Origin: Saprospiraceae bacterium
GTDB lineage: Bacteria; Bacteroidota; Bacteroidia; Chitinophagales; Saprospiraceae
Assembly (NCBI GenBank): GCA_020630775.1
Contig: JAHDIN010000007.1
Coordinates: 17,761-81,760, forward strand
Reading direction: 5' to 3'
DNA length: 64,000 nucleotides
In this document: positions 1-64,000 of the stretch, in pieces
Numbering within the stretch: the first letter of the stretch is position 1
Layout: each line of letters opens with the position of its first letter
Notes under the pieces: model-generated
Database searches by the model: none
Told to the model about the DNA's origin: nothing
What the model saw: only the letters and a program-made list of their open reading frames with translations
Made by a program: the position numbers and the translations under genes

Positions 1-519
1 GTAATCTTGGTCCCTGATCCATCAATACAAATGATGAGTCAGACGGCGTTTACACCTTCATTCGGTGTAGGGCTGGCTTATAAATCCTACGTAGAAGAAT
101 TTGCCGGAGAGAACATATTCTACTTTGGTGTATCCATGCTTCAACTTCTGGAGAGAGAATCTATCTTTGACCAAGATGTCATTGCACCCAGACAGCAACA
201 TTACTTTTTGAATGCAGGATATAAGTTTTATGGTCTTGATTATGCTATTGAGCCTATCGTTCAAGTTAACTATATAGATACAGATATCAACTATGTCAAT
301 CTAGGCTTTAAATATGAATTAGAAGAAACATTCTGGGCTGGCTTAAGTTACTCTTCAGTTAATGACATCTCGATCAATGGAGGGGTTATTTTAAATGATG
401 TAGGCCGCAGATCTTCTTTCGTTAAAATAGGCGCTATTGCAGGCATTAATATGGGACAAAGCTTCAATGCAGGACCAGGTTTTGAATTTTACATGAGCTA
501 TAATTTCGAGGCAAACTAA
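1..519 (+). CDS. PorP/SprF family type IX secretion system membrane protein, C-terminal part (5' end outside window)
   Basis: Beta-barrel-like C-terminus (FAGENIFYFGVSM..., HYFLNAGYKF..., GPGFEFYMSYNF) resembling the PorP/SprF family; the reading frame is open to base 1, so the TTG 'start' at 7 is probably internal. Confidence 0.75.
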   Translation, partial: VILVPDPSIQMMSQTAFTPSFGVGLAYKSYVEEFAGENIFYFGVSMLQLLERESIFDQDVIAPRQQHYFLNAGYKFYGLDYAIEPIVQVNYIDTDINYVNLGFKYELEETFWAGLSYSSVNDISINGGVILNDVGRRSSFVKIGAIAGINMGQSFNAGPGFEFYMSYNFEAN

Positions 520-630
520 GGAAATATTAATATAATGAACAATGCATTTAAGTTGCATTCTAAGATCTAGGAATCATTAGAATCCCTTTATTTATGTTTC
601 CCAAAAATACTTGCAATTCAACATATAATT

Positions 631-905
631 TTTCTTTTCTTGCCTTTGTCTGTGATACAAAGGCAAACAAAAATCAAGGCTTCACGCATTTTTCAACGGC
701 ATAAAGAATGTAAATTCCTAAACAAGCACAAACTCGCCTTCGGCTCAAACATGCCATTGTTTTTAACGGAATTTACATTCGTTAAGCCTAAAATGCGCAA
801 GGCCAAATCTCATCCCTTCATTGCCTTACCTCATGCCACACTCACCATACCTTTAAAAACTTGCAATCCAAATGCCCTATTTGGTCGGTTTATATCATTT
901 TAGTT
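631..905. repeat. Intergenic structured element with nested inverted repeats
   Basis: TTGCCTTTGT(640-649)/ACAAAGGCAA(657-666) hairpin, then long imperfect palindrome GAATGTAAATTCC ... GGAATTTACATTC (about 707-782) with outer CGCATTTT/AAAATGCG arms and a CACAAACTCGCCTTCGGCTCAAAC loop. Confidence 0.6.
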
Positions 906-1085
906 ACATGATATACCTCAAGCTATAGAGATGTTTTCTGACATAGAAGTAGGGAAATAGCAACAAATTTATGTGGCGTTCTAGTGATCAAATGGTATTC
1001 GTGACTAAAAATCAAGTTTTGGTCTGCTATATCAGCGAACTTATCCTATTTAAGAAGTTCATAACACCAAGGCTTTGTTATCTTT

Positions 1086-2723
1086 GTGCAAAACATAGAT
1101 AACGTGTTCCTAGTAGTATTTTTAATTGTATTTTATATTCTATTGAGCATCAGCTTATACTTTTTATTCCCCAAAGCTGGCGTTGATGGTGTCAAAGGTT
1201 TGATACCGGGAGTCAACTTTATAGAGTGGAGTAAATTAATTGGAAGACCTAAATGGTATCCTTTGCTCTTGCTCGTACCTATCCTAAATATTTTTATTTT
1301 TTGTGGAATGGCTGTAGATCTCGTAAGGTCATTCAAAAAATATAAATTCAAACATACAGCAGGTGCTGTCTTAGCTGCCCCATTGGCTTTCTATCAATTA
1401 TCAAAAAAGAAAGATGTAGCATATGATGGCCCTAACTATATCAAAGAAAAAGAGTTCTTGAAGAACTACAACAAGGAAATGCATGAGGCGAGAAAGAAAG
1501 GTGATAAAAGAAAAATTGAAAGACTAGATAAAAACAATCCTTATAAAAAATCTTTCTTTAGAGAATGGACAGAATCCATTTTCTTCGCAGTTTTCGCTGC
1601 AGCTTTTATACGTATGTTTTTTATAGAAGCATTCGTCATACCCACACCATCTATGGAAGGTTCTTTGATGGTAGGAGATTTCCTTTTTGTATCAAAACCA
1701 AGTTATGGCATAAGGACACCGATGACGGTAGCGATGCTTCCTTTATTACATAACAGAATACCATTTTCAGACTCCGAATCATATCTTAAAAAACCAAGCT
1801 TAGACTACCACAGGCTTCCAGGTTTAGAAAGTATTGAAAGAAACAAACCTATTGTCTTTAACTGGCCTGTTGGAGATACAGTATATGTTACAAGTGCCAG
1901 ACCTTACGCTATAGGTCAAGTTCGGCGTGATCCGAGCATGATGAATAGAGATCCAGAGTTAAGTAAGAAAGTAAGAAAAAAGAACTTTGTTGTCAGGCCT
2001 ATTGATAAAAAAGACCACTATATAAAAAGGTGTGTAGCCATGCCAGGAGATTCGCTAGAGATTAAAGATGGTCAGATCTATATCAATGGAGAGAAAGGAA
2101 AGAATCCTGAAAAAATGCAATTCCTTTACAAAGTCAATGGAGACTTTAGAGCGATAAGTAAGAAGAAATTGAAGGATTGGAATATTGCCCAAACCAAGGC
2201 CAGTGTCTTGGGCAACATGAGTAATCCATCCTACCTCTATTTAACAGATGATCAATTTGAAAAACTGCAGGCGTACAAAGACAAGTTTACCTTAACCAAT
2301 TACGAGCATGAAGCTTCTCCGAGCACCCTATTCCCATTTGATTCTAAACTCTATCCAAATCAAAGCATAAACAACTATGGACCAATTTGGATACCTCAAC
2401 AAGGCGCAACCGTAGATATTTCGATGGATAATATTTCTTTATATCGTCGTATCATAGATGTATATGAAAACAATGATTTTGAAATAAAGAATAACAAGAT
2501 TTTCATAAATGGTGCAGAAGCCAATACGTATACATTCAAGCAGGATTATTATTGGGCTATGGGAGACAACAGAGACAATAGTGAAGATTCTCGAGCTTGG
2601 GGTTATGTACCGCATGATCATATAGTTGGTAAACCATTATTCATTTGGTTCTCTACCAAGAATGCCAATTGGAGAGATGGAATTAGATTCAATAGAATGT
2701 TTAAATCCGCAGATGTTGACTAG
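1086..2723 (+). CDS. lepB: Signal peptidase I (S26), extended Bacteroidota-type with N-terminal multi-TM region
   Basis: FIEAFVIPTPSMEGSLMVGDFLFVSK (Ser motif), DHYIKRCVAMPGDSLEIKDGQIYINGE (Lys motif), YWAMGDNRDNSEDSRAWGYVP. Start codon GTG is uncertain. Confidence 0.92.
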   Translation: MQNIDNVFLVVFLIVFYILLSISLYFLFPKAGVDGVKGLIPGVNFIEWSKLIGRPKWYPLLLLVPILNIFIFCGMAVDLVRSFKKYKFKHTAGAVLAAPLAFYQLSKKKDVAYDGPNYIKEKEFLKNYNKEMHEARKKGDKRKIERLDKNNPYKKSFFREWTESIFFAVFAAAFIRMFFIEAFVIPTPSMEGSLMVGDFLFVSKPSYGIRTPMTVAMLPLLHNRIPFSDSESYLKKPSLDYHRLPGLESIERNKPIVFNWPVGDTVYVTSARPYAIGQVRRDPSMMNRDPELSKKVRKKNFVVRPIDKKDHYIKRCVAMPGDSLEIKDGQIYINGEKGKNPEKMQFLYKVNGDFRAISKKKLKDWNIAQTKASVLGNMSNPSYLYLTDDQFEKLQAYKDKFTLTNYEHEASPSTLFPFDSKLYPNQSINNYGPIWIPQQGATVDISMDNISLYRRIIDVYENNDFEIKNNKIFINGAEANTYTFKQDYYWAMGDNRDNSEDSRAWGYVPHDHIVGKPLFIWFSTKNANWRDGIRFNRMFKSADVD

Positions 2724-3591
2724 AACCATAATACTGTTATTGCTAAGCAGCACGATGTTGTCTGCTCAACTGCCGAACACCAATATCTATATGTTGACAC
2801 TGACTAAAGGTGGCGGCAAATACAATATCAAGGCGCCAGTCTTTATGACTGTATTTAATAAGACTGGATACAACAATCAACCGAGTTTTATCAGTGATGA
2901 TGAAATCGTATTCACAACAAATTATTACTCCGCGGATCAAACAGAAATTTCAAAGTTCGATCTATACGAAGAAACATTGACACGTTTAACCTATACTGAC
3001 GAGAGCGAGTATTCGCCTCAAAAGTCAGGCAAGGACGGCGCTATAAGCTGCGTAAGAGTTGAAATGGATGGTAAGACGCAAACTTTAAGTATTTATCCAG
3101 GCGACGGAATTGGTTATGCCAAACGCGTTTTACACAATACAAACAACATTGGCTATTACGAATGGATGGACAACAATGAAGTGGCCTTGTTTTTAGTAGA
3201 GGCTCCAGATCACAATCTCGCCATTGCCAATTCGAAATCGGAAAGAAGGAAAATAATATTAGATAAAATTGGTCGCAGTCTTCATAAATCGTTGAACGGC
3301 GAATTGTACTTCCTCCATAAAGAAACAGAAAGTGATTGGATCATTAAATCGTACAATTTGCTAACAAACAAGAGCAGGATCATCACTAAAAGCTTGCAAG
3401 GTGTAGAAGACTTTGAATTGTTAAACGATGGATCTATTTTAATGGGGAAAGGCAGTAAATTATACAGATATGATCCTAAATCTGCTTCAAAAGAATGGCA
3501 ATTGATTTCAGATTTATCGGGTTATGGTATTAAAAATATAACCAGAATGGCTGCTCGGAAAAACAGATTAGTTATTGTCGATACAGAGTAA
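2713..3591 (+). CDS. Secreted TolB/WD40-like beta-propeller protein
   Basis: ATG at 2713 gives a signal peptide (MLTRTIILLLLSSTMLSAQ); repeated FDLYEETLTRLTYTDESEYSP-type propeller blades; overlaps the 3' end of lepB by 11 bp. Confidence 0.6.
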   Translation: MLTRTIILLLLSSTMLSAQLPNTNIYMLTLTKGGGKYNIKAPVFMTVFNKTGYNNQPSFISDDEIVFTTNYYSADQTEISKFDLYEETLTRLTYTDESEYSPQKSGKDGAISCVRVEMDGKTQTLSIYPGDGIGYAKRVLHNTNNIGYYEWMDNNEVALFLVEAPDHNLAIANSKSERRKIILDKIGRSLHKSLNGELYFLHKETESDWIIKSYNLLTNKSRIITKSLQGVEDFELLNDGSILMGKGSKLYRYDPKSASKEWQLISDLSGYGIKNITRMAARKNRLVIVDTE

Positions 3592-3670
3592 TTTGACATT
3601 GCTCAAAATGTCTTGAGGGATGCGCTTGCATTCTCCCTATTTGTGGTATTTTTAAGCAACAATCATTTTT

Positions 3671-5263
3671 ATGAAAGCCTTATTTATTATTATTCTTTCA
3701 ACTTTGTTTTGTTTTCCACTTACTGCACAAAATAACGATTGGATTATACAAACAAATACGCCATTAGTTCTAAATGACTACAAGAATGCGCATCAAGGCA
3801 TCACGCTTGAGACACTTTGTGAAACACTAAACATTTACCGACTACAACACAACGAAAGCATCACACAAGAGGAAGCGCTTCAACTTCTCCAAATAGAAAG
3901 AAAACTCCAACATATTTCGCCAAATCTGACTTTAGAAAAAAGAATGATTCCAAATGATGCACTTTATACAGATCAGTATCATTTGCGTATGATTGAAATG
4001 GAGAGGGTTTGGCAAGAAACCACAGGCATTAGTCCTGAGCCCGGATTTGAACCAGTTATAGCCTTATTGGATGAAGGCTTCGATTCTAGACATGAGGATT
4101 TCGAAAGTAACATATGGTTGAATGAGGCGGAGATCCCAAATGACGGCATAGATAATGATAACAATACATTTATAGATGACTATAGAGGCATTAATGTTCA
4201 ATTAAAAAATGACGAACATATTCTGGACACGCACGGAACTCAAGTTGCTGGCATCATGTCAGCGAGAGGAAACAATACCATTGGTATTGCTGGCGTGAGT
4301 TGGAATACTAAAATGCTATTGATTAGTGGTGTTACCAATATAGCGGAAATCATTTCTGGATTTGACTACACTTACAATTTAAAGAAGCTGTACATTGATA
4401 GTAATGGACAAAGAGGAGCCAATATTGTTGTCTCTAATTTTTCCGGAGGTCTATCAAGATTTTTCCCTGAGGACTTTCCTGCATGGTGTAGCATGTATGA
4501 CTTAATGGGCTCTGTTGGCATTCTTAGCGTAGGCGCTGTCGCGAATGAAGGTTTTGATGCCTCAATTGTAGGCGACCTACCTACCCTTTGCACTAGTCCA
4601 CATTTGATCACCGTAACTAACAATAATCAAAATGATCAATTGGTTGCCGATGCAGCTTTTAATGCTGAGCATGTAGACATATCTGCACCAGGAGAAAACA
4701 TCATTTCAACTGACATCAATAATACCTATAAAAGTATTACAGGCACAAGCGCTTCTACACCTCAAGTTGCAGCGGTTGCCGCCCTATTGTACACACTTGA
4801 TTGTGAAGACATTGTTGATCTAAGCCAAAATGATCCAGAAAATTTTGCCTTAAGAGTCAAAGATGCGATTATGAAAAGTGTAGATAAAAATAGCAGTTAC
4901 GAACCGACAGTTTCAAAAGGGCGTATCAATGCGTACAATGCACTTTTAGAATTAGCTGATGTTTGCGGACAAGTCGAACAAGGCGCACTTTCCCTTGACA
5001 ATATGTACCCCAATCCTATTCGTAATAGCGAAGATCTTATTATTGAATATACCACTGACAACTCCAATCTACATACGCTTAACATTTTTAATGTCGTTGG
5101 GCAAAGAGTTTATACTGAGAGCTTCACACCTTCGATTTTCTCTTTAAAGCAGATTAGGCTTCCAAGGGGCTTTCAAGAATTAGCGGAAGGTCTTTATTGG
5201 GTAGAAATCAGCAACGAAAATGATAAGAGCGCGAAGAAGCTCATGTTTATGAATTGGAAATAG
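3671..5263 (+). CDS. S8 family serine peptidase (subtilisin-like) with T9SS type A sorting domain
   Basis: ALLDEGFD (Asp), DTHGTQVAGIMSARGNN (His), SITGTSASTPQVAAVAALL (Ser); C-terminal LDNMYPNPIRNSEDLIIEY...GLYWVEISN...KKLMF. Confidence 0.92.
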   Translation: MKALFIIILSTLFCFPLTAQNNDWIIQTNTPLVLNDYKNAHQGITLETLCETLNIYRLQHNESITQEEALQLLQIERKLQHISPNLTLEKRMIPNDALYTDQYHLRMIEMERVWQETTGISPEPGFEPVIALLDEGFDSRHEDFESNIWLNEAEIPNDGIDNDNNTFIDDYRGINVQLKNDEHILDTHGTQVAGIMSARGNNTIGIAGVSWNTKMLLISGVTNIAEIISGFDYTYNLKKLYIDSNGQRGANIVVSNFSGGLSRFFPEDFPAWCSMYDLMGSVGILSVGAVANEGFDASIVGDLPTLCTSPHLITVTNNNQNDQLVADAAFNAEHVDISAPGENIISTDINNTYKSITGTSASTPQVAAVAALLYTLDCEDIVDLSQNDPENFALRVKDAIMKSVDKNSSYEPTVSKGRINAYNALLELADVCGQVEQGALSLDNMYPNPIRNSEDLIIEYTTDNSNLHTLNIFNVVGQRVYTESFTPSIFSLKQIRLPRGFQELAEGLYWVEISNENDKSAKKLMFMNWK

Positions 5264-5270
5264 GCTAGTC

Positions 5271-5302
5271 GCGGTTTCGCGGTTTCGCGGTTTCGCGGTT
5301 TC
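5271..5302 (+). repeat. Tandem repeat GCGGTTTC x4 just downstream of the S8 peptidase stop
   Basis: Exact 8-bp unit, four copies. Confidence 0.97.
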
Positions 5303-5370
5303 TAACGAAATTGATCTCGTTGAATGCTGTTCAATTTTTGACCAGAAAAAACTAAGACAAAAGCCCTATT

Positions 5371-5432
5371 AAGCCTCTGATCCTTTAGACCTCTAAACCA
5401 ATTCCGCCTTGAAACCTCGAAACCTTTAAACC
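5371..5432 (-). repeat. Degenerate ~8-bp repeat (minus-strand sense GGTTTAAAGGTTTCGAGGTTTCAAGG)
   Basis: Read directly; lies 3' of the minus-strand gene 5449-5862. Confidence 0.75.
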
Positions 5433-5448
5433 ATCACTCCTCCCAAAA

Positions 5449-5862
5449 TCACACCTTCCAGCGTTCTTCATTCGTGCCATTTATCATATCATCTCTTGTA
5501 TTCTTTTGTACGGCGATAGCGCCAAACATAGACAGCAAAAATGCAAAGGCATAGAATCCTTTTTCGCTAGGTAATAAGTCCGCATTCCAAAGTCCAATGA
5601 TCAAAAGAACAATGGATAATGCTGTACCAAACCAGCAAATATTATAATATATATCAGTGACGGGGATACCTTCCATTTTGTCACGTACACTCTTTTGCAG
5701 TGAAACGACACCAAATAATCCAAACATAAGTAAGGTAAAATAGTACCCCTTTTCGTTAAGCATCATTTCGGCTCTCCATAAGCCTATCAAATAACCAATG
5801 ATACCTGTTAATGTTGCCAACCATGATGCCGCAACAAACGCTGAAGATGTTTTCTTAGTCAT
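5449..5862 (-). CDS. YiaA/YiaB-family inner membrane protein (tandem domain)
   Basis: Two copies of ...[35 protein letters not shown] / [35 protein letters not shown]. Confidence 0.85.
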
Positions 5863-5996
5863 GATTTAAATTTTTACATGTTATAAAATATCGGTTAACA
5901 TCGTTGTCAACCGGTTACATGACAAAGTAAAGTGGCGTTCGTTTGGGAAAAGTTGATGTATGGTAAGTTTTTGTGAGGAACCGAGAAGATGGGTGA

Positions 5997-6065
5997 CTCG
6001 GCAGTCTCGGGGTCTCGGCGGGCTCGGGGGGCTCGGGGGGCTCGGCGGGCTCGGCGGGCTCGGGC
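5997..6065 (+). repeat. GC-rich ~9-bp tandem repeat (CTCGGCGGG / CTCGGGGGG)
   Basis: Read directly; about 6-7 degenerate copies in an otherwise AT-rich region. Confidence 0.95.
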
Positions 6066-6080
6066 CAATATTTACTTGGG

Positions 6081-6683
6081 TTAAATCAATTTAATGTGGC
6101 TTCTCATTTTGTTCGCTTCTTCTAATACGCCGATACTGCCTATTTTATCAACAGCCATTTTATCATGAATTTGATACTTTAATTGTCTTGAAGTTTTATT
6201 AATCTCTCTCCAACTCCACTGGTTGACACTTCCATTAAAATGGTCAATACTTTCATTTCTTATCGCGCCTTTTTCATTAAAGTGACTGATACCTGATTGG
6301 TACAATTGGTTCTTTTTAATTCCACCGAAATAGAGTTGAATCATTCCCCATCCATCAGTAGAATATCTGAATGTATGTCCTTTACATTTAGAAGGGTCAA
6401 GATCAATGCGCCTAAACAATGGTTCGCCTTCATGTTTAGGACACCACATTTGAAAGGTGACAGCAAATTTATGCCCATTTACAAGGTCGAACTTATTAAC
6501 AATCTCTTGAACTGATTTATATTCACAAATCCTTTCACCATAAGAGGATCCTCTATCAAAAAGTCTTAATTCTGTTTTATTGAAAATAAATTCAAGTATC
6601 TGCTTTTTGTCATTATAACCTGCATAAAAATTATAAGTCATTATGTAGATATACTTTTCAATTAAAAAAAGGTAAATCTTCAA
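6081..6683 (-). CDS. Hypothetical protein (start may be the internal ATG at 6641)
   Basis: 200-aa ORF, no recognisable family. Confidence 0.5.
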   Translation of the reverse strand: MKIYLFLIEKYIYIMTYNFYAGYNDKKQILEFIFNKTELRLFDRGSSYGERICEYKSVQEIVNKFDLVNGHKFAVTFQMWCPKHEGEPLFRRIDLDPSKCKGHTFRYSTDGWGMIQLYFGGIKKNQLYQSGISHFNEKGAIRNESIDHFNGSVNQWSWREINKTSRQLKYQIHDKMAVDKIGSIGVLEEANKMRSHIKLI

Positions 6684-6755
6684 AAAACAGAGTCACCTAT
6701 ACACCCATATTCTTTTAGATCTTTAAACCTTATTATCGATCCAGACAAAAAAAGC

Positions 6756-6799
6756 ACCGAGATACCGAGAACCCCAGAAACCGAGACCCCGAGACCAAA
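6756..6799 (-). repeat. Degenerate 8-bp repeat, minus-strand sense GGTCTCGG
   Basis: accgagataccgagaaccccagaaaccgagaccccgagacc; lies directly 3' of the MFS gene. Confidence 0.85.
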
Positions 6800-6804
6800 G
6801 CCTC

Positions 6805-8214
6805 CTACCCCTTCCTCGCATCCAACGCCACTCGAACTTCATTCGCTCTTTCCTCTGAAATCTCATAGTCACGCATCACGAAAATGGCGATCAGTGTACC
6901 GAATATTGGCAATCCTGTAAAGACATATCTTAAACCAGTGATGGCATCAACTTGATCTGCTGCGGCATTGGCAGCATCAAACCCGACAACCGATAGAATG
7001 ATGCCACTTAGTCCTCCAGCTATGGCAAAGCCAAATTTGACCATCCACCAATAAATGGCGCCGAATATGCCTTCTCTTCTTTTACCTGTATTTAATTCAT
7101 CAAGGTCAATAACATCGGCGGTCATGGACATCATTAATGTGAATAAACCACCGATTCCAAATGAAAAGAATGGTAGTGCTATTAAAAAGAGATAAGGCTT
7201 GCCGGGCACAAAAAGCACCAAAAACATTAAGTAACCGATTATCGATACACCCTGAGAAATCAAGAATGTCTTTTTCTTACCCCAAACTTTAGAAAGTCTG
7301 GTAATGATAGGTATTACTATAAACGTTGTAGCTAAGGCACCAACGCAACCAAATAAGGTCGGCCAAATCCCAGCAGCACCAGCATCTCCATTAAACAGAT
7401 AATAGACAATAATAAAAAATGAAAAAGCGGCAACAGTATTGAATGCATTAAATATAAAGAAAGTAGCTATGCACAATTGTCTAAATGCTTTAATTTTAAA
7501 AGCCTCAACAAATGATTTTGCAATTTTTACCAAACTACTCATTGAGTTTGATAAGGATAAGGATTCGTAATCTCTATCTACAGTAGATTCACTTTTAATA
7601 AATATAGCAGGCACCATAGCTAGAATAGCGCAAATCACGCCTACCCAAATAGCCAATTCCCTGGTCGCCGCTTCCGGAGAAGCAAACCATTCTGGATCAT
7701 AGATTATTACCCAGAACCAAGGAGCAATCACCCATGCCCATTGTCCTATCCACTGAGCTACTGCCATAATATTGGTCCTTTCATGGAAGTCGTCACTCAT
7801 CTCATAACCCATAGCTACGTACGGCACACTGAATATGGTCAAGCCGAAGTAAAAGACAAAAGACCAAGCCATGAAATAGGTGAAATTATAATTTACTGTA
7901 TTGTCTTTATACAATTGCCACATCATTACATAGGAAATACCCATGATAATGGCACCTACAAAGACATACTGCCTTCTCCTTCCCCATTTAGATTTAGTAT
8001 TATCAGAAATGAAACCCATAATAGGATCTGTCAAGGCATCAAATACTCTAGGAACAAAAAAGATTAATCCCCACATCCAACCTGGAAATCCTAGGTCTTG
8101 AACTAATACCACCATGAAGATGCCTAAAATAGCTGGGAACATTTGATTGGCCAACATGCCTATACCGAAGGCCACTTTCTGACCAAAAGGAACTGATTTT
8201 GAAGGAGTACTCAT
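6805..8214 (-). CDS. MFS transporter, GPH (glycoside-pentoside-hexuronide:cation symporter) family
   Basis: About 12 TM segments; FVPRVFDALTDPIMGFISDNTKSKWGRRRQYV, ERTNIMAVAQWIGQWAWV, TADVIDLDELNTGKRREGIFGAIYWW typical of GPH symporters. Confidence 0.9.
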   Translation of the reverse strand: MSTPSKSVPFGQKVAFGIGMLANQMFPAILGIFMVVLVQDLGFPGWMWGLIFFVPRVFDALTDPIMGFISDNTKSKWGRRRQYVFVGAIIMGISYVMMWQLYKDNTVNYNFTYFMAWSFVFYFGLTIFSVPYVAMGYEMSDDFHERTNIMAVAQWIGQWAWVIAPWFWVIIYDPEWFASPEAATRELAIWVGVICAILAMVPAIFIKSESTVDRDYESLSLSNSMSSLVKIAKSFVEAFKIKAFRQLCIATFFIFNAFNTVAAFSFFIIVYYLFNGDAGAAGIWPTLFGCVGALATTFIVIPIITRLSKVWGKKKTFLISQGVSIIGYLMFLVLFVPGKPYLFLIALPFFSFGIGGLFTLMMSMTADVIDLDELNTGKRREGIFGAIYWWMVKFGFAIAGGLSGIILSVVGFDAANAAADQVDAITGLRYVFTGLPIFGTLIAIFVMRDYEISEERANEVRVALDARKG

Positions 8215-8481
8215 AAGTTAAATATTAAGCCATTGTTATAGCTTGCAGATTGTAATATAGTAAAATCTGTCAACGTTAACTAGCCCATTCAAAATGAAGA
8301 AATCTGGACCACTCCCTTTAATAAGCGTAAAGTAATGGACAAATAACTCTATCAATGAGCATATTTTGCAAGCCCTTTGACAAAAGTAAGCGATCCAATT
8401 TGGAATGCTGAATTAAGCTTATTACCTATGTAGCAACACTTTAGAAAAGCCTTTTAGAAAACAATCTAACACCCTTTTAAT

Positions 8482-9270
8482 ATGAATAGGAATACCCTTA
8501 TCCTATCGTTATATTCCATCCTATTGTGCATAGCATTTATATGCCCCCCATCTGCAGCGATAGCCCAAGAAAATGACTTTATTATGATTCATGCCCGTGG
8601 AAACACTGGAGAAGAATCTATGCGTCTTATCGTCAATGACGAAGTCATAAAGACTTATAAGAATATCTCTAACAATCAAGAATGTATGACCAAGTACAAG
8701 GTATACATATACGATGAAGTGACTATCAAATCCATCAAAGTCGAGTCTGCAAGCGGATTAGGCTGGCCACATTCCATTTTAGTGGATAAGATTGAAATTA
8801 ACGGGGAAGTCTTCGAAACTGAGTCTGAATTTACACTATCCTACGGTTCTAGAAATAACGGTAATGACTGTGAATCCGGATTTACCAATAGCGAATTCTT
8901 AGATTGTCCCAACAGTTGGTTTGAATACCAAGGGGCGAACGGGATAGTACTCGCTGATGAAGACAATGATAACTCAAACGATCAAACGCTAACAAGTACT
9001 GAAGAAATATATGAAGAAACTGTTCATGAAATAGACATTAACATCTACCCTAATCCCGTAGCAGAAAGATTAAACATTCATTTATCGGAGGTGCATTCTG
9101 AACAAATTGAATTCATTTTGTTTAACAGTAATGGCCAACTGATAGAAACTAATCAGCTAAATAACTTAAAAAACGAAATATTCATTTCTGAGTTGGAATC
9201 AGGCATGTACTTGTACCAGGTGAGAAACAAAAATGAAGTTCTTAAAACAGGTCAACTGATTAAAGTTTGA
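8482..9270 (+). CDS. Secreted CBM60/CBM36-like carbohydrate-binding protein with T9SS type A sorting domain
   Basis: Signal peptide; FIMIHARGNTGEESMRLIVNDEVIKTY...GWPHSILVDKIEINGEVFETE resembles xylan-binding Ca-dependent CBMs; C-term INIYPNPVAERLNI...GMYLYQVRNKNEVLKTGQLIKV. Confidence 0.7.
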   Translation: MNRNTLILSLYSILLCIAFICPPSAAIAQENDFIMIHARGNTGEESMRLIVNDEVIKTYKNISNNQECMTKYKVYIYDEVTIKSIKVESASGLGWPHSILVDKIEINGEVFETESEFTLSYGSRNNGNDCESGFTNSEFLDCPNSWFEYQGANGIVLADEDNDNSNDQTLTSTEEIYEETVHEIDINIYPNPVAERLNIHLSEVHSEQIEFILFNSNGQLIETNQLNNLKNEIFISELESGMYLYQVRNKNEVLKTGQLIKV

Positions 9271-9300
9271 CTTAAAGCCTTTAAATATTGAGAATAAGTT

Positions 9301-9338
9301 AGAGTGGCGATTTATTTTGTCACTCTTTCTTTTTTTAA
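9301..9338 (+). terminator. Possible intrinsic terminator after the CBM-T9SS gene
   Basis: AGAGTG...CACTCT stem followed by TTCTTTTTTT; short stem. Confidence 0.5.
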
Positions 9339-9349
9339 GTAAAACATTA

Positions 9350-9443
<94 letters not shown>

Positions 9444-9479
9444 TTAATTCATGAAGCATTATTCATATAATAATAAATT

Positions 9480-9553
9480 ATTCACTATTAATTGTTCATT
9501 ACTAATTGTCTATTACTAATTATTCATTACTAATTATTCATTACTAATTATTA
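9480..9553 (-). repeat. 7/14-bp tandem repeat ATTCATTACTAATT
   Basis: Read directly; 3' of the GH17-like minus-strand gene. Confidence 0.92.
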
Positions 9554-10854
9554 AGTTTCGGCGGCATAGCCGTCGATTCTATCAAAGCATCATAATCTCC
9601 ATTATATGTTTTTACAATGGATTGCCCACCTCTACTTAATCCTTTAAAGGTGCCAACGTCTACTAAATCCCAAATGGCATACTTAGCCTGACCATCGATT
9701 GTAAATAATCCAAAGTGATTTTCAGAACCTCCAGAGTTTTGTGCGTCTTTCCAGATTTCATCGAAGCCTTCAAAATAAAAGCAACTAATATTTTCTTTAT
9801 TGGTCCACTCACGCATTAAGCGGTAATAAACCCCCTCTTTATATTCATCACAGGCCTTTGTGCCGTCAGGACTATAGAAGCCATTTGATGCACTTGCCCA
9901 ACCTGTCTCACCAATATGAATCGGTACGTTTACACCCAAACTTCTAACAAAATCTTTGGTGGATTGATATTGCGTTTGAGCATGTACTAAAGCGCGCTTC
10001 ATAGCTACTTCAATTAGTTTTTCCTTAGACAAATTCTTATCTGATTCACTTACTCCCCAAAAGGCGCCATTGTAATGTGTATCATGCATAGGGTATGTAT
10101 GCAATGATATAAAGTCCACTGCCTTAATAAGTGCTTTTAGATCGTCAGTATGGTAAGACGCATCGTCACCACCCCAAGATGCAAAATTATCAGAGCTCGT
10201 TATCCATAAATCTTTAGGAAGGTCCCCACGCTCTTTTAAGCCTTGCAAAACATTAACCCACTTTAGTATCACATTAGGTTGGACAAAATAGCTTTGCGCC
10301 CAACGCACCATAGCTTCATTCCCAACTGCAATCACCTTAACAATATCAGGATAAGCTTTTGCCATTTCAACAGCTCGGCCCACCTCACCAGAATTAGCTA
10401 AAAAATCTTCTTCATTATGATTAGGACCTCCTGTCCATGCATTTTCACAATTGATCCAGGCGCCAACCATCATATACATTTCAAAAGAAGGGTTTTCGTT
10501 TTTAAGCTCGCGAATAGCCTTCAAAACATTTCGAGGATGTTCTAATTCGGTTTGATATGTTCTAATGATCCTTATGCCCATAGCATGAAGTAATAACATA
10601 TCCTCTTTTAGCTCTTTTACGGTCGGTTGTACATCCCTTGAGTTGGTCCTGTAACCACCATATGACATAGCTAGATAATTGGGGTTGCCAAGAATATCCT
10701 TTGCAGAAAGTTCTGCAGACGATTTAGACAAGTTGGCTTGAATTGGCTTTTCCTCTTTGTTTTCAGGACTATTCTGACATCCATTTACAAGTGGCAAACT
10801 ACATATCAGCATGAGATTGAAAACTATCTTTATCGAACAGATGATACTTTTCAT
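9544..10854 (-). CDS. GH17-like glycoside hydrolase (putative beta-1,3-glucanase/transglycosylase), lipoprotein
   Basis: Lipobox-like LPLVNGCQNS; LKEDMLLLHAMGIRIIRTYQTE, VIAVGNEAMVRW, FISLHTYPM, IHIGETGWAS, CFYFEGFDEIWK. Confidence 0.82.
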   Translation of the reverse strand: MKSIICSIKIVFNLMLICSLPLVNGCQNSPENKEEKPIQANLSKSSAELSAKDILGNPNYLAMSYGGYRTNSRDVQPTVKELKEDMLLLHAMGIRIIRTYQTELEHPRNVLKAIRELKNENPSFEMYMMVGAWINCENAWTGGPNHNEEDFLANSGEVGRAVEMAKAYPDIVKVIAVGNEAMVRWAQSYFVQPNVILKWVNVLQGLKERGDLPKDLWITSSDNFASWGGDDASYHTDDLKALIKAVDFISLHTYPMHDTHYNGAFWGVSESDKNLSKEKLIEVAMKRALVHAQTQYQSTKDFVRSLGVNVPIHIGETGWASASNGFYSPDGTKACDEYKEGVYYRLMREWTNKENISCFYFEGFDEIWKDAQNSGGSENHFGLFTIDGQAKYAIWDLVDVGTFKGLSRGGQSIVKTYNGDYDALIESTAMPPKLNN

Positions 10855-13800
10855 TTCAGATCTTTTTCGAGAACGACTACATTAATCAAATTATACTTTC
10901 CTGTCCTTGCAAAGATCTCTTGACTTGCCGCTTTATCAATTTTGTTTCCATCAATTAATTTTGGCGTATCTCCAGATTTTGATAGTTTAATTGATCTTGT
11001 ACTCCCCTTTTCAAACACGACAGGGACTTGGCAAATAGTAAAGAACAAGGATCCTGCATTAATTTTTAATTCTTGCAAAGCACCTTTGACATCATAATAT
11101 TTTACTGTATGTGATTTGGTAGAAAACTCGGATTGTCGCAGCAGGTCAGGTTTAAAATGAATTTCACCATTACTTATTTGAAGTCCTAATTCGCCAAACC
11201 TACTCAGTACATCTTCTTTAACTTGTCCAGTCATTCCTGGTTGTTGGGCACCTCTGCCTCCCGGTGTATGAGAATAAGGATCCGTTGGAAAAGCACCATA
11301 TAAGGTTGGTGGCTTATGCACACCTATCCCCGCATTGATTTCGTAATAATGCTCTAATAATCGACCAATACTTTCTGGAGAAGCGGCTTCAGATATAGCT
11401 TTAAGACAACATTCTTGAACCGCTAAAAGTAATTTGGAAACCATATGCCAATAAATTGATCCAAGACCTTCATAGCCAAAGAATGTTCCTGATCGACCAG
11501 TGAACTTCTTATGCTCAAACATATTTTCGAAAGTTTGGAATATTTGATTCTTATCAGCTTGCACGAGTTCCGCATATTGAGATGGTAAGTCTTCAAGTGC
11601 TGCTTCCAAATCATTGGCATTCTTAAAATCACCATTAAAGTGATAGCCTCCAGATACATTCTTTTCTACGATATCTAAGTTGCCCTCTGCAATCAATTTA
11701 CTAAGTAGCGCTGAAGACGTCACCGCAGACGGAGGAATATTATTTTTTTCTAAAAAGCCTGGTAAGTTCTTATTGGGATAAAGGATGTAACTATATTGAT
11801 CATCCCTAAATAAAGCGCTTGCTTTCATAGCATCCAGCAATTCTAGGGTCTCAACGGTAGAAAGCATTCCTGAACTCAATACCGCGACTTGACCTTCTAA
11901 CATCTCATCTAGATACTGTACAGCAATTCCAGAATCACTTGGTGAGATTAAATTATATGCATGATATAGATTATCAGATCGCTTATTGGCTTTTATCGTA
12001 TGTTCAATACTTGCTTGAGCGTGCTTTAAAAAACTCAAGATCGTTTGCATTTCTAAGTATTCTTTATCACCAGAAAATGATTGACGATATATGTTTAATC
12101 GATACTGACTTGCTGCTTGACCAACGCTATCAGTAAACGACTTTCTATCTCCATCACTAATATTACCTTCAATTAATCCACTATAATCCAGATAAGCACT
12201 ATTTAAACTTTGAAACAGATCATACAATTCTTTTGAAATGGCCACTTGAGAAGAGCTTGCATCCTTAAATAAATCTTCAAAGAAGTTTAAAAATCTACGT
12301 ATATAATATACCGTTACCATCGAGACACCATTCCCTACAAGCGCATTGTTTGCATCATTCCACTCTGGCCTCTGTGTATTTAACCAAATACCAGCCTCAG
12401 GTACAAGATTAGACAACTTACTCAAAAGAGTTGCCAATATCTTCTCCACGAAATTAACACGGTGCATATGGCCATCTTTATCTTTTAATAAAGCGCCATC
12501 AGCACCTTCTGTTTCCATGCGACTTCTGATCTCTTTATCTAAGTCAAAATCAAACTCAATGGTATCTTTTGAATTTTTATAAATGTCATCATAAGATTTA
12601 ATCACATAAGGCACATTCGCGTAAACGAAAATATCTTTATTGAAATATTCTTTTAATGTTTGACTATCGAATTTATTGGACACCTCTAAAAGCTTCAAAA
12701 GATAAATAATCTGATGATCTCCCCAATATCCAATGTATGCCCACGGATTGTCATGTTCAATCACTTCCCAATCAAAGCCATCCTTCATTACCCTGTATGG
12801 ATTGTAGCCTTCAAAAGTCGTCGCGTTTAAAAACTTATGAATCATGGCATTTACAAACTCGGGATAGGCATATGATAATGCTTCCCAATTTTGAAAGATA
12901 TCTCGCCAATTACCTTGATAATCATAAATTATAGAACCATCCAATTCATCTTGGCAATTGATATCAAATCTATTCCATGGTCGACTTGGATCACCGTGAC
13001 GACGGCTGAAAGTTAACGGCATATATTCTGAGCAAAGTCGTATAAAATCTGGATCAGAACTCTTTTCGACGAGTACTTTTAATTCAGAAAGAGTAAACGA
13101 TGATCCTAGCGTTTGTAAATCGGACGCATGCGCTAAAGCTACCTTAGGATTCGCCTTTTCTAAATACAGTTTAAAATCATTATAGTCGATATTATAGTTG
13201 TGTGGAAATATGCCACCACGCATAATATTGAACATTGTATTGGAGAAATGCCTTGCATCTCTCCTTTGATCATTTGTATGCTGAAGACCATCAGACGCAG
13301 CAACCAATTCGATTAACTTTTGAGTACCCAATTCAATGTCCTCTGATATCAAGGTAAACAAATCATGATCCTTCTTTAGCAAGTCGATAAGCTCAATTAC
13401 TGAAGCATGATTCTTATTGACATCAGAGACTAAATGCCATTGCTTACTATCATTAGCATTCAATTGTAATTTATGGTTCAGGAAATAAGCGCCCTTTTCT
13501 GCTTTTACATCTGATTCTTGATTTACCAAAGCAGTTTGTCTAAAAGTGTTTAATTGTTGTGAAGAGACTAAATACTTAGGATTTTCTAACCCAAAGCTCC
13601 ATGCTATATTGGCTTTAAGTGATTCCGCTGGTTCCGCTCGATCTACTATGGTAGCACTCAATGCATAAATACCCATACCCACATCTGCAACCAACTCATT
13701 TCTCTTGTACGCGTCTACCAGATTACTTGAACTATTTTGTAGAGCCGCACCTACCTTAGCTGGGATGATATTTTGAATACCATCTAAAATATTTATATCC

Positions 13801-14402
13801 ACCTTTGATGCGCTGTTATTGATCAAAGTAGAAGTTCTCACAAAACCGTATTTGTTTGAAGAGCTCCATCGATATCTAAACGTCAGGTTTAAATCATGAT
13901 TTACTTCCTCGAAGATGACCTTATTCCCATACCAGTTTTTATACACGTGTCTGCTTATGTTGAAAGCCCCCATTTGTGTATTGGATAATGGCTCCCATAA
14001 AACTGTCTTTCCATTATTACTGACATGCATAATTGTTTTTGCACCAGTAATTTCTGCTAGTTCCGTTATTTTATCATCTGTATAATAAGGAAACAATGCT
14101 ATTTCCGAATTTCTTCTTCCTGCTGATAATCCGCCATTACTTGAAATAAACATCCAATGGTTAGCACCACTGACAATACTCATAAAGAATGGACGCATCT
14201 GGTCACAATTCGAAATTTTAAAGAATTGTTCGTCATTGATATCCACACTCTCTAATTGAACATCTTTCGGAATTCCATTGGTTAATTTATCTGCTGCTAG
14301 GACAGTCATCTCGATAATATTTAAAAGTTTTAATACATAAGATTCTATAAAATAATCCGAACTATGATTTAGAAAATCTATTACGATCCTAAATTGCTGC
14401 AA
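10851..14402 (-). CDS. 1183-aa putative carbohydrate-active enzyme (N-terminal beta-sandwich plus (alpha/alpha)6-like region); family unknown to me
   Basis: 4-bp overlap with the GH17-like gene; NPWAYIGYWGDHQIIYLLKLLE, WLNTQRPEWNDANNALVGNG, HTPGGRGAQQPGMTGQVKEDVLSRFGELG are reminiscent of GH94/GH15-like folds. Start may be downstream, at about 14309. Confidence 0.5.
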   Translation of the reverse strand: MQQFRIVIDFLNHSSDYFIESYVLKLLNIIEMTVLAADKLTNGIPKDVQLESVDINDEQFFKISNCDQMRPFFMSIVSGANHWMFISSNGGLSAGRRNSEIALFPYYTDDKITELAEITGAKTIMHVSNNGKTVLWEPLSNTQMGAFNISRHVYKNWYGNKVIFEEVNHDLNLTFRYRWSSSNKYGFVRTSTLINNSASKVDINILDGIQNIIPAKVGAALQNSSSNLVDAYKRNELVADVGMGIYALSATIVDRAEPAESLKANIAWSFGLENPKYLVSSQQLNTFRQTALVNQESDVKAEKGAYFLNHKLQLNANDSKQWHLVSDVNKNHASVIELIDLLKKDHDLFTLISEDIELGTQKLIELVAASDGLQHTNDQRRDARHFSNTMFNIMRGGIFPHNYNIDYNDFKLYLEKANPKVALAHASDLQTLGSSFTLSELKVLVEKSSDPDFIRLCSEYMPLTFSRRHGDPSRPWNRFDINCQDELDGSIIYDYQGNWRDIFQNWEALSYAYPEFVNAMIHKFLNATTFEGYNPYRVMKDGFDWEVIEHDNPWAYIGYWGDHQIIYLLKLLEVSNKFDSQTLKEYFNKDIFVYANVPYVIKSYDDIYKNSKDTIEFDFDLDKEIRSRMETEGADGALLKDKDGHMHRVNFVEKILATLLSKLSNLVPEAGIWLNTQRPEWNDANNALVGNGVSMVTVYYIRRFLNFFEDLFKDASSSQVAISKELYDLFQSLNSAYLDYSGLIEGNISDGDRKSFTDSVGQAASQYRLNIYRQSFSGDKEYLEMQTILSFLKHAQASIEHTIKANKRSDNLYHAYNLISPSDSGIAVQYLDEMLEGQVAVLSSGMLSTVETLELLDAMKASALFRDDQYSYILYPNKNLPGFLEKNNIPPSAVTSSALLSKLIAEGNLDIVEKNVSGGYHFNGDFKNANDLEAALEDLPSQYAELVQADKNQIFQTFENMFEHKKFTGRSGTFFGYEGLGSIYWHMVSKLLLAVQECCLKAISEAASPESIGRLLEHYYEINAGIGVHKPPTLYGAFPTDPYSHTPGGRGAQQPGMTGQVKEDVLSRFGELGLQISNGEIHFKPDLLRQSEFSTKSHTVKYYDVKGALQELKINAGSLFFTICQVPVVFEKGSTRSIKLSKSGDTPKLIDGNKIDKAASQEIFARTGKYNLINVVVLEKDLK

Positions 14403-14595
14403 ATCAGAAGCTTCGCCAACTTAAATTCTCTGACCATAACTGTGCTATGCTTTTCGAATTTAAGTCGCTGATTTATGGCGCTTTAAGATCTCATGACGAA
14501 ATTCTAAGGCATAGTTCGGGTTAATGGAAGCTTAGAAAACTCACGAAAATATTTAAAATTAAGCTTATTGGAAGCGTAATTATTGACAAAATATT

Positions 14596-15879
14596 TTATT
14601 TATCTATTCGAATCTCATTGAATCTTTGGCCCAAGGCTTCAATAGATATATTTGGAGAATAAGGATCAATTGCATGTATGGCTTTCAAAGTGAAATAGGC
14701 TTTTCTTGGCTTTAAACTATACAAGCCATCTGCATCAGTTGGCCCTTTAATACAAATCCCAAACCACTCCTCATTCATATTGTTTTGTCCTTCTACATAA
14801 TCATGATAATATCCGCCATTGGACCAAGACGCATTGTTGTCCTGAACATCAGCACGCTTTCTATTATCAAAATCATACTTCCACCAGCCATCACTAAATT
14901 GAAATGTACAACCACCGATTACATTCTGAGCATTTCTCAAACCACTTACATTTGAGTAGATTTCTTGCCAATTAGACTTTAAAAACTCCGCCTGTGCCAC
15001 TTGGTCTTCTTTCTGCAATATGGCATCATATGCATCTGCGCCAAATTCTGTAAACAGCACGGGCTTTCCATAGACCCTTTTTACCTCATCAAAAAGATTA
15101 CCAAAGGATAGACCTCTATATACATTTGTACCGAAGACATCAACATCTTGGCACTCCTCATTTATAATGTCCAAAAAGAGCAGATCTCCATTACAAATAG
15201 CAACAGGATGATTGGGATCTAGCGCATGTATATTTTGTGCCGCTTTATTCATCAAGCGATACATAGGCCTTGCCCTGCTTTCAGCTATAACTTTATCTAA
15301 TTCAGGCCCCTTAGGAATATTTTCTGTTTCAGCACCAGACCAAAATAGACCATAGTTATTTTCATTCCCCAATAAGTACATGAGTAATCCAGGTGTATCT
15401 TTATACACATTCACTATCGAATCTATCTCAGATAAAAGTATTTGCCCTACCCTTGCATCAGAATATATCGTTGGCTCAACCCATTCATTATCTATCGTTA
15501 AACCATAGCGACCAAAAGCGTGATTAATGATGGTATAGACCCCGTACTGCTCATAGATGTAACGTATCCATTTAGGCGGCATACCTGTGTAAATTCTGAG
15601 GGTATTAACCCTCATATCTTGCAAAAGTTTGAGTTCACGATCCAAACCTTTCTTAATAAGTGCATCTGGCATTTCCCAAAACCTTGCATCTACGGCATTC
15701 TTACCAATAGGGATATAGTCCCAATTCATTCCATTAATAATAAAAGGTTCATCATCTACAAGTAAGATTTGACCAGTATCACTTTGATCCAGCTTAATAG
15801 TGCTGCCTTTTTGTACACACTGAACCAAAATCAGTAGACACAATAACGAGATTAATATAAAAACGAACCTATGCATCAT
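14596..15879 (-). CDS. Glycoside hydrolase, TIM-barrel, GH2-catalytic-domain-like, lipoprotein
   Basis: DEPFIINGMNWDYIPIG..., LLQDMRVNTLRIYTGMPPKW, LLMYLLGNENNYG, VDVFGTNVYRGLSF, PVLFTEFGADAYDA. Confidence 0.7.
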   Translation of the reverse strand: MMHRFVFILISLLCLLILVQCVQKGSTIKLDQSDTGQILLVDDEPFIINGMNWDYIPIGKNAVDARFWEMPDALIKKGLDRELKLLQDMRVNTLRIYTGMPPKWIRYIYEQYGVYTIINHAFGRYGLTIDNEWVEPTIYSDARVGQILLSEIDSIVNVYKDTPGLLMYLLGNENNYGLFWSGAETENIPKGPELDKVIAESRARPMYRLMNKAAQNIHALDPNHPVAICNGDLLFLDIINEECQDVDVFGTNVYRGLSFGNLFDEVKRVYGKPVLFTEFGADAYDAILQKEDQVAQAEFLKSNWQEIYSNVSGLRNAQNVIGGCTFQFSDGWWKYDFDNRKRADVQDNNASWSNGGYYHDYVEGQNNMNEEWFGICIKGPTDADGLYSLKPRKAYFTLKAIHAIDPYSPNISIEALGQRFNEIRIDK

Positions 15880-15963
15880 TATAATCGCAAATCTAATATT
15901 TACTCTTTGTATTTTGGGTTAGAGGATTGGAAATTGGAGATTGGAAATTAGAACTGATCTAAG

Positions 15964-16003
15964 CTTAGACTTAGACTTAGACTTAGACTTAATCTTAGAC
16001 TTA
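15964..16003. repeat. 6-bp tandem repeat CTTAGA (x6-7, one variant unit)
   Basis: Read directly; in a divergent intergenic region, adjacent to a 7-bp GGATTGG/AAATTGG-type block (about 15919-15950). Confidence 0.95.
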
Positions 16004-16016
16004 ACTCAATGCTACT

Positions 16017-16496
16017 ATGAAAGTCTTGAATATCCATGAAAGAACTATTCCCGCACCATTATCTGATGTTCAAACAATACTATCAAGTCTCGCAACAAAA
16101 AACGACCGAGCCTGGCCTACCAAACATTGGCCACCTATGCAATTCAAGAATGGTTTAGCTTTGGGAAATGATGGTAGACATGGGCCTATCGTTTATAGAA
16201 TCATAGAACATGATCCAAACAGTAAAATTGTATTTCAGTTTCAAAAACCAAGAGGGTTTCATGGAGTGCATCAGTTTGACTTTTACCAGTTGAATGCCTC
16301 CGAAACCTACCTCAAACATACTATAGATATTAACACCTCATTTATAGGCACTATTCAATGGCTCGTTGCTATTAGATGGTTGCATGACGCGTTAATTGAA
16401 GATGCGTTTGATAAAATCCACAATCACTTTATTGATCCTCCTAGAAGAACGCCATGGACATTTTGGGTAAAGTGCTTAAGGAAAATATTGGGTTGA
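16017..16496 (+). CDS. SRPBCC/START-like domain protein
   Basis: Length and pattern (IHERTIPAPLSDVQTILSSLATKNDRAWPTKHWPPMQF...YRIIEHDPNSKIVFQF). Confidence 0.55.
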   Translation: MKVLNIHERTIPAPLSDVQTILSSLATKNDRAWPTKHWPPMQFKNGLALGNDGRHGPIVYRIIEHDPNSKIVFQFQKPRGFHGVHQFDFYQLNASETYLKHTIDINTSFIGTIQWLVAIRWLHDALIEDAFDKIHNHFIDPPRRTPWTFWVKCLRKILG

Positions 16497-16557
16497 TACT
16501 ATACTGACATAAGTGTAATTTAAAATCGTATCTTGATATCTTCAAACCTATCAGATC

Positions 16558-16926
16558 ATGGATATACTTATAATTTCAATAATTGGTTTCGTTGCTTTCT
16601 TACACCTTTATATTTTATGGTTTGAAATGTTTGCTTGGGAAAAAAGAGGCCCGAAAGTCTTTAGAGGAATAGATAAGGATCTATTTCCTAAAACAAAAGT
16701 ATTCGCCGCTAACCAAGGACTTTATAATGGCTTTCTTGCTGCGGGGTTAATTTGGTCGTTATTAATTGATGATGTAGTTTGGCGCCAGAATGTAGCACTT
16801 TTCTTTCTAGGCTGTGTTGCAGTAGCTGGTATTTATGGTGCTTTGACTGCTGAAAAACGGATATTTTTCATCCAAGCTTTGCCAGCGATTATTGGGATTA
16901 TTTTGTTGGTTTATTTAAGGTTCTAG
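16558..16926 (+). CDS. DUF1304 family membrane protein
   Basis: HLYILWFEMFAWEKRGPKVF..., four TM segments, ANQGLYNGFLAAGL. Confidence 0.82.
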   Translation: MDILIISIIGFVAFLHLYILWFEMFAWEKRGPKVFRGIDKDLFPKTKVFAANQGLYNGFLAAGLIWSLLIDDVVWRQNVALFFLGCVAVAGIYGALTAEKRIFFIQALPAIIGIILLVYLRF

Positions 16927-17300
16927 ATTAAGACCAATTCGGTTAACTCCTTACCAATTTCATGTAAACCGTCTATAATACGTTCTACTTGTTTCTTTGA
17001 AGGGTTCTTTTTACCATTAACGTATTGAGATAATAATGATTCATTCATGCCTATTCTTCTAGCCAGATATTTAGAGTTAATAACTTTATAGAATTCAAAA
17101 AACTGTTTAAAGTCAATCTCGAATGAAATTTGTTTTATAGAAGAAAGTTTTTTGCTCAAATCCTCCTCATATAAATTCACAGCTTCAAGAGCATTTAATC
17201 TTAATTCATGAATCGTATCTCCATAAGTAAAAATTGGCAATGTCTTTTCATAAGCAGAGTATCCCGTTTTGCTTCTTTCAATTATAAATTTGAATTTCAT
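16923..17300 (-). CDS. HicB-like/XRE-type DNA-binding protein, apparently orphan
   Basis: N-term HicB-like (KFKFIIERSKTGYSAYEKTLPIFTYGDTIHELRLNALEAVNLY) plus C-term HTH (LARRIGMNESLLSQYVNGKKNPSKKQVERIIDGL). Confidence 0.65.
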   Translation of the reverse strand: MKFKFIIERSKTGYSAYEKTLPIFTYGDTIHELRLNALEAVNLYEEDLSKKLSSIKQISFEIDFKQFFEFYKVINSKYLARRIGMNESLLSQYVNGKKNPSKKQVERIIDGLHEIGKELTELVLI

Positions 17301-17486
17301 TTACCTGATTTTAGTTTAGCATCTTTCCTTAATTTATTTCAAGACCTTTTCCTAACTCTCGACTTCCTTGATTCGGAAAGTAAATAATAATTTACTTTTT
17401 GTCAAATTTGTTCCATCATTACAATAGGACAATAGCAAGAATAATTGAACTAAACTCTATCATTACAAATCCCCATTTTTACTATC

Positions 17487-20400
17487 TTGTACGCAATGCA
17501 AGAACAGTTTGAAGCCATACTATCCGACTCTAAATTTCAAAAGAAATTAGCCTTATTGGCTTCTAAACATCAGCTTACAGAAAAAGAAGTAGAGAAACAA
17601 TCTTCGGAGGCGCTCAAAGAATTATACACCTTCCAGCATCCTGTAATTCACAGTTTTGGTGTACAACTAGCAGAATACATCGTTGGTAGAGCCTATGAAA
17701 AAACCATAGATGTCAATATCTCTGAATTTAAAGCTCTAGCTAAGCTTATGCGTCGGCATTCTGTTGCCTTTGTTATGACACACAAAACATACATTGATAT
17801 GTTTGTTTTGGGTATTGCCTTGGCGAGGCATGGACTTAAAATCCCTTTCATTTTTGGCGGCATCAATATGGCTTTTGCAGGATTAGGTCAATTAGGTAGA
17901 CGTGCAGGAGCCATTTTCATAAGAAGGTCTTTTAGAGATGATGAAATATATAAGGCTACCTTAAGACACTTTATCTCTTCTTTGGTTGAAAAGAAAGAAC
18001 ATTTCATGTGGGCCATTGAAGGTACAAGAAGTCGAACAGGAAAGTTGGTGTGGCCTAAAATGGGTATCCTCAAATACATTAGAGAAGCAGAGCAAAATTC
18101 AAATTCTGAGGTAAAGTACATTCCTATTTCAATCGTGTATGATTTGATTCCAGATGTTGAAGATATGACTAAGGAAGGCAGAGGAAAAGTCAAAACAGCA
18201 GAGAGTTTAGGATGGTTTATAAATTATGTTCGAAAGATGGGTGAAAACCACGGTAAGATTTCTATTCGAATTGGAGATCCCGTAGCGTTTTCTAGCACAG
18301 AAAAATCGATTATCCCAGATGACGAAAATAATGACCAACCTTCTATCTCAAAATTTGCATTCGAACTCGCTCACTCTATTAATGACATTACTCCAGTAAC
18401 TACTGCAAGTTTGATTTGTACAGCTCTCCTAAGTAAATTCGCTTTGACAAAAAGAAGTACGGAATCAATCGTCTTGCAATTGATGGATATCATAGAAAGT
18501 CAAAAACCAGATGCATTAGTTGACAAGGGTAAAAACTTGGGTGAATGTATTCAACGGTCGCTCAACATTCTCATTAAGGCGAAAGTGATTCAGTTAGTTG
18601 GTGAAGGTGTTACTGCAAAGTATTCAATTGTACCGGAAAACTTCTTAAAGGCCACTTATTATGCCAATATGGCTACGCATCATCTTTATTTGAGAGCCTT
18701 CATAGAATTGGCTTTAGTAAAGATGATCAATAGTAAATCTGTGCATCCTGAATTACTCTTTTGGGAAGAGGTAATGCATATCAGAGACTTATTTAAGTTT
18801 GAGTTTTTCTATTCCAACAAATCTGAGTTTACGGATCAGATAGAACATCAATTAGACCAAATTGATCCTGAATGGAGAGATATTATAAAAAGCAAAAAAA
18901 GAGATACTAAGACACTACTTGCTAACCAAACTATTTTTATTTCTCAAGTGGTGTTGAAAACATTAATAGAGGCCTATAAAGTGGTTGCGCACTCACTAAA
19001 AAGTCTAGAGCCGGGCCGAACTTACAATGAATCGCAATTACTGCGGACATGTCTGTTTTACGGAGAAGAACTGCATTGGAAAGGAAAAATCCATCGTATA
19101 GAATCCGTCTCAAAACCTTTTATCAAAAATGGCATAAGGCTAGCCAAAAACAGAAACTTAGTTCCTACAGAAAAAAATGAAAAGAAAAAACTGATCGATG
19201 GCTGGCTTGATGAGCTTAATGATCTGACCTTGAGGATGGAACATCTTAATGATTTCACAGAAGAGAATGAAATCTATAAAAGCAAGAAAGACACTGCTAT
19301 AAAACCTATTCCTGGTTCTTACACTAAAGACGTTGTCAAAACAATAATTGATGGTGAGGAAGGCGAGCATATTGCTGCATTTTTTGATTTGGACAGAACG
19401 CTTATCTCTGGTTTTTCCGCTAAACAATTTGTAAAGGCAAGATTGCTCAGCGGTAAAATGACACCGAAGGAAATCGCCATGCAATTTAGTGGCGGATTGG
19501 TCTATGCAGTAGGTAACAAAAACTTTGCAGGATTAGCCGCTATAAGTGCTAAGGGAATTGCCGGTATTACCGAAAGCACCCTCATTGAATTAGGCGAAGA
19601 AGTCTATCTTAAACATTTAGCAGATTTGGTCTATCCACAATCTAGAGCATTGGTTGAAGCGCATATGGCTAAGGGACATACGGTGGCTATTGTATCTGCA
19701 GCAACACCCTATCAAGTCAATCCTGTGGCTAGAGACTTAGGTGTCAAACATATTATGTGCACACAAATGGAAGTCATCGATGGTAAATTTACGGGTCAAG
19801 TTGTTGATCCACCGTGCTGGGGCGAAGGCAAAGCTATTGCTGGATCGACCTTTGCGTCAAAGCATAATATTGATTTAGAGAAAAGCTATTTCTACACAGA
19901 TAGTTTTGAGGATTTACCTTTAATGGATATTGTGGGTCATCCAAGACCTGTTAATCCTGATAAAGAGTTAGCCGCTTACTCTATTGAAAACGATTGGGAC
20001 ATATACAGATTCAATGATAATGGTCGGCCTAATGTCACCAATATTTTCAGAACTGGATTAACATTAACATCGGTAGGTCCAGCTATCATTTCTGGTATCA
20101 CTTCTGGTATTCTAAGTAGAGATTGGAACGAAGGTAAAAACTCAATGATGGCGGTAGTTGGAGATTTAGGTACACGATTAGCAGGTATTAAATTGGTTGT
20201 GAAGGATGAGGAAAATATGTGGAAGTCCAGACCCGCAGTTTTCATCTTCAATCACCAAAGTAATGTTGACCTAATGATCTTAGCAAAATTACTGCGTAAG
20301 AATGCTGTTGGTATTGCTAAGAAAGAATTGGAATATTCTCCTCTAGGTCCAGTCTTCAAGGCCGCAGGCATGATCTTCATAGATAGATCAAACAAAGACA

Positions 20401-20741
20401 AAGCCATCAAGGCTATGGAACCGGCTGTAGAGGCTTTGAAAAATGGAACATCTATTGGCTTAGCACCTGAAGGGACGCGTAGTTACGATTATACTTTAGG
20501 CAAATTTAAGAAAGGTGCTTTTCATTTAGCTATGCAAGCGAAGGTGCCTATCGTACCTATTGTCATCAAAAATGCTCATGATGCGATGCCAAGAGGATCC
20601 AACATTATACGTCCTAGTGTTGTAGAAGTCGCTGTTCTAAAACCTATTCCTACCAAAAATTGGAAACTCAAAGATTTAAACAAGAATATTAAGAAGGTCA
20701 GAGATCTTTATCTTAAAGAGTTGAAGCAAATAGAAAAATAA
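17487..20741 (+). CDS. Three-domain acyltransferase: PlsB-like GPAT + HAD-IB phosphatase + PlsC-like AGPAT
   Basis: LPLAT 1: THKTYIDMF, GAIFIRRSF, EGTRSRTGK; HAD: FFDLDRTLI...AIVSAATPYQVN...YTDSFEDLPLMDIVGHPRPVNPD; LPLAT 2: FNHQSNVDLM, FIDRSN, APEGTRSYDYTLGKFKKGAF. Confidence 0.88.
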   Translation: MYAMQEQFEAILSDSKFQKKLALLASKHQLTEKEVEKQSSEALKELYTFQHPVIHSFGVQLAEYIVGRAYEKTIDVNISEFKALAKLMRRHSVAFVMTHKTYIDMFVLGIALARHGLKIPFIFGGINMAFAGLGQLGRRAGAIFIRRSFRDDEIYKATLRHFISSLVEKKEHFMWAIEGTRSRTGKLVWPKMGILKYIREAEQNSNSEVKYIPISIVYDLIPDVEDMTKEGRGKVKTAESLGWFINYVRKMGENHGKISIRIGDPVAFSSTEKSIIPDDENNDQPSISKFAFELAHSINDITPVTTASLICTALLSKFALTKRSTESIVLQLMDIIESQKPDALVDKGKNLGECIQRSLNILIKAKVIQLVGEGVTAKYSIVPENFLKATYYANMATHHLYLRAFIELALVKMINSKSVHPELLFWEEVMHIRDLFKFEFFYSNKSEFTDQIEHQLDQIDPEWRDIIKSKKRDTKTLLANQTIFISQVVLKTLIEAYKVVAHSLKSLEPGRTYNESQLLRTCLFYGEELHWKGKIHRIESVSKPFIKNGIRLAKNRNLVPTEKNEKKKLIDGWLDELNDLTLRMEHLNDFTEENEIYKSKKDTAIKPIPGSYTKDVVKTIIDGEEGEHIAAFFDLDRTLISGFSAKQFVKARLLSGKMTPKEIAMQFSGGLVYAVGNKNFAGLAAISAKGIAGITESTLIELGEEVYLKHLADLVYPQSRALVEAHMAKGHTVAIVSAATPYQVNPVARDLGVKHIMCTQMEVIDGKFTGQVVDPPCWGEGKAIAGSTFASKHNIDLEKSYFYTDSFEDLPLMDIVGHPRPVNPDKELAAYSIENDWDIYRFNDNGRPNVTNIFRTGLTLTSVGPAIISGITSGILSRDWNEGKNSMMAVVGDLGTRLAGIKLVVKDEENMWKSRPAVFIFNHQSNVDLMILAKLLRKNAVGIAKKELEYSPLGPVFKAAGMIFIDRSNKDKAIKAMEPAVEALKNGTSIGLAPEGTRSYDYTLGKFKKGAFHLAMQAKVPIVPIVIKNAHDAMPRGSNIIRPSVVEVAVLKPIPTKNWKLKDLNKNIKKVRDLYLKELKQIEK

Positions 20742-22604
20742 TTACTTGCCTTCGTAAACTGGCAACTGCTTTAAAATCGAAGCCAGCTTCATCCCTATTT
20801 CAGAATCCCCTTCCATCTTCAATCTTCCTTGAACAAAAGCCATAGCCACATCTAATTTCTTAGCCGCTATCTTGAGCAGGTGCTTCTCTTTAATCTTTAT
20901 GGTAACGTCAGGATTTTTAGCCATCCCTTTTCTAACAGAACCAGGCTTCTTCTGGAGATTTAACTGCCATCCATAAGTTGATTCTCCTTCAACTACAAAT
21001 TGAAATTGGCCAACCGGCTTTCTTAAAAAACCTGGATGATCCTTTAAATGCTTACGCACAAATAAAAAGAAATCATCTCCTGCCGGTTTGGATACTTTTG
21101 AGGTAGTTTTTTTAGATACTCTTTTAGATTTACTTTTGTTCTTAGACGCTTTTTTGCCATTCTTCTGGAAATCTAGGATATCTTTTTCTAGTGCATTGGC
21201 TTCTTCTAAAATTAAATCAGAAAACTTATTCAAGTCCGGCATTGATTTAATATCCGAAGTGGGACTGATCGTAATATTCCCATTATAACTTAACACTGTT
21301 ATAATCAAACCCATGCCATCTATAATAGGCGCCATACCCATTATTGAATGCAATTTATTACCATGTAGATATATAGGCAATTGCGGCCCTGGCACATTGG
21401 TTATCACCACATTAAAGACAGGTTTATGCAACTTCGACAAATTAAATCGACTGTACAACCGAGCCGCTTGATTGGCTATACCGAAAGGCACCGCTTCTGC
21501 TATATTCGACAATGATTTAGCACCCATTGCACCTTGATAGGTTTTTCCTTTAATCGTATTATCATAAATGGTTTCCAATCGCTCAATACGGTCTTCGACA
21601 TCTGTAGCTAACTGAACCAACATAGCGGACAAGTGGTTGCCTCCTTCTACAGACTTGTCTTTCTTAGTTGAAATAGGCACCATAGCCACCAAAGGCGCTT
21701 TAGGTAACTTCTTTTTTTCTTCTAGATATCTCCTTAATGCACCTGCACAAATAGTTAAAATGACATCATTCAACGTTGTGCCCATGATTGTCTTGAGCTT
21801 TTTGACACGCTCTAAAGACAGAATGGTTGTATTCCATTTCCGCTGAGCCGAGATAATCCCATTTAAAGGTGTTTTCGGGGCTGTGAATGGTGCAGTAGGT
21901 AAATCCAGATGCTGAGCTCTTGTTAAAAAGCCTGCTTTTACCGTAGACATGACGGTATTTCTCAGAAGATTCGGAAACTTTAATGGCTTTTGTGCAAAAC
22001 TCATAGCACTCTTCATCATCAAAGCCAATTCATTAGGCATTGGTGCTGGAGTGAATTTTCTAGGTTCAGGAATTTCTTTTACCTCAGGACCTAAGTCAAA
22101 CATGATACCCAAAATGCCTGCCCCGCCAATACCATCTATCGCTACATGATGGATTTTTGAAATGATAGCTACAGATCCCGGTTTTACTTGCGATAGATTG
22201 TCTAATCCTTCAACAAAAGTAAATGACCAAAGAGGTCTAGATTTATCTAAAGGCTCACTGAATATTTTGGAAGCCAATCTCCTTAAGTTTTTCCAATCAC
22301 CAGGCTTAGGCAAGGCAATATGATCGATGTGCATATCAATATTAAACTCTGGATCGTCTACCCAATAAGGATGATCGATACTAAATGGCACCTGCATCAA
22401 TCGCTGTCTCAATTTTGGAATCTGATGAATCCTTGACGCGATTGTTTTTTTAAATGATTGGAAATCTAATGAACCTTCAATTACCGCAACGGATCCAATA
22501 TGCATTGGACTGGTAGGTGTTTCAACATACAAGAAAGTTGAATCCATACCACTAATGGGTTCTATGCCTGATAATTCGAACTGATCGAAAAGTGTTTTTC
22601 TCAA
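20742..22604 (-). CDS. Wax ester synthase/diacylglycerol acyltransferase (WS/DGAT) with C-terminal SCP2 domain
   Basis: GMDSTFLYVETPTSPMHIGSVAVIEG, catalytic HHVAIDG (HHxxxDG), NVPGPQLPIYLHG; C-term GQFQFVVEGESTYGWQLNL...DVTIKIKEKHLLKIAAKKLDVAMAFVQGRLKMEGD. Confidence 0.92.
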   Translation of the reverse strand: MRKTLFDQFELSGIEPISGMDSTFLYVETPTSPMHIGSVAVIEGSLDFQSFKKTIASRIHQIPKLRQRLMQVPFSIDHPYWVDDPEFNIDMHIDHIALPKPGDWKNLRRLASKIFSEPLDKSRPLWSFTFVEGLDNLSQVKPGSVAIISKIHHVAIDGIGGAGILGIMFDLGPEVKEIPEPRKFTPAPMPNELALMMKSAMSFAQKPLKFPNLLRNTVMSTVKAGFLTRAQHLDLPTAPFTAPKTPLNGIISAQRKWNTTILSLERVKKLKTIMGTTLNDVILTICAGALRRYLEEKKKLPKAPLVAMVPISTKKDKSVEGGNHLSAMLVQLATDVEDRIERLETIYDNTIKGKTYQGAMGAKSLSNIAEAVPFGIANQAARLYSRFNLSKLHKPVFNVVITNVPGPQLPIYLHGNKLHSIMGMAPIIDGMGLIITVLSYNGNITISPTSDIKSMPDLNKFSDLILEEANALEKDILDFQKNGKKASKNKSKSKRVSKKTTSKVSKPAGDDFFLFVRKHLKDHPGFLRKPVGQFQFVVEGESTYGWQLNLQKKPGSVRKGMAKNPDVTIKIKEKHLLKIAAKKLDVAMAFVQGRLKMEGDSEIGMKLASILKQLPVYEGK

Positions 22605-22611
22605 AGGAATT

Positions 22612-23409
22612 TTATGCTTTTAAGGGTTCTGGATTGACTAAAAGATCTTCTACTAAGTTTTGTGTTTCAAAATAAGTCCAATCTGACTTATCATGTAACA
22701 ATCTATCATAAATTATTTGAAGCACTAACGGATTAACACCTAATCCTAAATGACTTCCTCTGACCTGAATATTTTGATGCCATTCATCTTCATCTTCAAG
22801 ACATAATTCCCATGGTACGACACCATCCTCTTTCGTATAAATCGCTGTAGTAGGCACAGGAGCAGCATTCGGAATATCGTTTATTAGTTCTTGATCTATA
22901 TCTTCTGTAATAATGCGGCTGCGCTTCAGTAAGTCATACATCCACCTTGCATTATTTGATAATGTAACGCCTCTTACAGGAGAACCCATTACAATAATTT
23001 GTCTAATGATACTTGGATCTTGCTTCGCCAATTGTCTAGCATATATACCACCTAAACTCCAACCTATTATAGTGATTGGTTCACGGTGCCTATCATATAT
23101 ACGCTCTAATTTCTGCGTCAATAAGTCCAAATAAACTGTATGGGCAAAATTCCGACCTTCTCCCCAACCATAAACTTTATAACCGAGTTTATGAATAAAA
23201 GAGCGCAATGGAATAGTAGACATATCAGAGGCCATAAAGCCTGGTAATATTAAAACAGGGTGCCCATCGCCTTTTTCGGCATGCTTTATAAAAAATCTGT
23301 AGGGAAAATACCAACCTAAATCCATCATAGCTCTGATTCCCTCTGTTAATCCTAATGCCAATGATGGTTTCTTAATACTTACTTCGCCACTCATAACTTG
23401 TTGATTCAT
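22612..23409 (-). CDS. Alpha/beta hydrolase (lipase/esterase-like)
   Basis: HPVLILPGFMASD, nucleophile elbow GWSLGG, VMGSPVRG; 7-bp gap to the WS/DGAT gene. Confidence 0.85.
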   Translation of the reverse strand: MNQQVMSGEVSIKKPSLALGLTEGIRAMMDLGWYFPYRFFIKHAEKGDGHPVLILPGFMASDMSTIPLRSFIHKLGYKVYGWGEGRNFAHTVYLDLLTQKLERIYDRHREPITIIGWSLGGIYARQLAKQDPSIIRQIIVMGSPVRGVTLSNNARWMYDLLKRSRIITEDIDQELINDIPNAAPVPTTAIYTKEDGVVPWELCLEDEDEWHQNIQVRGSHLGLGVNPLVLQIIYDRLLHDKSDWTYFETQNLVEDLLVNPEPLKA

Positions 23410-23466
23410 TGTGAATTAATCTTTTCAAACACCACATTTACCTGAATATTAATTCTATCCTAATAT

Positions 23467-23508
23467 AACAAAAGCCAAAATCTTAAACTAAAGATTTCGG
23501 CTTTTGTT
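23467..23508 (-). terminator. Intrinsic terminator/hairpin downstream of 23529-23822
   Basis: AACAAAAGCC-AAATCTT ... AAAGATTT-GGCTTTTGTT inverted repeat. Confidence 0.75.
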
Positions 23509-23528
23509 CTTATCTAGAAAACTAAATA

Positions 23529-23822
23529 TTAGTTACTCACTCTTTCTTTGAACTCTTTTTGACCTCTTACCCATTGCTTTTTCAATGTTTCTAAAGCTTT
23601 GAAAGTGATATCAGCTTGCTTTTCAGCTAATTTAAATCCGCCTTTGATCGCTTTATCAGCTAAGTCTTGCCAAGCAGATGTTCTATCTATAGTCTCATCA
23701 ACAATCATTTCAGTTGTATCGATGAGAAAATTATTAACTGTCTTAGTCGTCGTTTTAAGATTGTCGATAGCTTTTTTAGTATCAACTTTATTCACTCTTT
23801 TTGTTTTTGTTCTCGTTGCCAT
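23529..23822 (-). CDS. Small phasin-like helical protein
   Basis: Amphipathic helical protein (NNFLIDTTEMIVDETIDRTSAWQDLADKAIKGGFKLAEKQADITFKALETLKKQW); similar to the N-terminal half of 23857-24531. Confidence 0.6.
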   Translation of the reverse strand: MATRTKTKRVNKVDTKKAIDNLKTTTKTVNNFLIDTTEMIVDETIDRTSAWQDLADKAIKGGFKLAEKQADITFKALETLKKQWVRGQKEFKERVSN

Positions 23823-23856
23823 TTCTAAATAATTTATTATTTAACTAATTGGGAGA

Positions 23857-24531
23857 TTACTTCTTTGCAGATGATCTTCTAGTTGTTTTTTTAGCTGTCG
23901 CCTTTGCTTTTGCAGCTGTTCTTTTTGCAGTTGTATTTGCTTTTCTGCTAGTTGCCTTTACTGTTGTATTAGCTTTCTTCGTTGTCTTAGCAGCTGCTTT
24001 TCTTGTGCTTTTAGCTGTAGATTTTACTTTAGAAACAACTTTTCTGCTTGCTTTCTTAGCTTTTGCTCTAGCTGGCTTAGCTGCTTTTGTCGCTTCTTTT
24101 TTCACTGCCTTTACAACTTCTTGTCCTTTAGCCTTTCCTTTTGCAGCATTTGCCTTGATGACTTCAGTAGCATCTTCCAAACCATCTTCTACTCTATCTG
24201 ATACTCTTTTTACGAACTTACTGAAAGTCTTAGTTGCACTTTTAACTTGCTTCTCAACACCTAAAAGCTTTTGTAATCTTTTGTTGTTTGATTGTACTTG
24301 ATCAACAAACATTTCAACTGTATCAAAAACCATATCTACTTGTTTTTCGATGATTGGTTCTGATTTTTTGATTGCTCCAGCAGCAATCTTTTGGTATTTA
24401 GCACCTGCTGTATAAGTGCCTTCTATTAGATCTTCTGCAATGTCTAAAACACGGCCATTGACTGATTTTACTGATTTCATAACCATGTCTCTGCCTTTGT
24501 TTAATCTTGCTTTTCTTGCTGTAGTTGCCAT
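23857..24531 (-). CDS. Phasin-like protein with histone-H1-like Lys/Ala-rich C-terminal tail (PhaF/MLDS-type architecture)
   Basis: N-term DIAEDLIEGTYTAGAKYQKIAAGAIKKSEPIIEKQVDMVFDTVEMFVDQ; C-term VVKAVKKEATKAAKPARAKAKKASRKVVSKVKSTAKSTRKAAAKTTKK...TARTAAKAKATAKKTTRRSSAKK-type basic repeats. Confidence 0.7.
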   Translation of the reverse strand: MATTARKARLNKGRDMVMKSVKSVNGRVLDIAEDLIEGTYTAGAKYQKIAAGAIKKSEPIIEKQVDMVFDTVEMFVDQVQSNNKRLQKLLGVEKQVKSATKTFSKFVKRVSDRVEDGLEDATEVIKANAAKGKAKGQEVVKAVKKEATKAAKPARAKAKKASRKVVSKVKSTAKSTRKAAAKTTKKANTTVKATSRKANTTAKRTAAKAKATAKKTTRRSSAKK

Positions 24532-24610
24532 GATATTATAAGATTTCTTTGTTTTTTATTGAATTATGATACGAATATAAATGGGGGGAGTTACAGATTA
24601 GTTACAGGAT

Positions 24611-24640
24611 TGGTGAAGTGGTGAGTGGTGAAGTGGTGGA
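24611..24640 (+). repeat. ~8-bp repeat GGTGAAGT
   Basis: tggtgaagtggtgagtggtgaagtggtgga. Confidence 0.85.
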
Positions 24641-25020
24641 TTTTCTTTTGTCTTTCCCTGAATACAAAAAGGACCCTACAAAAACAGACAAATCCAGTTA
24701 AGGCACTTTACAGAATTATGCGCAATTTGATAAAACCAAAAGTAGATTGTTTCTCTCAAAAGTACTGATGAATAACTAAATTTATCACTTATGTACAGCG
24801 AAAAATCGTAAACGAAAGAAAGCTTATGATTGGATGTAATTCCCAAAAGATAGATTCAAAAAATATCCAGAAAGAAATTCAATTAGAAAGCCCCCAACTA
24901 CCCTCAATAGTCGGGTAAGGCCTCCTCACAAGTGTAGTTGTCACTATTTATGGTAAGATCTATTATTTAACTAATAGACACAGTTAATTGAGATATACCG
25001 GCCGTGGCACTTTACCCCCT

Positions 25021-25090
25021 TTACTACTCTCCTACTCAACCACTTTATCACTTCACCACTTTACCACTTTACCACTTTACCATTCAACCA
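25021..25090 (-). repeat. 8-bp tandem repeat, minus-strand sense GGTAAAGT
   Basis: ccactttatcacttcaccactttaccactttaccactttacc; runs into the stop codon of 25084-25884. Confidence 0.95.
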
Positions 25091-25884
25091 ATAAAAGACT
25101 CAAAAAGGCCCACCGTTTTCGGCAATGGCGCTATCCCAAATTCCTTATCTAAGACATCTACACATCGTTTGTAAGTTCTGATAGCTTGAGGGCGATTGCC
25201 ATTGGCTATATGGGCAGCCATTTGGATACGATAAGCTTCTTCCCAGGTTGGGTCTATGTTGAGGGCTTCTTCTGTTAATCTAATACTTTCGTTGGGTTGT
25301 TCTTCTAGTAATAATTCGGCCAAACTGATATAGGCACCGAGTGTGAATATTTGAATCCGCTCTCGTTCAGTCGTCGTCCAGTCTTCATAGATGCGGTTCG
25401 GCAAGAAAGGGCCTTTGTATAGATTTATTGCCAGTTGAAATGCAATAATGGCAAGTTCATTATTCATTCCTTTTACATGATTCCCTATTTCAATGTAAGA
25501 CTCTAAAGCTTGACTATCTAACCAGATTTTGGACATGTCTAATTTGTAAGTGGCGCCTTGTCGTTGGATAAATCTGGTTTGTCCTCTTGACTTTTTATTA
25601 GGCTCTATTGTTTTATTGATACCATGCAGAGCCACCTTAAACACTTGATCGGAACCCGATTCATCCCACAGCCTGTCTATGATTTGCTCTTTATGTAATG
25701 CTAATCGATTTCTTGAGATCAGAAAAAATTGAAATAACTGGATAGCCTTATCTCTACCCCAGTTGTCTGGTACAGGATTATCATCCAATACCAAGTGGAA
25801 TTGCCCTAATGTAGATACTTTAAGATCGGCTTTATCTTTCGCATCCATTAAAGCTTGAATATGACCATCATCATATTGGATCAA
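25084..25884 (-). CDS. BTAD-domain (SARP/AfsR-like) transcriptional regulator
   Basis: N-term winged-helix-like LKVSTLGQFHLVLDDNPVPDNWGRDKAIQLFQFFLISRNRLALHKEQIIDRLW; C-term TPR/BTAD AYRIQMAAHIANGNRPQAIRTYKRCVDVLDKEFGIAPLPKT. Confidence 0.82.
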   Translation of the reverse strand: MIQYDDGHIQALMDAKDKADLKVSTLGQFHLVLDDNPVPDNWGRDKAIQLFQFFLISRNRLALHKEQIIDRLWDESGSDQVFKVALHGINKTIEPNKKSRGQTRFIQRQGATYKLDMSKIWLDSQALESYIEIGNHVKGMNNELAIIAFQLAINLYKGPFLPNRIYEDWTTTERERIQIFTLGAYISLAELLLEEQPNESIRLTEEALNIDPTWEEAYRIQMAAHIANGNRPQAIRTYKRCVDVLDKEFGIAPLPKTVGLFESFIG

Positions 25885-26396
25885 GACTTCCCTATCTTTT
25901 TATCAATTTTATCAACTTTCTTTTGCAGTTTTTTTAGGACAGCTGTCAAGTCAGATATTTGTTCGGATAATGAATTAAAATCTGATTTAGAGGTAGGCCT
26001 TAAAGACTCTAGATCTAGGCGATTGGTTATTTGCTCTGCTTTTGAACTGATCTGCTCTTGTAATTGAGTAACTTGACCTTTTGGATCTTTAATAGCGTCC
26101 ACAACCAATTTGGGGTAATTGGAAGATAGCTTTTTCCACATATCAAGGCTTTTATTTAGAATACCTTCCTTTTCTTCGTCTGACTTATCATTAGAAATAG
26201 AAGCCAATGTCATTTCTGAAAGTTTGCTTTGAATAAAATCCATAGCCTCCTTTAACTCACTAAAGTTCTTTTGATCATTACCTTGGACATGGCTGATCTT
26301 ACCCCGCCATTGAACATTAGATTCCCCATGCTCATCTTCAAAAATTTTTTGGGTAAATCTTAGGAGAAACGACGCTGTTTGTGATTCTTTAGACAT
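25881..26396 (-). CDS. Hypothetical coiled-coil protein (N-term FLLRFTQKIF..WRGKISHVQG domain; C-term coiled coil)
   Basis: 4-bp overlap with the BTAD gene; coiled-coil LSEQISDLTAVLKKLQKKVDKIDKKIG. Confidence 0.6.
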   Translation of the reverse strand: MSKESQTASFLLRFTQKIFEDEHGESNVQWRGKISHVQGNDQKNFSELKEAMDFIQSKLSEMTLASISNDKSDEEKEGILNKSLDMWKKLSSNYPKLVVDAIKDPKGQVTQLQEQISSKAEQITNRLDLESLRPTSKSDFNSLSEQISDLTAVLKKLQKKVDKIDKKIGKS

Positions 26397-26457
26397 CTTA
26401 TAAATTTATTTTATAAATATAGATGAATTAAGCTTCACAAAATGTATACCTACTTTT

Positions 26458-27168
26458 CTAGAATTTTAAATAATAATCCTTCAGCAAATCTTTATACGTT
26501 TGGGTATATGTATCACCCGCTGCAGACCTTAATGCCAGACTGGCTTCTTCATAAATAAAGTGTTCGTTCTTTGAAAACTCCAACAATACCCTATTTGGAA
26601 TCTGTCCCACACGAGCGTGAATACTAAGTTTTCTTGAGAGAAAAAAACCCTTTTCAAGAGCCCGCTTTCTGTAGGATTCTTCCAGGCTTATTGGTAAGAC
26701 AAGACTAACTAAGCTATCCGCTTTTGTCAGCTTTTCCACTGCCGCCCAGAAAGTCTTATGTGAAAAATGAGTGGCATGTTTTGATATCGCTAATTTCGAA
26801 TCCGAAGGCAAGCTGTCATTTTCAAAATACGGCGGATTGCAAATTATATGATCAAACTTAACATCAGTCTTGAAGTCTTCTAGGCTGACATTAATACAAA
26901 GACCATTCACACTATTGAGTTGATAATTGCAATTGCTCTCCTGTACGGAGTCTAAATCTATATCAATGGATGTTATTTGGCTAGTTGGGTTTTTATGTTG
27001 ACATATCACGCCAATTACACCCGTCCCACTGCCAATATCTAATATTGTTTGAGCTTTTTGAATATTCGCCCAAACGGCTAATAAAACCCCATCTGTGTTA
27101 ATTTTGAACGCAGCTTGTTCGTTCCTTAATTTGAAATGCTTAAAATGAAAATATGAATTTGAAGTCAC
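26458..27168 (-). CDS. trmN6: tRNA1(Val) (adenine(37)-N6)-methyltransferase
   Basis: FKINTDGVLLAVWANI, LDIGSGTGVIGVI, HIICNPPYFENDSLPSDSKLAISKHA. Confidence 0.88.
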   Translation of the reverse strand: MTSNSYFHFKHFKLRNEQAAFKINTDGVLLAVWANIQKAQTILDIGSGTGVIGVICQHKNPTSQITSIDIDLDSVQESNCNYQLNSVNGLCINVSLEDFKTDVKFDHIICNPPYFENDSLPSDSKLAISKHATHFSHKTFWAAVEKLTKADSLVSLVLPISLEESYRKRALEKGFFLSRKLSIHARVGQIPNRVLLEFSKNEHFIYEEASLALRSAAGDTYTQTYKDLLKDYYLKF

Positions 27169-27174
27169 AACCTA

Positions 27175-28749
27175 CTATTGGCCAACAAATACTTTTTCAA
27201 TCTGGATTTGATTATTTTTTTCGGCAGCAATTAAATACAAACCTATATTCTGTGTATTAAAAGTCACTATACCTTGGTTTGAAATCGAAGCCTCCAAAAT
27301 TCTTCCAGTTACATCCAATAGCATTAATTTATCATATGCTTGATGGGTATTATCAATGATGATATCATTACCCATTATGGAATAGTCCAATGTCGGAGTT
27401 TCAAACACTTGCTCATTTAATGAGGTAGCTACACCCTTCCATCTTGCTTGAAACTCTTGGCGAAAGATATTGGCAATGTCATTGTCTTTAATGATTAATG
27501 TATTCTCATCGTTCCACGTATCTCCAGAAAATGTCCAGTTTTTAGAACCTGTAATTGTGGTAGCGTCTCCGAAGCCTTCATCAATGATTGCGTATTTATG
27601 ATGATAAATTAAGCTAGAGCTGTTATCAAGATATAAGTTAATACCTGCTCTTTCTAATTGCTCTATGACTCTTTCGCTGCTGTCTTCATCTTCTATGATT
27701 AATTTGATATTGACGCCTCTTCTATGGGCTGCTTCGACTGCATCTGCTATTTCCCATCTTGTAAATAACAGAAGTCCTATATCAACTTCATGTTCAGCTT
27801 TATCAATCTCTTTTATAATTTCTTGTGCCACATTATCACTAGGCGAAAAGTAAGATCTAAATTCAATTCCATTTATATTCAGTTCATGTGGTGTATTGTC
27901 AGTCTTTGAATCACCAAATCTAGCAGCTATAAGATCAGGGTCATCACCATCACCTCCCCACATCTCTTCAAACTCAATATGATACACCTCAGCCAAAGCT
28001 TGATCTTGAATCATAATGATATGATTGGGATCTTCTGACATTTGAAAGAATGTATAATTAGTACTTCCCGTTTGCACCCATGCTTGATCAGCGTGATCTT
28101 TATCAGCAATGATAAACTTATTATGCATAATGCCTTGACCAACTGATCCTCGTAAAACTGGAAATGGAATCCCTGTTTGAAGGCCTACATTATTTTGCTC
28201 TATATCCACAATTAACCGAACTCTAACACCTCGATTGTGCGCATCAATCAATGCATTGACCACACTTTGAGTATTGGTATTATAACTGCACATATCAATC
28301 GTATACTCCGCATCATCTATGAGGTCAATAATAGCTTTCTCTAATCGCCCTGGCGTTTCTCCTGTGGCAATCGGACCGTTTGAAAACGACTCATCTGTAT
28401 CAACATTAAAGTAGATTCTTATTTCGCCTGACGACAAAGATTTGGTAATAATGCGCTTAGTAAATGTTGTTGGAATACCATTTGGATCATTATAATCAAA
28501 AACCAAATCATAAACTGTTGCTGGTTCAAGTTGGGTAAAACCAACCCCTGAAGCTGTAGCTATTTGCTTCGATTCAACCCTTTGATTATTATGGTAACAT
28601 TCTACAACACCCTCAAATTCCGCCTCAAATGTTATAGAGATTGAGTTTGAGCCTAACTCTAATTGCTTTATAAATGTCTCCTGAGTTTGTGCTAAAAAAC
28701 TAAGAAGCGTAAAAAGAACTGTAAGAAAAAGACTATTGTACTTTAACAT
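27175..28749 (-). CDS. Secreted phospholipase D-like domain protein (two HxK motifs)
   Basis: Signal peptide; MHNKFIIADKD and YHHKYAIIDEG (HxKxxxxD), GSTNYTF / GSKNWTF; C-term sorting-domain-like region. Confidence 0.85.
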   Translation of the reverse strand: MLKYNSLFLTVLFTLLSFLAQTQETFIKQLELGSNSISITFEAEFEGVVECYHNNQRVESKQIATASGVGFTQLEPATVYDLVFDYNDPNGIPTTFTKRIITKSLSSGEIRIYFNVDTDESFSNGPIATGETPGRLEKAIIDLIDDAEYTIDMCSYNTNTQSVVNALIDAHNRGVRVRLIVDIEQNNVGLQTGIPFPVLRGSVGQGIMHNKFIIADKDHADQAWVQTGSTNYTFFQMSEDPNHIIMIQDQALAEVYHIEFEEMWGGDGDDPDLIAARFGDSKTDNTPHELNINGIEFRSYFSPSDNVAQEIIKEIDKAEHEVDIGLLLFTRWEIADAVEAAHRRGVNIKLIIEDEDSSERVIEQLERAGINLYLDNSSSLIYHHKYAIIDEGFGDATTITGSKNWTFSGDTWNDENTLIIKDNDIANIFRQEFQARWKGVATSLNEQVFETPTLDYSIMGNDIIIDNTHQAYDKLMLLDVTGRILEASISNQGIVTFNTQNIGLYLIAAEKNNQIQIEKVFVGQ

Positions 28750-30760
28750 TATCTATTCTGACTTTAGTTGTATTCTGTGCTGCTGTACCTGTATACATAA
28801 AGGCAACATGTACAGATGCTCCGTGAACACTTAAATCAATATCGCCTGAAGGTACCCAATCGTAATTTTCCTCATTGGCACCCGCTAAAGTTGGTTCCAA
28901 ATCTGTCCAACTTGCCGCACTGACATCTCCTGTAAAATCTGAAGACACCATAACTTTCAATCCATCATGTTGATAAAAGGCCACTGCTGATTCAAAACTT
29001 AAATTGGATGTTTCTGATGTATTTATAGCTGGAGTCACCAACCAATTTTCTGTTTCTGGATTATCATCTTGAAAGGCTTCTGTTTCGGCAAAACCATTTC
29101 CACTAAATGATCTTTTAAACCAAACACGATCTCCTTTTGTAGCCACATTCGTCCAGCCGTTAAGTTCGATATCTTCAAAATCAATAAGATCATCAAAAGT
29201 CTGATCCGCTGATTCTTCATTTCCTCCGCCTGTACTACCACCGCTTCCATCACATCTTGGCCCCGTCATATCTACATCTCCAGTATCTCTTATTAAAATT
29301 TGATAATCACCGCTAAAAATCTGAAGCACACCTTGAATATTACCTTTACCATTTGGTGTCCGCTCATCTGCAAAATCTGCAAAACCACTTGTACGCACTA
29401 TCATTGCATTATCGTCGCAATCTTCGAGGATGTGATTGATAGAAAAATTATTATCACCGTCAGCATAAGTTTGATTTGCTGAATCATCATTAAATTGAAC
29501 ATCGTCTAATTCAACCAATTGATTAAGCATGTCCGTACTTAAATCGGCTATTGAAACAGAGCGTGGTGCTATGTTGACAACATTGCCTGTCTTTATAACA
29601 TAGTTAGGAATGAAAGACTCTGGAATCCTTCTCACATTTGAAGTAGATGGCAAATAACCTATTTGAGGCAAGCCATTAAAATCCCCTATATATAAATTGT
29701 TCAATGACAAATAAACTTCCGTTCCAGGTGGATAACTTTCAAATAAGTCGAATGCATCTACCAGCACGGTGATACCTGTATTTTCATCTTGTATGGTCAA
29801 AACCTTAAAGAAGTTACCTGCCTCATCATTAGATACCACTACACCTTGAAGGTAGTTTTCTGAAGGCAAAGGCGTATCCTGACCTTCAGTATAAAATTGA
29901 TTCATTAAGTCTCTTAGATCAATAACGAGACTAGGGTCGACATCGATAGTTTGTTCGTCACAACGATCACCTTCAAAAGCAATATCATCTAAGTTCCTTA
30001 ATAGTAGTTGTTTGTCCGAACCAAAGATGCCGTAAACGGCAACCAATCGACCATTGCCTTCCGGAACCATTTCAGCAGCAAAGCTTGCAAAGCCACTTGT
30101 TCTTAAAATAATATTATTACCAGAACAGTCCTGTATCGTATGATTAACTGCACCTAAATTTGCTGCGTCTGCGAAAGTTTGACCCAAAGCCTGATCTATA
30201 AATTGAAGATCATTAATGGCAACAACAGTATTTAATGCACTGTTACCTAATTGCGTTAAATCTAATTCGACAGGAACAACCTCATTGTTTAGCTCTCCTC
30301 TTAAGATAATATCATCTAATAAACTAGAAGGGATTCGACCTAAGGTCATTCGTCCATCATCATCAAATGGATCAAATCCTAATTGAGGCAATCCATTGAA
30401 ATCTCCAACCCACAATTCTTGGACATTAATAAAAATTCGACGACCCTGAGGATATTTGTTCCATAATTCAACATCATCAATTTGAATACTAATACCTCCT
30501 GTAGCATCTTGAATAATCAACGATCTAAAGAAGTTACCAGATTGATCATCTGCTGTGACTAGTACATCTAAGAATTTATCTTGATTCACTGCAGTAAATT
30601 CTCCTGGGATATAAAGGTCCAGAATCTCATCAATAGTAATGATTTGAGCAGGGTCGATTTCTGGATTACTTCCATTAGCAGGTGGTTCATCGAAGTCTCT
30701 ATCTACACATGAAACAAATGCTACACTGATCGCCAAGAAAAGAAATAAATAACGCTTCAT
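28733..30760 (-). CDS. DUF5689 lipoprotein with tandem OB-fold-like repeats
   Basis: Lipobox VAFVSCVD; two repeats of LQGVVVSNDEAGNFFKVLTIQDENTGITVLVDAFDLFESYPPGTEVYLSLNNLYIGDFNGLPQIGY; C-terminal cleaved-adhesin-like region. Confidence 0.78.
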   Translation of the reverse strand: MKRYLFLFLAISVAFVSCVDRDFDEPPANGSNPEIDPAQIITIDEILDLYIPGEFTAVNQDKFLDVLVTADDQSGNFFRSLIIQDATGGISIQIDDVELWNKYPQGRRIFINVQELWVGDFNGLPQLGFDPFDDDGRMTLGRIPSSLLDDIILRGELNNEVVPVELDLTQLGNSALNTVVAINDLQFIDQALGQTFADAANLGAVNHTIQDCSGNNIILRTSGFASFAAEMVPEGNGRLVAVYGIFGSDKQLLLRNLDDIAFEGDRCDEQTIDVDPSLVIDLRDLMNQFYTEGQDTPLPSENYLQGVVVSNDEAGNFFKVLTIQDENTGITVLVDAFDLFESYPPGTEVYLSLNNLYIGDFNGLPQIGYLPSTSNVRRIPESFIPNYVIKTGNVVNIAPRSVSIADLSTDMLNQLVELDDVQFNDDSANQTYADGDNNFSINHILEDCDDNAMIVRTSGFADFADERTPNGKGNIQGVLQIFSGDYQILIRDTGDVDMTGPRCDGSGGSTGGGNEESADQTFDDLIDFEDIELNGWTNVATKGDRVWFKRSFSGNGFAETEAFQDDNPETENWLVTPAINTSETSNLSFESAVAFYQHDGLKVMVSSDFTGDVSAASWTDLEPTLAGANEENYDWVPSGDIDLSVHGASVHVAFMYTGTAAQNTTKVRIDNVKVQ

Positions 30761-30763
30761 ATT

Positions 30764-33514
30764 TTATATTCTATAACTAATGTTCAAAAAGAAAACACGT
30801 CCAAAAGCATAATAATACTTTGGCGCAAACCGGTTAACATCCTTACCTGCAAAATCAAATCTCAATTGCTCAAAACCCCCTATTCTAAAATCTCTTTTAT
30901 CTAATAGATTGTTGATGCCCATACTTATCATTAGGTAATTGTCCTTTATTTTAAATGACTTCGATCCGAACAAATCTAGTGTCAGTGCGCTTTCATATTG
31001 TTCTTGATCGATTATCCCTGTCCAAAGTTCTAATTGCTCATCCCTTGATATACCATCTAAAGCTTCAGAAGTTCGTCTATCAGGATTAAATGATATAAAA
31101 TTGTCGCTGAAGTAATTTGCAGCTAATGACACTCTCCAAAAATTAGGATTAGAATAAGTCAAAATTGCAGAATTAGCAACTTGTGGAATACCATCTATAT
31201 TGAATCCATCCGAATACACCACTCTGTCTTTAAACAACTGCTCCCCTGTATTATTTTGAATGGCAGATTCACGGAATCTCGAATTGTAATAAAACTCACC
31301 AATTGACGATGCTATATTTAAATTGAGGACCTTGGACAATCCGATATCAAAACCTAACTCCAAACCATAGTTGATACGATCGACATTTGACAATGAGTAA
31401 TTAATAAAACTTCTGAGTTCATCATGGTAAAATGAAATCAATCCAATATCATCGTTGCTATCAATAAAGTATCCCGTTACACGAGCACTCAATCTTGGGA
31501 ATCTGGCAATGTATCCAATCTCTCCACCATAAGTTGTTCTATTTTTCAAATCTGGTATTACTGCATCTCTGATTTGAGGAGCGATAAAAGATTCCCTACT
31601 GAATGGTGCAGTACTTTGATATGTGGCATTGGCATAAAAGTAGTTTCGTCCATCTAACTTATAGGTCAACCCAGACTTAACTAATCCATAAGTGAAGCTT
31701 TGTTTTTCTGATTCTCCTAAAGAACTATCTGGAAATTTACCATTTTGGAAAAAGCCTTCACGCCAGAACTGCTTGAAATTGAATGCTGAAGCTATAAACC
31801 AGTCTAACTTTTTAAAATTGACCGTACCTGAAGCCCATGTCCCAAACTTTTGATTATGAATGGTATAATCATAACCGAACACATCTCCTTCGACTAATAG
31901 TCGATTGGGATTCCTAATATCATTTTGTACGATACTATAATCATCAGGAAAATCTAGTAAAGCGAAATCATCAATATCTAAATAGTAAGTCCCTCCTAAT
32001 AAATCATCTATGACCTTAAAATTCCTATTCTGATCATATTGAAAATCTACACCTGCATTAAACTGAAATCTATCCGAAACTTGGCTATTAATGTTAGATT
32101 GAAAACCCATTCTAGTCAAGTCAAACCTTTGTTCTTCTACGATATATGCAGAGACATTTTCAACAGTATTTAAAGATAAATCGCCCGAAGGATCTCTAAC
32201 AATATAGCGACGCTCTCTATTGATATCAATTAACTTATCCCAATTGACTTGTCTGACATTGATGTCAGATTGATACTTTTCGGTAACAGTCTCGAAGGCA
32301 GCTGGATTATCTTGGAATTCATAAGGAAGGTTACGATAATAATCAGGTCTCGGATCCGCTGCTTCTAACCACTCTAAGCGCGTGCTTCCATTACGCCCAG
32401 TGACAAATGAAATCCCCGATGTAATTTTCGTTTGCTCATTTAATCTGAAATCATGTCTTAACATGGCTACAGGTTGGTGCGATCTAAACTCTCTTGAGTT
32501 ACGCACTTTACCATTTTGAAGCCCCCAGTTAGGATTATAAAAGTTATCATCTACAAGGTCATACATAATCTGCGTGCTACCGCTTGCTCGACCTCTCACA
32601 GTAGGTGCAGCGAACACCACCAAGTTTAAACTATGTTGATCATTAAATTTCTTATCTACAGAAGCAAAATAAGAATAGGCATCGTAATAAGTACCTTCAA
32701 TAAATCCGCCATCGCCCCATCTTCTTGAAAGTGAGAGCGTATAAGAAAGTCCATTAGCATTCACACCTGACGAATGTGTCAACATCGTTCTATAGGTATA
32801 AGATCGATTTGAAAAACTCATGGTTGCACGGGTTTGTGCTCTTTGACTTGAGGCGCGCATATCTATATCCATTGCGCCATTGATTCCTCCAATAGTAAAA
32901 TCAGTCATATTCATGCCATGATTTGAATATCTGACACGTAATACATCATTTAATCCACCCCAAAGACTCCAAAAGAATCGACCATTCTCAAGATTATTAA
33001 AAGACAGATTATTTAGAAATATCATGGACTCATTTTGTTTGAGTCCTCTTGGGATAAACCTTGTCACGCTAAAATTAAAATTAGCAACAGACCCAAAAGG
33101 ATCCCATGCTGCAGATAACAAACTCGATACTTCAAAGTCTTCCTCACCTGCATCTAATTCGGCTATATCGATAAAACTATTTCTATTAAAGAGAGAAGCT
33201 TCGCTTGATTTCTCAAGAAAAACAATACCTAGATTAATGTCTTGAGAATTTGTAAAATTGATAGGTAGCACATGACTAGCATATCCCTTCGCTTCAAAAC
33301 TTAATTCCGCTGATTCCAAGCCCTTAAGATCTAAATTGAATTTGCCATCAGATTGTACTAAGCCTACAGCCTCTCCATTCACATAAATTGACGTATTAAC
33401 AACTGGTGAACCTGTCTGCCCATCAAATATTTTACCCTTTACTGTTTGACCAGAAAGACTGAAAACATTAAGAAAAACATAAATAAACGCGATTAGAAAC
33501 GAATAGCTTTGCAT
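30764..33514 (-). CDS. TonB-dependent receptor with CarboxypepD_reg-like N-terminal domain
   Basis: TVKGKIFDGQTGSPVVNTSIYVNGEAVGLVQSDGKFNLDL; long beta-barrel ending in ...YAFGRVFFLNISYRI. ATG at 33514 gives a signal peptide. Confidence 0.88.
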   Translation of the reverse strand: MQSYSFLIAFIYVFLNVFSLSGQTVKGKIFDGQTGSPVVNTSIYVNGEAVGLVQSDGKFNLDLKGLESAELSFEAKGYASHVLPINFTNSQDINLGIVFLEKSSEASLFNRNSFIDIAELDAGEEDFEVSSLLSAAWDPFGSVANFNFSVTRFIPRGLKQNESMIFLNNLSFNNLENGRFFWSLWGGLNDVLRVRYSNHGMNMTDFTIGGINGAMDIDMRASSQRAQTRATMSFSNRSYTYRTMLTHSSGVNANGLSYTLSLSRRWGDGGFIEGTYYDAYSYFASVDKKFNDQHSLNLVVFAAPTVRGRASGSTQIMYDLVDDNFYNPNWGLQNGKVRNSREFRSHQPVAMLRHDFRLNEQTKITSGISFVTGRNGSTRLEWLEAADPRPDYYRNLPYEFQDNPAAFETVTEKYQSDINVRQVNWDKLIDINRERRYIVRDPSGDLSLNTVENVSAYIVEEQRFDLTRMGFQSNINSQVSDRFQFNAGVDFQYDQNRNFKVIDDLLGGTYYLDIDDFALLDFPDDYSIVQNDIRNPNRLLVEGDVFGYDYTIHNQKFGTWASGTVNFKKLDWFIASAFNFKQFWREGFFQNGKFPDSSLGESEKQSFTYGLVKSGLTYKLDGRNYFYANATYQSTAPFSRESFIAPQIRDAVIPDLKNRTTYGGEIGYIARFPRLSARVTGYFIDSNDDIGLISFYHDELRSFINYSLSNVDRINYGLELGFDIGLSKVLNLNIASSIGEFYYNSRFRESAIQNNTGEQLFKDRVVYSDGFNIDGIPQVANSAILTYSNPNFWRVSLAANYFSDNFISFNPDRRTSEALDGISRDEQLELWTGIIDQEQYESALTLDLFGSKSFKIKDNYLMISMGINNLLDKRDFRIGGFEQLRFDFAGKDVNRFAPKYYYAFGRVFFLNISYRI

Positions 33515-33646
33515 TGGTGGTTTTAAAGTTGTAAATGTAGATGATTTAGGTGTCAAAGTTCCTATTTAATCTTTTATTTATATGTAGCTTAAAGGCATAT
33601 TTGCCAATTATCTCGAAATTGATCACTTTTTGATTTTTTTCTCTCT

Positions 33647-34735
33647 ATGAAATTTAATAAAACGGCTTTAAAAAGCACATTTGAAAGACAGTTCCAATTT
33701 GTTATCACAGGACTTTTGATAAGCTTTCTCTTTCAGACTCAAAAACTTATAGCCCAAGACACTCAATACAAAGCCTATAGTATAGGTTTCTATAATGTTG
33801 AAAACCTATTCGACACGCTTGATAATACGGAGATTAATGATGAAGAATTTACACCAGGAGGGAAAAGGTCATGGACAAAAGATAAGTATGAGGATAAAAT
33901 AGCCAATTTGGCTTCGGTGATTTCCCAATTAGGTAAAGAAATGACACCCCATGGATTAGCCATTTTAGGTATCTCAGAAATTGAAAATGATACGGTATTA
34001 AATGATCTTATAAGGCATCCTAACTTGGCCTCAAGACCATTGAGCACGGTCCATCATAATTCATCCGACCGGCGTGGTATTGATGTAGCTATGATTTATG
34101 ATACGACTCAGTTTAAACCTTTAAATGTCAAGGCCTTTCCAGTACCTAATCCTAAAGGTGAAAGTAGCCGACCGACCAGAGACGTCTTGCTTGTAAGTGG
34201 CTTATTAAATGATCAATTAATTCATTGTACAGTTAATCATTGGCCTTCTAGATCTGGTGGCGAAAAAAGATCTTTTGAATTCAGGAACAATGCCGCCAAA
34301 GTTAACAGATCCATAGTTGACTCATTGACAATGAATGACCCTGATGCTAAAATTATAATCATGGGTGATTTAAACGATGACCCAACTAGCGAGAGCATTA
34401 AAACGCATCTCCGAGCTAAATACAAAAAGAAAGCTGTTGGTCCTGACGATTTATATAATCCGATGCATCAATTTTATAAGAAAGGTTATGGTTCTAATGC
34501 TTACAGAGATAAATGGAGCTTATTTGATCAAATCATAGTTTCCCATGGACTTTTAGAACCTCAAGATAATGCGCTAAAATTTTATAAAGCTCAGATTTTT
34601 AACAAACCTTATCTCATCCAAAAGTTTGGAAAATATAAGGGCTATCCATTTCGAACATTCGATGGAGACAACTATGTCAGTGGATATAGTGACCATTTAC
34701 CGGTTTTCATATATTTACTGCAAGAAGTTGAATGA
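33647..34735 (+). CDS. Endonuclease/exonuclease/phosphatase (EEP) family protein, secreted
   Basis: SIGFYNVENLFDT, GISEIENDTVL, NHWPSRSGGEKRSFEFR, IIMGDLNDDPTSESI, YSDHLPVF. Confidence 0.9.
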   Translation: MKFNKTALKSTFERQFQFVITGLLISFLFQTQKLIAQDTQYKAYSIGFYNVENLFDTLDNTEINDEEFTPGGKRSWTKDKYEDKIANLASVISQLGKEMTPHGLAILGISEIENDTVLNDLIRHPNLASRPLSTVHHNSSDRRGIDVAMIYDTTQFKPLNVKAFPVPNPKGESSRPTRDVLLVSGLLNDQLIHCTVNHWPSRSGGEKRSFEFRNNAAKVNRSIVDSLTMNDPDAKIIIMGDLNDDPTSESIKTHLRAKYKKKAVGPDDLYNPMHQFYKKGYGSNAYRDKWSLFDQIIVSHGLLEPQDNALKFYKAQIFNKPYLIQKFGKYKGYPFRTFDGDNYVSGYSDHLPVFIYLLQEVE

Positions 34736-36034
34736 TTGATTAGCAAGGTTCCTTTACAGATAAATGACGAGTTTAATAGTATTCTAGATCAGATTGAATC
34801 TCAGAATGAAAATATCTTTATTACTGGTCGAGCAGGAACTGGTAAGTCTACCCTCCTTAATCTTTTAAAGAAAACAACACGCAAAAATGTGGCTGTTGTT
34901 GCGCCAACTGGTGTGGCAGCGTTAAATGTGGGAGGCCAAACCATTCATTCATTTTTTAAGTTACCGCCTCAGATGATTGATCCTAGGGAACTAACCAAAA
35001 GGAAGAATCATCGATTCTATAAAAAATTGCAGTTGCTGATCATTGATGAAATCTCGATGGTAAGAGCTGACATGATCGATTGTATAGATATTTTTTTGAG
35101 ACAAAATATTGAAAACCCAAATCCTTTTGGAGGTGTACAATTAGTTGTATTCGGAGATCTATTCCAACTACCGCCAGTAGTAGCTAGTAATTTTGAGAGA
35201 AAAACACTGAAAGCTAAATATGGATCTGCTTATTTCTTTGCGGCTCAAGTCTTTCAGGAGATTGATTTGAAGATGATAGAACTTAGGACCGTCTACAGAC
35301 AAAACGAAAGGCGATTCATCAATTTGCTTGACAATATTCGTACGCGCAATATCGATTATGACGATATGGAGGAAATTAACCAACGCTATATTGAAGATTT
35401 TGAAAGTGATGACATGGCCATTACTTTATGTGCAACAAATGCCACTGTCAATAAAATTAACACCAATCAATTAAAACAGATACCTCATAGAGATTACGAA
35501 TTTCCAGCTAAAGTATCTGGGCAGTTCAATACCAAATCCAGTCCAGCAGAACAATTTCTTTGGCTAAAACAAGACGCCCAAGTGATGTTTGTGAAAAATG
35601 ACACACAAGGCCGATACGTTAATGGCACATTAGGTAGAATAGTTGAGATTGGTTTTGACAAAATAGTGGTTGCCATTATCCAGCATGGGGAGACAAAATA
35701 CATAGACGTTGAAAGAGAAGAATGGGAAATGTTGAGGTATGAAATAGACCAAAAGAACCCCGATAGATTTGTTACCAAATCCATTGGTACTTTTACCCAG
35801 TATCCGCTTAAACTAGCATGGGCAATCACCATTCATAAATCACAAGGAAAGACTTTTGACAATATCATCGTGGATTTAGGGCGCGGAGCCTTTGATTTTG
35901 GACAAACTTATGTGGCTCTAAGTCGATGCAGGACCCTTGAAGGTATTGTATTAAAACAAAAAATAAGGCCTAAAGATATTATGGTAGACCCTGTAGTTGT
36001 GGAATATTATGACTTTAAGAAGCGAAATTGGTAA
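34736..36034 (+). CDS. PIF1/RecD-like ATP-dependent DNA helicase
   Basis: GRAGTGKSTLLNLLK, APTGVAALNVGGQTIHSFF, LLIIDEISMVRADMID, LPPVV, TIHKSQGKTFDNIIVDLGRGAFDFGQTYVALSRC. TTG start uncertain. Confidence 0.9.
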   Translation: MISKVPLQINDEFNSILDQIESQNENIFITGRAGTGKSTLLNLLKKTTRKNVAVVAPTGVAALNVGGQTIHSFFKLPPQMIDPRELTKRKNHRFYKKLQLLIIDEISMVRADMIDCIDIFLRQNIENPNPFGGVQLVVFGDLFQLPPVVASNFERKTLKAKYGSAYFFAAQVFQEIDLKMIELRTVYRQNERRFINLLDNIRTRNIDYDDMEEINQRYIEDFESDDMAITLCATNATVNKINTNQLKQIPHRDYEFPAKVSGQFNTKSSPAEQFLWLKQDAQVMFVKNDTQGRYVNGTLGRIVEIGFDKIVVAIIQHGETKYIDVEREEWEMLRYEIDQKNPDRFVTKSIGTFTQYPLKLAWAITIHKSQGKTFDNIIVDLGRGAFDFGQTYVALSRCRTLEGIVLKQKIRPKDIMVDPVVVEYYDFKKRNW

Positions 36035-36102
36035 GCCATGACTTTTGGTATTCCGTCAGACTTTTTATCTTAATGTCCACATTCGTAACAAACAACCGAA
36101 AA

Positions 36103-36240
36103 ATGGCAAAATCGCAGAAGAAAAAGAAGAAAGCTGAAGTAAGAAACAAAAAGCAGGAAAAGCAATTCTTCATTATCACAGCAGTTATCACACTTGTATT
36201 ATTAGCAATCCTATATTTTGTCTTTGCACGCAATATGTGA
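36103..36240 (+). CDS. Small single-TM protein (45 aa) with Lys-rich N-terminus
   Basis: MAKSQKKKKKAEVRNKKQEKQFFIITAVITLVLLAILYFVFARNM. Confidence 0.6.
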   Translation: MAKSQKKKKKAEVRNKKQEKQFFIITAVITLVLLAILYFVFARNM

Positions 36241-36253
36241 TTGAAAAATACTT

Positions 36254-36838
36254 ATGAAGCTTACTTTAGATCTCGGTGTCCCCAGCAAGCAAGAATGGGT
36301 TGATGCTGTAATGAACAATTTTGAACGCTTTCTGCAAGATCATGCGGATTGCGAACGCAAAGCCTCTGCTATGGCTATGAGTTTCGTAGCCAAATATCCA
36401 GATCGAACTGAAATCATACCTGAGCTCATAGAAACGGGCATTGAAGAGTTAGAACATTTCCAGATGGTTTATGAACTCATGCAATCCAGAAATATTCCTC
36501 TACCAAAATCTATGGGTGAAGACCCCTACATCAAACAATTAATAAAACTTTGTCATTCTGGTAGAGAAGAAAGATTTATGGATCGGTTAATACTTGCCTC
36601 ACTTGTAGAAATTAGAGGTGCAGAAAGGTTTAAGTTGGTTGAAGAAGCCTTAGAAGATGAAGAGTTTAAGAAATTTTATAAAATGCTATGGACATCAGAA
36701 GCCAAGCATGGACATATTTATATCAAAATGGCTTTGACTTACTTCCCTAAAGATGCCGTCTATAATCGACTACAATGGTGGGTGGATCAGGAGGCTCAGA
36801 TCTTGAATGGGTTAGAGATACGTGCTGCATTACATTGA
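36254..36838 (+). CDS. miaE: tRNA-(ms[2]io[6]A)-hydroxylase
   Basis: DHADCERKASAMAMSFVAKYPDR, EELEHFQMVYELM, EIRGAERFKLVEEAL, SEAKHGHIY. Confidence 0.9.
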   Translation: MKLTLDLGVPSKQEWVDAVMNNFERFLQDHADCERKASAMAMSFVAKYPDRTEIIPELIETGIEELEHFQMVYELMQSRNIPLPKSMGEDPYIKQLIKLCHSGREERFMDRLILASLVEIRGAERFKLVEEALEDEEFKKFYKMLWTSEAKHGHIYIKMALTYFPKDAVYNRLQWWVDQEAQILNGLEIRAALH

Positions 36839-36844
36839 TGAAGA

Positions 36845-36905
36845 AGGTTTAGAGGTCTGGAGGTCTAGAGGTATAAAGGTCCAAAGGCTTCAAGGTGCCA
36901 AGGCT
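36845..36905 (+). repeat. Degenerate 8-bp repeat AGGTCTAG/AGGTATAA
   Basis: aggtttagaggtctggaggtctagaggtataaaggtccaaaggcttcaaggtgccaagg. Confidence 0.9.
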
Positions 36906-36989
36906 TATTCTCTGTATGATAGACCAAATCCTCGTCTCCGTATTACGAATTTCAGGTTTCTAATTTCTAGTAATCTAAACGCAACGCGT

Positions 36990-39518
36990 TTATTGCCCAT
37001 CACACCCTGGACGCGCGTCCCTATCTGTATCCAACTTAATATCCGCTAAACCTACATCTACTCCGTCACCAGCACTGACCATGAATGCTGTATTTATGGC
37101 TTTCATTTGAATACCTAAATCTTTAAAGCAACTTAGACTGATTCTGTAATTTTTCCATTCAGAAGCGGAAACTTTGATATCAACAGTTTCTCCCTTTTTT
37201 GAGAAAGGATCAGACATACCGATTTTTAGAATACAATCAGAACCAGAGAATGATTTAGCCATAAATGACAATTCCATAGCACCTGTTGTTTGTCTGGACA
37301 TGTTATTGGTGCGTTCACTATTGATAAGTAGTACTTCTTTATCATTTTTCGTCCATTTCAATCTTAGGGCATCTTCTTGAGCTTTGTGATCTGTTTTACT
37401 GACAATTAATCCACCTACAGAAGTTGGATAGCTTGCTACTTGCTTATCAAGATCATCACTTTTAAGCATTAGGCTCCAAGGTGCTACCGTAGCGCCCCTC
37501 ATAAAAAATTCTCCTGTAGACTCAACTACTGTTTTATCCAATTTGGTATCTTCTGGTAAAAGATCCATGAAGCTATCGCTCTCATAAGACAAACCATAAC
37601 CTAATTCGAACAGAGGGTTTGATTTAGCGGTAACCGTAGGATAAGACGGCCACGAAAAAGACAATCGACCGGTAAAATCAAAAGAAGCATCTCTTTGAAA
37701 AAGCAAATCTGAAATGCCGCCACCTTCACTTCCTGGCAACCACGCTGCAACGAAAGCATCTGATTGGTTAATTTCAGGATTACACCACATAGGTCGGCCA
37801 GATAAAAAGACAGATACCACCGGTATCCCTTGTGATTTAAATCTAGACAGCACTTTAGAATCAATCCCTCTTGTTGTAAAATCTAAATTTCTTCGGTCAC
37901 CTTGAAACTCCGCATAAGGATCTTCACCATAAACGGCAATTACGACATCTGCTTTCTCTTCAGATCCACCATCAGGAGAGAATATAAGTGTTCCGCCAGC
38001 CTCAGAGATGGCCTCTTTTATGCCAGACAAAATGGAAGCGCCATTGGGAAATTCGTCATTTTTATGTCCCACACCTTGCCAAGAGAGTGTCCATCCCCCG
38101 CACGCCTTAGAAATACTATTTGCATCACCAATAACCATTATTTTCTTAGAAGCATCTAGAGGGAGTAATTGATTGTTATTTTTTAGTAATACCATTGATT
38201 CTCTTACTGCTTGTCTTGCTATCTCTCTATTTTTAGGCAGACCTAATAATTGCTCGTTACCAGCATTAGTTCGAGTACTTGGTGGACCTTTTTCAAATAA
38301 CCCTGAAGCTATCTTTACCCTTAGAATTCTTCTCACCGCTTCATCCAAACGAGACATTGGAATTTTACCGCTTTTAACATGTTTGAGCGTACTTTTATAT
38401 AAGCCTTTCCAGCTATCTGGTGCCATATACATGTCTAATCCAGCAAGCAAGGATTGCGGACAATCTGTATTGGTACATCCAGGTACTTGGCCATGACCAT
38501 TCCAGTCACCTACGACAAAACCGTTAAAACCTAATTGTTTTTTAAGCACATCAGTTAACAAGGCTTTATCGCCGTGCAATTTTCTTCCTTGCCAACTAGA
38601 GAAAGAAGCCATCACAGTCATGACACCTGCAGGTATGGCGCTGTAATAACCAACAGCATGCTTATCAATCAATTCTTTTTCAGTTATCAATGCATCCCCT
38701 TGATCAACACCTTTATTTGTAGCACCATCAGCCAAAAAATGCTTAGCACAAGAGATCACTCTTCCGTCTCCCATAAATGATGGATCATCAGTGCGTCCCT
38801 GCAAGCCAATAACGATATCGTCACCATAAGATTGAACAATAGCACCATCCTCGGAAAACCCTTCATAGCTTCTACCCCATCGATGATCTTGAGGCACAGC
38901 TAATGTCGGCGCAAAAGTCCAATCATGTCCAGATACAGTTAACTCTAAAGCTGTAATTGCAGCAATCTTTTCCATGAGTGCTTCATTACGCATCGCACCT
39001 AATCCTATGTTGTGTGGAAACACGATAGCGCCACTCAAATTAGCATGCCCATGAACAGCATCTATACCCCATATACATGGAATAGCAATCTCAACACCTT
39101 CAGTATCAACTGATGCATTAAAATAAGCATCTGCCATTTCCAACCACGCTTTTGTATTGGCGTATGGTAAAGGTCCTGGTGCAGAATTACCGCCGCTTAG
39201 AACCGAACCCAAACGATATTTTTTGACATCTTCAGGAGTTAATGACCCTGAATCGCCTTGTATGACTTGCCCCACTTTTTGTTCTAAAGTCAGCTTTGAG
39301 AGTATGTCATCAATTTGAGCTTCGACTTCAGGTACTATTGTTAAGGATTCAAGCTTTGGCCAGTTCTCAGGATTGATTACCTCAGATGTTTGATCGAGGT
39401 TATTGTTATTAATTTCTTGAGAAGAAGATTTATTCTGACTAGAACATGATATTGAAAAAAATACACATAAAACAGATAAGCTAATCGTAAACGTTATCGA
39501 TTGGAATTTAGAGTTCAT
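36990..39518 (-). CDS. GH3 family beta-glucosidase-like lipoprotein
   Basis: Lipobox SISCSSQ; LTLEQKVGQVIQGD, PCIWGIDAVHGH, HFLADGATNKGVDQG, FVVGDWNGHGQ (nucleophile region), ELGYGLSY; C-term CBM-like domain. Confidence 0.92.
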   Translation of the reverse strand: MNSKFQSITFTISLSVLCVFFSISCSSQNKSSSQEINNNNLDQTSEVINPENWPKLESLTIVPEVEAQIDDILSKLTLEQKVGQVIQGDSGSLTPEDVKKYRLGSVLSGGNSAPGPLPYANTKAWLEMADAYFNASVDTEGVEIAIPCIWGIDAVHGHANLSGAIVFPHNIGLGAMRNEALMEKIAAITALELTVSGHDWTFAPTLAVPQDHRWGRSYEGFSEDGAIVQSYGDDIVIGLQGRTDDPSFMGDGRVISCAKHFLADGATNKGVDQGDALITEKELIDKHAVGYYSAIPAGVMTVMASFSSWQGRKLHGDKALLTDVLKKQLGFNGFVVGDWNGHGQVPGCTNTDCPQSLLAGLDMYMAPDSWKGLYKSTLKHVKSGKIPMSRLDEAVRRILRVKIASGLFEKGPPSTRTNAGNEQLLGLPKNREIARQAVRESMVLLKNNNQLLPLDASKKIMVIGDANSISKACGGWTLSWQGVGHKNDEFPNGASILSGIKEAISEAGGTLIFSPDGGSEEKADVVIAVYGEDPYAEFQGDRRNLDFTTRGIDSKVLSRFKSQGIPVVSVFLSGRPMWCNPEINQSDAFVAAWLPGSEGGGISDLLFQRDASFDFTGRLSFSWPSYPTVTAKSNPLFELGYGLSYESDSFMDLLPEDTKLDKTVVESTGEFFMRGATVAPWSLMLKSDDLDKQVASYPTSVGGLIVSKTDHKAQEDALRLKWTKNDKEVLLINSERTNNMSRQTTGAMELSFMAKSFSGSDCILKIGMSDPFSKKGETVDIKVSASEWKNYRISLSCFKDLGIQMKAINTAFMVSAGDGVDVGLADIKLDTDRDARPGCDGQ

Positions 39519-39602
39519 AACATGTAATTTGGAGATTGAAAGACGCTTTGCAGTTGACATCAATGACATGCTTTGCAAAATAAACAAATTTAAAGCACTG
39601 GT

Positions 39603-39683
39603 CTAATTTAAAGCTACCTGTCCAAATAAGAATGCTGCAGCAAGATGGACTACAATATTAAGAATGGTGAATAAATGACCCAT
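39603..39683 (-). CDS. Putative 26-aa hydrophobic microprotein (MGHLFTILNIVVHLAAAFLFGQVALN)
   Basis: ATG-to-TAG frame between the GT2 and GH3 genes; one predicted TM helix; below the ORF-track cutoff. Confidence 0.3.
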   Translation of the reverse strand: MGHLFTILNIVVHLAAAFLFGQVALN

Positions 39684-39704
39684 TGTTTGTTATTTATTAT
39701 GTAA

Positions 39705-40916
39705 TTATATTAAGTTTTTATACACTTGAAGAGGATCAAAAGTGAAACGTCTATCTCTTTCTCTTAATGCTTTAAGATACTCAATATGGCTTTCGTAAGC
39801 ACCTAGGTCCAAATCTGCGTGAACGGCTTTTAGACATTGACTAATAGGCATATCCATAAGGCCATTATCTCTAAGGAAGTGAAGCAGTTTCATTAAACTG
39901 AAAGCATTAAAAGTGCCGAAGAAATTCTTATACCTTGTGAATGGATCTTTCCCGAGATGTCCTCCCCAGTTACTCTTAAAAAGATCTGACATAAACGTGT
40001 TAATGAGGCCATTTTGAGCCACTTTTTGAGGTAATATGTCTCTATCTTCAATAATTGCTTTAAGATTTTTCTTCAACCATAACTTTAACAAACGAAAACT
40101 TTGAGGATTATAAGAGCAATAAGCCTCTGATTTGCCCGTACGAAGCATTATGGCTCTTCCGGTACCGAATGGTACCCTATCTGAAATTCTTGCACTAGGA
40201 TAAACTATCGCACTCGAAATATCTTCTATGTTCATCGTTTTTGCATATTTATGCATAAAATAAAAGTCTTCGCCCGCTTGTTTTTTGGTCATGCCCCCCT
40301 CTTTAGCATATGCCCAAGCACGGACTACCATCGCAGATCCTACAGTCTGAAAAGCAAATGGCAGCCCTATCCAACGCTGCATGTTTATGAAATATCGAAG
40401 ATGCAATTCGTAATCAATAATCGGATGTGATACATCAGGCCAACGGTGCTCAAATTCAATAGAAGCTGCTTCTTTCGTAGATCCACGCATCGCCATATCG
40501 ATAGCATGTATATAATTTTCAGACACTGTAGTATCAGCATCCAAATTGACAATCAATCCATTATAATTTAGACTATTGAACCATTTCAAAGCCATGTCCA
40601 TGAGCAGCTTTCTTGCATGACCAACACCGGATTTCTCTTCTTGAAATTCATGGTAATAAGTATAAATCGAAAAGCAGTTTCGCTTATATCTATTCGTACC
40701 TGCTTCTAAATCTGCCACCAATTTTTGAGAGGCCTGCTTTACCTCATCTTTATCCGTTTTATGGACATTTACAAGTATGCACAAGGCATAATGTATACCA
40801 TTGGTCGATTGATTACACAACGACCGAATCATTAGTTCAATATCTGCGAATGCCTCTTTATATGCAGGGACGACTATGACAAGCTCAGGCCTAAAGCCGT
40901 CTTTAGGATAGCCCAA
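39705..40916 (-). CDS. Family 2-like glycosyltransferase
   Basis: ELVIVVPAYKEAFADIELMIRSL, GLIVNLDADTTVSENY, GGMTKKQAGEDFYFMHKYA. Confidence 0.82.
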   Translation of the reverse strand: MGYPKDGFRPELVIVVPAYKEAFADIELMIRSLCNQSTNGIHYALCILVNVHKTDKDEVKQASQKLVADLEAGTNRYKRNCFSIYTYYHEFQEEKSGVGHARKLLMDMALKWFNSLNYNGLIVNLDADTTVSENYIHAIDMAMRGSTKEAASIEFEHRWPDVSHPIIDYELHLRYFINMQRWIGLPFAFQTVGSAMVVRAWAYAKEGGMTKKQAGEDFYFMHKYAKTMNIEDISSAIVYPSARISDRVPFGTGRAIMLRTGKSEAYCSYNPQSFRLLKLWLKKNLKAIIEDRDILPQKVAQNGLINTFMSDLFKSNWGGHLGKDPFTRYKNFFGTFNAFSLMKLLHFLRDNGLMDMPISQCLKAVHADLDLGAYESHIEYLKALRERDRRFTFDPLQVYKNLI

Positions 40917-40976
40917 AGAATTATCACATCTTTGGCTTAAGTATTTAGCGAGATATTTAATCTTCTTAAGTCTTTA

Positions 40977-41600
40977 ATGAATAAAGAAAAGTGTCCTCAT
41001 ATCATTTTACCTACCAGCTATTGCGCGCCAATAAGCCATTACGCTTTGAAGATACAATTTCCAACCATCACAGAGATACAAGAGCATTTTCAAAAAAGAA
41101 GCTGGCGAAATAAGATGGCTATACTTGCACCTAATGGCATTCAAAACTTAAGTATTCCTTTAGAAAAAGGGAAAACACAAACCCTTATTACAGATGTACA
41201 AATCGCCTATCATGAAGACTGGATTAAAGCACATACAAATGCCATCCGAACCGCCTACTCAAGTGCCCCTTATTTTGAGTATTACATAAATGAGCTCGTT
41301 GAAATACTTCAATCGAGATTTGAGAAACTATTTGATCTAAATGAAATACTCGAGTCATGGTTATCCAAAAAATTAGATATTCACTATGATAAGCTTCACA
41401 CATCTAGTTTTGAAAAGAACTATTCTGCTGAATTCTATGATTTTAGGCGAAAGCCAATCAACTGTCAACTTCCCTATTACCATCAAGTATTTGAGGATAA
41501 GTTTGGTTTTACTCAAGGGCTTTCAATACTAGACTTGTTATTTAATTGTGGTCCTGAGTCGATTATACATCTCAAAAATGCTTTAATTACCTTTGAGTAA
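40977..41600 (+). CDS. WbqC family protein
   Basis: LPTSYCAPISHYA, QKRSWRNKMAILAPNGIQNLSIPLEKGK, AYHEDWIKAHTNAIRTAYSSAPYFEYY, GLSILDLLFNCGPES. Confidence 0.88.
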   Translation: MNKEKCPHIILPTSYCAPISHYALKIQFPTITEIQEHFQKRSWRNKMAILAPNGIQNLSIPLEKGKTQTLITDVQIAYHEDWIKAHTNAIRTAYSSAPYFEYYINELVEILQSRFEKLFDLNEILESWLSKKLDIHYDKLHTSSFEKNYSAEFYDFRRKPINCQLPYYHQVFEDKFGFTQGLSILDLLFNCGPESIIHLKNALITFE

Positions 41601-41620
41601 ATTCTCGTCTAAATAAGAGA

Positions 41621-43357
41621 TTGAACATCATGGATCATTTAATTGAAGAAAAGATTAAGCCATATAGGATACGTCTAGAAGAGACGGTCAATAGCCTTTA
41701 TACTATTACTCAAAAGATCGGGCATCAAGAACTTGAGAAAACAGTAAAAGACATTAAGGACCGCATTGATGATCCCTATATGTTTGTTATAGTTGGAGAA
41801 GTAAAGGCAGGAAAGAGCAGCTTTATCAATGCCCTTTTAGGCGACAAAGAAATATGCAAGGTGGCGCCGTCTCCAATGACAGACACCATACAACAAATCG
41901 TATATGGGGAAAATGAAAATGTGATCAATATCAATCCCTACCTTAAAAGGATCACTCAGCCCGTAGATATTCTAAAAGATATTGCCATTGTAGATACACC
42001 TGGCACCAATACAATCATCGATCACCACCAAGAGATAACAGAAAACTTTATTCCAGCCTCAGATTTAATTGTTTTTGTATTTGAATCTAAGAATCCCTAC
42101 AGACAATCATCATGGGACTTCTTTGACTTTATAAAAGAAGAATGGCGCAAAAAAATAATATTTGTTCTTCAACAAAAGGATTTGGTACAACCAGATGACC
42201 TTAAAGTGAACATCAATGGTGTAAAGGATCATGCTATCAAAAAAGGCATTATGGAGCCTAGGGTATTTCCAGTCTCTGCATTACTAGAATTAAATGGCGA
42301 CAAGGAAAATAGCGGCTATAAAGATATTAGAGCATTCATTTACAATAATATAACAGGAGGCAAAGCACCCTTTTTGAAATTATTAAATAATGCAGATACC
42401 GCCCTCAACATAAATGATAAGATTTATGAAGGTGTGCTCTTAAGGAAAGAACAATACGAAGCGGATTTCAGATTTAGGAAAGATATCAAAGACACACTTG
42501 ATCAACAAGAACAAAAAACAAATCGTCAGGTTTCAGTATTGGTTGAAAATCTATTAGCCAGTTATGATCGTATCACCAATAAAAAGAAAGAAGAACTCAG
42601 AACTGGGATTGGATTTGTCTCGATGGTGCGCAGGTCATTTAAATCAACTTTTAGCGGAGAAAAATCTTCCAAGCAATGGCTCGAATCTATAACTCAGGAA
42701 CTTGAGCAAGATCTCAATCGAGAGTTTAAGAATAAACTACAAGAAGGTGTTATAGATATCGCTGATAGCATTCAGCAAATGGGTAAGCTGATTGATATGA
42801 AAATCAAAAACAGTCAAACCATACTCAAAGAAAACCATGAGATATTCTCTGATATCGCCGAAAGAAGAGCCAATGTATTAAAGGACTTGCAGCAAGCATT
42901 CGAGGGCTTCTTAAAAAAATCGGAAAACTTTTATGATAGCGATCTTTTGGAAAGCGGCCAAAACATCTCTTCTAATTTAGTGACTGGAAGTGGTATTGCC
43001 ATAGTTGGTGTTATCATAAAGTCATTGACTGAAATAGCAATAATCGATATTACAGGTTATATTTTTACTGCCATCGGTTTCCTATTTGCAGGCCTGACAA
43101 TCACTTGGAGCAAATCCAAATTGATTAAGAAGTATGAGTCTGAAGTTCTTAAAGGAAGAGAACGTATCGAAATTGAAGTCACTGAAAAACTAAACAACTA
43201 TACCAATAAAATCAAGAATCGAATTGATGATAACTTTATGAAATTTGATCAGCTTTTAGAAGATGAAAAACAAACTATCGAACATTTAGAAAGTGAGTTC
43301 GAACGTATTCAAAAGTCGATTGGAGAGATAAGGATGGAGGTTGAGCAAATTGGTTAG
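41621..43357 (+). CDS. Dynamin-like/large membrane GTPase
   Basis: P-loop GEVKAGKSSFINALLG, switch/G3 IVDTPGTNT, QQKD (G4-like); C-terminal paired hydrophobic segments and coiled coils. Confidence 0.82.
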   Translation: MNIMDHLIEEKIKPYRIRLEETVNSLYTITQKIGHQELEKTVKDIKDRIDDPYMFVIVGEVKAGKSSFINALLGDKEICKVAPSPMTDTIQQIVYGENENVININPYLKRITQPVDILKDIAIVDTPGTNTIIDHHQEITENFIPASDLIVFVFESKNPYRQSSWDFFDFIKEEWRKKIIFVLQQKDLVQPDDLKVNINGVKDHAIKKGIMEPRVFPVSALLELNGDKENSGYKDIRAFIYNNITGGKAPFLKLLNNADTALNINDKIYEGVLLRKEQYEADFRFRKDIKDTLDQQEQKTNRQVSVLVENLLASYDRITNKKKEELRTGIGFVSMVRRSFKSTFSGEKSSKQWLESITQELEQDLNREFKNKLQEGVIDIADSIQQMGKLIDMKIKNSQTILKENHEIFSDIAERRANVLKDLQQAFEGFLKKSENFYDSDLLESGQNISSNLVTGSGIAIVGVIIKSLTEIAIIDITGYIFTAIGFLFAGLTITWSKSKLIKKYESEVLKGRERIEIEVTEKLNNYTNKIKNRIDDNFMKFDQLLEDEKQTIEHLESEFERIQKSIGEIRMEVEQIG

Positions 43358-43431
43358 TTGGTTGAATGGTCAAGTAGTTAAGTAGTTGAGTAGTCAAGTA
43401 GTGAAGTAGTTAAGTAGTTAAGTAGTTAAGT
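43350..43431 (+). repeat. 8-bp tandem repeat AGTAGTTA
   Basis: tcaagtagttaagtagttgagtagtcaagtagtgaagtagttaagtagttaagtagttaag. Confidence 0.95.
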
Positions 43432-43474
43432 CGCAGATTCCGACTGTAACGTCGGATAGTTTAAGTTAACCAAT

Positions 43475-43553
43475 CTAAAGACCAAAGACTAAAGACCAAA
43501 GACTAAAGACCAATAGCCAATAGCCAATAGCCAATAGCCAATAGCCAATAGCA
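43475..43553 (-). repeat. 7-bp tandem repeat AAAGACC/AATAGCC (minus-strand sense GGTCTTT/GGCTATT)
   Basis: About 11 units read directly. Confidence 0.96.
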
Positions 43554-43598
43554 AAAAAAAGGCATTACCATGTACCCTACTCCCTAAACCATAATCCA

Positions 43599-43635
43599 CA
43601 AAAAAAAGCCCCAACTTACGCTGAGGCTTCATTTA
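43599..43635 (-). terminator. Putative intrinsic terminator of the 1529-aa protein gene
   Basis: AAAAAAAGCCcCA...TGaGGCTT stem with flanking A/T runs. Confidence 0.65.
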
Positions 43636-43655
43636 TTTAAGATTGATATTTATTA

Positions 43656-46600
43656 TTATCTAGCATCTTTGTAGAACTTCTGAATCTTTTGTGATCCTTC
43701 AGAAATTATTCTGACGTAGTAGAATCCAGATGTGTACTTGTTCAAATCAACTTGATATGTTTCTTGGTTGATTGTAAACGAGTCAGCTAAACGGCCTACT
43801 CTATCGAAGATATATACTTTAGTTCCTTCCATTGGCTTCTTGTTCAATTCAAGAACCATGAAGTCTTCTGCTGGATTCGGCTTGATAATGAAATCCAATT
43901 CAGCTTGTAATTCTGACTCTTCTTCTTCATTGATACCGTTTTCAGGATCTTCTTCCTCTACGATACTTGATCCGCAATCTCCACCACCAGAAGTACATGT
44001 AGAATTGACCATAATTTCATCAACATCCCAAGCTGCAACAGCCGCACCATTTCCAACTAGGCAATATCCTAATAGTTCGAAAGTAAACACAGAAGTGCTT
44101 GTTACAGAAAAGTCTGCATTTCCACTAAAGTCAAATGTTTGCAATGTATAATCGTTTGTTGTTGCTAAACCAACTTGCTTGAAGATTTCAACACCATCCT
44201 TTAAAACTCTTACACCATAATTAGTTGGGTAGTTATTTGGACCTGAAGGACCATTAATCCATTGGTATGTCGGAGGTGCCGCTTCAAAGAATGATAATCC
44301 AGAAATATTACCTGTACCAGCTGAACCTGGAACAACTTGGATATCAAATCTAATTGCTAAATCGCTATCATCTTCAAAGTCACAATTATCTAGAGAACTA
44401 ACACACATAGCTACAGAGCCATTAGCTCCAGTAGTACAAGAGTGCATATTCGTTTGAGGATCTCTTCTATATAAGTGATCACCAACTACTGATAATTGAC
44501 TACATGCAGGATCATTTTCTACTGTAGCCGTAAACTCTGAATAATCTTTATTAGAATCATCTGAAGTGTCTGAATAACATCCTTCCATATCAAATGTCAA
44601 TTTAGAAGTAGTAGTTACAGGATTTGAAGCTTCTTCTCTAATGACTGTAATTGGATTAGACAAGTCAAAACATCCTTGTAAATCACCTGCATTATTTCCT
44701 ACTGCTATTCCAGTTACATCTGAAGCATAACATATTCTCCAAACTAAACAAGTACCTGTACCTGCTCCTGTAAAGCTAAATGGAGGACCTGCTGGCAATG
44801 CTAAAATATTAGCATTTTCATCAGTGATCACCCATCCTTTATTGCCACCTGTAGAACCACCAGTAACTGAAACATCTACTGTGTCATTTGGATCGTCTAA
44901 GCAAATTGTTACTTCAGTTTCTCCATTAGAATCTATTGTTCCAGCATCTGTCATAATTCTATTAACAGTAATAGGATTTGAAAGAGAGAAACATCCTTGT
45001 AAGTTGGCTGCATTTGCGCCTACTGAAGCTCCTTGAATATCGCCTTCGAAAGATAAATTCCAAATCAAGCAAGTACCTAATCCAGCACCATCGAAATCGA
45101 AAGGTGGGCTTGAAGGTAATTCTAAAATGTTAGCATTTTCATCAGTGATGACCCAAGCATTATTAGATCCAGTATTATTATTTAAAATAACATTTACCAA
45201 ATCCGGTGTACCATCTCCAACACAAACAGTTACTTCAGTAGTATTGTCTGTCGTTGATAAAACACCACCATTTACATTGTCTTTTGTAACTGTTATAGGG
45301 TTTGATAAAGCAAAGCAACCCGTTAAGTTAGAAGCATTATTTCCAATAGTAAGGCCACTTACTTGTGTACCACTTAAATACCAAACAACACATGTCGATC
45401 CAGGTGTACCTGTAAGAGTAAATGGAGGACCAGCTGGAAAATCTAAAATCGTTCCATTCTCATCTGTAATTATCCATCTTCCTGCTGAAGCATTAGTTAC
45501 TGAAAATTCTAAAGGATCAGAAGCACCGCCGTCTACGCAAATTGAGAAGCTATCTCCATTAGGTGAACTTATCGTCGGTGTTGTAACATTGCTCACATTT
45601 ACCGCTACTGAATTTGAAAGATCAAAACAGTCTCCACTTAAATCTGCTGCATTAGCACCAACTGCTGCACCATTTAACATGCCATTGAAAGACAAATTCC
45701 AAATTCTGTATGTGCCAGTGGCATAACTTGAGAAATCAAAAGGAGGACCTGCTGGTAAATCTAAAATATTACCTGCTTCATCCGTAATTACCCAAGCCGC
45801 ATTATCACCAAATTGATTATTTAATACAACATTTACAGGATCTACTCCAGAACCTTCATTACATAAGGTAGTAGAAGTTAAATTTCCATCTAATGAGAGC
45901 ACACCTCCATCAGCAATAGACTTATTAACTGTTATCGGATTTGAAAGATCAAAACAACCTTCAAACTGAGATACGTTATTGCCTACTGCTAATCCAGTAA
46001 AGAAGTTATCATATGCTAAATGCCATATCTGGCAAGTTTGTGCATTACCAGTAATTTCGATATTGATTGGCGGAGGACCAGGAAGTCCAATTATGTTACC
46101 ATTTAAGTCTGTAATCACCCATCTGAAAACAGTACCGTCTTCACCAGAAACACTTACATCGATACCATCAGTAACAGATCCTTGCACGCATACATCTATT
46201 GTATTGCCTTGTGGCGAACTGATTGTACCTCCATCCGCTGCTCCTTTTAGGATAACGATTGGATTAGATAAACCATCACAAGCACCTGTTAATTGATCTA
46301 CATTAGTGCCTACTGTAACACCTGAAGACATACCATCAAAGCTATATGCGTATAGCGTATATCTGCCTCTATCAAAACTACTAAAGTCGAAATTTGGACC
46401 TTGTAAAAACTGTGTAACATTTCCATCAGCATCAGCTAAGAAATATTCAACATTAGCACCTACGTTATTATTTAAAACAGTTTCTATAATTCCAGTGCTT
46501 CCATCTCCTTCACAAATGTTGACAAAAGTCATATTGTTCGTAGAGAAAACACCTCCCGTAGTTGCTACACGTTCAACCGTTATTGGATTAGATAATCCAA

Positions 46601-48245
46601 AACATCCATTCAATTGACTGGCATTATTTCCAACAGCTAAACCATTGATGCTGCCGTCATAATATAAATGCCATAAAAGGCAAGTACCAGCACCAAAACC
46701 ATCAAAGTCAATTGAATTGGTACCTTCTATAAGTCTTAAGATATTTCCATCAGTATCCGTTAAAACATATACTTCTTCATCACCCATACCTCCATTAATA
46801 TCTACTGTGATGACATCAGGAATACCATCACTCGCACAAATATTAAAACTAGTTTGACCACCACTTGAAATCGACGATGCAGCTGCTGTAGTTCTGATTA
46901 CTCTAATAGGATTAGACAAGCCAAAACATCCTTGCAAATCAGCAGCATTGCTGCCTATTTCAGCACCTGTGATTGTGCCTTCAAAAGATAAGTTCCAAAT
47001 CAAGCAAGTACCTAATCCAGCGCCTTCCAAATCAAATGGAGGACCTGCAGGTAAAGCTAAAATTTCACCTAACTCATCAGTGATCACCCACTGCATATTA
47101 GATCCGGTATTACCTGTAAGAATTACATCTATAGGATCTGCGACACCATCACCAACGCAAATAGATACTTCAGTCGCTCCCGTAGAAGTTGTAATCGAAC
47201 CTCCACCTTGTAAATTTCTATTAACAACTATTGGGTTAGACAAACCAAAACATCCAGTAACATCATTGACATCTCCACCAACTGCTAAGCCATTTAAAGC
47301 ACCATTATATGATAAATTCCAAACTAAGCATTGCCCAGTTCCAGCACCTTCAAAATCAATAACATTTCCTGTAGGTAAGTCTAAAACGACGCCATTAGGA
47401 TCAGTAACAACGATTTGTGAATTGTCACCAGTATTATTTGAAACAATAACTGTAAAAGCGTCTGAAATACCATCATTAGCACAAATGTCTAATGTTGTTA
47501 AGCCACCATCCGTAGCAATTGTTCCACCTGAAACATTGCTAGATTGGCAAGATGAAGTAATGATTACTTCATCAATATCCCATGCATTAACTGTAGCACC
47601 GTTGCCTACTGTACAATAGCCCAGTAATTCAATCGTAAAGAAAGTGTTTCCTGTAACGGTGAAATCTGGACCAGAAAAATCAAAAGATTCTAGTGTCCAG
47701 TCAGTTGTAGTAGGAATACCTGTTTGACGGTAAATCTCGTTACCATCTCTTAATATTCTTACCCCATATAAAGTAGGATAATTATTTGGCCCAGAAGGAC
47801 CTTGGTTCCAATTGTAGTTTTCAGGAGCTTGCTCATAAAACGACAAACTTGATAAAGCTGCCGTGCCATCTGCACCAGGCCCTAACATCACTTCAATACG
47901 AATAGCTTTATCGGCATCTGCCAAGTACTCGCAGTTATCTTCAGAACTCACACACATGGCATTCGAGCCATTGACACCTGGTGTGCACGAGTGTGTATTT
48001 ACTGTAGGATCAGTACGATACAAAGTTCCCATTGGGAGTAATGTAGCGCATGTTGGGTCATTTGTAGCAACCCCTCCAAATTCTGAATAATCAGCTAGGG
48101 TTCCTGCATTTACGAAGGCATTACACTCGTCCAAACTGTAATAAATAAAGGAACTTGTAGTATCACCTCCAACATCCAATGACTTTGCTAACGCACTGGA
48201 AATGTTAAAAAACAATGCACAGAATAAAAGAACAATTAATCTCAT
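43656..48245 (-). CDS. 1529-aa secreted multi-repeat protein with duplicated terminal domains and T9SS type A sorting domain
   Basis: Signal peptide; about nine ~105-aa repeats (ICVGDGTPDLVNVILNNNTGSNNAWVITDENANILELP...CFSLSNPITV); related N- and C-terminal domains (HSCTPGVNGSNAMCVSSEDNCEY / HSCTTGANGSVAMCVSSLDNCDF); C-term FIIKPNPAEDFMVLEL...GFYYVRIISEGSQKIQKF. Confidence 0.9.
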   Translation of the reverse strand: MRLIVLLFCALFFNISSALAKSLDVGGDTTSSFIYYSLDECNAFVNAGTLADYSEFGGVATNDPTCATLLPMGTLYRTDPTVNTHSCTPGVNGSNAMCVSSEDNCEYLADADKAIRIEVMLGPGADGTAALSSLSFYEQAPENYNWNQGPSGPNNYPTLYGVRILRDGNEIYRQTGIPTTTDWTLESFDFSGPDFTVTGNTFFTIELLGYCTVGNGATVNAWDIDEVIITSSCQSSNVSGGTIATDGGLTTLDICANDGISDAFTVIVSNNTGDNSQIVVTDPNGVVLDLPTGNVIDFEGAGTGQCLVWNLSYNGALNGLAVGGDVNDVTGCFGLSNPIVVNRNLQGGGSITTSTGATEVSICVGDGVADPIDVILTGNTGSNMQWVITDELGEILALPAGPPFDLEGAGLGTCLIWNLSFEGTITGAEIGSNAADLQGCFGLSNPIRVIRTTAAASSISSGGQTSFNICASDGIPDVITVDINGGMGDEEVYVLTDTDGNILRLIEGTNSIDFDGFGAGTCLLWHLYYDGSINGLAVGNNASQLNGCFGLSNPITVERVATTGGVFSTNNMTFVNICEGDGSTGIIETVLNNNVGANVEYFLADADGNVTQFLQGPNFDFSSFDRGRYTLYAYSFDGMSSGVTVGTNVDQLTGACDGLSNPIVILKGAADGGTISSPQGNTIDVCVQGSVTDGIDVSVSGEDGTVFRWVITDLNGNIIGLPGPPPINIEITGNAQTCQIWHLAYDNFFTGLAVGNNVSQFEGCFDLSNPITVNKSIADGGVLSLDGNLTSTTLCNEGSGVDPVNVVLNNQFGDNAAWVITDEAGNILDLPAGPPFDFSSYATGTYRIWNLSFNGMLNGAAVGANAADLSGDCFDLSNSVAVNVSNVTTPTISSPNGDSFSICVDGGASDPLEFSVTNASAGRWIITDENGTILDFPAGPPFTLTGTPGSTCVVWYLSGTQVSGLTIGNNASNLTGCFALSNPITVTKDNVNGGVLSTTDNTTEVTVCVGDGTPDLVNVILNNNTGSNNAWVITDENANILELPSSPPFDFDGAGLGTCLIWNLSFEGDIQGASVGANAANLQGCFSLSNPITVNRIMTDAGTIDSNGETEVTICLDDPNDTVDVSVTGGSTGGNKGWVITDENANILALPAGPPFSFTGAGTGTCLVWRICYASDVTGIAVGNNAGDLQGCFDLSNPITVIREEASNPVTTTSKLTFDMEGCYSDTSDDSNKDYSEFTATVENDPACSQLSVVGDHLYRRDPQTNMHSCTTGANGSVAMCVSSLDNCDFEDDSDLAIRFDIQVVPGSAGTGNISGLSFFEAAPPTYQWINGPSGPNNYPTNYGVRVLKDGVEIFKQVGLATTNDYTLQTFDFSGNADFSVTSTSVFTFELLGYCLVGNGAAVAAWDVDEIMVNSTCTSGGGDCGSSIVEEEDPENGINEEEESELQAELDFIIKPNPAEDFMVLELNKKPMEGTKVYIFDRVGRLADSFTINQETYQVDLNKYTSGFYYVRIISEGSQKIQKFYKDAR

Positions 48246-48649
48246 GTTGATTCTTATTTCGATTTTAAAATGTAAGAATTCTTACTAATTAGTATTATAA
48301 AGTTCAAATATATGTATAAAATTGAGATGCAACCCCATACATATATAATTATTTACCATACATAACAGCTACTTAGATGTAAATTACTATAATATATAAG
48401 GCAATGAGTACCCTATTTATAGCATTAAATACATTAGAAGTATAACATATATGTAAGGTGCTTTACAATTCTAGTTAAGCCTTCGAACGGTCATTAAATA
48501 CTACATCTATTATCAGTCCAAAAACAGTATAAATGCATTAAAGACTGCTGGGTTGACGTGTCTTGTCCAATTTTATTTGAAAATGTGATGTTTTGACTGA
48601 ATTCAATCGCTAATTCGATATATTCGAACTTCATTCACAATACTTTCAA

Positions 48650-50725
48650 ATGAAACAATTAAGATTATTCTGGCTATTAATTATGATTTTGTCCATCACC
48701 AGTATGATGGCTCAAGAAAAAGAAGCAAGTCCTTTTGACTTTGGTAGAATGTGGACTTTCGAAAATCCACCTACTGATTGGTTTAAAGAGGCTTATGGAA
48801 TTGAAGCAGATCAAGCATGGTTTGATGATGTAAGAAAATCTTCTTTAAGATTTGCGACCTGGTGCAGCGCTTCATTTGTATCTCCTGATGGATTGATTAT
48901 GACCAATCATCACTGTTCAAGAGATGAATCAATTGGTGTCCAAAATGAAGGAGAAAACTTTGATAAAAATGGATTCTATGCCACCACACTTGCAGATGAA
49001 CGCAAGGTTGAAGGACTTTTTGTCGAACAACTAATTAAAGTAGCTGATATCACAAATGACGTTTTAATGGCTGCTAAAAGTGCTGAAAATGATGCAGATG
49101 CTCAAACAAAGAAGAATGCAAAGCTTGAAGCTATTAAAGCAGAATATGGTGCTAAAGCAGACTGGGCAGGTTTAAGATTACAAACTGTATCTTTCTATTC
49201 TGGAGGAAAATATTCATTGTATGGATACAAAAAATATGATGATATCAGATTGGTGTGTATACCAGAAAATGATTTAGGTTTTTATGGTGGCGACCCTGAT
49301 AACTTCACCTACCCTAGATACAATCTAGACTTTACATTCTGGAGAGCTTATGATGAAAACGGCCAACCCGTAAACACATCTGATCACTATTATAAATTTA
49401 ATATTGATGGTATTTCGGCTGGAGAACCTGTCTTTGTAGTAGGTAATCCAGGTAGAACCGAAAGATACAGAACTACTGCGCAGTTAGAGTACGATAGAGA
49501 CTACAGATTTAAGCACTTATTAAGATGGTTGACCAACAGAAGAGACATGATGTTACAAGATTATAATATCATGCTTAAAGACGGCTCTAAAGAAAGAGAA
49601 GCGCAAGAGTTGCTTGGTACTATAAATAGTCTGTCCAACTCTATCAAAGCTTATAATGGCATCATGGGTGGTCTTCATAATGAAGAGTTTATGAGCAGAA
49701 AAAAGCAAATGGAAAACAATATCAAGAAAGCTTCATCTGGTGTTACTTATTGGGATGATCTTGAAAATGAATACAACATTTTGACCCCTCATGCCTGGGC
49801 TATTAATCATTTAGGTGCCTCTAGTTATAGAGGTGAAGCATTTGTTTTAATGCATCAAGTAGCTGGCTTAAAAAGCATGATTGAAAACGATGCTACGAAG
49901 GAAGAGAAAGAGGAGTTAAAGGGTAAAATCATTGAGATGGCCGATGGCATGGATGTCAATAAAGAAAAGAACTTAATGAAACTCCTTTTAAGCGAATTAA
50001 AAGAAGACATTTATCCAGGCGATAATACACTAAACAGATTATTAAATGGACAAACTATTGACGGATTTGTCAATGGCCTTTTTGAAAACTCTAAAATTTT
50101 AAATGGCGAGGCTAAGAAATGTGTTGCAAAAGATAAGAACATCACCAAGGCTAAAGATCCAATGATCAAAGCTTCAGAAATCTTAGTTGACCGATACAAT
50201 GAAGCCGCTACTCAATTCCAATCATCTTCCGCTAAAAGGAGAGCATTAGAATCTAAGATTGCTAACCAGGCATTTAATGTATATGGCACTTCCCTACCTC
50301 CAGATGCTACCTTCACTTTAAGGATATCTGATGGTGTCGTCAAATCTTACGAGTATAACGGAACTACTGCACCTATTATGACTACATTTTTTGGTCTATA
50401 TGATAGACATTATTCTCATGGTAAAGTTTTCCCTTGGTCACTTCCTGAAAAATGGCAAAACCCATCGATGGAACTCTTAAGATCGCCTCTAAACTTTGTT
50501 TCTACGAATGATATTATTGGAGGAAATTCTGGTTCTGCTATTATCAACAAAAACGGCGAAGCTGTAGGTTTAATTTTCGATGGCAACATTGAATCTTTGC
50601 CGGGTAATTTCATTTTCGATGAGCAATATAACAGATCTGTTTCGGTTCATGCTGGAGGTATTTACGCTGCTTTAAAGTATGTGTATAAAGCGGAAAGATT
50701 AGCTAATGAGTTGATGGGATTATAA
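48650..50725 (+). CDS. S46 family peptidase (dipeptidyl-peptidase 7/11-like)
   Basis: CSASFVSPDGLIMTNHHCSRDESI, GGDPDNFTYPRYNLDFTFWRAY, NDIIGGNSGSAIINKNGEAVGLIFDGNIESLPG. Confidence 0.93.
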   Translation: MKQLRLFWLLIMILSITSMMAQEKEASPFDFGRMWTFENPPTDWFKEAYGIEADQAWFDDVRKSSLRFATWCSASFVSPDGLIMTNHHCSRDESIGVQNEGENFDKNGFYATTLADERKVEGLFVEQLIKVADITNDVLMAAKSAENDADAQTKKNAKLEAIKAEYGAKADWAGLRLQTVSFYSGGKYSLYGYKKYDDIRLVCIPENDLGFYGGDPDNFTYPRYNLDFTFWRAYDENGQPVNTSDHYYKFNIDGISAGEPVFVVGNPGRTERYRTTAQLEYDRDYRFKHLLRWLTNRRDMMLQDYNIMLKDGSKEREAQELLGTINSLSNSIKAYNGIMGGLHNEEFMSRKKQMENNIKKASSGVTYWDDLENEYNILTPHAWAINHLGASSYRGEAFVLMHQVAGLKSMIENDATKEEKEELKGKIIEMADGMDVNKEKNLMKLLLSELKEDIYPGDNTLNRLLNGQTIDGFVNGLFENSKILNGEAKKCVAKDKNITKAKDPMIKASEILVDRYNEAATQFQSSSAKRRALESKIANQAFNVYGTSLPPDATFTLRISDGVVKSYEYNGTTAPIMTTFFGLYDRHYSHGKVFPWSLPEKWQNPSMELLRSPLNFVSTNDIIGGNSGSAIINKNGEAVGLIFDGNIESLPGNFIFDEQYNRSVSVHAGGIYAALKYVYKAERLANELMGL

Positions 50726-50775
50726 GAGGTAAAGGTAAAGTTGAAGTTGAAGTTGAAAACAAAAAGACATTTAAA

Positions 50776-50810
50776 GAAAAAAGGGCCGACAATTGTCGAG
50801 CCCTTTTTCT
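50776..50810. terminator. Bidirectional intrinsic terminator between the S46 peptidase and dnaK
   Basis: AAAAAGGGCCGACAATTGTCGAGCCCTTTTT near-perfect palindrome with A/T tails, between convergent genes. Confidence 0.88.
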
Positions 50811-50849
50811 TTTATTTCAGCTTAAGCTTAAGCTTCAACTTCGACTTAA

Positions 50850-52760
50850 TTACTTATCATCCACCTCCTCAAACTCTACATCAGTCACCTCTTCCTTTCC
50901 ATCGCCGCCGCCTTCTGATGCATTAGCCTGATCGGCACCTCCATTAGCTTGAGCTTCTTGATTAGCTTGGTAGATATCTTGACTGGCTGCTTGCCATGCT
51001 GTATTCATCTTCTCCATTGCAGCATCAATCTTGTCTAGATCTTGCATCTTATGAGCTTCTTTCAATTCTGCTAAAGCATCTTCAATTACAGTCTTCTTAT
51101 CTGCAGGAATCTTATCACCATATTCTTTTAACTGTTTATCTGTTTGGAAGATTAATGTGTCTGCTGTATTGATTTTATCAGCAGATTCTTTAGCTTTTTT
51201 ATCAGCATCGGCATTCGCGGAAGCTTCAGCTTTCATTTGTTCTATCTCTTCTTTAGATAATCCAGTTGAAGCTTCAATTCTAATGTTTTGCTCCTTACCA
51301 GTACCTTTATCTTTGGCAGAAACATTGAGCATTCCATTAGCATCCATATCGAAGCTGACTTCAACTTGAGGCACACCTCTTGGTGCTGGTGGAATACCAT
51401 CTAAAATAAATCGACCGACTGTCCTATTGTCTCTGGCCATAGATCGCTCTCCTTGGAGAATGTGAATTTCAACACTTGGCTGATTATCTGCGGCTGTAGA
51501 ATATACCTTTGATTTCTTTGTTGGAATGGTTGAATTAGATTCAATAACCACATCGTAAACACCACCCATTGTTTCTATACCTAAAGAAAGTGGCGTAACA
51601 TCCAATAGTAAAACATCTTGTACATCACCACTTAGAACACCCCCTTGGATAGACGCGCCAATCGCCACTACTTCGTCTGGATTAACGCCTCTATTTGGTT
51701 TCTTACCGAAGAATTTTTCAACAGCTTCCTGAATTTTAGGAATTCTTGTTGATCCTCCAACTAAGATAATCTCGTCAATATCTGATTTCGATAAACCAGC
51801 ATCTTTAAGCGCTGCCTCACAAGGCTTCAGAGTACGCTCAACTAATGTGTCAGATAGTTGTTCAAACTTAGCTCGGCTCAACTTTAATACTAAATGCTTA
51901 GGCACACCATCTACTGCTGTTACATAAGGCAAATTGATATCTGCCTCGATAGAAGAAGATAATTCAATCTTCGCTTTTTCGGCAGCATCCTTTAGTCTTT
52001 GAAGTGCCATTGGATCTTTCCTTAAATCCATATTTTCTTGAGACTTAAACTCTTCAGCCATCCAGTCAATGATCACTTGATCAAAATCGTCACCACCTAA
52101 ATGCGTGTCTCCATTTGTTGATTTTACTTCAAATACGCCATCTCCCAATTCTAGGATTGAAATATCGAATGTACCACCACCTAAATCATAAACCGCGATA
52201 GTCATATCGGCATTCTTCTTATCTAGTCCGAATGCTAAAGCTGCGGCAGTTGGCTCATTGATAATTCTACTAACTTTCAAACCTGCAATCTCTCCAGCCT
52301 CTTTTGTAGCCTGTCTTTGAGAATCATTGAAGTATGCAGGAACAGTAACAACTGCTTCTGTAACTTCTTGACCTAGAAAATCCTCAGCTGTCTTCTTCAT
52401 TTTTTGAAGTACCATAGCTGAAATCTCTTGTGGAGTATACTTACGATCATCAATGGCCACACGAACGGTGTTGTTATCTCCTTTGACCACTTTGTAAGTA
52501 GATCTTCCTGCTTCAGATCCAACTTCATCATATCTCTGACCCATAAATCTTTTGATCGAAGAAATTGTTTTGGTTGGATTGGTAATCGCTTGACGTTTCG
52601 CAGGATCCCCAACTTTACGTTCGCCATTTTCTAAAAATGCGACCACTGAAGGTGTTGTTCTTCTCCCTTCTTCATTAGGAATAACAACTGGCTCATTACC
52701 TTCCATTACAGCTACCACTGAATTGGTAGTCCCAAGGTCTATACCTATTATTTTACCCAT
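50850..52760 (-). CDS. dnaK: Molecular chaperone DnaK (Hsp70)
   Basis: [50 protein letters not shown]. Confidence 0.99.
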
Positions 52761-52913
52761 ATCTTGAAAAATTCTTTTTTTTTTAATTAATCGATACGCC
52801 GTTACCTCATCAATAGGTATGCCATGCCAGAATTATGACAAATTAGAAGTCATTCTAATTCATTATCTGTCATATTTAAGAAAATACGGGTAATCTTCTG
52901 CCAAATAGGCAGA

Positions 52914-53894
52914 TTATTGGAAATTTAATTGGGATGTAAATATGCCCATCCTCAAAGAATCCAGAGATTTATTTGACAAAGTTATGCCTTCGAAAGAGAC
53001 AGTATATTTTGAAGAAAATAAGCCTCTGCCTTCACTTAGGTTTGAAAAAACGGGTACATCTTGAGATGATGTGATTCCCAGATTGGCATCTGAAACTCTT
53101 ATAAATTCTTGTATTTCTTGTCCGCCGCAATCCAATTGAAGTTCAATATTGACAAAAACACGCTCCATTTCTGGATCATTTGTAATTGCACCAGCCAAAA
53201 ATGTATAAAATTCTTGTCCTTGAACATCCGCTTTCGTGGCCTCAACTTCAGAAAACACTTTCCAGCTTACGGCTTTAGGTTCAAAAGGATCTCCACTACC
53301 CATTCTTCTTTCTCTATAATTGAAATTTAAGAACATGTCATATATGGTTGCATCATTTGTTCTCCATGAGAAAGTCGTAAACTGGGGATATTCAAAATTG
53401 AGGATGGATTGAGACGCTGGATTTGGGGTTCTGAATTGTGTTTCTGAAATCACAAGCGTCTGAGCCGTCACCAAAGGTAAATTTTCAATACCTCTATCAA
53501 TTTCTAATTCGTAAGTATCCCCTTGTTGTAATTGGATGTCTTGAGCCTTGATTTTGTATAAATAGTTTGGAGATGATGCAAAAACGCCATCTTCTCTTAC
53601 AAAACCATCAAGGTTGCCGTCTATTCTTTCTAATTGAAAAATTTCTCCAGAATCAATATGCCTTAGTGAGACCTTGGCATTTTCGTAATAAATAGAATCT
53701 GGAATTTGAGCTATTTCAGCTGCTGGTGTACTTCTGTCAACAAATGCCTTTTCTACCCTAATATAATGGGCTGTATCTGAAGCGGCAATAACGCCATAAA
53801 CAATAGGAATGTCTTTGCGATCTTCTACTAATTCAAAATCATTACTACAAGAAAAGACAATTGAAAGGCCAAAAAGAAATAACATCCATTTCAT
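52914..53894 (-). CDS. DUF4249-like lipoprotein
   Basis: Lipobox SIVFSCSND; DIPIVYGVIAASDTAHYIRVEKAFV, ALVTAQTL-like pattern of DUF4249 proteins. Confidence 0.6.
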   Translation of the reverse strand: MKWMLFLFGLSIVFSCSNDFELVEDRKDIPIVYGVIAASDTAHYIRVEKAFVDRSTPAAEIAQIPDSIYYENAKVSLRHIDSGEIFQLERIDGNLDGFVREDGVFASSPNYLYKIKAQDIQLQQGDTYELEIDRGIENLPLVTAQTLVISETQFRTPNPASQSILNFEYPQFTTFSWRTNDATIYDMFLNFNYRERRMGSGDPFEPKAVSWKVFSEVEATKADVQGQEFYTFLAGAITNDPEMERVFVNIELQLDCGGQEIQEFIRVSDANLGITSSQDVPVFSNLSEGRGLFSSKYTVSFEGITLSNKSLDSLRMGIFTSQLNFQ

Positions 53895-53974
53895 GGCCCA
53901 AATTTAAGCGAATAAACCGATCTTGGAGATTTATATTTTGATTTTATATCTTCAACACGACTAATAAAAACAAT

Positions 53975-54793
53975 ATGTCAGCAGTAAGTAAGCAAGCCAA
54001 GAGAATGACCACTCATGTATTAAAGCAGATGAAGGAAAAAGGTGAGAAAATAACCATGTTGACGGCCTATGACTACAGTATGGCCAAAATCATTGACGCT
54101 GCAGGCATTGACGTGATCTTAGTTGGAGATTCAGCTTCTAATGTGATGGCTGGACACGAAACTACCCTACCTATCACATTGGATCAGATGATTTATCATG
54201 CCTCCTCAGTAATTAGAGCTATAAATAAAGCATTGGTTGTTGTCGACTTGCCATTTGGCACCTATCAAGGCAATACTAAAAAAGCTTTAGCTTCAGCTAT
54301 TCGTATTATGAAAGAATCGGGGGCACACTCTGTTAAATTGGAAGGTGGTAAAAGCATTTTAGATTCTGTTACACGTATTGTATCTGCAGGCGTGCCTGTG
54401 ATGGGACATTTGGGCTTAACCCCTCAATCAATTTATAACTTTGGGACATATACCGTTAGGGCCAAGGAAGAGGAAGAGGCACAAAGACTCATCGAAGACG
54501 CTCAGCTTTTAGAAAAACATGGCTGCTATGCGATCGTTTTAGAAAAAATACCAGCTAAGTTGGCGAAGGTTGTTACCGCATCTATCAGTATTCCTACTAT
54601 AGGTATTGGAGCTGGCGGAGCTGTTGATGGTCAGGTCTTGGTTAGTCATGATTTATTTGGCATAACAAAAGACTTTAATCCTCGTTTTCTAAGAAGATAT
54701 ATGAATTTGTTTGAAGACATGACAAACGCTGTACAGTCTTACATTGGCGATGTAAAGTCTGGCGATTTCCCTAACGAAAAAGAGCAATATTAA
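53975..54793 (+). CDS. panB: 3-methyl-2-oxobutanoate hydroxymethyltransferase
   Basis: [72 protein letters not shown]. Confidence 0.97.
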
Positions 54794-55818
54794 TGCTCAA
54801 AAAAACACTTTTAGTCCTCCTGGTTCTATTTATTCTATGCGGTGTCATAGGCTACAAATTTTACGGTTACATATTCAATCCTAATATCACGTTATCATCC
54901 AACCAGCAAGCGTTATTTATAAAATCAAAAACCAATCTTGAGGATTTGATTAAACAATTGTCAGATGCCAAAATCTTAAAGGATACTAAATCTTTCGAAT
55001 GGGTTGCTGATAAAATGCAATTTAAAAACATCAAGCCAGGGAAATATATTATTCAAAATAATTGGAACAATAAAGACCTAGTATCATTACTTCGATCTGG
55101 CAGGCAGTCTGAAGTAAAACTCACCTTCAACAACGTTCGGACCATTGAAGAATTAGCTGGAGCTATTTCAAAAATAATGGAAGCAGATTCATTGGCATTT
55201 TTAGATGCATTTCTTGATGAGGAACTTTTAAATGAAAAAGGATTGAATAAAGCCACGGCGCTTTCATTATTTATACCCAACACTTATCAAGTCTATTGGA
55301 GTCAAGAACCAGAAAAAGTAGTCAATAGACTGATTAAGGAACATGAAAAATTTTGGAATCCCCAAAGACTGGAACAAGCAAAAGCTTTAGAATTAAAGCC
55401 TGAAGAGGTGTATACCTTAGCTTCTATCGTGCAAAAAGAGACCAATGTCAATTCGGAAAAACCTACTATAGCAGGTGTTTACTTAAATCGCCTGAAAAAA
55501 AACATTCTGCTTCAAGCTGACCCAACGGTTGTGTTTGCTGTTGGAGACTTTGGTATCAGACGTGTTTTAAACAAACATCTAGAATTTGATTCGCCTTACA
55601 ACACCTACATGTATGAGGGTTTACCTCCTGGACCTATTTTCATGCCTGACATCTCATCTATAGACGCTGTGCTGAAGAGAGAAAAGCATAATTATCTATA
55701 CTTCTGTGCTAGCCCTGACAACTCTGGCAAACATCAATTTGCTAAGACCTTAACCCAGCATAACAATAATGCGAATAAGTATCGGAGGTGGTTGAATAAG
55801 CAGAGGATTTACAAATAG
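54793..55818 (+). CDS. mltG: Endolytic transglycosylase MltG
   Basis: LASIVQKETNVNSEKPTIAGVYLNRLKKNILLQADPTVVFA...SPYNTYMYEGLPPGPI; 1-nt overlap with panB. Confidence 0.95.
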   Translation: MLKKTLLVLLVLFILCGVIGYKFYGYIFNPNITLSSNQQALFIKSKTNLEDLIKQLSDAKILKDTKSFEWVADKMQFKNIKPGKYIIQNNWNNKDLVSLLRSGRQSEVKLTFNNVRTIEELAGAISKIMEADSLAFLDAFLDEELLNEKGLNKATALSLFIPNTYQVYWSQEPEKVVNRLIKEHEKFWNPQRLEQAKALELKPEEVYTLASIVQKETNVNSEKPTIAGVYLNRLKKNILLQADPTVVFAVGDFGIRRVLNKHLEFDSPYNTYMYEGLPPGPIFMPDISSIDAVLKREKHNYLYFCASPDNSGKHQFAKTLTQHNNNANKYRRWLNKQRIYK

Positions 55819-55850
55819 GTTGAGAGGTATAGAGGTTTAAAGGATTTATG
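55818..55850 (+). repeat. Degenerate 8-bp repeat (AGGTTGAGAGGTATAGAGGTTTAAAGG)
   Basis: Read directly after the mltG stop. Confidence 0.7.
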
Positions 55851-56120
55851 GGGAAGTAGATTGCGACTAATTCGATGTTATTAATAGGAACTTTGATTTT
55901 AGATTCAAGCTTATTAGTCGGATGGTTGATTGGTTTCGTTTTTTTCTTCGATAAAAGCAGTCTCAGTGAATCATTATAGTTTTGGTAATTATGATTATAT
56001 AATTGAGTTTAGCCCGTCAAAAATCTGTTTGACCGGAGGGAGTTATTTTTGACTAGATTTTTTTGGTTCGTTTTTTTATCAATGAAAAAAATGAACGGAA
56101 CAGTTTATTTAATGACAAAA

Positions 56121-56699
56121 CTACCCTTGCCTAATAGCTTCAGTCACCTTATCCAACTTCATTTGAGTATTTCGATCTCCATAAGTGATGGTGCCTACGA
56201 GAACCATAACATCGTTTTGAATTTTTACAGTAAATTCTTGCGGTCTGCGACCTTTATTGTTATCGACTAATACCAATTCGCCTCTATCGAAGTGATAATT
56301 ATAGCGGCCGCCCCCTTCGATGTTTCCTCTTGTCCCATATTCATAGGTATGGTCGTTTTTGAAGTCGATCCAAACACCATTATATCTTCCTGGCTCGGAC
56401 ATTTTACCATCAAAGACAAATTCATACTCCCATACACCAGACTCAATAATAGCATACGTTTCTTTATGCGTTTTTAATCTATGGTTAAGAATGGCCAATG
56501 CTTGAGCTCTTAAACCTGGGATATCCATTTTGTCAGAGGCATTGATCTCTTCACCAGTACGCATTAAACGTTTAATTTCTTCAATAGCAGGATCAGCTGA
56601 AGGATCGGATTTAGTAGGCTGAGTTGGTGGTTCCTCTTTACACCCGATAGTTAAAAAGATCAGCAATGTGTAAAAACTAAAAAATGCGCTTAATTTCAT
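56121..56699 (-). CDS. Hypothetical lipoprotein
   Basis: Lipobox LLIFLTIGCKEE; no recognised domain. Confidence 0.65.
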   Translation of the reverse strand: MKLSAFFSFYTLLIFLTIGCKEEPPTQPTKSDPSADPAIEEIKRLMRTGEEINASDKMDIPGLRAQALAILNHRLKTHKETYAIIESGVWEYEFVFDGKMSEPGRYNGVWIDFKNDHTYEYGTRGNIEGGGRYNYHFDRGELVLVDNNKGRRPQEFTVKIQNDVMVLVGTITYGDRNTQMKLDKVTEAIRQG

Positions 56700-56708
56700 T
56701 TTCTAACT

Positions 56709-58010
56709 TTGAAAGTTGTGGTTTCTAGGTTCTTAATAAATATCAAGTCTAAGGAATTTTTTGATATAAAAAAAAGATTGCTCCTCGCTGTAAGTGGTGG
56801 TATAGATTCAATGGTATTGCTGCATTTAATGCAACAGACTGATTACCAAATAAGTGTAGCTCATATTAATCACAATACTAGGAATGGAGAATCTTTTAAA
56901 GATCAAAAATTTGTTGAAAACTATTGCAAAAATCAGGGTATAAAATGCTATACGACAAATTTTGAGCATCAACCTGACATCGGAAATTTCCATGATTTAG
57001 CCCGCCAATTCAGATACGAATGGATGAAATCCTTGGGTTACGACTACATTTTGACTGCTCACCATTATGACGACAACCTTGAAACGATCTTTTTAAATTT
57101 TATCAACGGACGGTCACTAATGGGGATTCCTCAGCAAAATGGTTCTATTATTAGACCAATGCTAGAATTTAAAAAAGATGAAATTAAAGACTACGCTCAA
57201 GTACAAAATCTAGAATATGTAGATGATAGTTCCAATGCCCAAACATCATATGACAGAAACTACATTCGCCATAACTTACTGCCTCAACTTAGAAAACGTT
57301 GGCCAGAATTGGATAATAAAATTTTGTCCCTTTCAAATAGAAAAAAAAACCAACATATCTTATTACAAGATTTGCTACATGAAAGTGACTACTTAAAATT
57401 AAAAGGAGAACAATACTTTATAGCTAAAGATAAATTAGGAAAGAAAATCTACTTGCTAGCCGAACTTATAAAACCATTCGGATTTAATACAACCCATGCA
57501 GAAAACTTAATCGCTTCTTGGGACAGTATTGGTGCTCAATTTCATTCTGATTCATTCACTATGCTGAATGATCGAAAAGACATAATTATAAGCCCCCTGT
57601 ATAAACAAATCAATCCAATTGAAATCGATTTAAATCAACTACCACAAACAGTGTCTTTTGGGCCTGCTCAACTGCAATTAAAATTGACGCATGCTTTTGT
57701 TAAAAATACGAAGCCTTCCATTGCTTACTTTCCTATTAATAAGCTCCAAAAAGAATTAACAGTAAGGACATGGAAAGAAGGCGATCACTTTCAACCTTTT
57801 GGTATGAATGGAAAAAGTCAAAGCCTAAAAAAGTTCTTCACCAACAACAAAATCAATCGTCTGGATAAAATATCGACACCTATAATATGCTCAGGAGAAG
57901 ATATTATTTGGATTGCTGGCATGCGGACTGACGATCGTTATCGATGCAGCGATGAACAGTCGTTTCTGAGAATAGCAATCGAAAAAATAAAATCTGCTAC
58001 TTTTTCTTAA
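56709..58010 (+). CDS. tilS: tRNA(Ile)-lysidine synthase
   Basis: LLLAVSGGIDSMVLLHLM (PP-loop), AHINHNTRNGES, TAHHYDDNLETIFLNFINGRSLMGI. Non-ATG start in the ORF track. Confidence 0.93.
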   Translation: MKVVVSRFLINIKSKEFFDIKKRLLLAVSGGIDSMVLLHLMQQTDYQISVAHINHNTRNGESFKDQKFVENYCKNQGIKCYTTNFEHQPDIGNFHDLARQFRYEWMKSLGYDYILTAHHYDDNLETIFLNFINGRSLMGIPQQNGSIIRPMLEFKKDEIKDYAQVQNLEYVDDSSNAQTSYDRNYIRHNLLPQLRKRWPELDNKILSLSNRKKNQHILLQDLLHESDYLKLKGEQYFIAKDKLGKKIYLLAELIKPFGFNTTHAENLIASWDSIGAQFHSDSFTMLNDRKDIIISPLYKQINPIEIDLNQLPQTVSFGPAQLQLKLTHAFVKNTKPSIAYFPINKLQKELTVRTWKEGDHFQPFGMNGKSQSLKKFFTNNKINRLDKISTPIICSGEDIIWIAGMRTDDRYRCSDEQSFLRIAIEKIKSATFS

Positions 58011-58863
58011 GCTTCCTATTTGTATTTAAAACCGGCTTGGGTCTTGGCGCATTATTTTCGCCATAACTATGATCGAAAAGTTTCTCATTATACCTATACA
58101 TGCCATCCTTTAATTCATATCCTTCATAAGTACCATCAGGCATATTTGTGGGGCCTTGATTAGGTAACTGCCCCATCCGCTTCATAAGGTGGTCATGGAC
58201 GATCATGCCTAAGCCAGGATTATAATTCAAGTTGACTTTTGCATCTGCAGAGTATTCAATCAATAGCTTACTATTGAACACCAATGAATCTTCTTTGTCC
58301 TGAAATATTTCCTCACCAAATTTGGCTGAGCCTGAAGCGAGATCCATGACATCAACCAACTTCGCATTTGTAAATCGATCAACTGTTTTGAATCCAAAAA
58401 CTAAAAACTTGTTGTCCTTATAAGGCAACATATTGTAATATAATGCCCCATACCAATCATCAGCAGATTGTTCTTCATATTGAAAAGATCGATCGAAACC
58501 CGTAGCTCTATTTAATTCGATCATAGATTTTTGATCTTGGAAAACAAAGCCGTAATAATCCGAAGGGGCTTCATCGTATTTTACTTGCCAAGAAACCAAT
58601 GCAACTGTCGAATCTGGACTATTAAGTACTAATAAGAATTTTAAAAAGCTAAAATCAATCAAACCTCGCGGTTGTTCTTCGCAGTATTCTTTAAATAGTC
58701 CATAAAATTGTTTTGAAGCATAGGCTTTATTTTCATCATCCAATGTATTGATCATGGCATCACCGTAAAAATTTAATTTAAACTTCAGATCTTCTGAATT
58801 GGATTGCGCCTGAGTAAAACTGATTGAAAAACATAGAATTATACCCTGTATGAAAAGCTTCAT
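57997..58863 (-). CDS. Hypothetical secreted protein
   Basis: ATG at 58863 gives signal peptide MKLFIQGIILCFSISFTQAQ; 3' end overlaps the tilS 3' end by 14 bp. Confidence 0.65.
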   Translation of the reverse strand: MKLFIQGIILCFSISFTQAQSNSEDLKFKLNFYGDAMINTLDDENKAYASKQFYGLFKEYCEEQPRGLIDFSFLKFLLVLNSPDSTVALVSWQVKYDEAPSDYYGFVFQDQKSMIELNRATGFDRSFQYEEQSADDWYGALYYNMLPYKDNKFLVFGFKTVDRFTNAKLVDVMDLASGSAKFGEEIFQDKEDSLVFNSKLLIEYSADAKVNLNYNPGLGMIVHDHLMKRMGQLPNQGPTNMPDGTYEGYELKDGMYRYNEKLFDHSYGENNAPRPKPVLNTNRKLKKK

Positions 58864-59037
58864 AAATCTCTTTTTTGTATTAACGCAAAAGCATCTAATA
58901 GGATTGTTAAGCAAAATTTAAACCGAATTTGTTGAGGTTATAAATACTACGAATCAAAAACTTAAAACCTTCCATATGAGCTATTTTAAATAACTTTTTA
59001 ATTAAAATTCTATTATCTTGAGCATACAGCTATTACT

Positions 59038-59256
59038 ATGACTGATATTAAGACAAGATTGATAAACAAAATCGACAAAATAAACGATGAAATCATCCTC
59101 CATCAGCTTTCAGAATTAATTAGTCATTCCGATCAAAGCATAACTGCAATTTTTTCTGAAGAGCAAATAGAATCTTTGAAAAAATCCCAAAATCAAATAA
59201 AGAATGGAGATTCTATGAGTCATGAAGAAGTTATGAAACTAATGGATAAAAATTAA
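59038..59256 (+). CDS. Putative antitoxin of a RelE/ParE-type module
   Basis: 72-aa protein (IFSEEQIESLKKSQNQIKNGDSMSHEEVMKLMDKN) directly overlapping a RelE/ParE-like frame. Confidence 0.65.
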   Translation: MTDIKTRLINKIDKINDEIILHQLSELISHSDQSITAIFSEEQIESLKKSQNQIKNGDSMSHEEVMKLMDKN

Positions 59257-59551
59257 AGTCGTATGGTCTAAAGATGCTAAAAATGAACTCCTTGAAATAA
59301 TAGAATATTGGAATAAGAAAAATCAATCTCCAACTTATTCTAAAAAGATTAGACTTCATTTAGAAATAGCTATCAACTTAATCCGGAAAAATGAGAAAAT
59401 TGGAATTAAATCTAATTACCAAAAAGTCAGAATGAGATTGATTCTCAAAAACTACTATTTGATTTACGAATTGAATGAAAATAAAATTAACGTTCTACAA
59501 TTTTGGGACGTAAGACAAAATCCTATTAGCACTAAATTTGATAGAAAATAA
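59246..59551 (+). CDS. RelE/ParE family toxin (not in ORF track; non-canonical ATA or ATT start)
   Basis: Manual translation: IKIKVVWSKDAKNELLEIIEYWNKKNQSPTYSKKIRLHLEIAINLIRKNEKIGIKSNYQKVRMRLILKNYYLIYELNENKINVLQFWDVRQNPISTKFDRK*. Confidence 0.75.
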   Translation: MKIKVVWSKDAKNELLEIIEYWNKKNQSPTYSKKIRLHLEIAINLIRKNEKIGIKSNYQKVRMRLILKNYYLIYELNENKINVLQFWDVRQNPISTKFDRK

Positions 59552-59563
59552 GCTAGCTTCTAC

Positions 59564-60076
59564 CTACAAAGTACAAGACGCCATCAAAGAATCATAATCA
59601 GGTTTGTCTGAGGCTTTCTGATGGATGTAGCTATTGATGATTTCACCATCCTTAATGATGAAGATGCCTGGCATTTGAAAACTATCTCCTATGGCTGTTA
59701 ACGATACCTGATAGCCTTTCTTCTTAAGTTCGTATCCCCTAACCCAAGTTTGAAGACCAAACAACTGACTAAAATTGCCTTTGACTAGACCAAAGGTTTT
59801 ATAGACTTGACATTCAGGATCTGAAATTTGTTCGCATTCCCCTATGTCATTCTTTAGAAAAAAAGCATTAGCCTGATCAGGAGAAGACATGTGGGCAACA
59901 ACCAATTTTAAATTGAATTTCTCTAGTGTGGGATATCGCTTTGCTAAGTCATGCAGCGCTTCTTGACAGAAAACGCAGCCGAAATGCCGCAGGAAGATTA
60001 AGAACAAAGGTTGACTTAAAGACAAGTCATGCAACGACTTAGCTGAAACCGTTTTTATGTGCTTTAAGTCAACCAA
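59564..60076 (-). CDS. Peroxiredoxin-like/SelL-related thioredoxin-fold protein
   Basis: FLRHFGCVFCQEALHDL (CxxC), SDPECQVYKTFGL, MPGIFIIKDGEII. Confidence 0.75.
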   Translation of the reverse strand: MVDLKHIKTVSAKSLHDLSLSQPLFLIFLRHFGCVFCQEALHDLAKRYPTLEKFNLKLVVAHMSSPDQANAFFLKNDIGECEQISDPECQVYKTFGLVKGNFSQLFGLQTWVRGYELKKKGYQVSLTAIGDSFQMPGIFIIKDGEIINSYIHQKASDKPDYDSLMASCTL

Positions 60077-60087
60077 TTATATCTATT

Positions 60088-61020
60088 TTAAAGTTTCATT
60101 TTCTTAAATGAATCGATTACAGAAGATACCGCTTTTACTGAAGTTCTTAAATCCTTCTTCTCTTCAGCATTCAACTTCAATTTCAATATTTGCTTGATAC
60201 CTTCTTTACCTAATTGTACTGGCACACCTAAGCACATATTCTTTACGCCATACTCTCCGCTTAACCATGCACAACATGGGAATATTCTACCTTCATCTTT
60301 TAAGATAGATTCTACCATTTGAGCTGCAGCAGCGCCAGGAGCGTACCATGCTGATGTACCCATCAATTTCACTAATTCACCACCTCCCTTCTTAGTACGT
60401 TCGACAATCTTATTTAGTTTAGATTTTGTGATCATATCTGTTACAGGAATACCTGCCACAGTTGTAAACCTTGGTAGTGGCACCATCGTATCACCATGAC
60501 CGCCCATTAAAATAGCCTGAATATCTTTAGGAGAAACACCTAATTCTGTAGCTAAGAATGCTCTGTATCTAGCAGTATCTAGAATTCCTGCCATTCCAAA
60601 AACTCTATGAGGCTTTAATTTGGAAGCTTTAAGAGCAGCGTAAGTCATAACATCTAAAGGATTTGACACCAAGATGATTATTGGATTCTTAGAATATTTT
60701 AAGATTGACTTTGTAACACTTACTACAATCTTCGCATTTGTAGAAATTAGATCATCACGGCTCATTCCAGGTTTTCTCGGGATACCTGCTGTGATCACTA
60801 CGATATCAGATCCTTTTGTGTCTTTGTAATCATCTGTACCAGTGATGGTCGTAGAATAATAATCAATAGGTGCTTGTTGCCAAGAATCTAAAGCTTTTCC
60901 TTTGGCCATATTACCTTTAATATCCAAAAGAACAATCTCCTTAACAATGTCTTTGTGAGCTAGAACATTGGCCACCGTTGCGCCAACATTACCCGCCCCT
61001 ACAACTGTAACTTTACTCAT
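60088..61020 (-). CDS. mdh: Malate dehydrogenase
   Basis: VTVVGAGNVGATVANVLA, ITAGIPRKPGMSRDDLISTNAKI, VSNPLDVMTYAA, GMAGILDTARYRAFLA, LMGGHGDTMVPLPR. Confidence 0.97.
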   Translation of the reverse strand: MSKVTVVGAGNVGATVANVLAHKDIVKEIVLLDIKGNMAKGKALDSWQQAPIDYYSTTITGTDDYKDTKGSDIVVITAGIPRKPGMSRDDLISTNAKIVVSVTKSILKYSKNPIIILVSNPLDVMTYAALKASKLKPHRVFGMAGILDTARYRAFLATELGVSPKDIQAILMGGHGDTMVPLPRFTTVAGIPVTDMITKSKLNKIVERTKKGGGELVKLMGTSAWYAPGAAAAQMVESILKDEGRIFPCCAWLSGEYGVKNMCLGVPVQLGKEGIKQILKLKLNAEEKKDLRTSVKAVSSVIDSFKKMKL

Positions 61021-61057
61021 ATTAAGCTTTTATTTTATTTGTATTAATATTGCGCTG

Positions 61058-61065
61058 CAAATGTA
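61058..61065 (-). promoter_or_regulatory. Candidate Bacteroidota -7 element (TACATTTG) upstream of mdh
   Basis: Matches TAnnTTTG, about 38 bp upstream of the start; no clear -33 element at canonical spacing. Confidence 0.35.
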
Positions 61066-61189
61066 TGGAATTCTTAATCAATATGAATTGGGAATTTAAT
61101 GCTTGAAATGTCTTGAATTTTCGAGCTTCTCGCTTTACAAGACATCAAAATTAATGGGTATAACTTACCTTTACAAAAAAGCATTTATA

Positions 61190-62731
61190 ATGATTATCAA
61201 ACAATATTTTTTAGCCTTATTGATCTCATTAGCTTTCGTGGCTAGTTTATCGGGGCAACATGCACAATGTGGAACGGTGCATGACGATGCATTCATGTCT
61301 GCTATTGAAGAGAACAAAAAGCATTTAGAAGAGACTTGGGCTAAATCCAGAGTAGAAATTTTTATTCCAGTCACTTTTCATAATTTAGGAACGACCAGTG
61401 GAGAAGGCTTTGTAGATGAAGAGTTATTGTATGAAGCGCTTTGTTTGATGAATCAAAGATATGATGAGACAGAGCTAAGATTTTATTTAAGCCGTATCAA
61501 CTACGTCAGCAACTCTGCACTTAATGTTAACAATTTTGGTACAAGTTCTGACATGAGTGGGATGAGAAATTTAAAAGATGGCGATGCCATGAATATCTTT
61601 CTTGTAAGTGACATTGTAGATGCCACAGGAAATCCTGTGGGTGTTGCCGGATACTATTCTGGTGGAGGCAATGACTTGGTTGTTGTGGCTAAAAACAACT
61701 TAAGCGACGAAAGATATACCTTAGAACATGAGGTAGGTCATTTTTTATCTTTGCCACATACTCACTTAGGATGGGATCAAACCTCCGCTAATGCCAATGA
61801 AAGAGGCGGCTATGATCCTCAGATACACGGTGATACCGTAACTATAACACAGGTTTCTTCTAGTCAGTCAGGAACGGTTTTAGTTGAATTAGTTGATGGC
61901 AGTAATTGCACTGTTGCAGCGGATAGAATTTGTGATACGCCACCTGATTATGGATTTGGCTTTTCATGTGGATGCTGCACCATGGTATGGGAGGTTTATG
62001 ATAAAAATGGTGATCGCATAGAGCCGATGATGGATAATGTTATGTCTTACTCAGAAAACTGTTCTCCTTACAGGTTTACCGAAGAGCAGACAATGACTAT
62101 GGTGACAGATTACAACTCGACGAGAAGAAGTTACCTACGAGGTGGTAATGTGAATGAATATAGACCTATTACTGAAGCGGCCAATATTACTGCACCAGGT
62201 CCAACTGCAGATATTTTTAATGGCGTACTTCTAGATTGGGATGATGTAACAAATGCAGACGAATATGTTGTAAAGATTGATGATGGTAATGGTGCGAGAG
62301 TATTTACTGTAACAGAATCTGAATTATACTTACAAGATTTGAATGCTGATGCTTTCTACTTATGGTCTGTATTACCAAGAAACCCATTTGGCTCTGTTTG
62401 TACTGCAATGGTTGAAACAAGAACATTCTTCACTGGTTCTAGCACAACAAGTACAAATGAGGTGTCTTCTATCCCTATGTTTAATATAGCGCCTAATCCA
62501 GCAAGCACTGATCAATCTATCAGATTTAGCTTACATGCAGATAAAGCGATGGATGCTCAGCTTGAAATGTACACATTTGAAGGAAAATTAATATATAATG
62601 CGCCAATTAGCATCCAAAGTGGATACAATGTCCAAACAATAAATCCTACTTTTGCACTCGAAAGCGGATTACATATCGTACATCTTAAAACCGCTGAAGG
62701 AATTATAACAGAAAAGTTAATCATAAAATAG
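61190..62731 (+). CDS. M43-like (pappalysin/cytophagalysin family) zinc metalloprotease with T9SS type A sorting domain
   Basis: LEHEVGHFLSLPHTH (HExxHxxxxxH), DRICDTPPDY, NVMSYSENCSPYRFTEEQ; C-term FNIAPNPASTDQSIRFSL...GLHIVHLKTAEGIITEKLIIK. ATG at 61190 fits the signal peptide. Confidence 0.9.
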   Translation: MIIKQYFLALLISLAFVASLSGQHAQCGTVHDDAFMSAIEENKKHLEETWAKSRVEIFIPVTFHNLGTTSGEGFVDEELLYEALCLMNQRYDETELRFYLSRINYVSNSALNVNNFGTSSDMSGMRNLKDGDAMNIFLVSDIVDATGNPVGVAGYYSGGGNDLVVVAKNNLSDERYTLEHEVGHFLSLPHTHLGWDQTSANANERGGYDPQIHGDTVTITQVSSSQSGTVLVELVDGSNCTVAADRICDTPPDYGFGFSCGCCTMVWEVYDKNGDRIEPMMDNVMSYSENCSPYRFTEEQTMTMVTDYNSTRRSYLRGGNVNEYRPITEAANITAPGPTADIFNGVLLDWDDVTNADEYVVKIDDGNGARVFTVTESELYLQDLNADAFYLWSVLPRNPFGSVCTAMVETRTFFTGSSTTSTNEVSSIPMFNIAPNPASTDQSIRFSLHADKAMDAQLEMYTFEGKLIYNAPISIQSGYNVQTINPTFALESGLHIVHLKTAEGIITEKLIIK

Positions 62732-62740
62732 ATAGTCAAT

Positions 62741-63943
62741 ATGAACTTGCATGAATATCAAGCTAAAGAAATCATTGAGAAATTTGGAGTACCTATCCAA
62801 AAAGGTATAATGGCGGAGAATCTTGAAGATGCTGTAAAGGCTTATGAGCAAATAACGGCAGACTCAGGTAATCAAGTAGCCATCGTAAAAGCACAAATTC
62901 ATGCAGGTGGTCGTGGTAAAGGTGGAGGCGTCAAGTTGGCTAAAAACCTTGACGAACTCAAAGAGCATGCAGGTAATATCTTAGGCATGATGCTTAAGAC
63001 CCCACAAACTCCAGGCGGTTTAGAAGGCCCAGGTAAATTGGTATCCAAAATATTAGTTGCTGAAGATGCTTATGCACCAGATTTTGATGCTTGTAAAGAG
63101 TTTTATGTATCTATCCTAATGGATAGAGAAAAGCAATGCAATGTTATCATCTACTCCACAGAAGGAGGTATGAATATAGAAGAGGTCGCTGAACACACAC
63201 CTCACTTAGTGCATAAAGAATACATCGATCCTGAATTAGGTATGCAAGGTTTCCAAGCAAGAAAAGTTGCTTTTAACTTAGGTCTATCAGGACAGGCTTT
63301 CAAGAATATGACTAAGTTCATCTACAAGTTATACCAAGCTTTTTTAGGTGTTGATGCTTCTCTAATTGAAATCAACCCTACAGTAAAAACAGGAGATGAT
63401 CGAATTATAGCTGTTGATACGAAACTCAGTCTTGATGACAATGCTTTATTTAGACACAAAGAATTGGAAGCACTTAGAGATGAGTCTGAAGAAGACCCTG
63501 CAGAGGTAGAGGCGAAGCAATTTGGCTTAAACTATGTCAAGCTAGATGGTAATGTTGGCTGCATGGTAAATGGTGCTGGTTTGGCTATGGCGACTATGGA
63601 TATCATCAAACTATCAGGCGGTTCTCCAGCAAACTTCCTAGATGTTGGAGGTACTGCAGATGCTGCAAGAGTTGAAAATGCTTTCAAAATTATCTTAAAA
63701 GATCCAAACGTAAAAGCTATCTTAATTAACATCTTTGGTGGTATCGTAAGATGTGACAGAGTTGCTCAAGGTGTCGTTGACGCTTACAAAAACATGGGCA
63801 ATATCAATGTCCCTATAATTGTAAGACTTCAAGGTACAAATGCAGATATCGCAAAAGAACTGATTGACAATAGTGGCTTAGCGGTACATTCAGCAGTATT
63901 GTTGAAAGAAGCAGCGGCTAAGGTTAAGGAGGTGATTCAGTAA
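62741..63943 (+). CDS. sucC: Succinate-CoA ligase (ADP-forming) subunit beta
   Basis: MNLHEYQAKEIIEKFGVPIQKG, KAQIHAGGRGKGGGVKLAKN, EINPTVKTGDDRIIAVDTKLSLDDNALFRH, INIFGGIVRCDRVAQGVVDA. Confidence 0.98.
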   Translation: MNLHEYQAKEIIEKFGVPIQKGIMAENLEDAVKAYEQITADSGNQVAIVKAQIHAGGRGKGGGVKLAKNLDELKEHAGNILGMMLKTPQTPGGLEGPGKLVSKILVAEDAYAPDFDACKEFYVSILMDREKQCNVIIYSTEGGMNIEEVAEHTPHLVHKEYIDPELGMQGFQARKVAFNLGLSGQAFKNMTKFIYKLYQAFLGVDASLIEINPTVKTGDDRIIAVDTKLSLDDNALFRHKELEALRDESEEDPAEVEAKQFGLNYVKLDGNVGCMVNGAGLAMATMDIIKLSGGSPANFLDVGGTADAARVENAFKIILKDPNVKAILINIFGGIVRCDRVAQGVVDAYKNMGNINVPIIVRLQGTNADIAKELIDNSGLAVHSAVLLKEAAAKVKEVIQ

Positions 63944-63946
63944 GGG

Positions 63947-64000
63947 CTCGGTTGCTCGGTTGCTCGGTTGCTCGGTTGCTCGGTTGCTCGGTTGCTCGGT
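63947..64000 (+). repeat. 8-bp perfect tandem repeat CTCGGTTG, 6.75 copies to window end
   Basis: Read directly; begins 3 bp after the sucC stop codon and continues to the end of the window. Confidence 0.99.

Follow-up and report, generated by a model that had tools for sequence, protein, structure and literature searches.

One gene in the window (the whole stretch of DNA that was analysed, 64,000 nucleotides) joins a PlsB-type glycerol-3-phosphate acyltransferase (GPAT) domain, a HAD-IB phosphatase-like domain and a PlsC-type 1-acylglycerol-3-phosphate acyltransferase (AGPAT) domain in a single chain, and its product looks like the one-piece front end of a bacterial storage-fat pathway. All three domains are complete, their catalytic residues are invariant among homologues, and the gene is linked to and co-occurs with a gene for a WS/DGAT. 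The reading preferred here, with a probability of roughly 0.55, is that the protein works as a single-chain enzyme in an accessory pathway for storage lipid, probably triacylglycerol, taking glycerol-3-phosphate (G3P) to diacylglycerol (DAG) and thereby feeding the WS/DGAT.

In the proposed scheme, the N-terminal domain would acylate G3P, most likely at sn-1, to give lysophosphatidate (LPA), and the C-terminal domain would add the second chain to give phosphatidate (PA). The HAD-IB domain between the two acyltransferases would most likely take off the phosphate to release DAG, which the WS/DGAT of the convergent neighbour gene would acylate to triacylglycerol. Covalent linkage, in place of the co-transcription seen in Actinobacteria, would make the steps stoichiometric, close and apart from membrane phospholipid synthesis. 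The reactions and their regiochemistry are what we infer, as are the substrate of the HAD and possible channelling; the first two steps (G3P to LPA to PA) are well supported by the domains, and action of the HAD on PA is most likely, given the linkage and the analogy with an actinobacterial operon. The fullest form of the scheme, in which one polypeptide performs the first three steps of the Kennedy pathway, passing the intermediates between its domains and leaving the membrane PA pool untouched, is a tentative proposal with somewhat less than an even chance of being right.

It has been proposed that the PA phosphatases of bacterial storage fat are HAD domains fused to PlsC (PMC4850399, PMC10351704), and the presence of all three domains, with an intact HAD, on one chain offers a simple test of this phosphatase, with three point mutants and one product assay. 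For the engineering of DAG or oil production the fusion would offer a compact component, and it points to a group of probable fat storers within Saprospiraceae that has drawn little notice.

Gene and reading frame

The frame at 17487-20741 on the plus strand is open for 1084 codons in the ORF analysis, and its first codon is TTG. Since the alignment with close relatives begins no earlier than residue 4, which is the ATG at 17496, this codon is preferred as the likelier start, which would give a gene at 17496-20741 (+) and a product of 1081 amino acids. The first-pass annotation's single GPAT-HAD-AGPAT frame is open throughout, and translation probably does not begin at its TTG (17487). The source genome, a Saprospiraceae MAG, is a draft (54% complete, 84 contigs), which might suggest that assembly or gene calling had created the long frame. 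This reading can be practically discounted: the same frame of about 1,100 amino acids turns up in over 35 further genomes, spread over many genera and three families, and such recurrence excludes artefact or chance. An AlphaFold2 model of the whole fusion protein, made with four sequences, had a mean pLDDT of 45 and a pTM of 0.31 and was set aside.

Two acyltransferase domains of different kinds

The N-terminal domain (residues 9-596; 17511-19274, +) is matched by GPAT_C of Pfam (PF19277) at residues 227-560, with E=2.2e-61 and 208.5 bits against a cut-off of 25. The PlsB2 model of NCBIfam, PRK03355, spans residues 9-596 with 503 bits, below its equivalog cut-off of 721, and its first 186 positions, about 190 N-terminal residues, find no match in the fusion protein. 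Judged by these models the domain is a PlsB-type GPAT domain and not a PlsB2 equivalog; the low score and the unmatched N-terminal part also count against the full scheme. The structure matches are a PlsB-type GPAT (9vuq) and human GPAT1 (8e4y). The motifs HKTYID (99-104), FIRRS (144-148) and EGTRSRTGK (178-186) supply the HX4D block, the RRS of block II and the EGxRSRxGK of block III, and align with those of 9vuq. These blocks are invariant or nearly so among 36 aligned homologous fusion proteins, in which H99, D104, R146, R147, E178, G179 and R181-K186 do not vary.

The C-terminal domain (residues 891-1082; 20157-20732, +) is of PlsC type. The acyltransferase family of Pfam matches the fusion protein in two stretches at E=5e-51, and TIGR00530 of NCBIfam covers residues 900-1027 with 133 bits, above its cut-off of 102.95. 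Its motifs are HQSNVD (923-928), FIDR (964-967), EGTRS (995-999) and FKKGAFH (1007-1013), residues 995-1006 reading EGTRSYDYTLGK; H923, D928, D966, R967 and E995-S999 are invariant in the 36 fusion proteins. The structure match is PlsC 5kym, which comes from Thermotoga (PMC10593935). As the GPAT-type blocks (RRS, EGTRSRTGK) differ from the PlsC-type blocks (FIDR, EGTRS...FKKGAFH), the two domains are acyltransferases of different kinds and did not arise by duplication.

The arrangement described in the first-pass annotation, with two LPLAT motif sets (HKTYID/EGTRSRTGK in the PlsB-type domain and HQSNVD in the PlsC domain) around a HAD-IB domain bearing DLDRT, is therefore borne out, and the family models together with motif invariance in the 36 homologues agree with its GPAT, HAD-IB and AGPAT assignments. 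The same annotation had held that a catalytically incompetent domain would count against its reading; the catalytic sets are complete in the HAD and in each of the two LPLAT domains.

The HAD-IB domain and its likely substrate

The middle domain (residues 629-841; 19371-20009, +) is matched by HAD of Pfam (PF12710) at residues 631-813 with E=2e-30 and by TIGR01490 of NCBIfam over residues 630-827 with 169.7 bits, above the cut-off of 98.3. DLDRT occupies residues 634-638, all four HAD motifs are present, and D634, D636, S737, K782, D805 and D809 are invariant in the 36 aligned fusion proteins. The mean conservation of the region, 0.78, is the highest of any part of the fusion among the 36 homologues. 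Between this domain and the AGPAT domain lies a linker (20010-20156, +) with a conserved, moderately hydrophobic helix at residues about 858-876 (hydropathy 1.48; range 1.0-1.9 among homologues), a possible membrane contact.

What the HAD acts upon is central to the proposed pathway. The domain passes only the general TIGR01490 model, falling short of the histidinol-phosphatase HAD-IB equivalog (119.5 bits against a cut-off of 280), and its best solved match, 3fvv, is an uncharacterised HAD of unknown function. Soluble phosphomonoesters are known substrates of HADs related to TIGR01490. Land-plant sn-2 GPAT4/6/8 have one acyltransferase domain only, against two in the fusion. They resemble the fusion in combining a phosphatase domain with a glycerolipid acyltransferase on one chain, and with that phosphatase domain they turn LPA into 2-monoacylglycerol, for cutin (PMC5945757). 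It could accordingly be envisaged that both acyltransferases make PA while the HAD works on LPA, G3P or a soluble phosphomonoester, for flux control, in the manner of the plant enzymes. This is unlikely: if the product were monoacylglycerol, the AGPAT domain of the same chain would be bypassed, and the gene tracks a WS/DGAT, whose glycerolipid substrate is DAG. Removal of phosphate from PA is the step favoured here.

The convergent WS/DGAT gene and its neighbours

Immediately downstream, on the opposite strand, lies a gene for a 620-amino-acid WS/DGAT with a C-terminal SCP2 domain (20742-22604, -), identified by PF03007, PF06974, PF02036, synteny and TIGR02946, to which it scores 431.9 bits against a cut-off of 309.95. 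The stop codons of the two genes abut with zero bases between them (window 20738-20745). Two relatives have overlapping frames, with 10 and 27 bases in common, so that the transcripts of the convergent genes must overlap, and the gaps in 11 loci run from -27 to 107 bases. Among the stretches fetched around 36 fusion genes, 21 contain the WS/DGAT, and it is convergent in 19 of these. Across 61 genomes, a WS/DGAT match accompanies the fusion in 11 of 12 carriers as against two of 49 genomes without it (Fisher p=2e-9, a value that ignores shared ancestry). The lone carrier lacking a match has its fusion gene on a 6.8-kb contig, and one of the two genomes with a WS/DGAT and no fusion (G036) has a marginal match. 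Co-occurrence and synteny together thus uphold the link that had been drawn between the fusion and the convergent WS/DGAT. At seven checked loci of other Bacteroidota WS/DGATs (25-29% identity), neither a HAD-AGPAT or GPAT gene nor the recurrent neighbours of the cluster were found nearby.

Those recurrent neighbours of the fusion and WS/DGAT genes are an alpha/beta hydrolase, two related helical proteins, a BTAD protein and a coiled-coil protein. The hydrolase (22612-23409, -), a candidate lipase or esterase with weak alpha/beta hydrolase matches, lies in the vicinity of 22 of the 36 fusion genes. The first helical protein, of 97 amino acids (23529-23822, -), has relatives in the same place and is related to the second, of 224 amino acids (23857-24531, -), which has a Lys/Ala-rich tail and belongs to a conserved family (44-55% identity). 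By composition only, the 224-amino-acid protein is a candidate lipid-inclusion coat protein; its make-up recalls the TadA/HBHA lipid-inclusion proteins or phasins, and its family matches, to phasin and apolipoprotein models, are weak. The BTAD-domain protein (25084-25884, -; PF03704, E=1e-15), a possible regulator, occurs near 17 of 36 fusion genes. The coiled-coil protein of 171 amino acids (25881-26396, -), conserved in 12 loci, is possibly phasin-like, some members of its family matching the Phasin model of Pfam at E=0.014 only. A phasin or TadA identity for the Lys-rich neighbours was set aside, the Pfam matches being weak. Fatty-acyl-CoA reductase (PF07993), considered as a marker to tell wax ester from triacylglycerol, proved uninformative, as it matched every genome and 14 of 14 controls.

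Distribution and housekeeping acylation

The nearest named relatives of the fusion are from Saprospiraceae MAGs, with 61-74% identity. About a quarter of the Saprospiraceae genomes sampled (34 of 120) have a GPAT_C domain; 31 of these matches are single frames of 1079-1281 amino acids, and contig ends truncate the remaining three. Sampling of the order added seven HAD-AGPAT matches in two related families (f2 and f13), all within frames of 1013-1116 amino acids, and this sample contained no stand-alone HAD-AGPAT lacking a GPAT domain. A sample of 395 further Bacteroidota genomes yielded no GPAT_C, and the search for the fusion outside Bacteroidota covered plasmids. Trees of the two halves of the protein have nine of 33 splits in common, against 0-1 with shuffled labels. 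This is consistent with the halves having been inherited together, the test being not a strong one.

PlsX (PF02504) and PlsY (PF02660) had no match in any of 37 Saprospiraceae genomes, and 26 of the 37 also gave no match to PlsB/GPAT_C, so that the first acylation of G3P is carried out there by an enzyme other than the recognised ones. These absences make the fusion the sole recognised GPAT of its carriers and could be taken to mean that it is their main PA synthase for membrane phospholipids, with the proximity of the WS/DGAT incidental. Such a role is very improbable: most members of the family lack the fusion, which therefore is neither a housekeeping enzyme nor the family's general phospholipid route, the fusion closely tracks the WS/DGAT, and separate PlsC-type proteins are encoded in the same genome. 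Mycobacterial PlsM is a PlsC-family protein acting on G3P, and by analogy a protein of this kind is one candidate for the housekeeping GPAT of Saprospiraceae. PF19576, tried as the missing enzyme, gave only scattered matches.

Actinobacterial counterparts

End to end, the fusion matches two separate, neighbouring actinobacterial genes, plsB and HAD-plsC, and as far as alignments can tell it is an end-to-end joining of genes that are adjacent in Actinobacteria. The site of the join is the variable, poorly conserved linker at residues 597-628 (19275-19370, +), about 30 residues long, which aligns to the C-terminus of the separate PlsB and the N-terminus of the separate HAD-PlsC. It had been noted at the outset that Actinobacteria have HAD-AGPAT fusions with PlsB kept separate, and this is correct (PMC4850399). 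The pairs of Nocardia farcinica (L023) and a Mycobacterium paragordonae plasmid (L022) share 29% (GPAT) and 37% (HAD-AGPAT) identity with the fusion, and the match to the M. paragordonae protein runs over 469 residues (614-1079) at 37%, across the HAD-AGPAT boundary. In N. farcinica, plsB precedes HAD-plsC, in the same order as in the fusion, with a 4-base overlap, ATGA.

These actinobacterial proteins are separate and have degenerate or altered HAD motifs, whereas all the motifs are kept in Saprospiraceae. The Nocardia HAD-plsC homologue (L023:7884-9284) has lost them (DLSAV, no DxxxD) and retains its acyltransferase motifs. In the M. paragordonae plasmid protein (L022:5968-7485), Asn replaces the first Asp of HAD motif IV and the acyltransferase motif has a one-residue insertion (HQSTLID); this protein may be impaired.

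It follows that HAD activity is not needed everywhere, and both homologues count against the full scheme. The Nocardia protein in particular lends some colour to the notion that the HAD is structural or regulatory, without important catalysis, and that the fusion is a GPAT-AGPAT making PA only. For the Saprospiraceae-type proteins this seems quite improbable, given that the HAD catalytic residues are invariant in all 36 and that no other part of the protein is as conserved. A catalytic HAD acting within the chain is preferred.

A close parallel in organisation is the Mycobacterium cluster of Rv2482c (PlsB2), Rv2483c (HAD-PlsC), Rv2484c (triacylglycerol synthase) and Rv2485c (LipQ), in which the same three domains have WS/DGAT and esterase genes as neighbours. 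There, GPAT and HAD-PlsC are two genes, whereas in Saprospiraceae they form one chain with GPAT first, and the Saprospiraceae WS/DGAT differs in having an SCP2 domain and lying on the opposite strand. Rv2483c and Rv2484c have been located on lipid inclusions (PMC10699116), and mycobacterial PlsB2 acylates the sn-1 position of G3P and of LPA (PMC10593935). In the atf9-plsC-plsB operon of Rhodococcus jostii RHA1, PlsC is a predicted HAD-AGPAT fusion and PlsB a separate gene, and it was from this operon that the HAD of HAD-PlsC was proposed as the PA phosphatase of triacylglycerol synthesis (PMC4850399). A later survey repeats the proposal, stating that the function awaits elucidation, and describes Bacteroidota WS/DGATs of 613 +/- 15 amino acids with SCP2 from coastal sediment, beside an AGPAT/hydrolase gene (PMC10351704). 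Those loci probably belong to the same cluster as the one described here, and in the survey's text a GPAT portion or three-domain fusion goes without mention. In targeted searches of openly accessible literature no GPAT-HAD-AGPAT protein, characterised or otherwise, came to light, so that the earlier concern that the architecture might already have been characterised finds no support there. Clustering of HAD-AGPAT, PlsB and WS/DGAT is already known; the single-chain GPAT-HAD-AGPAT is the new form.

Other genes of the window

Use of beta-glucan is suggested by genes elsewhere in the window, at 6805-15879 and 36990-39587. They encode an MFS sugar transporter, a GH3 enzyme, two proteins that are GH17-like and of GH2 TIM-barrel type, respectively, and a 1183-amino-acid protein with no Pfam match. 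Por_Secre_tail sorting domains, a sign of type IX secretion, are found on a subtilase and on a 1529-amino-acid protein (3671-5263 and 43656-48245).
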